Below are positions 1 to 41,573 of a stretch of DNA of 41,573 bases, piece by piece. Position 1 is the stretch's first letter. Each line of letters starts with the position of its first letter. The stretch is from the IMG/VR virus record IMGVR_UViG_3300043436_000306, positions 1 through 41,573 of that record, one strand, 5' to 3'. The stretch comes from a virus. Made by a program: the position numbers and the translations under genes. The notes beneath the pieces were generated by a model. It was not told where the DNA came from and ran no database searches. It saw nothing but the letters and a program-made list of their open reading frames with translations.

Positions 1-43
1 TCAGCCTTGAAGCATGTAAATCAGGTGCTTTATATCCTCTCAT
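1..43 (-). CDS. Conserved phage protein, N-terminal 14 codons only
   Basis: An ATG at 43-41 opens a frame that runs off the left edge of the window; the visible start reads MRGYKAPDLHASRL. It begins 39 nt after the stop of the phosphoesterase gene, in the same orientation, as expected for the next gene of the run. The MRGYKAPDLHASR start resembles a short conserved protein of Bacteroidota phages that begins with a similar basic KAPxxxAxR stretch. That resemblance is from memory and rests on few residues, so no function is assigned. The leader before the ATG is A/T-rich (attaatgtagtcaaggt) with no clear Shine-Dalgarno site. Confidence 0.45.
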   Translation of the reverse strand, partial: MRGYKAPDLHASRL

Positions 44-82
44 ACCTTGACTACATTAATAAGATACAAAATTTAATCCAGA

Positions 83-1291
83 TTAAATACAGTTATAAAC
101 AAACTCTCCAATCTTACCATTTTCATAGTCATGAACCTCAATAAGGGCGGCTCTCTTACTACCAATAAACTTATTATGGTAGTGCCAGTAGTCTGTTTTA
201 GATAGACTAGGAATGATCTTAATAGAGAAACCAGTGACTTCATCCTCTGTAATATACTCTATAGTTTTCTTCTTGTGATAGTGTCCAGTATACAAAGTTC
301 TAAATTTAGTATTACCCCAGGGCTCTGAGAATTCAGTAGCATAAACTAGTAATGAGTTCTTAGTATTTACATCTCCGTGCTCAAATGCAAAGAAGTTATT
401 ATTAAACGTAAGTACTTTTCTTTCTGCATAATCAGCATGCCATACTATACCATCCTCTTGTACAGCTTTAGAGAGAGCATGTACTAGATGATAAGATGAT
501 AATCTATCATGGTTACCGGGTATAAACATTATATGTAATGTCTCACACCTCTCCTTTAAAAAACGAATGCCCCGGTATAGGGCATCAAAAGCTTCAGCAT
601 ATACTTTGTAGGCTTTATCAGAGTTCTCTACTGGAGTACCTGATGTAGTAGTACCACTAAATGTATCCATGTTTAATATATCACCACCTACTACGTACAC
701 TAGATCATCTATAAAGTAATTATTAGATACACTTTCTGTTAATTGTTCTAGTGATGCAAAGTACTGTTCTATGATATCATCATTACCATCCTTACCAATA
801 TGCATATCTTGCATAGATAGTACACAGCTTACATACCGGTGCCTTTTTTGCTTCTTTATTACTACTGGTTTATAATCCGGTTTAAAGTTTTCTATGATGT
901 CTTTTAGATAATCTTCTTTAGTCTTTACTACTTTAGTTACTAAAGCTGATACTAACCACTTATCACTCTTTTCTTTATTCCAGTATTGAGATAACTTCCA
1001 CTCTGTAGTATCTATACCCAAGATATCTATAATCTCTTCAGGGGTTTTAGGATTAACTGATACTAACTTCTCTATTTTACCTGTGCCTCTTTCTAAATCA
1101 TAGGACTCAGAATTAACTTTTTCTGTATTATGTTCAGAATTATATTTTAATTTTTTAGATTTAAACCCCAGGGACTTCTTAATCTTTAAATATTCATCCA
1201 AAGTAATACCAATTCTTCTTGCACACTCAATATTAGATAGCTTCCATCCTTTACTTTTAGCTACCTTATCTTTTAATTCTTGTGAATACAT
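83..1291 (-). CDS. Calcineurin-like metallophosphoesterase (SbcD/Mre11-type) with N-terminal extension
   Basis: A 402-aa protein of the calcineurin-like phosphoesterase superfamily, which hydrolyses phosphodiester or phosphomonoester bonds using two metal ions. The metal-binding motifs appear in order: QDMH (161-164), GGD (202-204), GNHD (259-262), HGD (305-307) and GHYH (336-339). Residues 1-45 look like a helix-turn-helix (ARRIGITLDEYLKIKKSLG), and 46-150 is a lysine-rich linker. Such proteins are annotated as DNA repair exonucleases or phosphatases in large phages; nuclease activity on phage or host DNA is the likely role but is inferred. It is the only recognisable enzyme at this end of the structural run, separated from the fibre module by a terminator, so it probably belongs to a different transcription unit. 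The start is the first Met; no SbcC partner is in the window. Confidence 0.85.
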   Translation of the reverse strand: MYSQELKDKVAKSKGWKLSNIECARRIGITLDEYLKIKKSLGFKSKKLKYNSEHNTEKVNSESYDLERGTGKIEKLVSVNPKTPEEIIDILGIDTTEWKLSQYWNKEKSDKWLVSALVTKVVKTKEDYLKDIIENFKPDYKPVVIKKQKRHRYVSCVLSMQDMHIGKDGNDDIIEQYFASLEQLTESVSNNYFIDDLVYVVGGDILNMDTFSGTTTSGTPVENSDKAYKVYAEAFDALYRGIRFLKERCETLHIMFIPGNHDRLSSYHLVHALSKAVQEDGIVWHADYAERKVLTFNNNFFAFEHGDVNTKNSLLVYATEFSEPWGNTKFRTLYTGHYHKKKTIEYITEDEVTGFSIKIIPSLSKTDYWHYHNKFIGSKRAALIEVHDYENGKIGEFVYNCI

Positions 1292-1340
1292 GTGGTAATT
1301 GTTTTATCAAATGTAGTAAAAATACTTTATAATCAAGTTA

Positions 1341-1405
1341 TTATAAAATAAACCCCGGCTTTTTACACCGGGGTCTAATCAGAGGGATAAACCAACAAAC
1401 CCTCT
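1341..1405 (-). terminator. Double hairpin, likely terminator of the fibre/tail run
   Basis: Two hairpins lie downstream of the 103-aa gene. Read on the minus strand, the first is AGAGGG/CCCTCT (1400-1405 with 1381-1386). The second is ACCCCGG/CCGGGGT (1368-1374 with 1352-1358, loop 9 nt). The second is followed by TTTATTTTATAA (1351-1340). The GC-rich stem plus U-rich tail fits an intrinsic terminator for minus-strand transcripts coming through the fibre genes. Confidence 0.7.
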
Positions 1406-1453
1406 TAGTACTTATACAATATTAATATACTGTAGATGGTTTAATAAAACAAG

Positions 1454-1765
1454 TTATGCGGATAAAATTTCTACAGTTCCTTCTCCTGTAACCTCTTCAA
1501 TCTTAACTTTACACTTCTCGTGAATCAAGTTAGCTAAAGCAGATCCCCAGAACTCTTCTGAAGTCAATTCAGTTTGTACTTGATTAGGTAAAGAAGAAAC
1601 ATTTAAGGGAGACTTTCCAGCAACCCAGTCTTCTTCAGACTTAAAGTAAGACAAGTTCACCCAGTTAGACTGAGGAGCAAGAATGTAAATGTTCAAGTAA
1701 CCAAAGGCATTTGATACCTCAAATCCTTCATCGGTTGTAATTGTTGTGTTAATAGACAATGCCAT
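1454..1765 (-). CDS. Small fibre-associated protein (103 aa)
   Basis: A 103-aa protein that follows the 484-aa fibre gene by 39 nt. No catalytic motif, signal peptide or membrane segment is visible. Its pattern is two beta-rich halves, with a SEEDWVAGKSPL stretch in the middle, then an LTSEEFW helix and a KIEEVTGEGTVEIL C-terminus. The same order (a residue pair plus 'GK' in the middle, a helix, then xVEE near the end) is seen faintly in the 124-aa gene at 18162-18536, which also follows a fibre gene. Small proteins in this position are often fibre assembly partners or tip proteins. That role is inferred from position only. The gene is closed by the terminator at 1341-1405. The leader is A/U-rich (aaaaatataaaaatataaaatc). 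Confidence 0.75.
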   Translation of the reverse strand: MALSINTTITTDEGFEVSNAFGYLNIYILAPQSNWVNLSYFKSEEDWVAGKSPLNVSSLPNQVQTELTSEEFWGSALANLIHEKCKVKIEEVTGEGTVEILSA

Positions 1766-1804
1766 GATTTTATATTTTTATATTTTTATTTCAAATTTAA
1801 GTAA

Positions 1805-3259
1805 TTAAAAAGCAACTTCAACCAACTCTACTTTAGCAACTACTCTACAAGTTACACTACCACCACCTGCAAAGGTTGGTGCTGTAAAAGTTAAAGCCAA
1901 TTCTTGAGAAGCACCTGCTGTAGGTATGAGTGAAGCAGAACCCATAGATGCGTCTTCTTGAGGAATAGAGAAACTACCTCCACCTACTAAAGAAGATACA
2001 CCACCTACTTTCTTAAAGCCAATTTCTATATTTTGTGATTTTGTATCCCCTACTGTTACCCCTGTTGCAGTACCCGTAATAGTAGTTACTACTGCTACAT
2101 ACTTAATTGTTACGTTCCACATACGATTTGTGCCAGTTGGAATAATCAGATTTGTAACACCTGTACCATCCAAAGAAAGCACAGTAGTTCCACCTGTTGT
2201 TAAAACTCCATCATTATAAGCAATTACATTAGAAACCTGTGTTCTGCCTCTTACTGGACTACCACCAACTGCACCATGTACAAATTGATTTCTCAAATAT
2301 GGATTTGGAGAAATACCAATACTTGTCGTATAATCTCCTGATAACCATTCGGTAAAATCCGCTAAGGCTTTATTTCCAATACCCGAACCCATTTGATTGC
2401 TACTTCCTAAAGCAAAGTTATTTGCACCCCCAGTAATTGTATTTGAATTACCTATTGCATATCCCTTCAAAGATGTTCCCGATATAGTATTAGCAACTCC
2501 AAATATGACATTATCACCAAGAGATGCAGAAATAGTATTTGATTGACCTACAATAAAAGAATATTTGCCACCAGAAATTGTATTCGCTCTACCAAAAGAA
2601 TATACACCTCTACTCGATGTCATATTATTACTTTCTCCTATCGCAAATGAATTTTCAGTACTTCCATTAGCGTTTACAGTATTTGATGACCCTAAAGCAT
2701 AAGCCCCTATACCAGCAGTATTATTTGTGTTTCCTAAAGCAACATTAAATTGACCACTTGCCGTATTTGTAAACCCACCACTCACGCTATATGCACCGCT
2801 TGATGTATTTGTACTACCTCCTACTACTGTAGCGTATGTGTTTGTAGATGCAGTGTTAAGATATCCACCTGAGATGGTGCTGTATTGAGAAGTTACAGAA
2901 TTACTTCTACCTCCGCTAATTGTTGAACCACCTGTTCCACTACCTATGTTAATATTATTTAATTGACCTCCACCAATAAATGAATGTCCAGCACCTCCTG
3001 TTATTGTATTACTTGCACCTCCAACAATAGTTTTGAAATTATCTAAATTTCCACTTGTTGAATTATTTGCACCTCCACCAACAAAATCTCCAACACCAAG
3101 AGCTGAATTATTTGCACCACCACATACAACTGAAATATCTCCACTTGCAACTTGTGTATTTGCAGTTCTTGATGTTTGTAAATCAACAGCATTTTCACCT
3201 CTTGTACTACCTCCAGCAATAGTTCCGTCTTCTTGTCCTAATATAAATTTAGTTCCCAT
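1805..3259 (-). CDS. Phage fibre/adhesin with YadA-head-like repeats and beta-sandwich cap (484 aa)
   Basis: An elongated trimeric-adhesin-type virion fibre, presumably used for receptor binding or surface decoration. Residues 1-45 form the short 'type B' N-terminus (GGSTRGENAVDLQ, then TANTQVASG), shared with the genes at 3277, 20413 and 21416. Residues about 45-300 are 14-15-residue repeats with the pattern S-x-h-x-GG-x-x-NT-x-SG, like YadA/Hep_Hag head repeats. A neck (about 325-365) leads into a C-terminal beta-rich cap of about 120 aa that begins TTVLSLDGTG and contains the TNRMWNVTIKYVA and TAGASQELALTFTAP motifs. The same cap occurs in the 534-aa fibre and, on a different N-terminus, in the 192-aa gene at 22362. 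No S74 peptidase or collagen domain is seen. It lies 17 nt downstream of the 534-aa fibre, with an A-rich leader. Confidence 0.85.
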   Translation of the reverse strand: MGTKFILGQEDGTIAGGSTRGENAVDLQTSRTANTQVASGDISVVCGGANNSALGVGDFVGGGANNSTSGNLDNFKTIVGGASNTITGGAGHSFIGGGQLNNINIGSGTGGSTISGGRSNSVTSQYSTISGGYLNTASTNTYATVVGGSTNTSSGAYSVSGGFTNTASGQFNVALGNTNNTAGIGAYALGSSNTVNANGSTENSFAIGESNNMTSSRGVYSFGRANTISGGKYSFIVGQSNTISASLGDNVIFGVANTISGTSLKGYAIGNSNTITGGANNFALGSSNQMGSGIGNKALADFTEWLSGDYTTSIGISPNPYLRNQFVHGAVGGSPVRGRTQVSNVIAYNDGVLTTGGTTVLSLDGTGVTNLIIPTGTNRMWNVTIKYVAVVTTITGTATGVTVGDTKSQNIEIGFKKVGGVSSLVGGGSFSIPQEDASMGSASLIPTAGASQELALTFTAPTFAGGGSVTCRVVAKVELVEVAF

Positions 3260-3276
3260 GTTTTTATTTTATTTTA

Positions 3277-4881
3277 TTAATAAGCAACTTCTACTAATTC
3301 TACCTTAGCAACACAACGGAATGTTGTAGCACTTGCTGTAGTAGGTGCTTTGAATGTGATTTGTAAGTCTTGAGATGCACCTGCAGCAAAGGTAAATGCA
3401 GCAGTTGCCATGTTTGTATCATAAATAAGGTTAGCGGAATTTACGCCTACCACAGAACTTATACCTCCTACTCTCTTAAACAAAAGAGTAAACTCTCCCA
3501 TATAAGAGTCTCCTAATACTAAAGTACCACCAGCAACACTAACAAATGCTGTTGCTACTACTTTAACTGCCCATAGTCTGTTGTTACCATTAGGAATAAT
3601 TAAATTAGTTGTTCCTGTTCCATCAAGTGAGAGGACAGTTGTGGCTGCTGAGTTTAAAGCGGCTTGTCTACGTGCAGTTAATGTAGATTGTTGAGCATCA
3701 CCCGTTGTTGAAAATCTACCCGAAGCAGAATTAATGCTACCATATTGATACCCTAAACATTGTAATCCACCAACTATTGTAATATATTTATCTTCTATGC
3801 CTCCGGATGCTAAATTACTTTGACCTCCTAAAATTGTAGAATAAGAACTGCCAGAAACAGTATTAGAAGTGCCTATTGCGATACTATTATTTCTACCTAC
3901 AGAATTATAAAATCCTATTGCCATTGTAGTAAAATGAGAGCAGGAATTGCCCAATCCAAAATTATAAGTATCTTCAGTACCCGTATTTGAATTACTAAAA
4001 CCAAACGCAAAAGCAGAGGCATTTGAACCCGTATTACTAAAACCTATTTTTACAGAACTATTGGTTACAATATTGTTACTACCCAATGCAATGCTATTTA
4101 AACCACTTGCTGTATTACTGAATCCACCACTAATACTATATTGCCCACTACTTGTATTACCCTGCCCACCTATTACGGTAGCATGTGTGCCTGTAGATGC
4201 TGTGTTTGATTGTCCGCCTGATACTACGCTAAAAGCGGAAGTAGCATTATTACTAAGTCCGCCTAATGAATTACTAAACTCTGCGGTTGCTGCATTTGCT
4301 AAACCAAAAGCAACGGCTGCTCTACCACTTGCAGTAGCCCCTAACCCTCCGCCTTGTTCACCACCTATGGCAACACTACCACTACCACTTGCAAAACAAC
4401 TACCACCTAACGCAACTGCGTTTGTTCCACTTGCAGTTGCTGAACCACCTGCAAGAGAATATGCTCCTGACGCAGTAGACACATTACCTCCAATAACAGC
4501 ACTATAATCACCTGACGCTACTTGTGTTTGAGCAGTTCTACCACCCGGTTTCAAATCCACAGCATATTGACCCCTTGCGTTACCACCACCTGTTGGCGTT
4601 CCATCTGGAATACTTGCTATCAAAGCACCTGTACCATTAGGAGCAATTACTAAATTTGCATTAGTTGTGGTTGCTTGGATTACAGAAGATGTTTGAGTTG
4701 TTACTGAAGAATCTGAAGTAATACCTACTCTTCTTGTAGAAATATATAAAGGAGATCCGGTACCAAGACCATCCTGTACTTGTCTTAATGTTGTATCTAA
4801 TACAGTACCTACTGGTAACTGAAGATTATTAGTACCTCCACCTCCTCCACCTACTGAAAAGAATTTAGCATATCTAGCCAT
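3277..4881 (-). CDS. Phage fibre/adhesin with YadA-head-like repeats, long N-terminus (534 aa)
   Basis: A close relative of the neighbouring 484-aa fibre but with an added N-terminus of about 95 residues (MARYAKFFSVGGGGGG, then LPVGTVLDTTLRQVQDGLG and NLVIAPNGTGALIASIPDG) before the type B segment (GGNARGQYAVDLKPGGRTAQTQVASG written in pieces across 97-125). Residues about 125-395 are YadA-head-like SxxxGGxxNTASG repeats. The C-terminus is the same beta-sandwich cap, with TTVLSLDGTGTTNLIIPNG and TNMATAAFTFAAGASQDLQ. The extra N-terminus probably attaches the fibre to a different virion site than its shorter relatives, or it is the direct anchor of a two-part fibre. It starts 3 nt after the 100-aa gene, so the two are probably translated together. 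The function as a fibre is confident; the receptor is unknown. Confidence 0.85.
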   Translation of the reverse strand: MARYAKFFSVGGGGGGTNNLQLPVGTVLDTTLRQVQDGLGTGSPLYISTRRVGITSDSSVTTQTSSVIQATTTNANLVIAPNGTGALIASIPDGTPTGGGNARGQYAVDLKPGGRTAQTQVASGDYSAVIGGNVSTASGAYSLAGGSATASGTNAVALGGSCFASGSGSVAIGGEQGGGLGATASGRAAVAFGLANAATAEFSNSLGGLSNNATSAFSVVSGGQSNTASTGTHATVIGGQGNTSSGQYSISGGFSNTASGLNSIALGSNNIVTNSSVKIGFSNTGSNASAFAFGFSNSNTGTEDTYNFGLGNSCSHFTTMAIGFYNSVGRNNSIAIGTSNTVSGSSYSTILGGQSNLASGGIEDKYITIVGGLQCLGYQYGSINSASGRFSTTGDAQQSTLTARRQAALNSAATTVLSLDGTGTTNLIIPNGNNRLWAVKVVATAFVSVAGGTLVLGDSYMGEFTLLFKRVGGISSVVGVNSANLIYDTNMATAAFTFAAGASQDLQITFKAPTTASATTFRCVAKVELVEVAY

Positions 4882-4884
4882 GAC

Positions 4885-5187
4885 TTATTTACTTACAATA
4901 TAGGACAATGTACCAGTTCCTGATACTGAAATTGTATTTGGATCTACTACATCAATAGTAAGCCCGGATTTATCTGGAATTACAATAGATGCACCACCAT
5001 TAATTGATATGTTAGCATCAGCACCAGTAGTATTAATGATAGTTACATATACCGCTGACTCTGAAATCAACGGGGTTAAAGCACCACTTAAAGCTACTGT
5101 ACGGGTAATATCATTACCACGTCTTACTGCATTGTATAATCTCTCAATGAGAGAACGGGTCCAAACTTCAAAACTTTTAGTTAACAT
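4885..5187 (-). CDS. Small virion-like beta protein with helical N-terminus (100 aa)
   Basis: Not recognised as a named family. Residues 1-28 are a basic amphipathic helix (SLIERLYNAVRRGNDITR). Residues 30-100 alternate short beta strands with Asn/Gly turns (VTIINTTGADANISINGG) and look like a small beta-sandwich of the type found in phage baseplate or decoration proteins. It lies between the FN3-like 148-aa protein and the 534-aa fibre, 20 nt from the former and 3 nt from the latter. That placement suggests a connector between tail proteins and fibre, but this is inference. Similar proteins that begin with MLTKSFEVWTRSLIERL-like helices occur beside tail genes in Bacteroidota phages, from memory. 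Confidence 0.75.
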   Translation of the reverse strand: MLTKSFEVWTRSLIERLYNAVRRGNDITRTVALSGALTPLISESAVYVTIINTTGADANISINGGASIVIPDKSGLTIDVVDPNTISVSGTGTLSYIVSK

Positions 5188-5207
5188 CGTTTTATTATTT
5201 TAAATTA

Positions 5208-5654
5208 TTATGGGTTACAGAGTGTTCCTGTAATTACTGTTAATCCACCTGTATTAATATAAGCTCCACCAAAGCCATTACTTAAACACAAAGGTCCTTC
5301 TGTATCACCATTAGGTACACTGATAGTAACTGTATTAGTTGGATCACTACATAGTCTGTAGATTAATGTTTTTGCACTACCAGTTGAGTTAGTAAATGTA
5401 TACTCTTGGCAATCATTAACATCTGACTGCACTTCATTACCGGCAGCATATACTCCCTCACCACAGTAAGATTGTACTTCTACATCATATGTAACACCAC
5501 TAGTTAATCCAGTAATACTAAATTCTTCAGGTGATAATCCTGTAGTAGGCACTATTAATTCTGTAAAACTAATAGCAGTACTTTCTTTATATCGGATTTT
5601 ATATTGAACCGGTACAGGAGATGGAGGATTGAAGGTTATAAATAAAGTGCTCAT
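5208..5654 (-). CDS. Fibronectin type III-like virion protein (148 aa)
   Basis: Residues 1-70 form one fibronectin type III-like domain: the PPSPVPVQYKIRYKES start, an LSPEEFSITGLTSGVTYDVEVQS strand pair (the G-L-x-S/P-G-T-x-Y-x-V-x-V signature of FN3) and YCGEG. Residues 80-148 form a second beta-rich region with Cys residues (NDCQEYTFTN, YRLCSDP, GPLCLSNG, GTLCNP). FN3 and Ig-like domains on phage virions usually mediate weak binding to cell-surface glycans. The ATG overlaps the end of the upstream 177-aa gene by 4 nt (ATGA type), which indicates translational coupling. The even spacing of four cysteines in the C-terminal part could allow disulphides in the released particle; this is a guess. 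Confidence 0.8.
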   Translation of the reverse strand: MSTLFITFNPPSPVPVQYKIRYKESTAISFTELIVPTTGLSPEEFSITGLTSGVTYDVEVQSYCGEGVYAAGNEVQSDVNDCQEYTFTNSTGSAKTLIYRLCSDPTNTVTISVPNGDTEGPLCLSNGFGGAYINTGGLTVITGTLCNP

Positions 5655-6184
5655 GCAGTTAATGTTTTAAAGCTTAGTGTAATAGAAGTACAACAATCAG
5701 CAGAAGATGATGTACTTGTTTTAATTCTTACATAGTAAGTTGTATTAGCTAGTAAGTTAATGATAGTCCATTGGGTGTAAGTGCTAGCTAATGCTACTTG
5801 TACAACACCGGTTGCAAAAGTAGGGCTAGTGCTGTACTCCAATTTTACCGCAGTAATAGCAGCGGGTGCTCCTGGATATGACCAGAATACTGTACCCTCT
5901 GTTACTTTAATATTCAAGATTTCAAAGTCTTTAATACTCTGACAAACAGCTGTAGGATCAAAGCAAGTTGGGTCTGTAAGATACAAAGCCAACTTCTTGA
6001 TTACTACATCTAATCTGTCTCCGGTATTAATTCCAATATCATAGATATTATTTCCGGTATATGATACACACTCAAACGCGGTTATCTCTTCACAAGGTTC
6101 TGTATTGTTACATACAGTAGTTACTGGAGAGGTTAAAGCGGTTTCAGTGCATCCGCAGGGTGTTGATATACAATTGCAGCTCAT
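5651..6184 (-). CDS. Cys-rich FN3-like virion protein (177 aa)
   Basis: The N-terminus is extremely Cys-rich (MSCNCISTPCGCTET, then VCNNTEPCEE and AFECVSYTG). Next is a short helical module, GINTGDRLDVVIKKLALYL (about 52-70), which is also found in the 506-aa neighbour as CKGDTVTDVVTKLGELL. Residues about 85-177 are an FN3-like domain ending in INLLANTTYYVRIKTSTS. The V-S-x-x-G-x-x-I-x-x-I-G-x-x-x-G-D pattern with a following helix is a recurrent segment in tail proteins of Bacteroidota phages. It probably trimerises or docks the protein. It overlaps the 148-aa FN3 gene by 4 nt and lies 2 nt from the 506-aa gene, so all three are likely one translation unit making parts of the same tail or baseplate structure. 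Confidence 0.8.
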   Translation of the reverse strand: MSCNCISTPCGCTETALTSPVTTVCNNTEPCEEITAFECVSYTGNNIYDIGINTGDRLDVVIKKLALYLTDPTCFDPTAVCQSIKDFEILNIKVTEGTVFWSYPGAPAAITAVKLEYSTSPTFATGVVQVALASTYTQWTIINLLANTTYYVRIKTSTSSSADCCTSITLSFKTLTA

Positions 6185-6186
6185 GA

Positions 6187-7707
6187 TTAGTTAATTAAGT
6201 ATGCTTCTACACTAGTTGGTGATACACATCCGGTGCTTACAATTGAGATCAATTGCTTAGGACAAGTGCGTACAACAGTTGGTATACCATCTGGAGGTGT
6301 ATTAATAATTTGTACTTCAAAGTAGTAGTTACCCAAACTTAATCCGGTTACTGCTCCAGTTACAGGGTTAGGTAACAATGTTGCTGCGTTAGTATCTGAA
6401 GTAGATACTAATGCTAAAGTAGCATCATATATATTCAATCTGTAAGAAGTAGTTGCGCTAGTAGAGAAGATATTCGGGAATGAGTATTGGATCTCACCAA
6501 TGCTAAACAAGAAACTAGAGGTAAGAGTTACAGTAGGACAACCTACAGTGTTAACTACATCAAAAGCAACTCTATTCTGACAAGTCAAATCATTTGTAGA
6601 ATTAAAGAAGCAGTAGTTTACCGCTACACTAAAGTCTTCTGCTAATACCAATGAAGAACTAGAGAGATCAAAATCCGCAGATGTAGACCCGTCTATAATA
6701 CTAGCAATGTTATTAAAGGTGTAAGTAGCAACGTTACCACTAGTATCTGTAATAGTAATAGTAGAACTAGGTGTAGGGCATTGTACAAACTGAGTAGGTA
6801 TAACACTTCCGGGGCTTGCAAAAATACTTAAGATACCTCCATCAAGTACACCAAAGAATCCTAAGTCAATATCAGCACATGTCTTAGTGCAGCAATCTTG
6901 TAATTGAGTTACTAAACCACGCATATCACAGATAGCAATCCACATGTTGTTGATTGTATCTGCTAATGTACTTACTGTTACTTTCCAATCAGGGTAGGCA
7001 GAAGCCATTGTACCGGGTAAAGATAATGCCGGCTCATTTGTAATATTACAGAATGGTACAATCTCAGCAGCTAACTCAGCAGGAGTGCCGGTAACTGCTT
7101 CTAAATCACACAACTCTTGTTCTACTGTAGCAAGGATAGCAGCTAATGTAGCTGTACCAGTTCCTAAGCATACGTATGTAGAGTTTCTAGGAGCGTATGT
7201 AGTAGGTAATGTAAGTAGAGTATTGTTAATAGTTACAATACTTGAACCCTGTGAAGAAACTACACTTGATAAATTTGTTACTGAAGTTTCTAAATCACAA
7301 AACTCTGTACCAATTAACTCTGCGTATTCTACTACACCTAATGTAGTACTTCCGGCTTCAGCTTGTAAACAAGGGGCCACATCACAGGTTAAACTAATTG
7401 GTGAAGGAATAACAATGTCATCTACAATAGTATAGAGATCACATAGCTTATCTACAACGTACTGAATTAAATCATTATAGTTTGTATATGAGAAGTCTCC
7501 TCCTCCTAAACATGCAACATTTACAGAGACTTCAGCAGCCCTTGTATCAATATCACATAACAACTCTCCAAGTTTAGTTACTACGTCAGTAACTGTATCT
7601 CCTTTACATAATCCAATACATGGAATATCCGGGCCTTGCCAAGATACACAGTTTGAAGATACTACACTACATGGTGTACTTTTATTGTTTGATCCTACAG
7701 GTAACAT
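6187..7707 (-). CDS. Large Cys-rich tail/structural protein (506 aa)
   Basis: The protein repeats a Cys-containing module: WQGPDIPCIGLCKGDTVTDV followed by TKLGELLCDI (about 20-52), then further copies ending in KLCDLYTI, EFCDLETSV, ELCDLEAV and MWIAICDM. Each looks like the end of a trimeric coiled helix closed by a Cys-Asp pair. The last 200 residues are two beta-sandwich or Ig-like domains (TITITDTSGNVATYTF; SFLFSIGEIQYSF and SYRLNIYDATLAL). The WQGPDIPCI module is familiar from tail genes of Bacteroidota phages. I chose the ATG at 7707 (MLPVGSNNK) rather than an in-frame ATG 24 nt upstream, because the upstream one lies inside the hairpin and U-tract at 7716-7752. The likely role is tail or baseplate structural protein; no enzyme motifs are seen. 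Confidence 0.8.
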   Translation of the reverse strand: MLPVGSNNKSTPCSVVSSNCVSWQGPDIPCIGLCKGDTVTDVVTKLGELLCDIDTRAAEVSVNVACLGGGDFSYTNYNDLIQYVVDKLCDLYTIVDDIVIPSPISLTCDVAPCLQAEAGSTTLGVVEYAELIGTEFCDLETSVTNLSSVVSSQGSSIVTINNTLLTLPTTYAPRNSTYVCLGTGTATLAAILATVEQELCDLEAVTGTPAELAAEIVPFCNITNEPALSLPGTMASAYPDWKVTVSTLADTINNMWIAICDMRGLVTQLQDCCTKTCADIDLGFFGVLDGGILSIFASPGSVIPTQFVQCPTPSSTITITDTSGNVATYTFNNIASIIDGSTSADFDLSSSSLVLAEDFSVAVNYCFFNSTNDLTCQNRVAFDVVNTVGCPTVTLTSSFLFSIGEIQYSFPNIFSTSATTSYRLNIYDATLALVSTSDTNAATLLPNPVTGAVTGLSLGNYYFEVQIINTPPDGIPTVVRTCPKQLISIVSTGCVSPTSVEAYLIN

Positions 7708-7715
7708 AGTTATAT

Positions 7716-7752
7716 AAAAAATATAGTGCACACTGGTATAGTGTACACTATA
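7716..7752 (-). terminator. Terminator-like 13-bp hairpin just upstream of a start codon
   Basis: On the minus strand, TATAGTGTACACT pairs with AGTGTGCACTATA (13 bp with one G-U pair, loop ATACC), followed by six Ts (7721-7716). This has the form of an intrinsic terminator for the 147-aa gene. The next gene's ATG (7707) is only 8 nt past the U-tract. The outer half by itself, TATAGTGTACACTATA (7737-7752), is also a perfect 16-bp palindrome, so a protein-binding operator is an alternative. Confidence 0.7.
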
Positions 7753-7793
7753 ATATAAGAAAAGTTTCTAACAAAATCAAAACTATTAATTGC

Positions 7794-8237
7794 TTATTCA
7801 GCAACTAATAACTTTAAAAACACGGGGCAATTGCCGGCAGTCTCAATACTTTCTACATCAGCAAGAGTTAAAGGCTTATAACTAAACTCTTTCTCTTGAT
7901 CTAACAAAGCACCAAACTCATTTTGGAACTCAATAAAGTTAGGGTTGATCTTCTGTACTTTCTGACCATCTACCTCTTCTTCAGTGTAAGCCATCAACTG
8001 TACATTACCATCTTCACTAGCTTGACCATACTTAACTACTAACTCATCACGTAATTTGTCAATAGCAGTTTTTTCATCAGCAGCTTGTTTACCAATGTGG
8101 TTTAACCAGTACCTAGTGGTTAATGACATTTTTTCATTAAGAATACCTTTGTACTCACTTTCAGGATTTTGAGGGTTACCATATAATTCAATGGCAAGGC
8201 TCAAGAATTCAGCTAATTTAAGATTAATTTTTTCCAT
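7794..8237 (-). CDS. DUF1617-like phage protein downstream of the giant fibre (147 aa)
   Basis: An acidic, mostly helical protein. The layout is an N-terminal helix (LKLAEFLSLAIELYG), a Lys/Glu-rich middle (AADEKTAIDKLRDELVVKYG), EDGN, then INPNFIEFQNEFGALLDQE and a terminal LTLADVESIET segment. The order K-x-R-D-E-L-x-x-K-Y-G, E-x-G-N, F-x-E-F-x-x-E, then L-x-x-x-E/D resembles the phage DUF1617 family, a small protein found next to tail genes with no proven role. It follows the 913-aa fibre by 54 nt, so it could be an assembly factor for that fibre. It is followed by the terminator-like hairpin at 7716-7752. Family assignment is from pattern memory only. Confidence 0.7.
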   Translation of the reverse strand: MEKINLKLAEFLSLAIELYGNPQNPESEYKGILNEKMSLTTRYWLNHIGKQAADEKTAIDKLRDELVVKYGQASEDGNVQLMAYTEEEVDGQKVQKINPNFIEFQNEFGALLDQEKEFSYKPLTLADVESIETAGNCPVFLKLLVAE

Positions 8238-8291
8238 GATAGCAAATATAACACAATGTATACCAATTTAACAACACTGTCAGATTGACAT

Positions 8292-11033
8292 TTATGCTAA
8301 TAAGATTTTATAATCTACCCCGTTAATCTTAACGTTCCAAACTTTAGTAGAAGTATTAGCTTCTGTAGTTACAGTACCTGCGTTTGTCAATGCACTTCCT
8401 ACTACAAATTGATTGTTTGCTGTGGCTATTGCTGATGCTCCTAAAATTACACTCCCGCTAAAATTACCTGATTCAGCAAAAGAACCTATCGCAGTATTAT
8501 TAGCACCCGTTGTATTGGCTCTTAAACATTGAACTCCAACGCCTACATTATTACTTGCAGCAATATTTAATTGTAAAGCCTCAGCACCTAATGCAGTATT
8601 ATTTGAACCTGTTGTATTATTATTTAATGCTGCTACGCCAAAAGCATTATTTCCAGAACCCGTAGTGTTTGAAGTCAAAGCAAAACTACCAACTGCCGTA
8701 CCTGATGCCCCCGTTGTATTCGCATCTAACGCTGTAAATCCAACTGCAGTATTATCACTACCTGTACTAAATTTTAACGCTTGATAACCTATAGCAGTAA
8801 TTCCTATTGCACTCGTATTACTATACGCTGCTTCATATCCTACTGCTACGTTGTTGGATGCGGTGTTTGCGTATAAAGCCTGACTTCCTAAAGCAACATT
8901 ATTAATTCCTGTTCCATTGTTGTATAATGCTGTATAACCAAAAGCCAAATTATGTGCGCCACTTGTGATATTTAATGCTGCTTGAAATCCAACAGCAGTA
9001 TTAAAATTACCTGTATTGTTTTTTTGTAAGGCTTGTGTTCCTAACGCTGTGTTGTATATACCACTTGTGTTAAAAAGCAATGCTTGATAACCGATAGCAA
9101 CGTTAAATCCACCTGTGGTATTTGACTGCAATGCTTGTGTACCAAATGCTGCATTACCCACAGCAGTAGTATTATCCCTTAACGCACTATCTCCAACGGC
9201 TGTATTTGCATTTCCTGTGCTGTTACGTAAGGCTTGATAACCAATAGCCGTAATTTGTGTTCCACTCGTATTACTATACCCTGCTTGGTAGCCTACTGCT
9301 GTGTTATTTGATGCGGTGTTGGAGTTTAAGGCTTCGTGTCCTATTGCTACGCCATTATTTGCGTTAGTTGATGATAAAGCAAAATAACCCATAGCAACAT
9401 TGTTTGAGCCATTTACGTTATTAAACAAAGCAAAATTACCAAATGCGTTATTACTATTACCATCCAAAGTATTTTCCATTGAACGAGAACCAATAGACGT
9501 ATTTCCAGAACCCACAGTATTTAATGCTAACGCACCTACACCAATAGCCACGTTAAGAGAACCTGTTGTATTCTTGTTTAAAGAACCTTTACCAACTGCT
9601 GTATTTTGAATACCTGTTGTATTAAATTCTCCTGCATTGTTTCCGATTAACGTATTTTGAAAACCTGTTGTATTGCTATATCCTGCCAACGAACCAAATG
9701 CGACATTATTAATACCTGTTGTATTACTATACAAGGCTTGAAAGCCTACTGCGTTATTGTCTACTGCATCTGTATTATTATATAGTGCTTGATAACCTAA
9801 CGCTGTTAAATTAGCACCTATTGTATTACTAAACAAAGCCTGTTTTCCTATTGCTACACTATAACGACCATTGTTAGAATTTAACGCTTGATAACCAACA
9901 GCAGTATTTTCTACACCTGTCGTATTACTCAAAAGTGCATCTACACCCACAGCCACGTTCAAACTTCCGCTTGTGTTGGCTCTAAGTGATCTATAACCTA
10001 AAGCCGTATTGTTTGAATTGGTGTTGTTCTCCATAGCCAAGTAACCCAATGCGGTGTTACCTGTGCCTGTAGAGTTTGAATACAAACTATCTGTACCAAT
10101 AGCAGTATTGCCACCACCTGATGTATTTGTACGACCTGCACGATAGCCCAAAAATGAGTTGTTTGTTGCAGTTGTATTACTAGCCCCTGCTTCATACCCT
10201 ACTGCAGTGTTGTTAGATGCAGTGTTAAACAACAATGCTGACATTCCTAAAGCAACGTTGTTACTTCCTGTTACATTTACTTTTAACGCTTCACGACCAA
10301 TGGCTGTATTATTACCACCTGTAGTATTTGACACTAAAGCCCATTCACCCATAGCGGTATTATAAGAACCCGTTGTATTACTACTCATCGCAGAAATACC
10401 AACTGCTGTATTTCTTTCACCCGTTGTATTGTAATACATAGTTTGCCTACCTACTGCAACATTCCTTGAGCCTGTATCATTAGTAAACAAAGATTGAGTA
10501 CCTAAAGCAGTATTATTGATACCTGTAGTATTGGTGTTCAATGCTTGATAACCAACTGCTACGTTACTTGTTCCTATCGTATTGCTTATTAAAGCAGAGT
10601 TACCAAATGCTGTGTTAGTAGCAATATTACCGGCACCTGTATTTGTCACAGATGTTGTAGAAATTTGTAATGCTGAACTTGTATTAGCTCCATCCTTTAC
10701 AAACTGTAATGTACCGGATAAAGGATTATCTACTTTCAATAACCCAACTGGAGGTGTGTATGTATTAGAGATAGTAAGAAGATCATTTAGGTCATCATAT
10801 ACTATAGCAATACCTGTACCACCAACTGTGTGTGCGGCAACAGTATCCATAATGATTTCCGGATTAATATTGGATCCTATTACATATGCTAAATTCTCTA
10901 CCGTGATTTTACGGGTTACTCCCATAGAACCATTAGGGGCTATCTCTCCTACTGAAACAATAGGGATTACATCATACTGACCATCAACTCCTCCTGGAAG
11001 TATGGCGTTTAATTGGGTTATTGAACTGCTCAT
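8292..11033 (-). CDS. Giant repeat fibre with about 40 seventeen-residue repeats (913 aa)
   Basis: The largest fibre in the window. Residues 1-55 are a unique 'type C' N-terminus (ITQLNAILPGGVDGQYDVIPIV, in pieces, then RKITVENLAYVIG). About 60-120 are a beta-rich linker, ending SALQIST. About 139-860 are roughly 40 repeats of 17 residues with consensus N-T-A-h-G-x-x-A-L-x-x-N-T-T-G-x-x. The last 50 residues carry the cap GSALTNAG followed by WNVKINGVDYKI. The repeat opening (NTAFGxxAL) and the cap are shared with the 680-aa fibre at 23338, which has a completely different N-terminus. The repeats resemble trimeric autotransporter adhesin (YadA head) beta-rolls, so a long thin trimeric rod is expected. 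It overlaps the 84-aa gene by 4 nt (ATGA). Receptor binding is inferred. Confidence 0.85.
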   Translation of the reverse strand: MSSSITQLNAILPGGVDGQYDVIPIVSVGEIAPNGSMGVTRKITVENLAYVIGSNINPEIIMDTVAAHTVGGTGIAIVYDDLNDLLTISNTYTPPVGLLKVDNPLSGTLQFVKDGANTSSALQISTTSVTNTGAGNIATNTAFGNSALISNTIGTSNVAVGYQALNTNTTGINNTALGTQSLFTNDTGSRNVAVGRQTMYYNTTGERNTAVGISAMSSNTTGSYNTAMGEWALVSNTTGGNNTAIGREALKVNVTGSNNVALGMSALLFNTASNNTAVGYEAGASNTTATNNSFLGYRAGRTNTSGGGNTAIGTDSLYSNSTGTGNTALGYLAMENNTNSNNTALGYRSLRANTSGSLNVAVGVDALLSNTTGVENTAVGYQALNSNNGRYSVAIGKQALFSNTIGANLTALGYQALYNNTDAVDNNAVGFQALYSNTTGINNVAFGSLAGYSNTTGFQNTLIGNNAGEFNTTGIQNTAVGKGSLNKNTTGSLNVAIGVGALALNTVGSGNTSIGSRSMENTLDGNSNNAFGNFALFNNVNGSNNVAMGYFALSSTNANNGVAIGHEALNSNTASNNTAVGYQAGYSNTSGTQITAIGYQALRNSTGNANTAVGDSALRDNTTAVGNAAFGTQALQSNTTGGFNVAIGYQALLFNTSGIYNTALGTQALQKNNTGNFNTAVGFQAALNITSGAHNLAFGYTALYNNGTGINNVALGSQALYANTASNNVAVGYEAAYSNTSAIGITAIGYQALKFSTGSDNTAVGFTALDANTTGASGTAVGSFALTSNTTGSGNNAFGVAALNNNTTGSNNTALGAEALQLNIAASNNVGVGVQCLRANTTGANNTAIGSFAESGNFSGSVILGASAIATANNQFVVGSALTNAGTVTTEANTSTKVWNVKINGVDYKILLA
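8453..10619. repeat. Coding array of about 40 degenerate 51-bp repeats
   Basis: In-frame 51-bp units encode the 17-residue NTAxGxxALxxNTTGxx repeats of the 913-aa fibre. Units are diverged at DNA level but keep codons for NT, G and ALxxN in register. A few units are shortened to about 15 residues (NTASN in place of NTTGxxN). The array gives many short homologies through which units could be gained or lost by recombination. Confidence 0.8.
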
Positions 11034-11284
11034 ATCAAAATTCTATTACCATCCTCAAGTAAGAGGTAGTTGTCCGGGATAATTACTGAATTACCTAAAA
11101 GGTTAGGTTGTAAAAGGGCATTCATATCACACAACTCTTTGTTGTAGATATCTATTTCCCAGTTTTCATCACAGCATGTTGCAATGCCGTATTTCATTCT
11201 TTTAAATTGTGTGTAGATAGCCTCTGCAAACTTTACGTTTGTTGATTCTGATCCACAGTTGTAACAACTGCTGCATGCTTCCAT
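11030..11284 (-). CDS. Small Cys-rich protein (84 aa), overlaps zinc-ribbon gene
   Basis: Starts MEACSSCYNCGSES, a CxxCxxC cluster, followed by a helix (KFAEAIYTQFKRMKYG), another Cys pair (ATCCDENWEIDIYN) and an LCDMN segment. The C-terminus is hydrophobic (SVIIPDNYLLLEDG). The helix and paired Cys pattern is familiar from small proteins beside tail genes in Bacteroidota phages, but no function is established for them. The reading frame overlaps the 64-aa zinc-ribbon gene by 52 nt and the 913-aa fibre by 4 nt (ATGA). Both overlaps are in different frames, and each of the proteins shows its own conserved-looking Cys motif, so both frames are probably used. Metal binding is inferred from the Cys spacing. 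Confidence 0.75.
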   Translation of the reverse strand: MEACSSCYNCGSESTNVKFAEAIYTQFKRMKYGIATCCDENWEIDIYNKELCDMNALLQPNLLGNSVIIPDNYLLLEDGNRILI

Positions 11285-11427
11285 TCTAATTGTTTTTTAA
11301 GTGTTTGTTCATAACTAGTTACACAACTAGTACATACTCTTGTGCCATTGCTGGCTGATCTTACTTGGCAACCGCAGGATAACTGGGTACCGCAGTTTGG
11401 ACATTTCATATTAGATTTAACTCCCAT
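11233..11427 (-). CDS. Zinc-ribbon protein (64 aa)
   Basis: A compact zinc-ribbon candidate: CPNCGTQLSCGCQ (CxxC...CxC) followed by ASNGTRVCTSC (CxxC), with a short helical tail (YEQTLKKQLEW). The paired CxxC knuckles around an ASNG turn form a typical rubredoxin-like or ribbon metal site, and similar small proteins lie in tail modules of Bacteroidota phages. The gene starts 6 nt after the stop of the 182-aa gene; an internal ATG (MKCPNC, at 11409) is an alternative start. It overlaps the next gene by 52 nt. Whether it is a virion part or an assembly helper cannot be told from sequence. Confidence 0.75.
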   Translation of the reverse strand: MGVKSNMKCPNCGTQLSCGCQVRSASNGTRVCTSCVTSYEQTLKKQLEWKHAAVVTTVDQNQQT

Positions 11428-11433
11428 ATTGGT

Positions 11434-11982
11434 TTAATTGCAATACGTGCAGGAGAGTTTGTCAAGTTGTGCAAGAGCATAATTGTAAATAGCCATGCCC
11501 TGGTCTGCATTATGACAATACTCTACTTTAGCTTTTGCTCCATCCAACATAGTACGGAGAAGTCTTAATCTAGTTAGCTTCTCTCTTTCTGGTTGAACAG
11601 GCTCACAACCGGATAAATTAACATTACAGAATATGTTATAATATTTATTTACAGCGGCTGTAATGCGAAGATAATTATATTCTACAAATACTTTGTCATT
11701 GGGTGCTACACTGTAGCGGATTACATAAATACCATCAGGTAATGATGTAAGAGTAGTATCACAGTTTGTTGTTTGGATACCTAATGTACATGCTGTAATT
11801 AATGTCTCTCCTCCTTGTACCATAGTTACAGATACCGGATCTGTAAATCCAGGAACTAAAACTTGTAAAGTAGGACAGGCTACAGTTAGTTCTGTACTGT
11901 AAATGCTAGTATCTACAACTCTTAATACGCTTAAGTTAAGTGTATCAGGAATATCTAAACTAAGGATGTGTTTGTTTGCCAT
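11434..11982 (-). CDS. Conserved tail-module structural protein (182 aa)
   Basis: Residues 1-115 look like an Ig-like beta-sandwich: ILSLDIPDTLNLSVLRVVD, LQVLVPGFTDPV, then LPDGIYVIRYSVAPNDKVFVEYNYLRIT. Residues 125-182 are helical with scattered cysteines (KLTRLRLLRTMLDGAKAKVEYC, LDKLSCTYC). The DGxYVIRYSVxPNDKVFVEYNYLR motif is one I associate with conserved virion or tail proteins of Bacteroidota phages; no enzymatic motifs exist. The gene lies just downstream of the terminator at 12037-12072, suggesting that a new transcript starts here or that reading-through is controlled. It is followed after 6 nt by the zinc-ribbon gene. Confidence 0.8.
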   Translation of the reverse strand: MANKHILSLDIPDTLNLSVLRVVDTSIYSTELTVACPTLQVLVPGFTDPVSVTMVQGGETLITACTLGIQTTNCDTTLTSLPDGIYVIRYSVAPNDKVFVEYNYLRITAAVNKYYNIFCNVNLSGCEPVQPEREKLTRLRLLRTMLDGAKAKVEYCHNADQGMAIYNYALAQLDKLSCTYCN

Positions 11983-12036
11983 AATTGTAAAGGTAGAGTT
12001 AACTACTCATATATAATTTAATCATTATTTGCAAAT

Positions 12037-12072
12037 AAAAAAAGGGGAAGATTTCTCCTCCCCTTCTTTTTT
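12037..12072. terminator. Bidirectional-looking terminator after the 531-aa structural gene
   Basis: AAGGGGA (12042-12048) pairs with TCCCCTT (12059-12065) around a 10-nt loop. The hairpin is flanked by A7 on one side and T6 on the other, so it has a U-tract when read on either strand. It lies 15 nt after the stop of the 531-aa gene and 60 nt before the start of the next gene, so it most likely ends the transcript of the 531-aa gene. Confidence 0.8.
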
Positions 12073-12086
12073 ATGATACGCTTAGA

Positions 12087-13682
12087 TTATTTAACGTAAA
12101 GTAATCCGTTATCTACTAAATCTACACGACCAGTAACAGATAAGATTTCAGCAATATCAGCCTCAAATCCACCAGCAGCATTCTGACGAGCAGAAGTAAT
12201 GATGTGTAAGGTGTATTGATCATCATCAAAAGTACCAGTAGGATTGTTGAAACGAGGCACACTGTGCTGAATCACATATCTCCAGTAGCTAGCAGTACGG
12301 CTGATAGCAGTTAAAGGAGCATCACCCAAAGTGATTTCACGGATACGTGGATCATCATTCCAGTTGTTTTGACGGTAGCGCTCAGACAAGATTAAGTCAC
12401 GTACAATGGTTTCACCAAAGCCTTCACCTTGAACACCCAATACAGGACCTAAACCAGCAGTAGCAGGATCACTAGCAGAACCAGAACCACGCTTAACACA
12501 CAAACCTTGGAATACACAAGGATCACCAGTCTCATCTACTTCAGAAGCATAAACCTGAATAGGCTCTTTTTCAAAGTAATCAGTAGGCTCAAAAGAACAA
12601 TCTCCAAAACGGGTATCAACATAAGCACCAGCCAAAATCAAACCAGCACATACATCAGCAGCAGCAACACCACCTGGAGTTACATAAGTATCCCAATCAG
12701 AGGTAGCAATAACAACACCGTTGATAGTTACGTTACCACCATCTTTACTCCAATAAGTCCAAACACTAGTTGAAGGGTTTTTGATTTGTACTACAGGTAA
12801 TACAAAAGGAGAGAGGATAGGGTTAGCATCATTATAAGGAGAGGTTTGAGTACCAGCAATTTGCTTAGCCCAACCAATCATTACAAATGAAGGATCTACT
12901 TCATTAGGAGTAGTGCTAGAGCAACATCCAGTGTAGTAAGATAATACTTGGTAAGCATTGTGATTCAAGAAACGCAAAGCTGGGCTTCCTTTGATGTCAA
13001 CACGCAAGTAGTAAGTTTCACCACACAAGAAGTTAGGACAAGCACAGTTATAAGGAGCAGCTGCAGTAGTAGCAGTCTGACCTACATAGGTAACAGCTTG
13101 GCTAGGAGTCTTAGGAGCAACAACATAAGCATCACGAATGTACTTAGGGTTGATTACTTTAGACTTGTTAGATTCAGCATAACCACCGTGGAAAGGACCA
13201 ACTTTGTCAGTAGTAGGAGTCAAGCTAGAGCTTGCAAAGATGAAAGGCTTACCAGCTTCAGAACCAATGATACCACTAGCAGAAGAAATGTTTTTGAAAG
13301 ACTTTGCATCATACAAACCATAGTTACCCAAAGTACCAGCACCAGTCAATTGAGCATAGGTGTCAATACCAGAGTTAGTAGGAGTAATTACTACGGTAGG
13401 AGCTACGCTGTAGCCGCTTCCACCAGTACCAACAGCAATGGCAGTAACAGCACCAAGAGCTACAGTGATAGCACCGGCAGTTGCGCCTGTACCATTACCA
13501 CCAGCTAAGGTAACGTTTACTTGACCAGTAAGGTAGTTAGTACCTCCAGCAATTTGAACAAATCCGGTTACAACACCACCGGCAATAGTTGCTGTAAATA
13601 CAGCACCACTACCACTAGCGGAACCTTGTTGATAAGTGCCTGTAGCAACAAACACTTTCTGAAAGGAATGATTAAAATACAT
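12087..13682 (-). CDS. Abundant virion structural protein with glycine-rich N-terminal beta module (531 aa)
   Basis: Family not named. Residues about 18-108 form the common surface module rich in GGxxTGxxxxxGGxxYxxxPTVxIT (ATIAGGVVTGFVQIAGG; GSGYSVAPTVVITPT), seen inserted in many bacterial and phage surface proteins. The rest (110-531) is a continuous fold with paired cysteines (CACPNFLCG; YTGCCSS) and a C-terminal segment (RDLILSERYRQNNWN, then YWRYVIQHSVPRF and LHIITSARQNAAGG). Its codon use, with more C-ending codons, resembles the capsid gene rather than the fibres. Together with its own strong terminator this suggests very high expression, as for a tail or capsid surface component. It lies between the Dps-like gene and the tail Ig-like protein. 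Confidence 0.75.
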   Translation of the reverse strand: MYFNHSFQKVFVATGTYQQGSASGSGAVFTATIAGGVVTGFVQIAGGTNYLTGQVNVTLAGGNGTGATAGAITVALGAVTAIAVGTGGSGYSVAPTVVITPTNSGIDTYAQLTGAGTLGNYGLYDAKSFKNISSASGIIGSEAGKPFIFASSSLTPTTDKVGPFHGGYAESNKSKVINPKYIRDAYVVAPKTPSQAVTYVGQTATTAAAPYNCACPNFLCGETYYLRVDIKGSPALRFLNHNAYQVLSYYTGCCSSTTPNEVDPSFVMIGWAKQIAGTQTSPYNDANPILSPFVLPVVQIKNPSTSVWTYWSKDGGNVTINGVVIATSDWDTYVTPGGVAAADVCAGLILAGAYVDTRFGDCSFEPTDYFEKEPIQVYASEVDETGDPCVFQGLCVKRGSGSASDPATAGLGPVLGVQGEGFGETIVRDLILSERYRQNNWNDDPRIREITLGDAPLTAISRTASYWRYVIQHSVPRFNNPTGTFDDDQYTLHIITSARQNAAGGFEADIAEILSVTGRVDLVDNGLLYVK

Positions 13683-13734
13683 AATTTTTTATTTTTTATT
13701 GTTATACAAATAGATACACTATTATAATAATGAA

Positions 13735-14139
13735 TTATTTCAAGAAAAGCAACTTATATTTTGTAGAATTTATTAAAGCTTTAATTTCATCCATAGTATT
13801 AATGATACTTGAGCAGGTCATCATACCTTGTACATAACCTATTTTATCATATAATACCCGCAAATATTTAATTGCTTCATCTGTAGTTTTAATAGCCGGG
13901 ATAGACATTTGATCAGGATATGGTAAAAGCATTTCTTCTTTACCCTGATACTGTTCAGCTAAACCATCAGCTACCTCTACAATTTCATCATAGAACTCAC
14001 CCATAGTTATATGAGCAGAATAGCTAGTGCTTAGTAAATGAGCAATGTGAACTTTAGTAGATGCATGTAGCATCTCATAAATAAGTTCTGCCATTGCTTT
14101 ATGAGCACCAGTAGAAGGACGTTGTAATTTTTGTATCAT
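13735..14139 (-). CDS. Ferritin/Dps-like four-helix phage protein, DUF5856-like (134 aa)
   Basis: All-helical: KAMAELIYEMLHASTKVHIAHLL (about 14-36), HITMGEFYDEIVEVADGLAEQY (about 43-65), then two helices towards the C-terminus (ATTDEAIKYLRVLY; SSIINTMDEIKALINS). The H-x-x-H pattern in the first helix and an E-x-x-D/E pattern in the second are the layout of Dps or ferritin-like bundles, and phage proteins of the DUF5856 type have the same size and pattern. It is 2 nt from the connector-like gene. A role in protecting DNA or binding metal is inferred; a purely structural role is possible, since it lies inside the connector block. Confidence 0.7.
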   Translation of the reverse strand: MIQKLQRPSTGAHKAMAELIYEMLHASTKVHIAHLLSTSYSAHITMGEFYDEIVEVADGLAEQYQGKEEMLLPYPDQMSIPAIKTTDEAIKYLRVLYDKIGYVQGMMTCSSIINTMDEIKALINSTKYKLLFLK

Positions 14140-14141
14140 GA

Positions 14142-14843
14142 TTAATTATTTCTATCAGCATTTTGAGAACCACGTGCAAACTGATTTACAGACTCAATGT
14201 CACCGGCAAGAATACTTACGGCTTCATCAATGAGTAACTCTGTAATATCATCTTTAAACTCACATGTAACATCAGCAAGGGAAAGATTACCTGTATATGG
14301 ATCAATAGAGTTTACAATCTGGATATACCGGGGTCTTCTGTAATAGGTAAGAGTAGCATTTACCACATCAAATTCATTTGCTGTGTAAATCCGGATCTTG
14401 TTACCCATAATAGTACAGAAGGTTTCTCCCCATTCATAACTAGGTTTTCTAAAGTCATCATCCAATAACTCATCTACGTTAGCTTCTTCAGCTAAGTATA
14501 CAGTCATACTATCAGCTTTGCAACAATCTGTTTTAGCATAAGTGCTTACACGCTTATACTCTAAGTAATCAGCAGGTAGATCTGTGGTTTCATAGTACAT
14601 AGTAAGCTGTGTACCGGCTAAAGGAGTTTGAGTTAACAATAACTGTAAATCATCTATCCTTCTTTTAGAACCCTCATCACCTTCTCTGTACTGGTTACCA
14701 CCATGTAATTGTCTCCTAACCCATTCAATCTGGGCTTTGTTGAAAGCTTCAATAATCTGCCATGCCTCTAGATTATCATAATCATTAGAGTCTAGCTTAT
14801 TAAGCCTTTGCTTAACTTTTAGTTGTAGTATAGAGTTATTCAT
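14142..14843 (-). CDS. Tail-tube/head-tail connector-like protein (233 aa)
   Basis: The N-terminus is a helical pair (QLKVKQRLNKLDSNDYDNLE, then IIEAFNKAQIEWVRRQLHGG). The middle is a beta core (LPADYLEYKRVSTYAK; NKIRIYTANEFDVVNATLTYYRRP). The end is a helix, DDITELLIDEAVSILAGDIES. This arrangement is that of ring or connector proteins that extend the portal in podoviruses (T7 gp11-like tail tube fold), and closely similar proteins are common in Bacteroidota phages. A ring below the portal or at the top of the tail tube is the most likely place. The start ATG follows a perfect 8-bp hairpin by about 10 nt, which may control translation or mark RNA processing. Confidence 0.8.
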   Translation of the reverse strand: MNNSILQLKVKQRLNKLDSNDYDNLEAWQIIEAFNKAQIEWVRRQLHGGNQYREGDEGSKRRIDDLQLLLTQTPLAGTQLTMYYETTDLPADYLEYKRVSTYAKTDCCKADSMTVYLAEEANVDELLDDDFRKPSYEWGETFCTIMGNKIRIYTANEFDVVNATLTYYRRPRYIQIVNSIDPYTGNLSLADVTCEFKDDITELLIDEAVSILAGDIESVNQFARGSQNADRNN

Positions 14844-14852
14844 AATAGGTAG

Positions 14853-14875
14853 TAGGGGGATTATTAGTCCCCCTA
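14853..14875. promoter_or_regulatory. Perfect 8-bp hairpin in the leader of the connector gene
   Basis: TAGGGGGA (14853-14860) pairs with TCCCCCTA (14868-14875) with a 7-nt loop. It fills the gap between the 47-aa gene and the connector start (14843). On the minus strand no U-tract follows, so it is not a normal terminator for these genes. Possible roles are protection of the mRNA 5' end, an RNase cleavage site or a weak plus-strand terminator (the T-run lies on that side). Confidence 0.6.
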
Positions 14876-14879
14876 GTTT

Positions 14880-15023
14880 TTACTTCTTTTTCTTAACCAC
14901 AGTTTTCTTAACCATACCACCCATTTTCATGTAACCACCCATCATAGATGATTCACGTCCGGTTGGGCTACCCTTTGGTACGGGTTTAGAGAAATTAGGT
15001 TTGCTTGCTTTTTTAGTTGCCAT
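14880..15023 (-). CDS. Small highly basic protein (47 aa)
   Basis: ATG at 15023-15021; 47 codons then TAA at 14882-14880. It begins MATKKASKPNFSKPVPKG and ends VVKKTVVKKKK-like, with a Met/Gly-rich centre (SSMMGGYMKMGGM). It is below the size of usual ORF cut-offs but exactly fills the gap between two conserved genes, is in the same direction, and has an A/T-rich leader (aataatactatc). A Lys-rich protein with a Gly/Met loop may bind nucleic acid or an acidic virion surface. No family is recognised. A DNA- or head-associated role is a guess based on charge and neighbours. Confidence 0.65.
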   Translation of the reverse strand: MATKKASKPNFSKPVPKGSPTGRESSMMGGYMKMGGMVKKTVVKKKK

Positions 15024-15030
15024 GATAGTA

Positions 15031-16041
15031 TTATTTCCAGTGTTGTTCTACTTTATTAATAATTGCATCAGCTACATCTTGATTAAGAGGATTCTTCAAG
15101 AACTCTACTACATCACTAGATGTCTTACCTAACATAGTACTGCTTGCTAAGTGATAAACAAATCCATCTGACTTAGTAACAATATACTTATAAGTACTGG
15201 CATCTCTTACAATAGCCCGCAATTTTAAAGTGGTCAAATCATTCTCAGCAATATCCAAGAATCTTTCTGCACACTTCTTCTTATCTCTTTCTACACTTTC
15301 CCCGTTAATATATTTATCCATGTTATCATAGATAATATCATTAGGTGTAGACTTCTTATACTGTGCACTATCAATGTCAATGATCTTAGCAACATAGAAC
15401 AACTTAGTTTGATTCTTATCAAACATCTTCTGTAATTCAGAAAGAGCTTTGTTCCGGGTTTTCTTAGTCTCAGTTTTAATAGTAACAGTTTCTTCCATCT
15501 TATCTAGATAGAACTTAGGGGGTTTAGACATCTTTCTAGCCTCATCATATGACTTAGCTACAATGCTAAAACCATGTGCTTCAATAGCATATAGTTTAAT
15601 AAGATCATAAGGATCTGTAGCAGGATCTAAATAAAGAGGATCATTACCCACCCTAATTACAATCTTACTCCAGAAATCATCATTATCTGGTCTAAGTAAT
15701 TTAATCTTGTTCCAGAATTCTGCATCATCAGGATTAACAACGTTAGCTGCTAATTCTTTTTCTAATTGAGATACTACTTTCCGGATCTCTTTAATCTTAG
15801 CTTCTCTATCTACATCTGGTAAGAATTTCACTTCAGGAGCAAACTCATTAAGTCCAGTAAGATAACGCTTAATACCGTTAATCTCTAGACAAGCTAGTTG
15901 CTCTTCATGGAATACACCATCAAAGAGAGAAAGACCATAAGACTCTAATCCCATGTTACTAACATTGGAATCAAAGTAAGATTTAATACTCAAGGTACCT
16001 TTTTTGTTTTGGGGATACCTGTCTACAATTGTTACACTCAT
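15031..16041 (-). CDS. Conserved protein of the connector block (336 aa)
   Basis: Family not recognised. Helical and highly charged: AKIKEIRKVVSQLEKELAAN, then FWNKIKLLRPDNDDFWSKIV (a repeated FW-KI), KMEETVTIKTETKKTRNKALSE (coiled), then a mixed C-terminal region with KLRAIVRDASTYKYI and FVYHLASSTMLGK. No catalytic or membrane motifs. I placed the start at the ATG 16041 (MSVTIVDRYPQNK), because the in-frame ATG 39 nt upstream would add the low-complexity MNNKNQPNNNINQ, which reads like an untranslated A-rich leader. Position next to the connector suggests a virion or assembly protein expressed with it. Confidence 0.7.
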   Translation of the reverse strand: MSVTIVDRYPQNKKGTLSIKSYFDSNVSNMGLESYGLSLFDGVFHEEQLACLEINGIKRYLTGLNEFAPEVKFLPDVDREAKIKEIRKVVSQLEKELAANVVNPDDAEFWNKIKLLRPDNDDFWSKIVIRVGNDPLYLDPATDPYDLIKLYAIEAHGFSIVAKSYDEARKMSKPPKFYLDKMEETVTIKTETKKTRNKALSELQKMFDKNQTKLFYVAKIIDIDSAQYKKSTPNDIIYDNMDKYINGESVERDKKKCAERFLDIAENDLTTLKLRAIVRDASTYKYIVTKSDGFVYHLASSTMLGKTSSDVVEFLKNPLNQDVADAIINKVEQHWK

Positions 16042-16093
16042 TTGGTTTATATTGTTATTTGGTTGGTTTTTATTATTCAAATATAGTTATTAA

Positions 16094-18091
16094 TTATGCT
16101 ACAAAAGTCCATCCTGTAGATTTGTATACGTAAAGACCTTCTACTGCATCTGTGCAATAAACCATAAGACCGACAGCAGGGGTAGCAATAAGCAAACGTT
16201 GTGCGTTTGTCATTCGGGGTGGGAGGAATCCTTGTGTTGTACTTAGCACTTCAAGCATTGCAGAATCATCCATAACGTAAGCGTTTCCAGAACTAATTAT
16301 TGCTCTATTAGATAAAATTCCAATACTTTTCAAACCTGCAATAGCACCACCAGCAGCATAAATAGAAGCACCATTTGGATTGCTTGCGTCAGCACCTAAA
16401 TTTGATATTGCTACAATAGGATTAGCAGTAGAGTTAACCAGTAAACCTACCGTTCCATTCCATGGTCCGCCTTGTATATTTACAGCAAATCCACCTGGTG
16501 ACGATTGTCTTACATATACAGTATTAGATAATTCAATATAATTATCATCTCTAACTTTTAATAATTGTGTATTAGAACTATTCTGCACCAAAAGAGATGT
16601 AGTGCCCGATGTAGCTCCTGAACCTTGTACTTGTAAACGTGCTGTCTCTGTTGTTGTTCCAATAAGTAAACTGCCATTTGGTGTTAAACGCATTCTTTCA
16701 GTATATACACCCAAACCACATTCAAAATAAATACAACCCGTTGGATTGCCATATTTAGCACCCAAATGTAGACCACCCGTTGATTGGTTATTTATTATTA
16801 TTCGTGTATCTTGATTTACACCATTTCGCAAACCATAAATTTCAGAATTTCCCGTTGTTGTAAATAACAAATTACCACTGTCTATTGTTAGTTTTTCAGT
16901 TGGTGCACTAGTACCAATACCCACTCTACCACTTGTAGTAGCAAGTAATACATCACCTGTAACTGTCTCAATAGCACGGTGAGTAAATCCAACAGTACCT
17001 GTTAACGTAGGGTTGTAATAAAATCCACGTTGTAAAGTTGTACCTGCTGTAGTATTTACTACTCCGTTAATATTAATATGATTTAATGTTACATTTCCTA
17101 TTGAAGTAGCAATATCAATAGGGATTTCTAATACATTACCTACACTTGTTCCACCTGCACCACCATTTGTAAAACCAGCTGAGTTACCAACTAATCGTAA
17201 GTTTGAGTTAGTAACATTGTTAGGACTAAAACTAGTATTCTGAAAAGTAAAGTTTTGACTACCTGCCCTTAAGGTATCGTTGTTTATCTGAACATAACTT
17301 GCTCCTTGTAATTGTAATTGACCCCAAGCAGAAAACAATAAACCAATACTTCCATCCATATACATATTGCCTGTGCTATAAACACGACTACCTCCAAATA
17401 CATATAAGTCATCACGTACTGTTAAAGCAGCATTTCCTGCACTATTCTGTACTCGTAATGCAGTAGTAGCAGAAGTTGAGCCTTCTCCAAGAATTTCTAA
17501 TTTAGCAGTAGCAATAGTAGTTCCAATGCCTATTTTTCCATCGGGGGCAACTTGTAAACGTGTTGTTAGTCCACCGCCATTCCAAGTAACTAATCGTAAA
17601 CCACCTACTCTATCTGTTCCCGTACCTCCATAATAACCATAAATTGCAGAACAAGTTTGCGAAGGTGGACTATAGGTAGAATTAAAATATCCACCAAATG
17701 CTAAACGACCTATTTCAGTACCATTTGTTAAATTTACACTTCCATTTTTACGATAATTAATTATTTGACCAATAGTAGCAGACGTATCTTGTTCAAGTAA
17801 AAGAAGATTACTAACAGAAGCACTACTATTATAAACGTTTAATGGAGCAAGTGGTGTAACTGTTCCTACTCCTAGTCTTTTGTTTACATTATCCCAGAAT
17901 AATCCAGCGTCACCACCTAATGCAGTATTATCATTAAATTGTACATAACCATTAAGCCCGGCTGGTTTAGCAGAGTTGTTATTAATGTACTCTACAATAG
18001 TATTTAAATGCCCAAACTTTGCTACTTCAAAGTCTTGACTATTACGGATAAACATATCCGGGGATTTTGGTATAAATCTTTCTAAAGCCAT
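16094..18091 (-). CDS. Fibre with AKFGHLN anchor, GIGT modules and FLPPRMT cap (665 aa)
   Basis: Residues 1-36 are the 'type A' anchor (RFIPKSPDMFIRNSQDFEVA, then KFGHLNTIVEYIN), almost identical to the anchor of the 563-aa fibre. The shaft has repeated GIGT-type modules (RLGVGTVTPLAPLNVY; RVGIGTSAPTEKLTI) and two copies of a segment containing GSGxTSxTTSLLVQNSxxxxLxxVRDD. The C-terminus has the cap GFLPPRMTNAQRLLIATPAV, then GLMVYCTD. GIGT modules are typical of trimeric beta-solenoid tail fibres that normally end in an S74 chaperone; here the FLPPRMT cap takes that place. A receptor-binding or decorating fibre is likely. It is preceded by a structured leader at 18107-18151. Confidence 0.85.
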   Translation of the reverse strand: MALERFIPKSPDMFIRNSQDFEVAKFGHLNTIVEYINNNSAKPAGLNGYVQFNDNTALGGDAGLFWDNVNKRLGVGTVTPLAPLNVYNSSASVSNLLLLEQDTSATIGQIINYRKNGSVNLTNGTEIGRLAFGGYFNSTYSPPSQTCSAIYGYYGGTGTDRVGGLRLVTWNGGGLTTRLQVAPDGKIGIGTTIATAKLEILGEGSTSATTALRVQNSAGNAALTVRDDLYVFGGSRVYSTGNMYMDGSIGLLFSAWGQLQLQGASYVQINNDTLRAGSQNFTFQNTSFSPNNVTNSNLRLVGNSAGFTNGGAGGTSVGNVLEIPIDIATSIGNVTLNHININGVVNTTAGTTLQRGFYYNPTLTGTVGFTHRAIETVTGDVLLATTSGRVGIGTSAPTEKLTIDSGNLLFTTTGNSEIYGLRNGVNQDTRIIINNQSTGGLHLGAKYGNPTGCIYFECGLGVYTERMRLTPNGSLLIGTTTETARLQVQGSGATSGTTSLLVQNSSNTQLLKVRDDNYIELSNTVYVRQSSPGGFAVNIQGGPWNGTVGLLVNSTANPIVAISNLGADASNPNGASIYAAGGAIAGLKSIGILSNRAIISSGNAYVMDDSAMLEVLSTTQGFLPPRMTNAQRLLIATPAVGLMVYCTDAVEGLYVYKSTGWTFVA

Positions 18092-18106
18092 TATCTTGTT
18101 ATTTGT

Positions 18107-18151
18107 ACCCGGTAAGAGTTACGAGCTCTATTTGCAGGCGTACCACCGGGT
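18107..18151 (-). promoter_or_regulatory. Structured leader RNA with tRNA anticodon-arm-like hairpin
   Basis: Minus strand: outer stem ACCCGGT/ACCGGGT (7 bp, 18145-18151 with 18107-18113), enclosing AGAG-CTCGTAA-CTCT. The inner loop has exactly 7 nt with T in second place and CGT where an anticodon would be. No U-tract follows, so it is not a standard terminator. It sits 15 nt before the 665-aa fibre start. It lacks a full tRNA layout. Confidence 0.5.
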
Positions 18152-18161
18152 TAGTAAAAAA

Positions 18162-18536
18162 TTACTCAGCAGATTCAGCTGGAGCTACATAAGGAGTAAC
18201 ATCCACTTCTTCTACACTACCGGGGTAAATTGCTTCCAACTGGGCTTCTACTGTATCTACTAAAAGAGCTTCAGCAGTCTTAGTGCTGTAATCTTCTACA
18301 GATAAAGAAAGACCATACATTGCTGGGTTAAAATCAGCAATACCTGATACAGCGGCTTTACCAGATTCAAATGCTTCTACACTAGTGTATACAGCGTTAA
18401 CAATTTGAGCATTCATGCTACCTTCTTTGGTAGTGAATACTTGAGCTAATCCTTCAGTAATAACTACTAAAGAACCAGAGGCTAAAGTTGCACCGGTATT
18501 TAAGTTTACGGGGGCATTAATTTTTAGAGCTTTCAT
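18162..18536 (-). CDS. Small fibre-associated protein (124 aa)
   Basis: Sits between two type A fibres (417 aa upstream, 665 aa downstream), 34 nt after the former. Residues 1-35 are beta strands (LKINAPVNLNTGATLA, then GSLVVITEG). The middle carries VYTSVEAFESGKAAVSG, a segment similar in layout to SYFKSEEDWVAGKS of the 103-aa gene. The C-terminal third is helical and acidic, ending PGSVEEVDVTPYVAPAESAE. The protein is of the kind found repeatedly next to fibre genes in Bacteroidota phages. A chaperone or linker that binds a fibre is the likely role, inferred from context only. No start ambiguity; the leader is A/U-rich. Confidence 0.75.
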   Translation of the reverse strand: MKALKINAPVNLNTGATLASGSLVVITEGLAQVFTTKEGSMNAQIVNAVYTSVEAFESGKAAVSGIADFNPAMYGLSLSVEDYSTKTAEALLVDTVEAQLEAIYPGSVEEVDVTPYVAPAESAE

Positions 18537-18570
18537 GTTGTAAATATATTTATTTTTTTGTTTTAATTGA

Positions 18571-19824
18571 TTATAATGTTACCCATGCACCATTGTAAAA
18601 ACAAGGTCTATTAAGATCGGTATCAAATATTTGAAGACCAATAGCTGGACTTGCAATTAAGTTCTTTTGTGCTGTTGTCATTCTTGGTGGTAGGAAGCCT
18701 TTTAGATAAGTAGCATCAGACCTAACTTCTAACAATGCACTTACATCAGCAGCATCCGTAGTAGGTACGTTATGACCTACAATCAATGTACTCGCCCGTG
18801 ATGCACCTGTATCTTTTACGATTATTTTAGGCTGTGCATTAATCATTATCTGATTAGATACAGCAGCAGAATAAAAACCAATACCTAAACCTAATGATTG
18901 TTCTATGTATGTATTTGATGGACTGCCCAAAAATGAAATTTTATCGTATTCAATTTGTATTCTACCTTGAAAATTAGCGTTCAAATCATCTTTTACTTGA
19001 AACGCAGTATTACCTGCACTATTCTGCACTAATAAAGAAATAGTAGCTGAGGTAGATCCACTGCCTTTGATGCCAACAATAGCCGCCATATCCGCAGTGT
19101 TGTTAAATGATACGTTACCATTGGTTTGGAAAACGTGTTTTGTCAATCCATTAACGTCTAAAGAAAGCAATGGTAATGTACTACCTATTGTATTTATTAT
19201 ATTACCTGCGTGTATATTATATGCAGTGGTTGGGCTAATAGCATCGTCAATATAACTACCTGCACCATGACCCGATATATTTACTTTTAAGTTTCCATAT
19301 TGTGTTAAAACAAATTGATAAGAACCAAAACCACTACTTTCCGCAACACTCATAGAATATTTACCTCTACGTGTAGTTCCATCTCCATTATACGTTAATG
19401 CTTGTCTAAACAATGTTGCTGTTGCACCATTTCTGCGACCAACGTAGTCACCTTGATAAACACCTGTCCCATTGGGCATATTTACACCTGCGTTGTCTTG
19501 TATAAATATGTTATTAATTCCACCGCTATATTTACTTTGGTAAACATCACCACTTTCAATAAATGTTAACGTAGGTAACAGATTTGTTCCATCTTGATAC
19601 GTGCGAATTGCACCCACAGCAGTAGTAGATCCAGAAGGATTAGCTGAAAAATCAATATAACCCGGTGTATTATTAATACCGGCAATCTTTATATCAGTTA
19701 AAGCATATGTACCATTTAAATAATCTACAATAGTATTCAAATGACCAAACTGGGCCAGTTTCATATCACTATCTTTAGTGATATAAGGATCTGGTGATAA
19801 AGGGATAAATCTTTCTAAAGGCAT
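18571..19824 (-). CDS. Fibre with AKFGHLN-type anchor and FLPPRMT cap (417 aa)
   Basis: Type A anchor at 1-37 (RFIPLSPDPYITKDSDMKLA, then QFGHLNTIVDYLN), so Ala-Lys is replaced by Ala-Gln in this copy. A segment at about 50-90 (IDFSANPSGSTTAVGAIRTY, then DGTNLL) is also present in the 186-aa gene next to it. One SLLVQNSAGNTAFQVKDD module lies at about 280, as in the 665- and 563-aa fibres. The C-terminus has LKGFLPPRMTTAQKNLIASP, then GLQIFDTD and YNGAWVTL. It is shorter than its relatives, with only one or two GIGT-like shaft modules. Role: receptor-binding or decorating fibre, inferred. Confidence 0.85.
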   Translation of the reverse strand: MPLERFIPLSPDPYITKDSDMKLAQFGHLNTIVDYLNGTYALTDIKIAGINNTPGYIDFSANPSGSTTAVGAIRTYQDGTNLLPTLTFIESGDVYQSKYSGGINNIFIQDNAGVNMPNGTGVYQGDYVGRRNGATATLFRQALTYNGDGTTRRGKYSMSVAESSGFGSYQFVLTQYGNLKVNISGHGAGSYIDDAISPTTAYNIHAGNIINTIGSTLPLLSLDVNGLTKHVFQTNGNVSFNNTADMAAIVGIKGSGSTSATISLLVQNSAGNTAFQVKDDLNANFQGRIQIEYDKISFLGSPSNTYIEQSLGLGIGFYSAAVSNQIMINAQPKIIVKDTGASRASTLIVGHNVPTTDAADVSALLEVRSDATYLKGFLPPRMTTAQKNLIASPAIGLQIFDTDLNRPCFYNGAWVTL

Positions 19825-19841
19825 GATTATTTAATTTAAAT

Positions 19842-20402
19842 TTATGGTACATACTTTATAGCATTTCCTGCAGCAGGATCATACCATAAAGAACCTGAAG
19901 GTAATCCGGCAGAACTATTTGGTAAACTGGTAATACCCAATTTTAAAATATTTACTAGACCATCCTCTCTAAATGTTACAACATCACTTAAATTAATACC
20001 ATCTACATAGGTTCTAATACCACCTACAATAGTAGTACTACCAACTGGATTAGAGGCAAAGTTTAAGTTTACTTGCTGAGATGAAGGAACTCTAGTGATA
20101 TTAAAACGGTTAGTTGCACTACCATCTTCAATATCCAAATACATTGCACTAATATCATCTGTAGTAATGCGTAATGGACTTGTAAACTGAGCTGAATTAA
20201 TAGATAATTTAAGACTAGTTAAATTACCATATGCATCCATTATTGGTGTAAGAGTTGCAGTTAACGGACCAGTTGTTGCTAGTTTTAAACTATCTGCTAG
20301 ATAATCAACAATAGTATTAATGTGACCAAATTTGGCCAATGACATATCAGCGTCAGTGTTTAAATATGGATCAGGAGATAAGGGGACAAATTTGTTTATC
20401 AT
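19842..20402 (-). CDS. Minimal fibre or anchor protein (186 aa)
   Basis: Type A anchor (KFVPLSPDPYLNTDADMSLA, then KFGHINTIVDYLADSL), very close to the anchor of the 680-aa fibre. It continues with GPLTATLTPIMDAYGN, the LRITTDDISAMYLDIEDGS module, the shared NFASNPVGSTTIVGGIRTY segment and a short unique end, AGLPSGSLWYDPAAGNAIKY. That end is a compact cap seen on many phage fibres. No repeat array is present, so it is either a short fibre or a connector that docks to the same place as the longer ones. It lies 10 nt after the 333-aa gene and 17 nt before the 417-aa fibre. Confidence 0.8.
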   Translation of the reverse strand: MINKFVPLSPDPYLNTDADMSLAKFGHINTIVDYLADSLKLATTGPLTATLTPIMDAYGNLTSLKLSINSAQFTSPLRITTDDISAMYLDIEDGSATNRFNITRVPSSQQVNLNFASNPVGSTTIVGGIRTYVDGINLSDVVTFREDGLVNILKLGITSLPNSSAGLPSGSLWYDPAAGNAIKYVP

Positions 20403-20412
20403 TTTATTTATA

Positions 20413-21414
20413 TTATACAGGGTTTGAGATATCTTGTAACATCTGAACTCTAGCTGCTACACGGTAATTAGAAGAATAACTAGGTCTAAACCTAATAGTA
20501 ATTGAGTTAGGATACAATGTTGAAGTTGCATATAATACTACTGAAGAGTTTAATGAGGCATCACCCGCTTTTGCAATAGGATCACTCTCTACACTAAAGA
20601 TAACTCCACCAGCACTATTTACACGGTTAACCATTACTGTATCTTCACCAGTGATTACTCTGTTGTTTACTAAATCAATAGCAACCCAGTTTACATTTAA
20701 TGACCAAGCCATAGGAACGGGTGCACCAGTAACAGGATTACGATCATGCAACATAGTTAAATCTTTTCCTAAATCAGGAATATTAGCCATATCACCATTT
20801 GTTTGTAATTTAGCAGGTACGCTATTTGTTGCAATACCTTCATAGAATACGGTAATAACAGAATGTTGAACAGCTTTTAATAATCCAATTGCTTCATAAA
20901 AACGTGAGTTTCTTACTTGCTCACCTTCATGTACTGGCCAAGCAAATCCACCAGAAAAGATTGCAGTAGTAGGAGCTTGAGCATCACCATCACTAGAATC
21001 TGTACCAATGTAGTATGTTTGGCAGTTAAGAATAGTACTATGCCTATTTAAATCATTAAGCATAATACCATTTTCACCAAATGCAAAATGATAATTACCT
21101 TTTAACTGATTATAACTACCACCTAGAAATGATGTAAAAGCACTTGATTTGTTTGAGTAACCAAATACAAATGAATTTGCACCATCACATTCATTATATG
21201 CTCCAACTACTGTACTTGCTTCTCCATTAGCAACGTTATTAAATCCACCCATTACTGAGGCGTAACTAGCACCAGCTTTATTATCACCACCACCAATTAA
21301 GATAGAAGCATAACCGCTAGCAACCATATCTGCAGCTGTTTTAACAAAGTTAAAGTCTACTGCATAATTACCGCGAGCATTTCCTTTATTAGGAGTAAGT
21401 ACATAATTTCCCAT
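20413..21414 (-). CDS. Fibre/adhesin with YadA-like repeats and beta cap, type B anchor (333 aa)
   Basis: Type B N-terminus (NKGNARGNYAVDFNFVKT, then ADMVASGYASILIGGGDN). About 40-125 are five to six SxxxGGxxN-x-A-x-G repeats (SVMGGFNNVANGEASTVVGA). A linker with YYIGTDSSDGDAQAPTTAIF follows. The C-terminal cap of about 150 aa contains MAWSLNVNWVAIDLVNNRVI, ITGEDTVMVNRVN and IAKAGDASLNSS. The cap aligns with the cap of the 313-aa neighbour (N-x-x-W-x-V, then KAGDxS) and, less well, with those at 1805, 3277 and 22362. The gene overlaps nothing and is 1 nt from the 313-aa gene. Role inferred: short receptor-binding or decorating fibre. Confidence 0.85.
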   Translation of the reverse strand: MGNYVLTPNKGNARGNYAVDFNFVKTAADMVASGYASILIGGGDNKAGASYASVMGGFNNVANGEASTVVGAYNECDGANSFVFGYSNKSSAFTSFLGGSYNQLKGNYHFAFGENGIMLNDLNRHSTILNCQTYYIGTDSSDGDAQAPTTAIFSGGFAWPVHEGEQVRNSRFYEAIGLLKAVQHSVITVFYEGIATNSVPAKLQTNGDMANIPDLGKDLTMLHDRNPVTGAPVPMAWSLNVNWVAIDLVNNRVITGEDTVMVNRVNSAGGVIFSVESDPIAKAGDASLNSSVVLYATSTLYPNSITIRFRPSYSSNYRVAARVQMLQDISNPV

Positions 21415-21415
21415 A

Positions 21416-22357
21416 TTAGTTAGATTTTAATTCTGTAATAGTAAGTTTTGCAGATCCACGGAAGATAGTAGTACCAAGTGAAGAACCACCAGTAGGAATC
21501 ATAGTTACAGACATATCATTGGCTGTATTGTAAGCAGCATTCCAAACAGAAGTCATAGAAAAATCTCCAGCTTTACTAATGTTAGTTGAAGTAACTAATC
21601 TTACAACTCCACCTACTTTATGTACAACTACTAAATCTTTACCTACAACTACTTGACTAGTAGTCTGGTTAATCAACATCCACTCAGATACAACCTGCCA
21701 TACTTTGTTAGCTGAATTAATAATTAATTCATTAGTTACTGCTGGAGGTAAACCATCCAATGTATATTGAATTGAACTAAATGCACCGGCTGATTGAGAT
21801 ACTTCACGGAATACCAATAACTCACTTACTTGGAAAGTACCACCACCACCATATTGAGAACGGGGGTTAGTAATTAATTGACCAGGCAAATATGATAATC
21901 CACCAGCACCACCAATAATAGTAGAATAAGGAGCTGTGCTAAATGTTGCAGAACCTACAGAGTTAATAATGGCACTACTGATAGCAGCAGTTGTATTACC
22001 ATTACCAATTGCAATAGATGCTTGGGCATTTGCATTATTTTCTAATCCAATTGCTGCAGAACCTTGAGCAGTTGCTTCATTACCAGCACCTAATGCTAAT
22101 GATGATTCACCACTAGCAATGTTACCAGCACCACCTGTAACGGCATAAGTACCGGTACTAGTATTACCATATCCACCCATTACGGCAGCATATAATCCAT
22201 TGGCAGTGTTATTAGCACCACCTACAATCATAGAACCTCTTCCAGATGCAACTTGATATGGAGTTGTACGGGTTAATTGTAAATCAATTGAATCAGCACC
22301 TCTGGCAGCACCATTCTTTACACTACCATCACCAATTTGTAATGAAAAATTTGACAT
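21416..22357 (-). CDS. Fibre/adhesin with YadA-like repeats and beta cap, type B anchor (313 aa)
   Basis: Type B N-terminus (GSVKNGAARGADSIDLQLTR, then TTPYQVASGRGSMIVGG). About 45-145 are YadA-like repeats (NNTANGLYAAVMGGYGNTST; SLALGAGNEATAQGSAAIG). A neck follows at about 160-190, and then a cap of about 120 residues (NKVWQVVSEWMLINQTTSQV, then VGKDLVVVHKVGG and ISKAGDFSMTS) that matches the 333-aa fibre. The gene is separated from the 192-aa gene by 4 nt, so the three neighbours (192, 313, 333 aa) are probably translated in sequence. Same class of role as its relatives; receptor unknown. Confidence 0.85.
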   Translation of the reverse strand: MSNFSLQIGDGSVKNGAARGADSIDLQLTRTTPYQVASGRGSMIVGGANNTANGLYAAVMGGYGNTSTGTYAVTGGAGNIASGESSLALGAGNEATAQGSAAIGLENNANAQASIAIGNGNTTAAISSAIINSVGSATFSTAPYSTIIGGAGGLSYLPGQLITNPRSQYGGGGTFQVSELLVFREVSQSAGAFSSIQYTLDGLPPAVTNELIINSANKVWQVVSEWMLINQTTSQVVVGKDLVVVHKVGGVVRLVTSTNISKAGDFSMTSVWNAAYNTANDMSVTMIPTGGSSLGTTIFRGSAKLTITELKSN

Positions 22358-22361
22358 GATA

Positions 22362-22940
22362 TTAGAAAGTTAATTCAGTGAAATATACATCCGCCCTCAA
22401 TTTAAAGCCTGTTCCACTAGCAGTGCTAGGAGCTTGAAACTGAATACGGAAATCTTGAGATGCACCAGCAGTAAATAATACCTGAGAAGTTTCCATACTT
22501 GCATCAGCTACAGTTACTGCTCCGTTAATACCTACTACAGAAGCAGTACCATTTACACGTTTGAACAATACAGTATACTTACCTAAGAAAGAATCTCCTA
22601 ATGCTACGGTGCCACCAGCTGTAGAGCATACAGCGGTAAAGTCTACATTAACAGACCAAGCACAGTTATTACTAACAGGTACTAAGTAGTTAGTAGCTCC
22701 TACTAAGAAAGAGGTTGCAGGAATTGATAACAAAACTGGATCAGTTTCTCTAAACAATTCTGCAGTAGCACCACTACCTAAGCTAATAGTACGTAACATT
22801 TTTTCTTCTACGTGCTCATTGATATAATCAACAATCCGGTTTAAGTGACCAAAACGTGCTTGAGTACTATCAGCAGCAGTTTTACCTACACCAGTAACCC
22901 ATCTATCAGGGTTTAACACAACAAATTTTCCAATTGCCAT
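22362..22940 (-). CDS. Hybrid mini-fibre: AKFGHLN-type anchor fused directly to beta cap (192 aa)
   Basis: Residues 1-42 are a diverged type A anchor (KFVVLNPDRWVTGVGKTAAD, then ARFGHLNRIVDYINEHV). Residues about 60-192 are the beta-sandwich cap seen on type B fibres: NNCAWSVNVDFTAVCSTAGG, LGDSFLGKYTVLFKRV and FTAGASQDFRIQFQAPSTAS. No repeat region is present, so the anchor is joined to a cap that elsewhere follows YadA-like repeats. This is the clearest single example of module exchange in the array. It could act as a short receptor-binding or decoration protein. It is 4 nt upstream of the 313-aa gene in the direction of transcription. Confidence 0.85.
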   Translation of the reverse strand: MAIGKFVVLNPDRWVTGVGKTAADSTQARFGHLNRIVDYINEHVEEKMLRTISLGSGATAELFRETDPVLLSIPATSFLVGATNYLVPVSNNCAWSVNVDFTAVCSTAGGTVALGDSFLGKYTVLFKRVNGTASVVGINGAVTVADASMETSQVLFTAGASQDFRIQFQAPSTASGTGFKLRADVYFTELTF

Positions 22941-22975
22941 TTTATTTATCTATTATAATATACTAAATATATTCC

Positions 22976-23302
22976 TTATGCCCAAGGCAAAGGTGTGTTT
23001 TGTGGCACTACTGGAGGATTTTTTTGTGACTCAATCTGGCCATCAATACAAGCAGTAATAGAAAGAATACCATTCTCTCCTAACTCTTCTTTAATCCACT
23101 CAGTAACAATTTCTGGGGTTAATTCTGCGTAAGGAATAAACTCTTGTCCTTCTTTTACAGTAAACATCTGGCTACCATTTACAGAGGCTGAAAATTCACC
23201 ATCTACTCCGGTAACATCAAACATAGCAGTTACTACGTAATCTTGTAATCCATCTACAGTCTTTGTGTAGAGATTAGTAATTGTCCAATTATAAGTTGTC
23301 AT
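22976..23302 (-). CDS. DUF7936-like phage protein downstream of repeat fibre (108 aa)
   Basis: A short beta-rich protein: YNWTITNLYTKTVDGLQDYV followed by TAMFDVTGVDGEFSASVNGS, then FIPYAELTPEIVTEWIKEEL, a helix, and a C-terminal tail with IDGQIESQKNPP and LPWA. Proteins with the WTIxxLYxxxxDGLxDYVxxxxFxVxG start and LTxExVxxWI helix are common beside fibre genes and match the phage DUF7936 pattern as I remember it; no function is known. It follows the 680-aa repeat fibre by 35 nt, like the other small genes that follow fibres. Likely assembly partner or accessory virion protein (inference). Confidence 0.75.
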   Translation of the reverse strand: MTTYNWTITNLYTKTVDGLQDYVVTAMFDVTGVDGEFSASVNGSQMFTVKEGQEFIPYAELTPEIVTEWIKEELGENGILSITACIDGQIESQKNPPVVPQNTPLPWA

Positions 23303-23337
23303 AATTTTATATTTTATATTGTTTTTGTTTTTATTTA

Positions 23338-25380
23338 TTATACTGGTTGTAGAGCAATATAATAGTCTACTCCGTTAATTCTTACTTTCCATCTTTGTGT
23401 AGGAGTTACTGCTGCTGTATCAATTGCACCTGCGTTAACCGTTGCACTACCAAAAGAAATTTCATTTGATGCGGTTGGAGAAGATGTTGTTGCTCCATAA
23501 CCTAATAAAAGATTATTGTTTCCTGTTGTTATACCCGTTCCTGACGTTCTTCCTATTGCTGTATTCCCTGCTCCTGTTGTTAGGTTACTTAGTGCTTGAT
23601 ATCCAAATGCAGTATTGTTGAAATTGGTAGAAAGTTGTAAACTTTGTTTACCCATTGCTGTATTTCCACTACCACTAACATTTGAATTTAAAGCCAAATG
23701 TCCAAACGCTGTATTACTAACACCTGTTGTGTTGGCATATAGTGCTTGATATCCAAAAGCCGTTACATCCCCACTCGTATTATTATACCCTGCTGCGAAG
23801 CCTACTGCGGTGTTGTTTGAGGCAGCGTTAAAGAATAGGGCTTGAGTTCCCATCGCAGTATTATTATCTCCTGTATTGGCTTGGAGAGCAATGTAACCAA
23901 AAGCAGCGTTGTAAGAACCCGATGTGTTTTGTAGCATTGACTGATAACCCGTTGATACGTTACCCCTACCTGTGGTGTTGTCTCTTAAAGAACTATGACC
24001 AACAGATGTGTTTACGTCACCTGTTGTTGTACTATACCCTGCTTGATAGCCGACTGCAGTATTATTAGAGGTTGTATTAGAATATAATGCTGATGTTCCT
24101 AAAGCTGTATTATTATTACCAGTTAAATTACTACGTAAGCTATCAACACCATAAGCAACATTTAAAGAACCTCCGGTATTTAAACGTAAAGCACTATCTC
24201 CGGTAGCTGTATTTGCACCACCAGTAGTAGTAGCATTTAATGTATATGAACCAATACCCGTATTAGAATTTGCTGTAGTATTACTAAATAATGCTGAATT
24301 TCCTAAAGCTGTAAGATTATTACCAGTAGAATTATTACGTCCTGCTTGATATCCAACGGCTGTATTACCAGAAACAGTATTAACACGTAAGGCGGTACTA
24401 CCTACTGCTACGTTTTGACTTGAAGATTGACCACTTACTCCTTGCAAAGCAGTATTACCTACTGCTACGTTATCACTACCAGTAGCATTCCAAATTGATG
24501 CAAAATATCCTATAGCCGTGTTACCACTACCCGTTGTATTAGATGTTGCAGAATTGCCACCAAATGCAGTATTTTGAAAACCCGTTGAGTTAAAATACAA
24601 TGATGAATATCCAAACGCACTATTGTTACCCCCCGTGGTATTGCTATATAAAGCATAAGCGCCCACAGCCGAACTGTTATTTGCGGTATTATTAAATAAA
24701 GATACATAACCCAACGCAGTATTATTTGAACCTGATAGGTTTGATAATAAAGACCTATGACCTATTGATGTATTGTAATTACCTGTTGTATTGTTATACA
24801 AAGATTCAAAACCACTTGCTGTATTTTGAGTTCCTGTTGTATTGTAAAACAAAGAGTTTGTACCTGTAGCAGTATTTGAATTTCCTGTAGTGTTGTTATA
24901 CAAAGCACTACTACCATTAGCACTATTAAAACTTCCTGTCGTATTCAAACCTAAAGCATAAGTACCTACTGCATTGTTTTCTGAACCTGTAGTGTTTAAG
25001 TTCAAAGCGTAAGCACCTGAAGCATGATTGTAACCTCCTGTTGTAACACTCTTCAATGCTTGATATCCTATAGCAGTATTCTCTACACCTGTAGTATTAC
25101 TCAATAAAGCATCTGTTCCAAATGCTGTATTACTAGTAATAGATCCACCACCATAGTTGGTAATAGAAGAACTAGACATTCTTAAAGGTGTAGTATTTCC
25201 AGCAGGATCTAGTACAGTTTTTATTATACCAGATATTAAACCATCCCCGGATAATTTTAATCCGCCACTGTTATTAATATATTCTACAATAGCATTGATA
25301 TGACCAAACTTGGCCAAAGACATATCGGGATCACTATTCAAAAATGGATCTGGAGATAAAGGAACAAATTTGTTAATCAT
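23338..25380 (-). CDS. Repeat fibre with AKFGHLN anchor and about 32 seventeen-residue repeats (680 aa)
   Basis: Type A anchor (KFVPLSPDPFLNSDPDMSLA, then KFGHINAIVEYINN). Residues about 40-83 are a linker with GIIKTVLDPAGNTTPLRMSS. About 84-630 are roughly 32 repeats of 17 residues (N-T-A-h-G-x-x-A-L-x-x-N-T-T-G-x-x). The C-terminal cap is FGSATVNAGAIDTAAVTP, then RWKVRINGVDYYI. Repeat opening, repeat type and cap are the same as in the 913-aa fibre, while the anchor is that of the other type A fibres. The two repeat fibres thus differ mainly in where they attach and how many repeats they have. Trimeric beta-roll architecture and receptor binding are inferred from the family. Confidence 0.85.
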   Translation of the reverse strand: MINKFVPLSPDPFLNSDPDMSLAKFGHINAIVEYINNSGGLKLSGDGLISGIIKTVLDPAGNTTPLRMSSSSITNYGGGSITSNTAFGTDALLSNTTGVENTAIGYQALKSVTTGGYNHASGAYALNLNTTGSENNAVGTYALGLNTTGSFNSANGSSALYNNTTGNSNTATGTNSLFYNTTGTQNTASGFESLYNNTTGNYNTSIGHRSLLSNLSGSNNTALGYVSLFNNTANNSSAVGAYALYSNTTGGNNSAFGYSSLYFNSTGFQNTAFGGNSATSNTTGSGNTAIGYFASIWNATGSDNVAVGNTALQGVSGQSSSQNVAVGSTALRVNTVSGNTAVGYQAGRNNSTGNNLTALGNSALFSNTTANSNTGIGSYTLNATTTGGANTATGDSALRLNTGGSLNVAYGVDSLRSNLTGNNNTALGTSALYSNTTSNNTAVGYQAGYSTTTGDVNTSVGHSSLRDNTTGRGNVSTGYQSMLQNTSGSYNAAFGYIALQANTGDNNTAMGTQALFFNAASNNTAVGFAAGYNNTSGDVTAFGYQALYANTTGVSNTAFGHLALNSNVSGSGNTAMGKQSLQLSTNFNNTAFGYQALSNLTTGAGNTAIGRTSGTGITTGNNNLLLGYGATTSSPTASNEISFGSATVNAGAIDTAAVTPTQRWKVRINGVDYYIALQPV
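23490..25131. repeat. Coding array of about 32 degenerate 51-bp repeats
   Basis: In-frame 51-bp units encode the 17-residue NTAxGxxALxxNTTGxx repeats of the 680-aa fibre. The repeats are related to the array at 8453-10619, about 13 kb away in the same orientation, which offers a path for deletion, expansion or gene conversion between the two fibres. Individual units are too diverged to be long exact repeats. Confidence 0.75.
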
Positions 25381-25406
25381 ATTATTTTATATTTTTTTAT
25401 TTATTA

Positions 25407-27098
25407 TTACCAATGTGCCTGCCATGCAGTACCATCATAAGTGTAAGATTTATTAGTGTCAGTGTCATATACAATAAGACCAGCTGCTGGTAAAACAATT
25501 CCTGTACGTTGAGTAGTAGTCATACGTGGTGGTAGGAATCCTTTGGTTGTGGATGATACTTCAAGAACCGCAGACGCTACTTGTGGAATTGAAATATCAC
25601 TATCTGAAACTTTTCCTCCGTTGTTATTTCCATGAACACCACCACTTAAAGCACCCGTAGATATAATAGTACCATTGTTACTTCCAATAAATGCGTAACT
25701 ATTTACACTAAGTGTGTTAGAAAAAAATGACCAATTTATGAAATCTGTACGACCAATTTGTACTAGACCTTCATCCCCAACCTTAAATACTTGCGTTGCC
25801 GAACTATTCTGAATCAAAAGTGATGTACTACCTGCCGTTGAACCTTGACCTTGAATATGAACTAATGCAGTAGGTGTGGCAACAGAAGAAAAACCAACAC
25901 GTAATGCCCCTGATTCGCTAAACAACTGAAAAGGAAATTGACCACCTGCTACGTTTTCCATAATCAAAGACAATCTTTGAGTACCCGTAAAACCACCTGT
26001 ATTGGCTTGTCCCCTATCTCGTAAACGTAATAAAGAAACTATTTGGTTATTTGCACCTGCTGTAAGATTTGGGTTTATATCGCTATAAAAAAAATCAGCA
26101 CCTACACCTGCACTTTGTACAGAATAAAAACTACTTTGTCCACCAACTGTTAATAGTGCAAATGGTGTAGAAGTTCCAATACCTACCCTCATGTTGGCTA
26201 AGTCCCAAGATGTAAGTTCTGTGTAGTTGTTATCGTAAACTGCTAGTCTATTTGCATAATACGCTTGTCCTATGTGGTAAGTACTACCGTAGCCTGTATT
26301 ATAAAAAGTTACTCTATTACCGTATGCTGCATTTGTTTCTAATGTTAAAGCATTAACACCACTATCAAAATTAGGGTATACTTTTAAATTCCCTTGTTGT
26401 ACCTGGAAAGGAATATTAATATTATTACTATTGGTTATTTCAACATACCCGTTATCTTTAACTTGTAATAAAGCAGAAGCATTTGAATTCTGAACTAATA
26501 ATGAGGTGGTAGCAGAAGTTGAGCCACTACCTTTGATTTGTAATTTAGCCGATATACTACTTGTTCCTATACCAAAATTTCCACTAACGTCAAACCTAGC
26601 CGTTTCAAAATTATTAGTACCAAATACCAAAGGAGTACCATTATAAGTGCCGACTACCAAAGGTATGTTGTTAATTCCTAAGTGCATAAATAGTCCTGCA
26701 TCATTTGCTGCAAATCCAAAACGAGAAGTACCAGATGACCCTATGTAAAAATCCGAACCGATAGTTTTTATATATGCTAGAGAACTTGCAGTAGAATCTC
26801 CTAACGTAGTATGAATTCCAGACGCGAATACTGTTAGTTTAGATGTTGGTGTAGTAGTTCCAATACCAATATTTCCACTACTAATAGCAAGAGAACTAGC
26901 GTTACCTAAAGAGTCAGTAATGTATCTTGCAGTAGATGTTAATGGACCAGTCCCAGCTAATTGTAAACTATCAGCTGCTACATATGTATTAACATACTCA
27001 ATAATAGTATTAAGATGGCCAAATTTAGCCACTTCAAAATCCTGACTATTTCTAATGAATGGATCTGGTGATTTAGGTATGAATCTCTCTAATGGCAT
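25407..27098 (-). CDS. Fibre with AKFGHLN anchor, GIGT modules and FLPPRMT cap (563 aa)
   Basis: Type A anchor at 1-38 (RFIPKSPDPFIRNSQDFEVA, then KFGHLNTIIEYVN). The shaft has GIGT-type modules (NIGIGTTTPTSKLTV at about 74; MRVGIGTSTPFALLTVGGQ at about 310), two GSTSATTSLLVQNS or GSTAGSTSLLIQNS modules, and a C-terminal cap: TTKGFLPPRMTTTQRTGIVL, then GLIVYDTDTNKSYTYDG. This is the first fibre after the capsid module in the direction of transcription. It and the 665-aa fibre share the most similar anchors and shafts in the array but diverge in the central parts, so they probably recognise different receptors. Fibre role is confident; receptor unknown. Confidence 0.85.
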   Translation of the reverse strand: MPLERFIPKSPDPFIRNSQDFEVAKFGHLNTIIEYVNTYVAADSLQLAGTGPLTSTARYITDSLGNASSLAISSGNIGIGTTTPTSKLTVFASGIHTTLGDSTASSLAYIKTIGSDFYIGSSGTSRFGFAANDAGLFMHLGINNIPLVVGTYNGTPLVFGTNNFETARFDVSGNFGIGTSSISAKLQIKGSGSTSATTSLLVQNSNASALLQVKDNGYVEITNSNNINIPFQVQQGNLKVYPNFDSGVNALTLETNAAYGNRVTFYNTGYGSTYHIGQAYYANRLAVYDNNYTELTSWDLANMRVGIGTSTPFALLTVGGQSSFYSVQSAGVGADFFYSDINPNLTAGANNQIVSLLRLRDRGQANTGGFTGTQRLSLIMENVAGGQFPFQLFSESGALRVGFSSVATPTALVHIQGQGSTAGSTSLLIQNSSATQVFKVGDEGLVQIGRTDFINWSFFSNTLSVNSYAFIGSNNGTIISTGALSGGVHGNNNGGKVSDSDISIPQVASAVLEVSSTTKGFLPPRMTTTQRTGIVLPAAGLIVYDTDTNKSYTYDGTAWQAHW

Positions 27099-27142
27099 AA
27101 TAGTACTCTTCTATTATAATATACTTAATATATTTGTTATTA

Positions 27143-28093
27143 TCAAACTAGTTCTTCCTCTGAAAAATTTAAAAAGTCCCGGTAAGTATCATATTTACGT
27201 TGTAGGTATACAGTAGAGTCTTTGTATAAGTAAGTAGCTATTTTTCTAGCATCTTTTCCATAATAAGATATCTGGTATAAATTTTTACCATTAGATTTAG
27301 TAGGATACTTATCTTTTACACCGGCATACTTATTACAAAATATTGCAAATTCAAAAATTGTTTCTAGTGTACCACATAATGTAATATGACCAGTATTATC
27401 TTTTCTCCAATAAACACCACCATCACCATCTATACATCCACGCCAAAAATCACGGGAATCTTTTAATAATTCATGAGGTGCTATACTTGTACTTTTATTA
27501 TGTGTAAAGCCTAGTTCTACAAGTCTATCTCTAAGTGGTTTAGAGTTAACTCTTAATCTAGAACAATCTCCATTACTTTGTTTAATATCCCGGCTACTAC
27601 CTAAGAACTCTTTAAACTTATATAAGTGATCTATATCATTATTGTGTAGTGTAAGATCTATAGATGCCTCTTTTTTTTGTTCTATATGCCCATCTGTAAA
27701 TAACATACCTATCCAGTATAAAACTTCAGGGGTTAATTCATCAAAAGCATGATGATTAATTTCAGTGTTATTGTTAATATGCTGTTGTTGAGATTTATCT
27801 CTGTATTCTACACCAGCTTCTTTAAGTAATTCTCTAATTGTTTTCCGGGTAAGTTTAAGTGTAGTCTCTATATAAAGTTGAGACTTACCCTGGTTATATA
27901 ATTCTATAACCTCTTGTAATTGTTTTTCTCTTGCTTTCTTTCTTTCTGCATCATAGTCTATACCGCAAGATAGTAAGACTTTTTTAACAGTTGGTTGAGA
28001 GGAAGAAGTGAGCTTACATATTTCAGTAAGCATCACTCCCTCATCATACAACCTTTGGATTTCTTCTTTTTTAGTATTTGTTGTCTTGTACAT
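27143..28093 (-). CDS. LAGLIDADG homing endonuclease with two helix-turn-helix units (316 aa)
   Basis: Free-standing homing endonuclease of the LAGLIDADG family: YWIGMLFTDGHIE (126-138) and FWRGCIDGDGGVY (216-228) are the two catalytic helices with their acidic ends. The N-terminal 100 residues contain two resolvase/transposase-type helix-turn-helix units (about 8-45 and 56-97), as found in phage-borne endonucleases for DNA binding. It inserts directly after the major capsid protein gene and before the fibres, in the same orientation. Such genes spread by cutting genomes that lack them near the insertion site. Nothing suggests it is inside an intron. It has no role in virion assembly. Confidence 0.85.
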   Translation of the reverse strand: MYKTTNTKKEEIQRLYDEGVMLTEICKLTSSSQPTVKKVLLSCGIDYDAERKKAREKQLQEVIELYNQGKSQLYIETTLKLTRKTIRELLKEAGVEYRDKSQQQHINNNTEINHHAFDELTPEVLYWIGMLFTDGHIEQKKEASIDLTLHNNDIDHLYKFKEFLGSSRDIKQSNGDCSRLRVNSKPLRDRLVELGFTHNKSTSIAPHELLKDSRDFWRGCIDGDGGVYWRKDNTGHITLCGTLETIFEFAIFCNKYAGVKDKYPTKSNGKNLYQISYYGKDARKIATYLYKDSTVYLQRKYDTYRDFLNFSEEELV

Positions 28094-28142
28094 CAGTACA
28101 AATATACAACAATGTTATTAGAAATCCAACAAAATTTAGTCA

Positions 28143-29762
28143 TCAGAACGATCCGCCCGTAATTGGGTTACGCATTACTATCTTCAATACTTTGGTCGGG
28201 TCCTTCACCCAGATGGCTGGCATGGTCTGACTCATGTATACACGGTATCCATTGAACTGACCAGAGCTTTGGAAGCCTTGAGTACGTCCCATGTAATCCA
28301 TAGTACCATTTTGGTAGAACCACTTCAATTGATTATCCCAAGACAATTTCAACATGAAGATGTTATCATTTACGTTATCAGTGATATCAAAGATAATGTA
28401 GTTATAAGAACTCAATGGGAAACCATCAATCAAGGGGTTTTCAATATCGTTAGTGTGTAAGTTGTCAAATGCAGGGTTCAATACAAACTTAACGTTAGCC
28501 AAGAAAGGAATTACATAGCTGGTGTAAGCAAATCCAAAGTTCAAGTCCATACCTTTACCAGTAATAGCACCAATTTCTTGAGCATTGATGATCATACCAG
28601 ATTGGATAGCCTCTTTCTTGATAGCCTCGTTAACCAACTTCATACCACCCATACCAGTTTGTACAATCAACTGACGCTTAGGATCTGGACCTTGGAAGTC
28701 AACCTTACCCAAGTAGAAGTTATAAATCTCAGACTTGAACAAATCCAAGTTAAAGCTAGACTTGTTGTATACACGCTTAAAGCTGTTATCCAACTGCTTC
28801 CAAAGACCCACTGATAAGCGGATATCATCTGGACCATCTTGCTTAATCTTACCACCTTGTCCCCACATCAAGTAGGTCTCAATGTCATTAGCTACTTTAG
28901 TCAAGTGAGCTGCTTCCATTGTAGTCAAGAAAGTACGGGTCAAGTTACCATTGTCAAATGCACGCTTAACTGCATCTTTACCCATAGTTTGTACCATAGA
29001 CTCCAAGCTAGTAACTGAAGGATCCATAGTCTTGTCAAAGTTACGCCAGATTTCAGTTACAGGAATTGTACCATCAGCGTTCAAACCACCCTTCAACATC
29101 AAATCTGCACGAGAAGAGATTGAATAGTGTACGTGAGCTTCTGCACCACCTACATAGTTGTAGAATTCACGGAAACCAGCACCATACTGTCCGATATCAG
29201 AGAAACGCTCACCGTATTCACCACGAGCAGAACCTTTACGGAAGAACTTAGTACCAGATGCCAAGTATTTGTTGTCCAAAGAAACACCATTGCTGTTGTT
29301 TACCAATTGAACAGTGTAGATGAAACCATCACCAGTTGGGATGATATCATCAGCAGTGATGTACATTTCCAAACCGTTGTACTTATCATAAGTAACGATG
29401 TCACCATGACCAAATACACGCTTGTTCAATTTGATTTGGAAGTTAGTACCATCAATACCTTTAGTAGTATTGGTAGTATCTACATCAAGAACAACATAAG
29501 GAAGATCTTGAGCAACAGGAACCTGCCACTTGTACTCTCCACGAGCGTTGTCTACATTGATAATGTTTTTGCCACCAAAGCTAGAAAACTGGTACAAAGG
29601 CATTTCAACCTTTTGAGCCATAGCCCAAATGTCTACTGGACCTAAATCCATTGGTTCACTGCTTTTCAGCATGTTTACGAGGTGGTATGAATCTACGTGA
29701 GAACTAGCTTGGTAGCTGGTATCACGCAGAAATATACCATTGTTTAAAACTGGAGTTGCCAT
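28143..29762 (-). CDS. Major capsid protein, HK97-fold (539 aa)
   Basis: The 539-aa product follows a scaffold-like gene by 30 nt and is about the size expected for the capsid protein of this phage type. Sequence pattern: extended N-terminal arm (about 1-60), a beta-rich E-loop-like region with NVDNARGEYKWQVPVAQDLP (about 70-90), a central alpha/beta region with EAHVHYSISSRADLMLKGGL (about 208-230), the long spine-like helix DAVKRAFDNGNLTRTFLTTM (about 263-285) and a C-terminal domain ending PTKVLKIVMRNPITGG. No protease site is evident. The A-rich leader (caaacaaataaataatt) and codon use fit very high expression. Identity as capsid protein rests on position, size and pattern; a structure prediction would show the HK97 fold. 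Confidence 0.85.
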   Translation of the reverse strand: MATPVLNNGIFLRDTSYQASSHVDSYHLVNMLKSSEPMDLGPVDIWAMAQKVEMPLYQFSSFGGKNIINVDNARGEYKWQVPVAQDLPYVVLDVDTTNTTKGIDGTNFQIKLNKRVFGHGDIVTYDKYNGLEMYITADDIIPTGDGFIYTVQLVNNSNGVSLDNKYLASGTKFFRKGSARGEYGERFSDIGQYGAGFREFYNYVGGAEAHVHYSISSRADLMLKGGLNADGTIPVTEIWRNFDKTMDPSVTSLESMVQTMGKDAVKRAFDNGNLTRTFLTTMEAAHLTKVANDIETYLMWGQGGKIKQDGPDDIRLSVGLWKQLDNSFKRVYNKSSFNLDLFKSEIYNFYLGKVDFQGPDPKRQLIVQTGMGGMKLVNEAIKKEAIQSGMIINAQEIGAITGKGMDLNFGFAYTSYVIPFLANVKFVLNPAFDNLHTNDIENPLIDGFPLSSYNYIIFDITDNVNDNIFMLKLSWDNQLKWFYQNGTMDYMGRTQGFQSSGQFNGYRVYMSQTMPAIWVKDPTKVLKIVMRNPITGGSF

Positions 29763-29792
29763 AATTATTTATTTATTTGTTTGTTTGTGTTG

Positions 29793-31019
29793 TTAAAAGC
29801 GTTTAAAAATGTTTGTTTGTCTTGGGATCTTACGCTGTTTAGGCTCCTCTTTTTCTTCAGGCATAGTACTAGAAATCTTTCTAGACTGCTCTGTTTTAAG
29901 TTGCCTTACAGTGTTTTCAACCACTTTGTTTTTACCTTGCTCCATAATCTTTGACTTATATCCTTCTGGATCAGCCAATAACCATAGTGCTTCAGCTACT
30001 AATGGGTAGTTAGGTTCTACAAATTGATGCTTCTCTAACAAATGACCCAATAGGTTTGTGTTTCTTCCTGAAATAGAAGGATAGTTAGGTTGTACAAGAC
30101 CAGCATATAACATAGACTGGGTTTTCTTATCCAACTTAATACCTGCCAATTCAGAGGGTTTAAGAGCCTCATATACGTTATCCATATACGCAGCTGCTGC
30201 TTGCTCCTGTTGTGCCTTCATTTGCTCTTGTTCAGCAATCTTTTGGGCTACAATAGACTCTTGCATCTTATCCAACTTTGGTTTAAACTTATTAGCTTGT
30301 TGTTCCAACTTGCCTAAGTCTTTCCAAGTTACAATCTCCTCATCAATTTCTTCATCATTACCAAACCCAGTAGCACGCAAGTAAGAACGTACAATCTGTT
30401 CTTGATCCATCTCATCTGTAGGATCTAGACCACGTACCTCTTCTACTTGTGCTAATGCACCGAACAAACCTCTAAGATCTGTACCACCATTAGCTACGTA
30501 CTGAGCAGCATACTGAAGTTCTTCAGGAAGTGCTTCAAAGAACTCTTTTGGAGTTTGCTCTCTAATTGCTCGCTCCTTTTCTTCAAAGTTAGCTTGCAAG
30601 AGCTCCTTCCAATCTTTAAGAGAGTATTCATCCATTGACTTATCATCTTCAAAGCCAATTAATAAACCCTCTTCAATTAGTTTAGAGAAGGTTTCTACCA
30701 TACCACTCTTATCTACTTTAGGTCTACCTCCTTTGGGTGACTCCTCATCTTGGTCTAATAAATCATTAACCCCATCGGTTAACTCATTAAGAACCTCTTC
30801 AGTAGATTGAGTTGCAGGTTTGATGTTGCCATCTTCATCCTCCTCTTGTCTGTCTAAGAACGTTAAATCTGTTTTAGGGGTAGAGAAGAAGTGTGGCTTC
30901 TTTTCTTCCTCTGATGGAAGCACAATACTATCTGCTCCCGGAGCTCCACCGAAGATATCATCAATGTTGATATCTACTTGTTGTACGGTGGTTTGCTCAG
31001 TTGGTTTGGTTTCACTCAT
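29793..31019 (-). CDS. Scaffold-like head assembly protein (408 aa)
   Basis: Very acidic, largely helical protein directly upstream of the capsid gene, the usual place of a scaffolding or head-maturation protein. The N-terminal 100 residues are disordered and acidic (DINIDDIFGGAPG; LDRQEEDEDGNIKP). The middle contains helices (SKLIEEGLLIGFEDD, which resembles the start of many phage scaffold helices, and FEALPEELQYAAQYVANGG). About 245-290 are a coiled coil rich in Gln/Ala (EQEQMKAQQEQAAAAYMD). The tail is basic (KEEPKQRKIPRQTNIFKRF), as in scaffolds that bind the capsid inner surface. No protease motif is seen. The role is inferred from these features and the position. Confidence 0.8.
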   Translation of the reverse strand: MSETKPTEQTTVQQVDINIDDIFGGAPGADSIVLPSEEEKKPHFFSTPKTDLTFLDRQEEDEDGNIKPATQSTEEVLNELTDGVNDLLDQDEESPKGGRPKVDKSGMVETFSKLIEEGLLIGFEDDKSMDEYSLKDWKELLQANFEEKERAIREQTPKEFFEALPEELQYAAQYVANGGTDLRGLFGALAQVEEVRGLDPTDEMDQEQIVRSYLRATGFGNDEEIDEEIVTWKDLGKLEQQANKFKPKLDKMQESIVAQKIAEQEQMKAQQEQAAAAYMDNVYEALKPSELAGIKLDKKTQSMLYAGLVQPNYPSISGRNTNLLGHLLEKHQFVEPNYPLVAEALWLLADPEGYKSKIMEQGKNKVVENTVRQLKTEQSRKISSTMPEEKEEPKQRKIPRQTNIFKRF

Positions 31020-31079
31020 ATAGTTGGTTATTTTATTTTGTACTGTACATTAAGAATATAATATATTACTTTTTATAAA

Positions 31080-31101
31080 CTTTAAAAATTTGTTTTTAAA
31101 G
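31080..31101. promoter_or_regulatory. AT-rich 9-bp hairpin upstream of the scaffold-like gene
   Basis: CTTTAAAAA (31080-31088) pairs with TTTTTAAAG (31093-31101) around a TTTG loop. It lies between the GIY-YIG endonuclease and the scaffold start, in a 150-bp gap. A terminator for the endonuclease gene or an operator near a capsid promoter are both possible; AT-only stems are weak, so I do not choose. Confidence 0.45.
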
Positions 31102-31169
31102 CTGTATTTCTTGTAATATAAGGCTATTACTTCTTACCCTTCTCTGGCTTATCGTATTTGTTTTTATTA

Positions 31170-31886
31170 TTAGGCATACTTAAAATATAGTCCATGTGTG
31201 CTTTTAGACTTATTTTTACAGACCCTAGTTACATGTGTATTTGCAATATTATAAAATCTTGCAGCTGCTGTAGCAGATTCAAAAAACTTATCTTCTGAAC
31301 CATCTTCTTTTAAACTTGCTACAGGTTTTTTAATTTTAGAAATCATTCTATTTAAGCATTCTGGATTTTTACTAAAATTTTCTTTCATCTTTTCAGAATG
31401 TCTATTTCCAATTTCTATGCGTTTTTCTACTGGTAAATGTCCATAACCAAACTTAACACTTCCTTCTGCATGTTTTTCTTTCATAATATTAGAATGCTCT
31501 ATATTCTTTTTAGCCCATGCATTAGATGTTTTAAGTGTATTATTTCTTTTAACAATGGAGGATTTAGACATTTTATAACCACAAGTTCCTTCTCCACCCA
31601 TAGTATGATTTTTTAAATTACAACCTATACTTTTAAATAAACGTATATAACCTCTTTCAGCTTCAATCCAAGAATTGTCATCTACCTCATCTATAACTTC
31701 AATTAGAGGAAGCATATTAGATTTAGCTAAATTTTTAATCCAACTATTTAATCTATTTAATCTTCCTACTTTTCTTTTCCAATTGTGTTTATGTTGAGAA
31801 TAACGTTTTTGAATAGTGGTTGCTGTTTTACCTACATACTTTACTTCTAAAGTAGTAGGATCTTTTAAAACATATATAAATACCAT
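31170..31886 (-). CDS. GIY-YIG homing endonuclease (238 aa)
   Basis: Free-standing GIY-YIG endonuclease. IYVL (4-7) and YVGKT (17-21) form the GIY and YIG strands. Arg28 with His32 follow in the helix, Glu75 or Glu77 is the catalytic Glu candidate, and the domain ends at Asn90 with GGEG (97-100). The central region is Lys-rich (KMSKSSIVKRNNTLKTSN), and the C-terminus has a NUMOD1-like DNA-binding repeat (KFFESATAAARFYNIANTHV). It overlaps the end of the portal gene by 1 nt and separates portal from scaffold. Base composition is more AT-rich than its neighbours, as usual for mobile endonuclease genes. No intron signs. Confidence 0.9.
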   Translation of the reverse strand: MVFIYVLKDPTTLEVKYVGKTATTIQKRYSQHKHNWKRKVGRLNRLNSWIKNLAKSNMLPLIEVIDEVDDNSWIEAERGYIRLFKSIGCNLKNHTMGGEGTCGYKMSKSSIVKRNNTLKTSNAWAKKNIEHSNIMKEKHAEGSVKFGYGHLPVEKRIEIGNRHSEKMKENFSKNPECLNRMISKIKKPVASLKEDGSEDKFFESATAAARFYNIANTHVTRVCKNKSKSTHGLYFKYA

Positions 31887-34639
31887 TATTTCTTTTTATT
31901 ATTTTCTTGTTTAATCTCGTACTGAGTTTTATTAGTTCTTGCTATCTCTAATTGTTTATTAGCTATCTCTCTTTGTGAGGCTAGCTTTTCACGCTCAATT
32001 GCCATCTTATCCATGTTCATAGCTTTTTGAGTACTAGCAGATTCTTTCTTTAAATCCATTTGCTGCTGAAACTCTTCACTCTTACGGATATCTCTGATAG
32101 CATCTTGATAGTCAGATTGCTGGTTTTGGTTAATATCTACAGTAGATCCATAACCAGCAGCTCTAATCTCAGCAATAACAATATCATTCTGTCTATCCTT
32201 CTCATTCTCCTCAGATTCAAACTGCATCTTCATCATAGCTTCTTGAGACTTAGCTTGTAAAGCTTGTTCTTGCATAGCTTGTTGTTGTTGCATTTCTTGC
32301 TGACGTTGAGCATTTTGTTTCTCTTCAGCTGATTTAAGGATATGTGTAACCTCTGCAATAGACTCAGCCTTCATGATATTACCTAAATCATAGATAGAGG
32401 CACCTGCGGTGTTGTTTGTGATAGCCAATTGCTTTAACTGTTCCAGAGTAGCTCTGTGATTAGTTTTGGTTGTACAGAAGATATTAAAGTCTCTGAGCAA
32501 TAAGTCAGTACCATTCATCTCAAAGTTAACTTTCTCATCAGTAGAAGTAATGTACTGCAATCTGATAGATGGTTTGGTTGACTGATAGAACTGGGCTAAG
32601 TCTGTACGCATCTGATGTACACGAGGCATTAAGTAATCACAGTGATTAATAAAGTATGTCTCTGTTTGTGCATAAGAGTTTGATACAGCAATTCTTACAC
32701 CGGTAGCTGTAGCTTGTTCCACTTGTTCTCCAAGACGCTGTGGTGTAATACCTATTACCTCAAATGCCTGCTGCTTAAAGTAGTTAGCCAATTGAGTTCT
32801 AGACATCAAACGCTGTGTCTGTTCCAAGTTTAATACCTGATAGTGTTGGAAGTTAAGAGCATTCTCAGTGTTAGTGATGGATGTATCCAATGGTAACATC
32901 TGGAAGTTCTTCATTGCAACGTAGGCTTTTGCTAAGTTGTTCTTTCCCCAATCTTCTCCCAATGAATGTCTAGGTAAAGCATTCTGATCTAACATGATCA
33001 CTGTACCTAACTCATCTACAAGGATATCAGCAATTTGGTTATTTACAATGTTATAACCAATCTGGTAAGGCTTCATTAAATCTACTAAAGATGTAGACTT
33101 AGTGTTTCTATCTGAGAATACGGATCCTTCCACTGGTAATTTACAACCGTACAGTGTAGCATCTCCTTTAAATTGGAAAGGTACACGTCCGGGTTTTGGC
33201 TGATTAATACCTAAGTAAATAGGGTTAATACCACCAGAGTTGTTATTCATACCAAAGTATGCAGGATAGTTAGGCCCAATCTTTACGCCACCCCATACCT
33301 CATTAATCCAAATCCAGTCAATATGCTCACCGGCAACCAGATTCTCTTTATTCTTATTCTTGAATAGTGTAGTATCATAGATAGGTTTCTGAGTAACTTT
33401 ATATGACTCATCTACAACATCTTGGATAACTTGACCATTCTCATCAATCTTAGTTAAGTGTCCTACTTTACGTTGTGACTTCCAGTAAATGTGAGCCACC
33501 CGTAACATGTCTGTATTCTTGTAATCTACATAGTCTTCAGACTCAGACATAATGTAACTAACAATATCATTACCGGCAGTACTATTTTGCTCCCAGGTAG
33601 ACATAAACTGTCTGTACTGTAATGAAGGCATATTAGTATTCCATTCATGAGACTTAGTAGCATCATAGTAAGAACCATCATTCTGATAACCCTGTAAAGG
33701 ATAACCCGCTGCTCTTGTAGGATAAATAGCCTCCATAGAACGTAACTGATCATCAGTCATTAGGTAACCATACTTGTCAATGATATCTGCTACAGTGTAT
33801 AACTCAATCTTACCTACCCAGTTACCCTGAGAGATATATCTTACATCAGGAGACTTGTGATAGAAAGTAACCAACGGGTTCCACAACTCCATCTCATAGT
33901 CATCCTCATTCATCTTAAAGTGCCAGAACTCTCTATCTGTGATTAACATATCACGGAAAGCTCTCTCTTCAAGTTCATCCATCTTAAATCTTTCCTCATC
34001 TACACGGGCTTGGTGTTCTGCCCATTCCTCTAACATAGATCTATAATCTTTCTTAAAGTACTGCTCAATCTCAGGTAATGATTTAAGATTCTCTGGAGCT
34101 AATGCTTTCTGGATTTCAGGATCTTCCATATCAGCACCTTGCTCAATCATACTCATAACCATTTTACGTTCAGCATCAGCTAATAGCTTCTGCTCAATCA
34201 TGGCTCTTTTCTGCTCTAATAACTCATTGTATGAAATCTCATCTACGGCCCTAAAACTAACCCTTGTATTTCTTTTAGCAAATTCTGCTACTAATACATT
34301 AATTACATTGGGGATAATTGGGTAAAACTTTAACTCTAATGCTGACTGATCTTCTTTTGTAAGAACATCAATTAACTCAGCGTACTCTACATCCTCTTCT
34401 ACAATATAATCTGTCCGGTCAATAATACCTTTAGCAAGTTTGTAGTTCTTAGAAAGCCTTCTGGCATTTCTACGTAACTGCTTCATACCCTGCCATTCTA
34501 GCCAATCAAGATTGTGAGCTGACCAATCATCATTTTTTTCCTTACGCGGAATAAACTGTATAGGTTGAGTTAAAGTAGACATACGGTTATGTTCTACCTT
34601 TGCTCCATTTTTTAATTGCAGTGCGTTAAAAAGTTGCAT
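31886..34639 (-). CDS. Portal protein (917 aa)
   Basis: A very large portal, between the terminase and capsid genes, which would form the dodecameric channel at one capsid vertex for DNA packaging and exit. The first 60 residues are followed by an N-terminal helical part (LDWLEWQGMKQLRRNARRLS). The core has KFYPIIPNVINVLVAEFAKR (about 102-121), typical of crAss-like and related long portals. The stem and crown region (about 540-720) has LADILVDELGT-like strands and long helices. The last 150 residues are a Gln-rich coiled coil (QNAQRQQEMQQQQAMQEQAL). A downstream ATG (MSTLTQPIQF, codon 20) is a possible start. It is flanked on both sides by GIY-YIG genes. Function from size, pattern and gene order. 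Confidence 0.85.
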   Translation of the reverse strand: MQLFNALQLKNGAKVEHNRMSTLTQPIQFIPRKEKNDDWSAHNLDWLEWQGMKQLRRNARRLSKNYKLAKGIIDRTDYIVEEDVEYAELIDVLTKEDQSALELKFYPIIPNVINVLVAEFAKRNTRVSFRAVDEISYNELLEQKRAMIEQKLLADAERKMVMSMIEQGADMEDPEIQKALAPENLKSLPEIEQYFKKDYRSMLEEWAEHQARVDEERFKMDELEERAFRDMLITDREFWHFKMNEDDYEMELWNPLVTFYHKSPDVRYISQGNWVGKIELYTVADIIDKYGYLMTDDQLRSMEAIYPTRAAGYPLQGYQNDGSYYDATKSHEWNTNMPSLQYRQFMSTWEQNSTAGNDIVSYIMSESEDYVDYKNTDMLRVAHIYWKSQRKVGHLTKIDENGQVIQDVVDESYKVTQKPIYDTTLFKNKNKENLVAGEHIDWIWINEVWGGVKIGPNYPAYFGMNNNSGGINPIYLGINQPKPGRVPFQFKGDATLYGCKLPVEGSVFSDRNTKSTSLVDLMKPYQIGYNIVNNQIADILVDELGTVIMLDQNALPRHSLGEDWGKNNLAKAYVAMKNFQMLPLDTSITNTENALNFQHYQVLNLEQTQRLMSRTQLANYFKQQAFEVIGITPQRLGEQVEQATATGVRIAVSNSYAQTETYFINHCDYLMPRVHQMRTDLAQFYQSTKPSIRLQYITSTDEKVNFEMNGTDLLLRDFNIFCTTKTNHRATLEQLKQLAITNNTAGASIYDLGNIMKAESIAEVTHILKSAEEKQNAQRQQEMQQQQAMQEQALQAKSQEAMMKMQFESEENEKDRQNDIVIAEIRAAGYGSTVDINQNQQSDYQDAIRDIRKSEEFQQQMDLKKESASTQKAMNMDKMAIEREKLASQREIANKQLEIARTNKTQYEIKQENNKKK

Positions 34640-34648
34640 TTTCTTTTT

Positions 34649-35191
34649 TTAAATTAATTTAAATACTGTATCATTATTTCTAATACCAGAAAGTTTTCTT
34701 GTTAATGTATTAGGTCTCATATTCATACTGATAGCAGCATTTTTTATAGATGTAAATATCTCATTAGTTTTTGTATTAATTACTCTTTTTGAAGCTGTTT
34801 CCATAATTTTATTTTTTGCAGCTTCTGTATGAGATTTTCCATACATACCGTGGTTTACACCAGATATTTTTTCAGAGATTTTATTTTTAGTTTCTTGTGA
34901 TAAAATTCTACCATATACACCTTCACCACCAAGAGTTAGATTACAAAGAATTCCTCCATCAGATTTTCTTTTATATAATGCTATAAATTCTTTTTCTTTC
35001 TCACAAGCTTCTTCCCAACTTAAATTATCCATAACTATGTCAACCCTATATTCCGTTTTAGAAATAATATTTTTCCAATATTTTGTTCTAGGATTGACAG
35101 AATTAGCTCTTTTATATTTTTCATCACTACCGATACCAATATAAAAGGGTTCATTTTTATCTAATCTAATATGCCTATAAAGATAAGCCAT
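34649..35191 (-). CDS. GIY-YIG homing endonuclease with NUMOD DNA-binding motifs (180 aa)
   Basis: A short GIY-YIG endonuclease: YLYRH (3-7) and FYIGIG (16-21) strands, an Arg in the following helix, Glu63 to Glu67 as catalytic candidate, and TLGGEG (86-91). The C-terminus has a NUMOD3-like repeat (GVNHGMYGKSHTEAAKNKI, about 111-129) and a NUMOD1-like helix-turn-helix (KTNEIFTSIKNAAISMNMRP, about 141-160), both of which bind the target DNA. It sits between the terminase and portal genes. Its start overlaps the end of the 53-aa gene by 17 nt. It belongs to a different branch from the 238-aa GIY-YIG on the other side of the portal, so these are separate insertions. Confidence 0.9.
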   Translation of the reverse strand: MAYLYRHIRLDKNEPFYIGIGSDEKYKRANSVNPRTKYWKNIISKTEYRVDIVMDNLSWEEACEKEKEFIALYKRKSDGGILCNLTLGGEGVYGRILSQETKNKISEKISGVNHGMYGKSHTEAAKNKIMETASKRVINTKTNEIFTSIKNAAISMNMRPNTLTRKLSGIRNNDTVFKLI

Positions 35192-35336
35192 AGTCTGTAA
35201 TTGTTGTGTTAGGTTGTTCTAATAATTCATTCATATTAATGTCTACAGTTTCCTCATCTTCATCAGAATAGTAACTGATATATGTTATATTAACTGTAAC
35301 ATTTTCCATTGCTGTTGTACTTATGCACCAGTTCAT
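35175..35336 (-). CDS. Small acidic protein between terminase and endonuclease (53 aa)
   Basis: A 53-codon frame with ATG at 35336-35334 overlapping the TAA stop of the terminase by 1 nt (TAATG). It ends with TAG at 35177-35175. The product is acidic (ITYISYYSDEDEETVDINMNE, read in pieces; LLEQPNTTITDYG). It exactly fills an otherwise empty gap and is in the same direction. An inner ATG at codon 10 (MENVTVNITYISYY) is an alternative start. No family is recognised. It may be a head-completion or terminase-associated protein, but this is a guess. It was too short for usual length cut-offs. Confidence 0.6.
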   Translation of the reverse strand: MNWCISTTAMENVTVNITYISYYSDEDEETVDINMNELLEQPNTTITDYGLSL

Positions 35337-37528
35337 TATTTTAAATTTTTAAATGCCTGTTTTGGCCTTTGCATACCGCTAGAAGACCCGCTTTTTCCAA
35401 TATGCCTAAAAGCCCCTACTTTTAATTTATATAAATCTTTTGACTTATCCAAACTTTCAGGGTTTAGTTCTCTACGTTTTAAATATCCACGGTTTGATTG
35501 TTGGATTTTTGCAAAGGCTACTAGAGCTGTAAATGCTACAAGTCTATCCACGTTTAATCCCTCTCTATATGCCAACATCTCTTTGATCAGCATAGGATCT
35601 GGTATTCTAGATACACCATATGTAGTCCTTACAACTGTACCATCTGTCTTATAATCATGGTCTGTTTCCTCTCTAAGAAACTCAATAGCATAAGATAATA
35701 AATGTGCTTTAAATAATGTACCAGTGTTCCTCCATCCATATTGCTGATATACACTAGCATTACTACCAATATCTTTTAAGAATAAGATTTGGTCTTTAGT
35801 AACTAAGTATCTCTGTTTTCTCTGAGAGATCATGTACTGAATAAATAGGGATACGTTATTCTCCACTAATGTCCAGGCATTATACCACTCAATAATTAAC
35901 TCTAATCTTTCATGTGTTTTCTTGATATCATCAAAACGTCCACACCATGCTGCTACAATCTTATCCTGTTCTATATGCGTTTTCTGCTCTCCACCCTCTT
36001 CTCTAGATACTTCAACAGGAGCTTTATAAACAAAAATGGAACAAAGAGAATCAGAGGTAGTAGTCTTTCCTTCAGAAACCGGGTCAATACTTGCATAATA
36101 CATTCCAAATGTAGGATCTTTTTTAGGTCTTTCCCACACGACCAAACAACCTGTTTTATCCTCTGTCTTTTTAGAGATAGGGAATTCATTAATAGGTAAT
36201 TTGTTAGAGTCTTTAACAGTTAAGTTACTGTGTTCATCTCTATACAACTCTAATAACTCATAAGGATATTCTTTGTCTTCAATCCTCCTTAACTGTGCAG
36301 CTAACAAATGCACTGCAAATACAGACTCCCTCCTAAATGCAAATGCCTCTTCAATATTTGTAGGCTTCTGAGAAATACGTAACTGATACTTGTCCGGCTC
36401 AATCTCTTTCTTCCACTTAATCCTCTCTTCTTTGATAGCTTCTAAAGCACTGTCTACCAATGAGTTACCATACTTATCTACGTATGGCATCATTGACCAT
36501 TGCTCAGGAATAAACAATCCAGCTGTACCAATAGTTCCTTTACCATCTAGTAGATTAGTTTCTACAGCAAAGATATCATTAGCCTCTGGGTTCATGATTA
36601 AGTTCTTTAGTGGTTCACACTGATCAAGATCACCGACAGATCCTGCTGCAATAAATACCCCGGTAGTTACCATACCAGATTGTAATGCAGGACGTAAGTA
36701 TTCATATGTCTCCCCCATCTTAGGAGCAATACCTGCTTCCTCATGGAAGAAGTACTGACAAGGACCACCCACACCCGCTGTTGCAGATTTCTCAAATGAC
36801 ATACCTTGTATAGTACCCTTTAATCCTACCTCAGTTTTCTTATTACCTTTTCTTACCTCAATCTTTTGCTGCCATAGCATTACTTTATCCGGGTTCATAG
36901 GTCTGTACCAGGCTGTATGCTCATTCAGAAACGATGCATACTCATCTAAGAACTTCCATGTACCCTTATCATTTATATAATCTTTAAGTGATGCCCCTAT
37001 CTTAAGGGTAACACCCTCTTCAAACCATAATGAGTTAATTAGTTTACCAGCATGAAAGTATGATGATGCAATCTGACGTTTCTTAAGAATAGCTACGTGT
37101 TTGTAGTATAGTTCAGCCAAGATCTCGTACAGAGCCATGTGGTACTGAGCATCCCGGACTTTAGCAAATCCAAACTTCTTCTCCTCTTTATCATAAATAG
37201 GTAGGAAGTTTAACCACATGTAGTAATCCCTGGTTAAGTACCAGACATTTGCTTTGTCTTTATACAATACACCTTTTCTGCATTTGTTTTTCTGATCATT
37301 CCAGTAATAGATATAATCTTTAGACTTAAATGGGGCAACTGTATAAAAGCCAAACTTGTTAAAATTAGTGGCTTCTTTGTTAAACAGTAGAGCTGTTTCA
37401 TTAAAGTTATACTGACCCGGCTCTTTAAATAATGTCAAGACATACTCTCTCCACTCCTCTGGAGAAGAGAAGGTACTAACTGTCCATTCACCATTATCCC
37501 AGGTTGGTATCTCTATTAATTCACTCAT
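35336..37528 (-). CDS. terL: Terminase large subunit, packaging ATPase and nuclease (730 aa)
   Basis: The motor that cuts concatemeric DNA and drives it through the portal. The nuclease domain is clear: SIDPVSEG (480-487), VENN (555-558) and NVDRLVAF (659-666) carry the acidic RNase H-like triad. The ATPase is atypical. The expected Walker A region reads KKRQIASSYFHAGK (149-162), without GKT/S, and the Walker B region reads QYFFHEEAG (258-266), where His-Glu-Glu replaces the usual Asp-Glu. Length 730 aa is long for the family. The overlap with the upstream 68-aa gene (8 nt) and downstream 53-aa gene (1 nt) suggests translational coupling. The start is MSELIEIPTWDNGEW. No small subunit is certain; the 171-aa gene is a candidate. 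Confidence 0.9.
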   Translation of the reverse strand: MSELIEIPTWDNGEWTVSTFSSPEEWREYVLTLFKEPGQYNFNETALLFNKEATNFNKFGFYTVAPFKSKDYIYYWNDQKNKCRKGVLYKDKANVWYLTRDYYMWLNFLPIYDKEEKKFGFAKVRDAQYHMALYEILAELYYKHVAILKKRQIASSYFHAGKLINSLWFEEGVTLKIGASLKDYINDKGTWKFLDEYASFLNEHTAWYRPMNPDKVMLWQQKIEVRKGNKKTEVGLKGTIQGMSFEKSATAGVGGPCQYFFHEEAGIAPKMGETYEYLRPALQSGMVTTGVFIAAGSVGDLDQCEPLKNLIMNPEANDIFAVETNLLDGKGTIGTAGLFIPEQWSMMPYVDKYGNSLVDSALEAIKEERIKWKKEIEPDKYQLRISQKPTNIEEAFAFRRESVFAVHLLAAQLRRIEDKEYPYELLELYRDEHSNLTVKDSNKLPINEFPISKKTEDKTGCLVVWERPKKDPTFGMYYASIDPVSEGKTTTSDSLCSIFVYKAPVEVSREEGGEQKTHIEQDKIVAAWCGRFDDIKKTHERLELIIEWYNAWTLVENNVSLFIQYMISQRKQRYLVTKDQILFLKDIGSNASVYQQYGWRNTGTLFKAHLLSYAIEFLREETDHDYKTDGTVVRTTYGVSRIPDPMLIKEMLAYREGLNVDRLVAFTALVAFAKIQQSNRGYLKRRELNPESLDKSKDLYKLKVGAFRHIGKSGSSSGMQRPKQAFKNLK

Positions 37529-37727
37529 CTACTAAACTATCAAATTCTTCTGGCTTTCCATCAGTCTTAAGAATCATATATAATAATGTATCAATTGTCT
37601 TAGATGTAATCTTAGACGGGCACTCTGCATTATTAAAATATGCTTCTTTATCCTCTGACTTAAAAGCACTCCAGTTTTTTGTGTAGGTGTTGTATGTAAA
37701 CAACCATCCGTATAAACTATGTTCCAT
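37521..37727 (-). CDS. Small conserved protein upstream of terminase (68 aa)
   Basis: A 68-aa protein: EHSLYGWLFTYNTYTKNWSA, then FKSEDKEAYFNNAEC and SKTIDTLLYMILKTDGKPEE. Its aromatic-rich start followed by a KS(E/D)DKEAYFN-type segment is one I associate with a small gene next to the terminase in Bacteroidota phages. It overlaps the terminase start by 8 nt and lies 1 nt from the 171-aa gene, so it is surely in the same translation unit. There is no catalytic motif. A role in packaging initiation or terminase stability is inferred from context only. Confidence 0.7.
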   Translation of the reverse strand: MEHSLYGWLFTYNTYTKNWSAFKSEDKEAYFNNAECPSKITSKTIDTLLYMILKTDGKPEEFDSLVDE

Positions 37728-37728
37728 A

Positions 37729-38244
37729 TTATTGATCGTATGCTAATCCTATATTTCCTCTTACCTGACTTTGCTGTTCTTCAGCTAAATCTTTATATGC
37801 TCCCTTAAATGATTGTCTGATCTGCTCAAACTTAGCAGCAGCATTCACTAAAGCCGTGATGTTACCATCTCTACCATGCTGAATCTCTGTAGTCTCCATA
37901 TAATGGGCTAGTCTATCCAGCATAGACTTGATACCCACATACGTTCTGTACGTAGGAGTCTCATATAATTTCTTACAAGTATTCATACCCCGGATAACAA
38001 GTTCATCCTCAGTAGAAATATCCATATCAATCTCAGACATAATAATCTCTTCCTTCTCATGTTCAGGAACATTAAAGAAAGGGTTAAGATCTGGATTAGG
38101 ACAAGTCATATAGAATAAGTATGTATATACTTTTAAATAATCATCCGGATATTCCGTCATTATATCATTAAGAGAGGAGATTGTATAGCAGTGCTCTGTT
38201 GGCACCACCTTATTATTAACTATATCAAATAGTTTAATGAGCAT
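37729..38244 (-). CDS. Terminase-adjacent conserved protein, small-terminase candidate (171 aa)
   Basis: Mostly helical: N-terminal LKVYTYLFYMTCPNPDLNPF, then ISTEDELVIRGMNTCKKLYE (about 75-95), then KSMLDRLAHYMETTEIQHG and NAAAKFEQIRQSFKGAYKDL near the end, finishing VRGNIGLAYDQ. It is in the place where small terminase subunits or similar packaging factors occur, and a helical C-terminal core would fit an oligomeric ring. No helix-turn-helix is evident, so DNA recognition would need another element. It overlaps the PD-(D/E)XK gene by 11 nt and is 1 nt from the 68-aa gene. Alternative: a general conserved phage protein unrelated to packaging. Confidence 0.65.
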   Translation of the reverse strand: MLIKLFDIVNNKVVPTEHCYTISSLNDIMTEYPDDYLKVYTYLFYMTCPNPDLNPFFNVPEHEKEEIIMSEIDMDISTEDELVIRGMNTCKKLYETPTYRTYVGIKSMLDRLAHYMETTEIQHGRDGNITALVNAAAKFEQIRQSFKGAYKDLAEEQQSQVRGNIGLAYDQ

Positions 38245-39046
38245 CTTGTTTATGTTTAATTAGGTTTATCACTTCTGCCTTAAGATAAGGTAAGTCATAA
38301 GGCACAATCTTTTTAACTAAAGGTTCTCCCTGATCATCTAGCTTAGTAATAGGGTTTCCAAACTTATCTGTACCATCTGTATAGAACAATACGTGGTGTA
38401 TTGTTATCTTTCCGGGCTTTAGTTTAGGGTTGTGCTTCAATATAATATACATATATGTAGACAACTGTAGTGCATAATGCCAGAAATTACAATCATCTAA
38501 GTGACTTACAGGTGGTGACATCTTCTGACTAACACCCTCCCAATTTACATAGGATTCTTTCTTAATCTCTTTGTTAGTCTTATAGTCTGTGATATTTACA
38601 TAACCTTTTGCTACCTCTACAAGATCTGATTGACCACATATACCAGCAGACTTCAAGTATACAAAATGCTCCGGGTACATACCCTCTACAAGCTTCTGTA
38701 CAGGAGCATACTTTACATCATCAGTAACTAATGGCCTGATAATAGGGAGGATGCAACCATGTCTTTCAATAGTATTGAGTTGTAACAGATCTGCTTCACG
38801 CTGATTGTGATACCAGTTACCCTGGTCAATAGCTCTATTAGATTCATTAGACCATGCTTGTAATATATCCTCTACAGACATACCATACCACTTAGACTTC
38901 TTAGACTTAGCAGATTTCTCCGCTACAGCTTGAGCATCAAATGGTTTCTTATACTTAGATATAAAAGAGGTCACTGAAGTCCACTCTATACCATCAGTAT
39001 CTACCGACTCATATTTATGATTCTGGGATTTAAATATTACACTCAT
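38234..39046 (-). CDS. PD-(D/E)XK nuclease, RecB/Cas4-like (270 aa)
   Basis: A RecB-type nuclease with the usual motif order: His80 in GNWYHNQREA (76-85), GICGQSDLVE (135-144) giving Asp141, ITDYKTNK (152-159) giving Asp154-x-Lys156, and Gln194 with Tyr198 in YALQLSTYMY (191-200), the QxxxY motif of this family. Such enzymes are 5' or endo-nucleases acting on DNA ends. In phages they are linked to recombination, replication or genome processing. It is a lone protein without a helicase. It overlaps the neighbours by 4 and 11 nt, and could serve packaging by trimming or cutting DNA, since it sits within the terminase gene group. Confidence 0.85.
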   Translation of the reverse strand: MSVIFKSQNHKYESVDTDGIEWTSVTSFISKYKKPFDAQAVAEKSAKSKKSKWYGMSVEDILQAWSNESNRAIDQGNWYHNQREADLLQLNTIERHGCILPIIRPLVTDDVKYAPVQKLVEGMYPEHFVYLKSAGICGQSDLVEVAKGYVNITDYKTNKEIKKESYVNWEGVSQKMSPPVSHLDDCNFWHYALQLSTYMYIILKHNPKLKPGKITIHHVLFYTDGTDKFGNPITKLDDQGEPLVKKIVPYDLPYLKAEVINLIKHKQDAH

Positions 39047-39378
39047 AGTTTAGATAATAAATCATCCTCCTCTTCTTGGGTAAGTAGAGCAGGCCATTTT
39101 TGTACAGGACACTCAGAGGATAAACTCCGGGTCTTAAATTTTAACGAGCACCCACATGCAGAGCAACAAGGCTGTGTACCCGGTGCTAAACAATCTACAC
39201 CAGTAAGGTCAAAGTTAGGACAAGCCAAACAAATGGTATTGCGCTCAAGAGCAATCTGTTCAATAGTATCCGTGGTAAACAAATAATTCTTAATACCCTC
39301 TAGTATCAAAGACTTGTTATTCCACAGAGTTGTCAGTTTGTTGTTTTTTATTTTTTCTATGATCTTTCTTTTTCTCAT
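39043..39378 (-). CDS. Cys-rich zinc-binding protein (111 aa)
   Basis: An N-terminal basic helical half (RKRKIIEKIKNNKLTTLWNN) precedes a treble or ribbon-like Cys cluster: TICLACPNF, VDCLAPG, PCCSACGCSLKFKTR and SECP, giving eight cysteines with CxxC, CCxxCxC and single Cys spacing. The cluster looks like a two-zinc binding domain that could contact DNA, RNA or a partner protein. The gene overlaps the HU/IHF-like gene by 62 nt in another frame; no later Met exists before the Cys cluster, so the first ATG is the only sensible start. Similar small zinc proteins are common beside packaging genes in Bacteroidota phages; function unknown. Confidence 0.75.
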   Translation of the reverse strand: MRKRKIIEKIKNNKLTTLWNNKSLILEGIKNYLFTTDTIEQIALERNTICLACPNFDLTGVDCLAPGTQPCCSACGCSLKFKTRSLSSECPVQKWPALLTQEEEDDLLSKL

Positions 39379-39700
39379 ACTCTTCTTTCATTTTGATTTC
39401 TAAGCTTTGCATCTTCTCTAGTTTATCTACTGTACTCCGGTACACATGATACCTAGAAAAAATTAAGTTCTCTCTATTCTCTAAATACTCAGAATACCTC
39501 CGGATATTAGTCTGAAGAATATCCCACTTAATATTAAACGTACCAAGACCATCTATAAACACATGGGGATCCTCTAAAGAAGAGAGAGACTTCCTAGCTT
39601 TATCCCAGTAAAAGTCCGTCACTGCTTTAACAACCTTTTGTTCCATGTCTAGCTCTACAGATGTCTCTTTTAAAATATCTTTATACTTCTTCGGATTCAA
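39317..39700 (-). CDS. HU/IHF-like DNA-binding protein (127 aa)
   Basis: Contains a bacterial HU/IHF-type core: helical start NPKKYKDILKETSVELDMEQ, then AVTDFYWDKARKSLSSLEDP and the HU-like turn HVFIDGLGTFNIK (46-58), which matches the GxGTFxxR/K motif of HU and IHF. The extended C-terminus is basic and coiled (KMKEEYEKKKDHRKNKKQQ). crAss-like phages carry IHF-like genes near their structural modules, so a DNA-bending role in packaging, replication or transcription is plausible. It overlaps the winged-helix gene by 20 nt and the Cys-rich gene by 62 nt. Confidence 0.75.
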   Translation of the reverse strand: MNPKKYKDILKETSVELDMEQKVVKAVTDFYWDKARKSLSSLEDPHVFIDGLGTFNIKWDILQTNIRRYSEYLENRENLIFSRYHVYRSTVDKLEKMQSLEIKMKEEYEKKKDHRKNKKQQTDNSVE

Positions 39701-40049
39701 GACTTACAAATTTATAATCTAATAAAACATTACCCTTTGCTTGCACATTAAGGACCGGGGCTAACTTAATCATCTTCCTACCCTTACCATTCTTTTCAAT
39801 CATCCCTTTACGTTCAAACTTAATAACCGCATTACGTACAGACTGAGGGGTTTTAAATATCCCCTCATCTGATGCATAATTACAAAACTCGGTAAGCTCA
39901 ATCTCCCCGTTAAATGCAAGCATAGTAAGACAATCCAGATCAGCATTACTAACAGTAATCCTTTCTAGATAACAATGTGTGAGGAGCTGATACTTTACAA
40001 TATCCCCCTTACTCATCTTAACCTTCTTACTAACTTGATTTACAATCAT
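39681..40049 (-). CDS. Winged-helix-like conserved phage protein (122 aa)
   Basis: The centre has ELTEFCNYASDEGIFKTPQS followed by VRNAVIKFERKGMIEKNGKG, the helix-turn-helix plus wing order of a small winged-helix protein (turn at KTPQSVRNA, wing at EKNGKGRK). The C-terminus KGNVLLDYKF is a recognisable end of a conserved protein found in Bacteroidota phages. A DNA-binding regulator of late genes or a packaging factor is possible; the position at the head of the late run favours regulation, but this is inference. It overlaps its upstream gene by 4 nt (ATGA) and its downstream gene by 20 nt. Confidence 0.75.
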   Translation of the reverse strand: MIVNQVSKKVKMSKGDIVKYQLLTHCYLERITVSNADLDCLTMLAFNGEIELTEFCNYASDEGIFKTPQSVRNAVIKFERKGMIEKNGKGRKMIKLAPVLNVQAKGNVLLDYKFVSLESEEV

Positions 40050-40291
40050 GACCTCTTAAGTGTTCTGGGTTGTTCAACCTCTTCTTCAGGTTCATCATCT
40101 GGAGCCAACATATTAGCTACCATCACCTGAAACTGTAAGCGCTTAGCTCTCTGTTCCTCAATGTCAGTAACTAACGTTTCATACCTTAACTGTACAGTTA
40201 AAAACTCTACTTGCTCAGTATAGTACTGAGTCAACTTTTCTTTGCGCTCTTTTACCTCTTCAGGTGTAAGCAATTCTTTATTTTCTTCCAT
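40046..40291 (-). CDS. Small coiled-coil protein (81 aa)
   Basis: I place the start at ATG 40291 (MEENKELLTPEEVKERKEKL). A longer frame exists only if a TTG at 40309 is used, which would overlap the stop of the zinc-ribbon gene just upstream. The protein is a single long helix (EVKERKEKLTQYYTEQVEFL, then YETLVTDIEEQRAKRLQFQV) with an acidic then basic end (DDEPEEEVEQPRTLKRS). It resembles small coiled-coil proteins that stabilise or link other phage proteins; no function is known. It begins 5 nt after the zinc-ribbon stop and overlaps the winged-helix gene by 4 nt, so the group is translated in sequence. Confidence 0.7.
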   Translation of the reverse strand: MEENKELLTPEEVKERKEKLTQYYTEQVEFLTVQLRYETLVTDIEEQRAKRLQFQVMVANMLAPDDEPEEEVEQPRTLKRS

Positions 40292-40296
40292 AATAA

Positions 40297-40425
40297 TTAC
40301 ATTTCCCAATACACATATACCAGCTCATTACAATCACAGGGATCTCTGGGATCCATAGGTTTACCACACCTAATACAACTAGTGCCTGGTTTACTATCAT
40401 CCTTAACTTCTTCATTCTCTGGCAT
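40297..40425 (-). CDS. Tiny zinc-ribbon protein, first gene of the minus-strand run (42 aa)
   Basis: ATG at 40425-40423, stop TAA at 40299-40297, 42 codons. The acidic N-terminus (MPENEEVKDDSKPG) is followed by SCIRCGKPMDPRDPCDCNE, a CxxC...CxC ribbon with a GKPMDPRDPCDC loop, like half of a zinc ribbon. It is the first gene in the leftward run and has no other overlapping candidate. The leader is AT-rich (gtaatcttgtatatt). It is too short for usual cut-offs but shows a clear metal-site pattern. It may bind RNA polymerase or another factor; this is a guess. Confidence 0.65.
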   Translation of the reverse strand: MPENEEVKDDSKPGTSCIRCGKPMDPRDPCDCNELVYVYWEM

Positions 40426-40624
40426 AATATACAAGATTACACTTTATATATTTACCCCCACTAACATTTTACCAACAAGTATCCCCCCGTACATGGGGTT
40501 CACTCTAATACCCCCTACCACGTATATGGGAATTGTTTTATGTATGGGGGTGTGGTTGATTCCCCCCACACAGCACCCCGGTCCTACACCAAAAGGTGGC
40601 TACCCCCTGGCAGCTAGAAATAGA

Positions 40625-40679
40625 AGGCTACTATTTATTACTCAATGCTTAAATAAATATATTCTCATAAATAATTACT
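40625..40679 (+). repeat. Direct leader repeat, copy 1
   Basis: Reads AGGCTACTATTTATTACTC, then AATGCTTAAATAAATATAT, ending ATTACT. It matches copy 2 (40823-40880) with about seven changes over the 45-nt core, but has GTA where copy 2 has the ATG of the downstream gene. It may be a duplicated promoter plus leader that lost its gene, or a tandem promoter. Confidence 0.75.
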
Positions 40680-40822
40680 GTACCTCACACTAACTATTCA
40701 GATAGATAGTAGTGGTGTAGATAGGTTATGGTGGGAATGCTGTGGAACAAACAATGCAGTGCCGGTTGTGCTCTCAAGATACAAGGTTAAAAATTGTATT
40801 AAGGGGGTATAGTACATAATAA

Positions 40823-40880
40823 GGGCTACTCTTTGTTACTCAATGCATAAAGAAAAATATACACATAAAACCCTATTACT
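40823..40880 (+). repeat. Direct leader repeat, copy 2, next to the 146-aa gene
   Basis: Reads GGGCTACTCTTTGTTACTC, then AATGCATAAAGAAAAATAT, ending in CCCTATTACT directly before the ATG at 40881. It shares TTACTCAATGC and ATAAA elements with copy 1. It is the immediate 5' leader, and possibly part of the promoter, of the rightward gene. Confidence 0.75.
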
Positions 40881-41321
40881 ATGAAAGCAAAAAAGATTAA
40901 TGAGTATTCCAAAAATGGAAGAGTTGTAAAAGTCTATGAGATTACCTCTGCAACTCCTGAACAACTTCACTTGTACGCTGAAATCCAAGGTGATTACTAC
41001 CGTGTAAATGAAGAGAACCAACGCCCATTGTTTTTCTACCGTGAAGACTTCGCACCCAATGAATTGGAACTGCAGTTTAACCGGGACAAAACAGGTGTGT
41101 ATGTAGCCAACAACTCTGTGCAGAAAATTATGTCAGCAACAGAGCGTTTGGGTAACACCACATTGGGTAACGCATTTGCACAGTTAAGCGCACAGCATTT
41201 GTTTGCGCAATTAACAGGTGTATCTGCACCAAGCACAGTTGCTGTTGCTGAACCAAGTGCAGTAGCAAGTGCGGTAGCAATGCCTGAAGCAAATCCATTC
41301 ACTGAAGAATCAGGTGAGTAA
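40881..41321 (+). CDS. Rightward phage protein of unknown function, likely early (146 aa)
   Basis: The only convincing plus-strand gene. Residues 1-95 form a mixed beta region (KVYEITSATPEQLHLYAEIQ; RPLFFYREDFAPNELELQFN). Residues about 95-120 have SATERLGNTTLGNAFAQLS, a helix, and the C-terminal 35 residues are low-complexity Ala/Val/Pro (STVAVAEPSAVASAVAMPEA) ending acidic. Its codon use is less AT-biased than the leftward genes, and it has its own leader and a strong terminator, which suits a monocistronic, highly expressed early gene. The NPFTEESGE tail is faintly like SSB-type acidic tails but lacks the usual DxxPF end. No function is assigned. Confidence 0.75.
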   Translation: MKAKKINEYSKNGRVVKVYEITSATPEQLHLYAEIQGDYYRVNEENQRPLFFYREDFAPNELELQFNRDKTGVYVANNSVQKIMSATERLGNTTLGNAFAQLSAQHLFAQLTGVSAPSTVAVAEPSAVASAVAMPEANPFTEESGE

Positions 41322-41326
41322 TGGAT

Positions 41327-41367
41327 AAGGAATACAGTGTGGGATAATCCTGCGCTGTATTCCTTTT
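41327..41367 (+). terminator. Strong intrinsic terminator after the rightward gene
   Basis: AAGGAATACAG (41327-41337) pairs perfectly with CTGTATTCCTT (41355-41365) over 11 bp, and more pairs are possible inside. TTTTATTATATA follows. It begins 6 nt after the stop of the 146-aa gene. This is the best terminator in the window. Confidence 0.9.
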
Positions 41368-41464
41368 ATTATATAGAATTTGTTATAGAGCAATACTTGG
41401 ATGAAGAGAGGATTACGAATGGATGATAAACTATGTCATACACATATAGGGTCAAAAACAGTTT

Positions 41465-41528
41465 TGTTTAACTTTTGAAACTATAAACCCCGTAATTCTT
41501 GAGACAATTGTCATAATGTTTAACTTTT
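41465..41528. repeat. Short direct repeat flanking a palindrome at the right end
   Basis: TGTTTAACTTTT occurs at 41465-41476 and again at 41517-41528. Between them lies GACAATTGTC (41503-41512), a perfect 10-bp palindrome. No gene is seen from 41368 to the window end. Operator or promoter function for a gene beyond the right edge is possible. Confidence 0.4.
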
Positions 41529-41573
41529 TCATGACAAACTGTATAATACAGTAGACATGTGTGAGGGTGTGAG

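What the first reader, a model, noticed from the sequence alone, without database searches (positions are those of the whole stretch)
22362..22940. 192-aa anchor-cap hybrid as a fossil or minimal form of module exchange
The gene joins a type A anchor directly to the beta-sandwich cap that in the other genes follows a type B anchor with YadA repeats. It shows that caps move independently of anchors, and that the shaft is dispensable in at least one gene. It lies right beside two type B fibres with a related cap (21416, 20413), as expected if the cap was copied locally.
Basis: seen in the sequence. Interest (0 to 1): 0.6.

Follow-up and report, generated by a model that had tools for sequence, protein, structure and literature searches.

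The report
Old conserved short phage fibre protein
A small gene of an uncultured virus of bacteria, read at first as a leftover of recent gene shuffling, turns out to be an old, intact and conserved short fibre protein (a docking tag joined to a compact beta-barrel tip) that always travels with partner fibre genes which lack docking tags of their own.

Summary
Window 22362-22940 (minus strand) encodes 192 aa: a type-A anchor (residues 1-43) joined straight to a beta-jelly-roll cap (46-192), both far above shuffled controls. The interpretation mostly fails: it is no fossil, and no recent or local exchange. Five other IMG/VR contigs carry it at exactly 192 aa without a gap, down to 49-51% identity, in phages whose capsid protein is 87% identical. 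The hybrid caps form one clade (100/96) whose sister is the cap of gene 3277, 17 kb away, not those of neighbours 21416/20413; an ancient local origin is not formally excluded (AU p=0.07). Purifying selection is clear. Recent anchor-cap exchange does exist elsewhere (L031), and short anchor-A genes are common. The predicted cap resembles trimeric phage fibre tips and T4 gp9. The gene co-occurs with the 21416 family in all six genomes, and cap genes without an anchor always sit directly behind another cap gene (13/13 versus 3/24). Best reading: a conserved virion-attached short fibre, possibly the socket for two anchorless fibres.

The parts
22362..22940 (-). hybrid gene, 192 aa, anchor A + jelly-roll cap
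22812..22940 (-). anchor A module, residues 1-43 (helix 31-42 predicted; low confidence)
   Evidence: alignment A3, profile hit E 2.9e-17, model
22800..22811 (-). junction, residues 44-47: anchor ends and the first cap strand (46-54) begins with no shaft or long linker between
   Evidence: secondary structure of the model, alignments
22365..22805 (-). cap, residues 46-192, trimer-type beta-jelly roll
   Evidence: AlphaFold2 pLDDT about 90 over most of 93-192; VIA-align Z 10.0 to a Klebsiella phage fibre tip, 9.8 to T4 gp9
21416..22357 (-). first partner: anchorless YadA-like fibre with distant cap (313 aa), starts 4 nt after the hybrid's stop
   Evidence: co-occurrence
20413..21414 (-). second partner: anchorless YadA-like fibre with a still more distant cap (333 aa), 1 nt after the first partner
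3280..3636 (-). closest cap in the window (C-terminus of gene 3277-4881), 50% aa identity over 112 residues
   Evidence: tree
1808..2182 (-). second closest cap in the window (C-terminus of gene 1805-3259)
26985..27098 (-). anchor A of gene 25407-27098
25270..25380 (-). anchor A of gene 23338-25380
20292..20402 (-). anchor A of gene 19842-20402 (186 aa, another short anchor gene)
19711..19824 (-). anchor A of gene 18571-19824
17978..18091 (-). anchor A of gene 16094-18091
28143..29762 (-). major capsid protein gene upstream of the fibre array, used as yardstick of phage divergence
   Evidence: PHROG 11589 E 1.2e-30; comparison

Best explanation
The gene encodes a conserved, functional short fibre protein of the virion. 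Its N-terminal 43 residues are the same docking module that starts five longer fibre-like proteins of this phage, and bind it to the particle (inferred). Straight after it comes a beta-jelly roll that probably trimerises (inferred from its fold relatives) and is presented close to the particle surface, without a shaft. The anchor-cap join happened once, before the ancestor of phages whose hybrid proteins now differ at half of their residues, and has been kept by purifying selection (shown). It is encoded and inherited as the first gene of a block with anchorless cap-bearing fibres (shown), so I expect it to act with them on the particle; whether as an independent short fibre or as their socket is not decided.
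For: Six genomes (window included) carry the gene with identical length and a gapless alignment, 49-99% identity. The hybrid caps in the tree form one clade (100/96), sister to the gene-3277 cap clade (96/93). Substitutions are mostly synonymous: 45 nt changes give 9 aa changes against about 32 expected at random (minimum of 1000 simulations 22); dN/dS about 0.1-0.14. The hybrid is more conserved (94%) than its block partners (76-77%) between window and L003. Residues 46-192 model as a jelly roll whose best solved matches are the Klebsiella phage Kp9 tail fibre tip (Z 10.0), T4 gp9 C-terminal domain (Z 9.8) and Acinetobacter tailspike C-terminal domains; predicted-viral matches include many YadA-type phage proteins. 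Another short anchor-A gene carries a small domain that PHROGs files as tail fibre (L067, phrog_9017, E 6.6e-13).
Against: No virion protein data exist for this lineage; the anchor role rests on its position and repetition in fibre-like genes. The anchor is predicted with low confidence (pLDDT under 50 for 1-41) and has no meaningful sequence match in the PDB. Only 35 sequences fed the model. Trimerisation was not modelled. Most of the 80 contigs examined with this capsid protein show no hybrid in the DNA held, so it is not essential to the lineage as a whole.
Confidence: 0.72

Rival explanations
1. Socket model: the hybrid is the particle-bound base on which the two downstream anchorless fibres assemble, its jelly roll binding their trimers, as T4 gp9 holds the long tail fibre. 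(A special case of the best explanation, so the confidences overlap.)
For: Cap genes without an anchor lie 1-17 nt behind another cap gene in 13 of 13 cases, anchored ones in 3 of 24. Hybrid and the full-length 21416 family co-occur in the same six genomes, none found with one alone. The cap resembles the T4 gp9 domain (Z 9.8) to which long tail fibres attach coaxially (PMC3004832); beta-jelly rolls are a trimer-assembly motif in branched tailspike complexes (PMC8825819).
Against: No interaction data. The 13 cases come from about three gene lineages, so are not independent. Operon neighbours may simply share dosage. Fold similarity shows no function. Anchorless fibres might dock through their own first 15 residues.
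Confidence: 0.3
2. Fossil or recent local module exchange: a cap copied from the adjacent fibres onto an anchor, possibly on the way out.
For: The AU test does not formally reject one clade of hybrid and neighbouring caps (p=0.07), so a very old local origin stays possible. The modules are real.
Against: Closest cap is gene 3277, not the neighbours; purifying selection; the same gene is fixed in six genomes with hybrid proteins up to 50% diverged.
Confidence: 0.04
3. Origin by loss of the shaft from a long anchor-A/shaft/cap gene such as L031:4504-6339 or L050:2578-6357, rather than by direct fusion. (About origin, compatible with the best explanation of function.)
For: Anchor-A genes with shaft and cap exist, and a 76-aa anchor gene in L058 ends like the C-terminus of a shaft gene, so shafts do get lost.
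Against: The hybrid caps do not group with the L031 cap (AU p=0.047, marginal); anchors of the hybrids carry a 4-residue insertion not seen in the long genes aligned.
Confidence: 0.35

Closest known systems
phiCrAss001 head fibre proteins gp29 (dimer) and gp21 (trimer), PMC10172136
   Same: Short proteins made of an N-terminal particle-binding stretch (1-58, 1-38) and one small C-terminal domain (beta-sandwich in gp29), without a long shaft, in a distantly related phage group (window terminase about 24-26% identical to crAss-like phages)
   Different: No significant sequence similarity of anchor or cap; hexon-pocket binding is known there, the binding site is unknown here
T4 gp9, long tail fibre socket (1qex)
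   Same: C-terminal jelly roll of similar fold (Z 9.8, rmsd 3.1, 116 residues); particle-bound short trimer beside separately encoded fibres
   Different: 9% identity; gp9 has further N-terminal domains; a socket role is untested here
Kp9 tail fibre gp42 tip and Acinetobacter tailspike C-terminal domains
   Same: Best solved fold matches for the cap (Z 10.0; 6.5-8.6)
   Different: There the domain ends a long fibre or enzyme; here it follows the anchor directly
Domain mosaicism of phage receptor-binding proteins (PMC10684548)
   Same: Otherwise unrelated proteins sharing anchor or tip domains; seen here across anchor A and other N-termini
   Different: The focal gene is an old product of this process, not a recent one
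Branched tailspike complexes (CBA120 TSP4, G7C gp66/gp63.1; PMC8825819)
   Same: One anchored protein carries partners via jelly-roll modules
   Different: Interaction shown there, only inferred from gene order here

Membership tests
Recent local module exchange | highest cap similarity to the adjacent genes | tested here: not met
   gene 3277 cap 50% over 112 aa (99 bits) versus 26 bits for 20413 and no pairwise hit for 21416
Recent local module exchange | absent from diverged relatives | tested here: not met
   present, same length, in five further contigs, 49-51% identical in two of them
Pseudogene or fossil | relaxed selection or broken frame | tested here: not met
   intact; dN/dS about 0.1-0.14; 9 aa changes against about 32 expected
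Anchor-plus-tip short fibre (head fibre like phiCrAss001 gp29) | N-terminal particle-binding stretch followed by one small beta domain | tested here: inconclusive
   architecture met by sequence and model; particle binding not testable; no homology to gp21/gp29
T4 gp9-type fibre socket | jelly-roll C-terminal domain of gp9 fold | tested here: inconclusive
   VIA-align Z 9.8, rmsd 3.1, 116 residues to 1qex_A, but a similar Z to a fibre tip
T4 gp9-type fibre socket | binds partner fibres that lack their own anchor | not testable with these tools
   only gene order: 13/13 anchorless cap genes follow a cap gene
YadA-like trimeric fibre | YadA head repeats | tested here: not met
   no Pfam or PHROG match in the hybrid; Pfam YadA_head matches below cut-off in 21416 and 3277

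The most novel reading that the evidence does not exclude
The hybrid is the anchored base of a three-gene hetero-fibre: cap proteins in this phage lineage come in co-encoded sets in which only the first gene carries a docking module, and homologous jelly-roll caps assemble the anchorless fibres onto it.
Probability: 0.25. Interest if true: 0.6.

Novelty: new member of a known kind. Interest (0 to 1): 0.33.

Why it matters
It shows that an apparent anchor-cap swap can be an old, selected gene, and where a real, younger swap lies (L031). If the socket reading is right, it would give a simple genomic rule (anchorless fibre genes follow their anchored partner) for finding multi-part fibres in a phage lineage known almost only from metagenomes (at least 600 stretches in IMG/VR match its capsid protein).

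Tried and rejected
PHROGs and Pfam: no match for the hybrid. tblastn in 50,697 phage records: none. PDB by sequence: no meaningful hit for anchor or gene. Scan of bacterial and archaeal genome contigs: none. Homology of anchor or cap to phiCrAss001 gp21/gp29: none significant. Frameshift or readthrough joining hybrid and 21416: considered and rejected, because the spacing is 4 nt in four genomes but 2 nt in L058 and L099, so the frame relation is not kept. First structure alignments with anchor fragments were misaligned by MAFFT and not used. A hand-typed Fisher table was wrong and is replaced by the counted one. The model of 21416 was too weak to search (mean pLDDT 60.6). Phage families other than those in the VIA-align list were not seen among the fold matches, which proves nothing about them.

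Full report
What is there. The window is a 41.6-kb virus record of an uncultured tailed phage. Nearly all genes run on the minus strand: terminase (35336-37528, PHROG 6681), portal (31886-34639), major capsid protein (28143-29762), then an array of fibre-like genes. Terminase relatives among named phages are crAss-like and Flavobacterium phages at about 24-26% identity. The gene at 22362-22940 encodes 192 aa.

The observation. Residues 1-43 are a 'type A anchor' shared with genes 16094, 18571, 19842, 23338 and 25407; residues 46-192 match the C-terminal cap of gene 3277 (50% over 112 aa) and of 1805 (35%). Shuffled controls stay well below these scores. The model places a helix at 31-42 and the first cap strand at 46-54, so the anchor runs straight into the cap.

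Not recent, not local. The cap's nearest relative in the window is gene 3277, 17 kb away; the adjacent 21416 cap is seen only by profile comparison, and 20413 more weakly still. A maximum-likelihood tree of 42 caps joins the five hybrids then known into one clade (100/96), sister to the 3277 caps (96/93). An AU test does not formally exclude an ancient link to the neighbours (p=0.07). At DNA level hybrid and 3277 caps are 68% identical over 209 nt, too diverged for a recent copy.

Fixed and functional. Close orthologues (94-95%) are in L001-L003; diverged ones in L058 (50%) and L099 (51%), again 192 aa and gapless, while the capsid proteins of these phages are 87% identical. Changes between orthologues are strongly synonymous. 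The gene is one of many short anchor-A genes (70-250 aa); L058 has one of 76 aa.

Where younger exchange is. L031:4504-6339 (611 aa) matches anchor-A genes at 85-87% DNA identity over its first 230-240 bases and 3277-type genes at 74-82% over bases 508-672 and 1420-1836. Caps joined to anchor A do not form one clade (AU p=5e-7). Modules therefore do move, but the focal gene is an old case.

What the cap is. The best solved matches are a Klebsiella phage fibre tip (Z 10.0), T4 gp9 (Z 9.8) and tailspike C-termini, with TNF/C1q-type trimers at Z about 4-5.7. Computed: a jelly-roll prediction of good confidence. Inferred: trimer, surface position.

The block. In all six genomes the hybrid is followed by a 21416-type gene, and in the five where the contig reaches far enough by a second anchorless fibre gene. 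An independent search with the 21416 family returned the same five contigs as its full-length relatives. The supposed type B anchor motif begins the shaft: it is at residue 10-17 in anchorless genes but at 57-357 in others. Anchorless cap genes always directly follow another cap gene (13/13 versus 3/24; Fisher p=1.6e-7, but only about three gene lineages). This suggests that the first gene of each set supplies the attachment. T4 gp9 and CBA120 TSP4 show that phage jelly rolls can do this (PMC3004832; PMC8825819). The closest architectural parallel for an independent short fibre is phiCrAss001 gp29 (PMC10172136), without sequence homology.

Verdict. Observation confirmed; interpretation partly supported. 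Ordinary in kind, moderately interesting for the linked block.

Noticed in passing
L031:4504-6339: A 611-aa gene that is a clear DNA-level mosaic: anchor-A gene at its 5' end, 3277-type shaft and cap from about base 508 on.
   Followed up: partly
L058:5759-5989: A 76-aa gene made of anchor A plus an end like that of a shaft gene: shorter than the focal hybrid.
   Followed up: no
window 1805-3259, 20413-21414, 21416-22357: Cap genes that lack an anchor always sit 1-17 nt behind another cap gene; possible rule for multi-part fibres.
   Followed up: partly
window 13735-14139: Gene matching PHROG 858 (starvation-inducible regulator, Dps-like; E 3.8e-22) in the middle of the virion genes.
   Followed up: no
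window 4885-5187: 100-aa protein with weak similarity (40% over 67 aa, E 1e-5 in a single comparison) to head fibre gp29 of phiCrAss001.
   Followed up: partly
window 22976-23302: Pfam DUF7936 protein beside the fibre genes; similar 108-109-aa proteins recur in L001, L002, L031 and L181.
   Followed up: no
window 27143-28093, 31170-31886, 34649-35191: Proteins that look by eye like homing endonucleases between the head genes; not tested against a family library.
   Followed up: no
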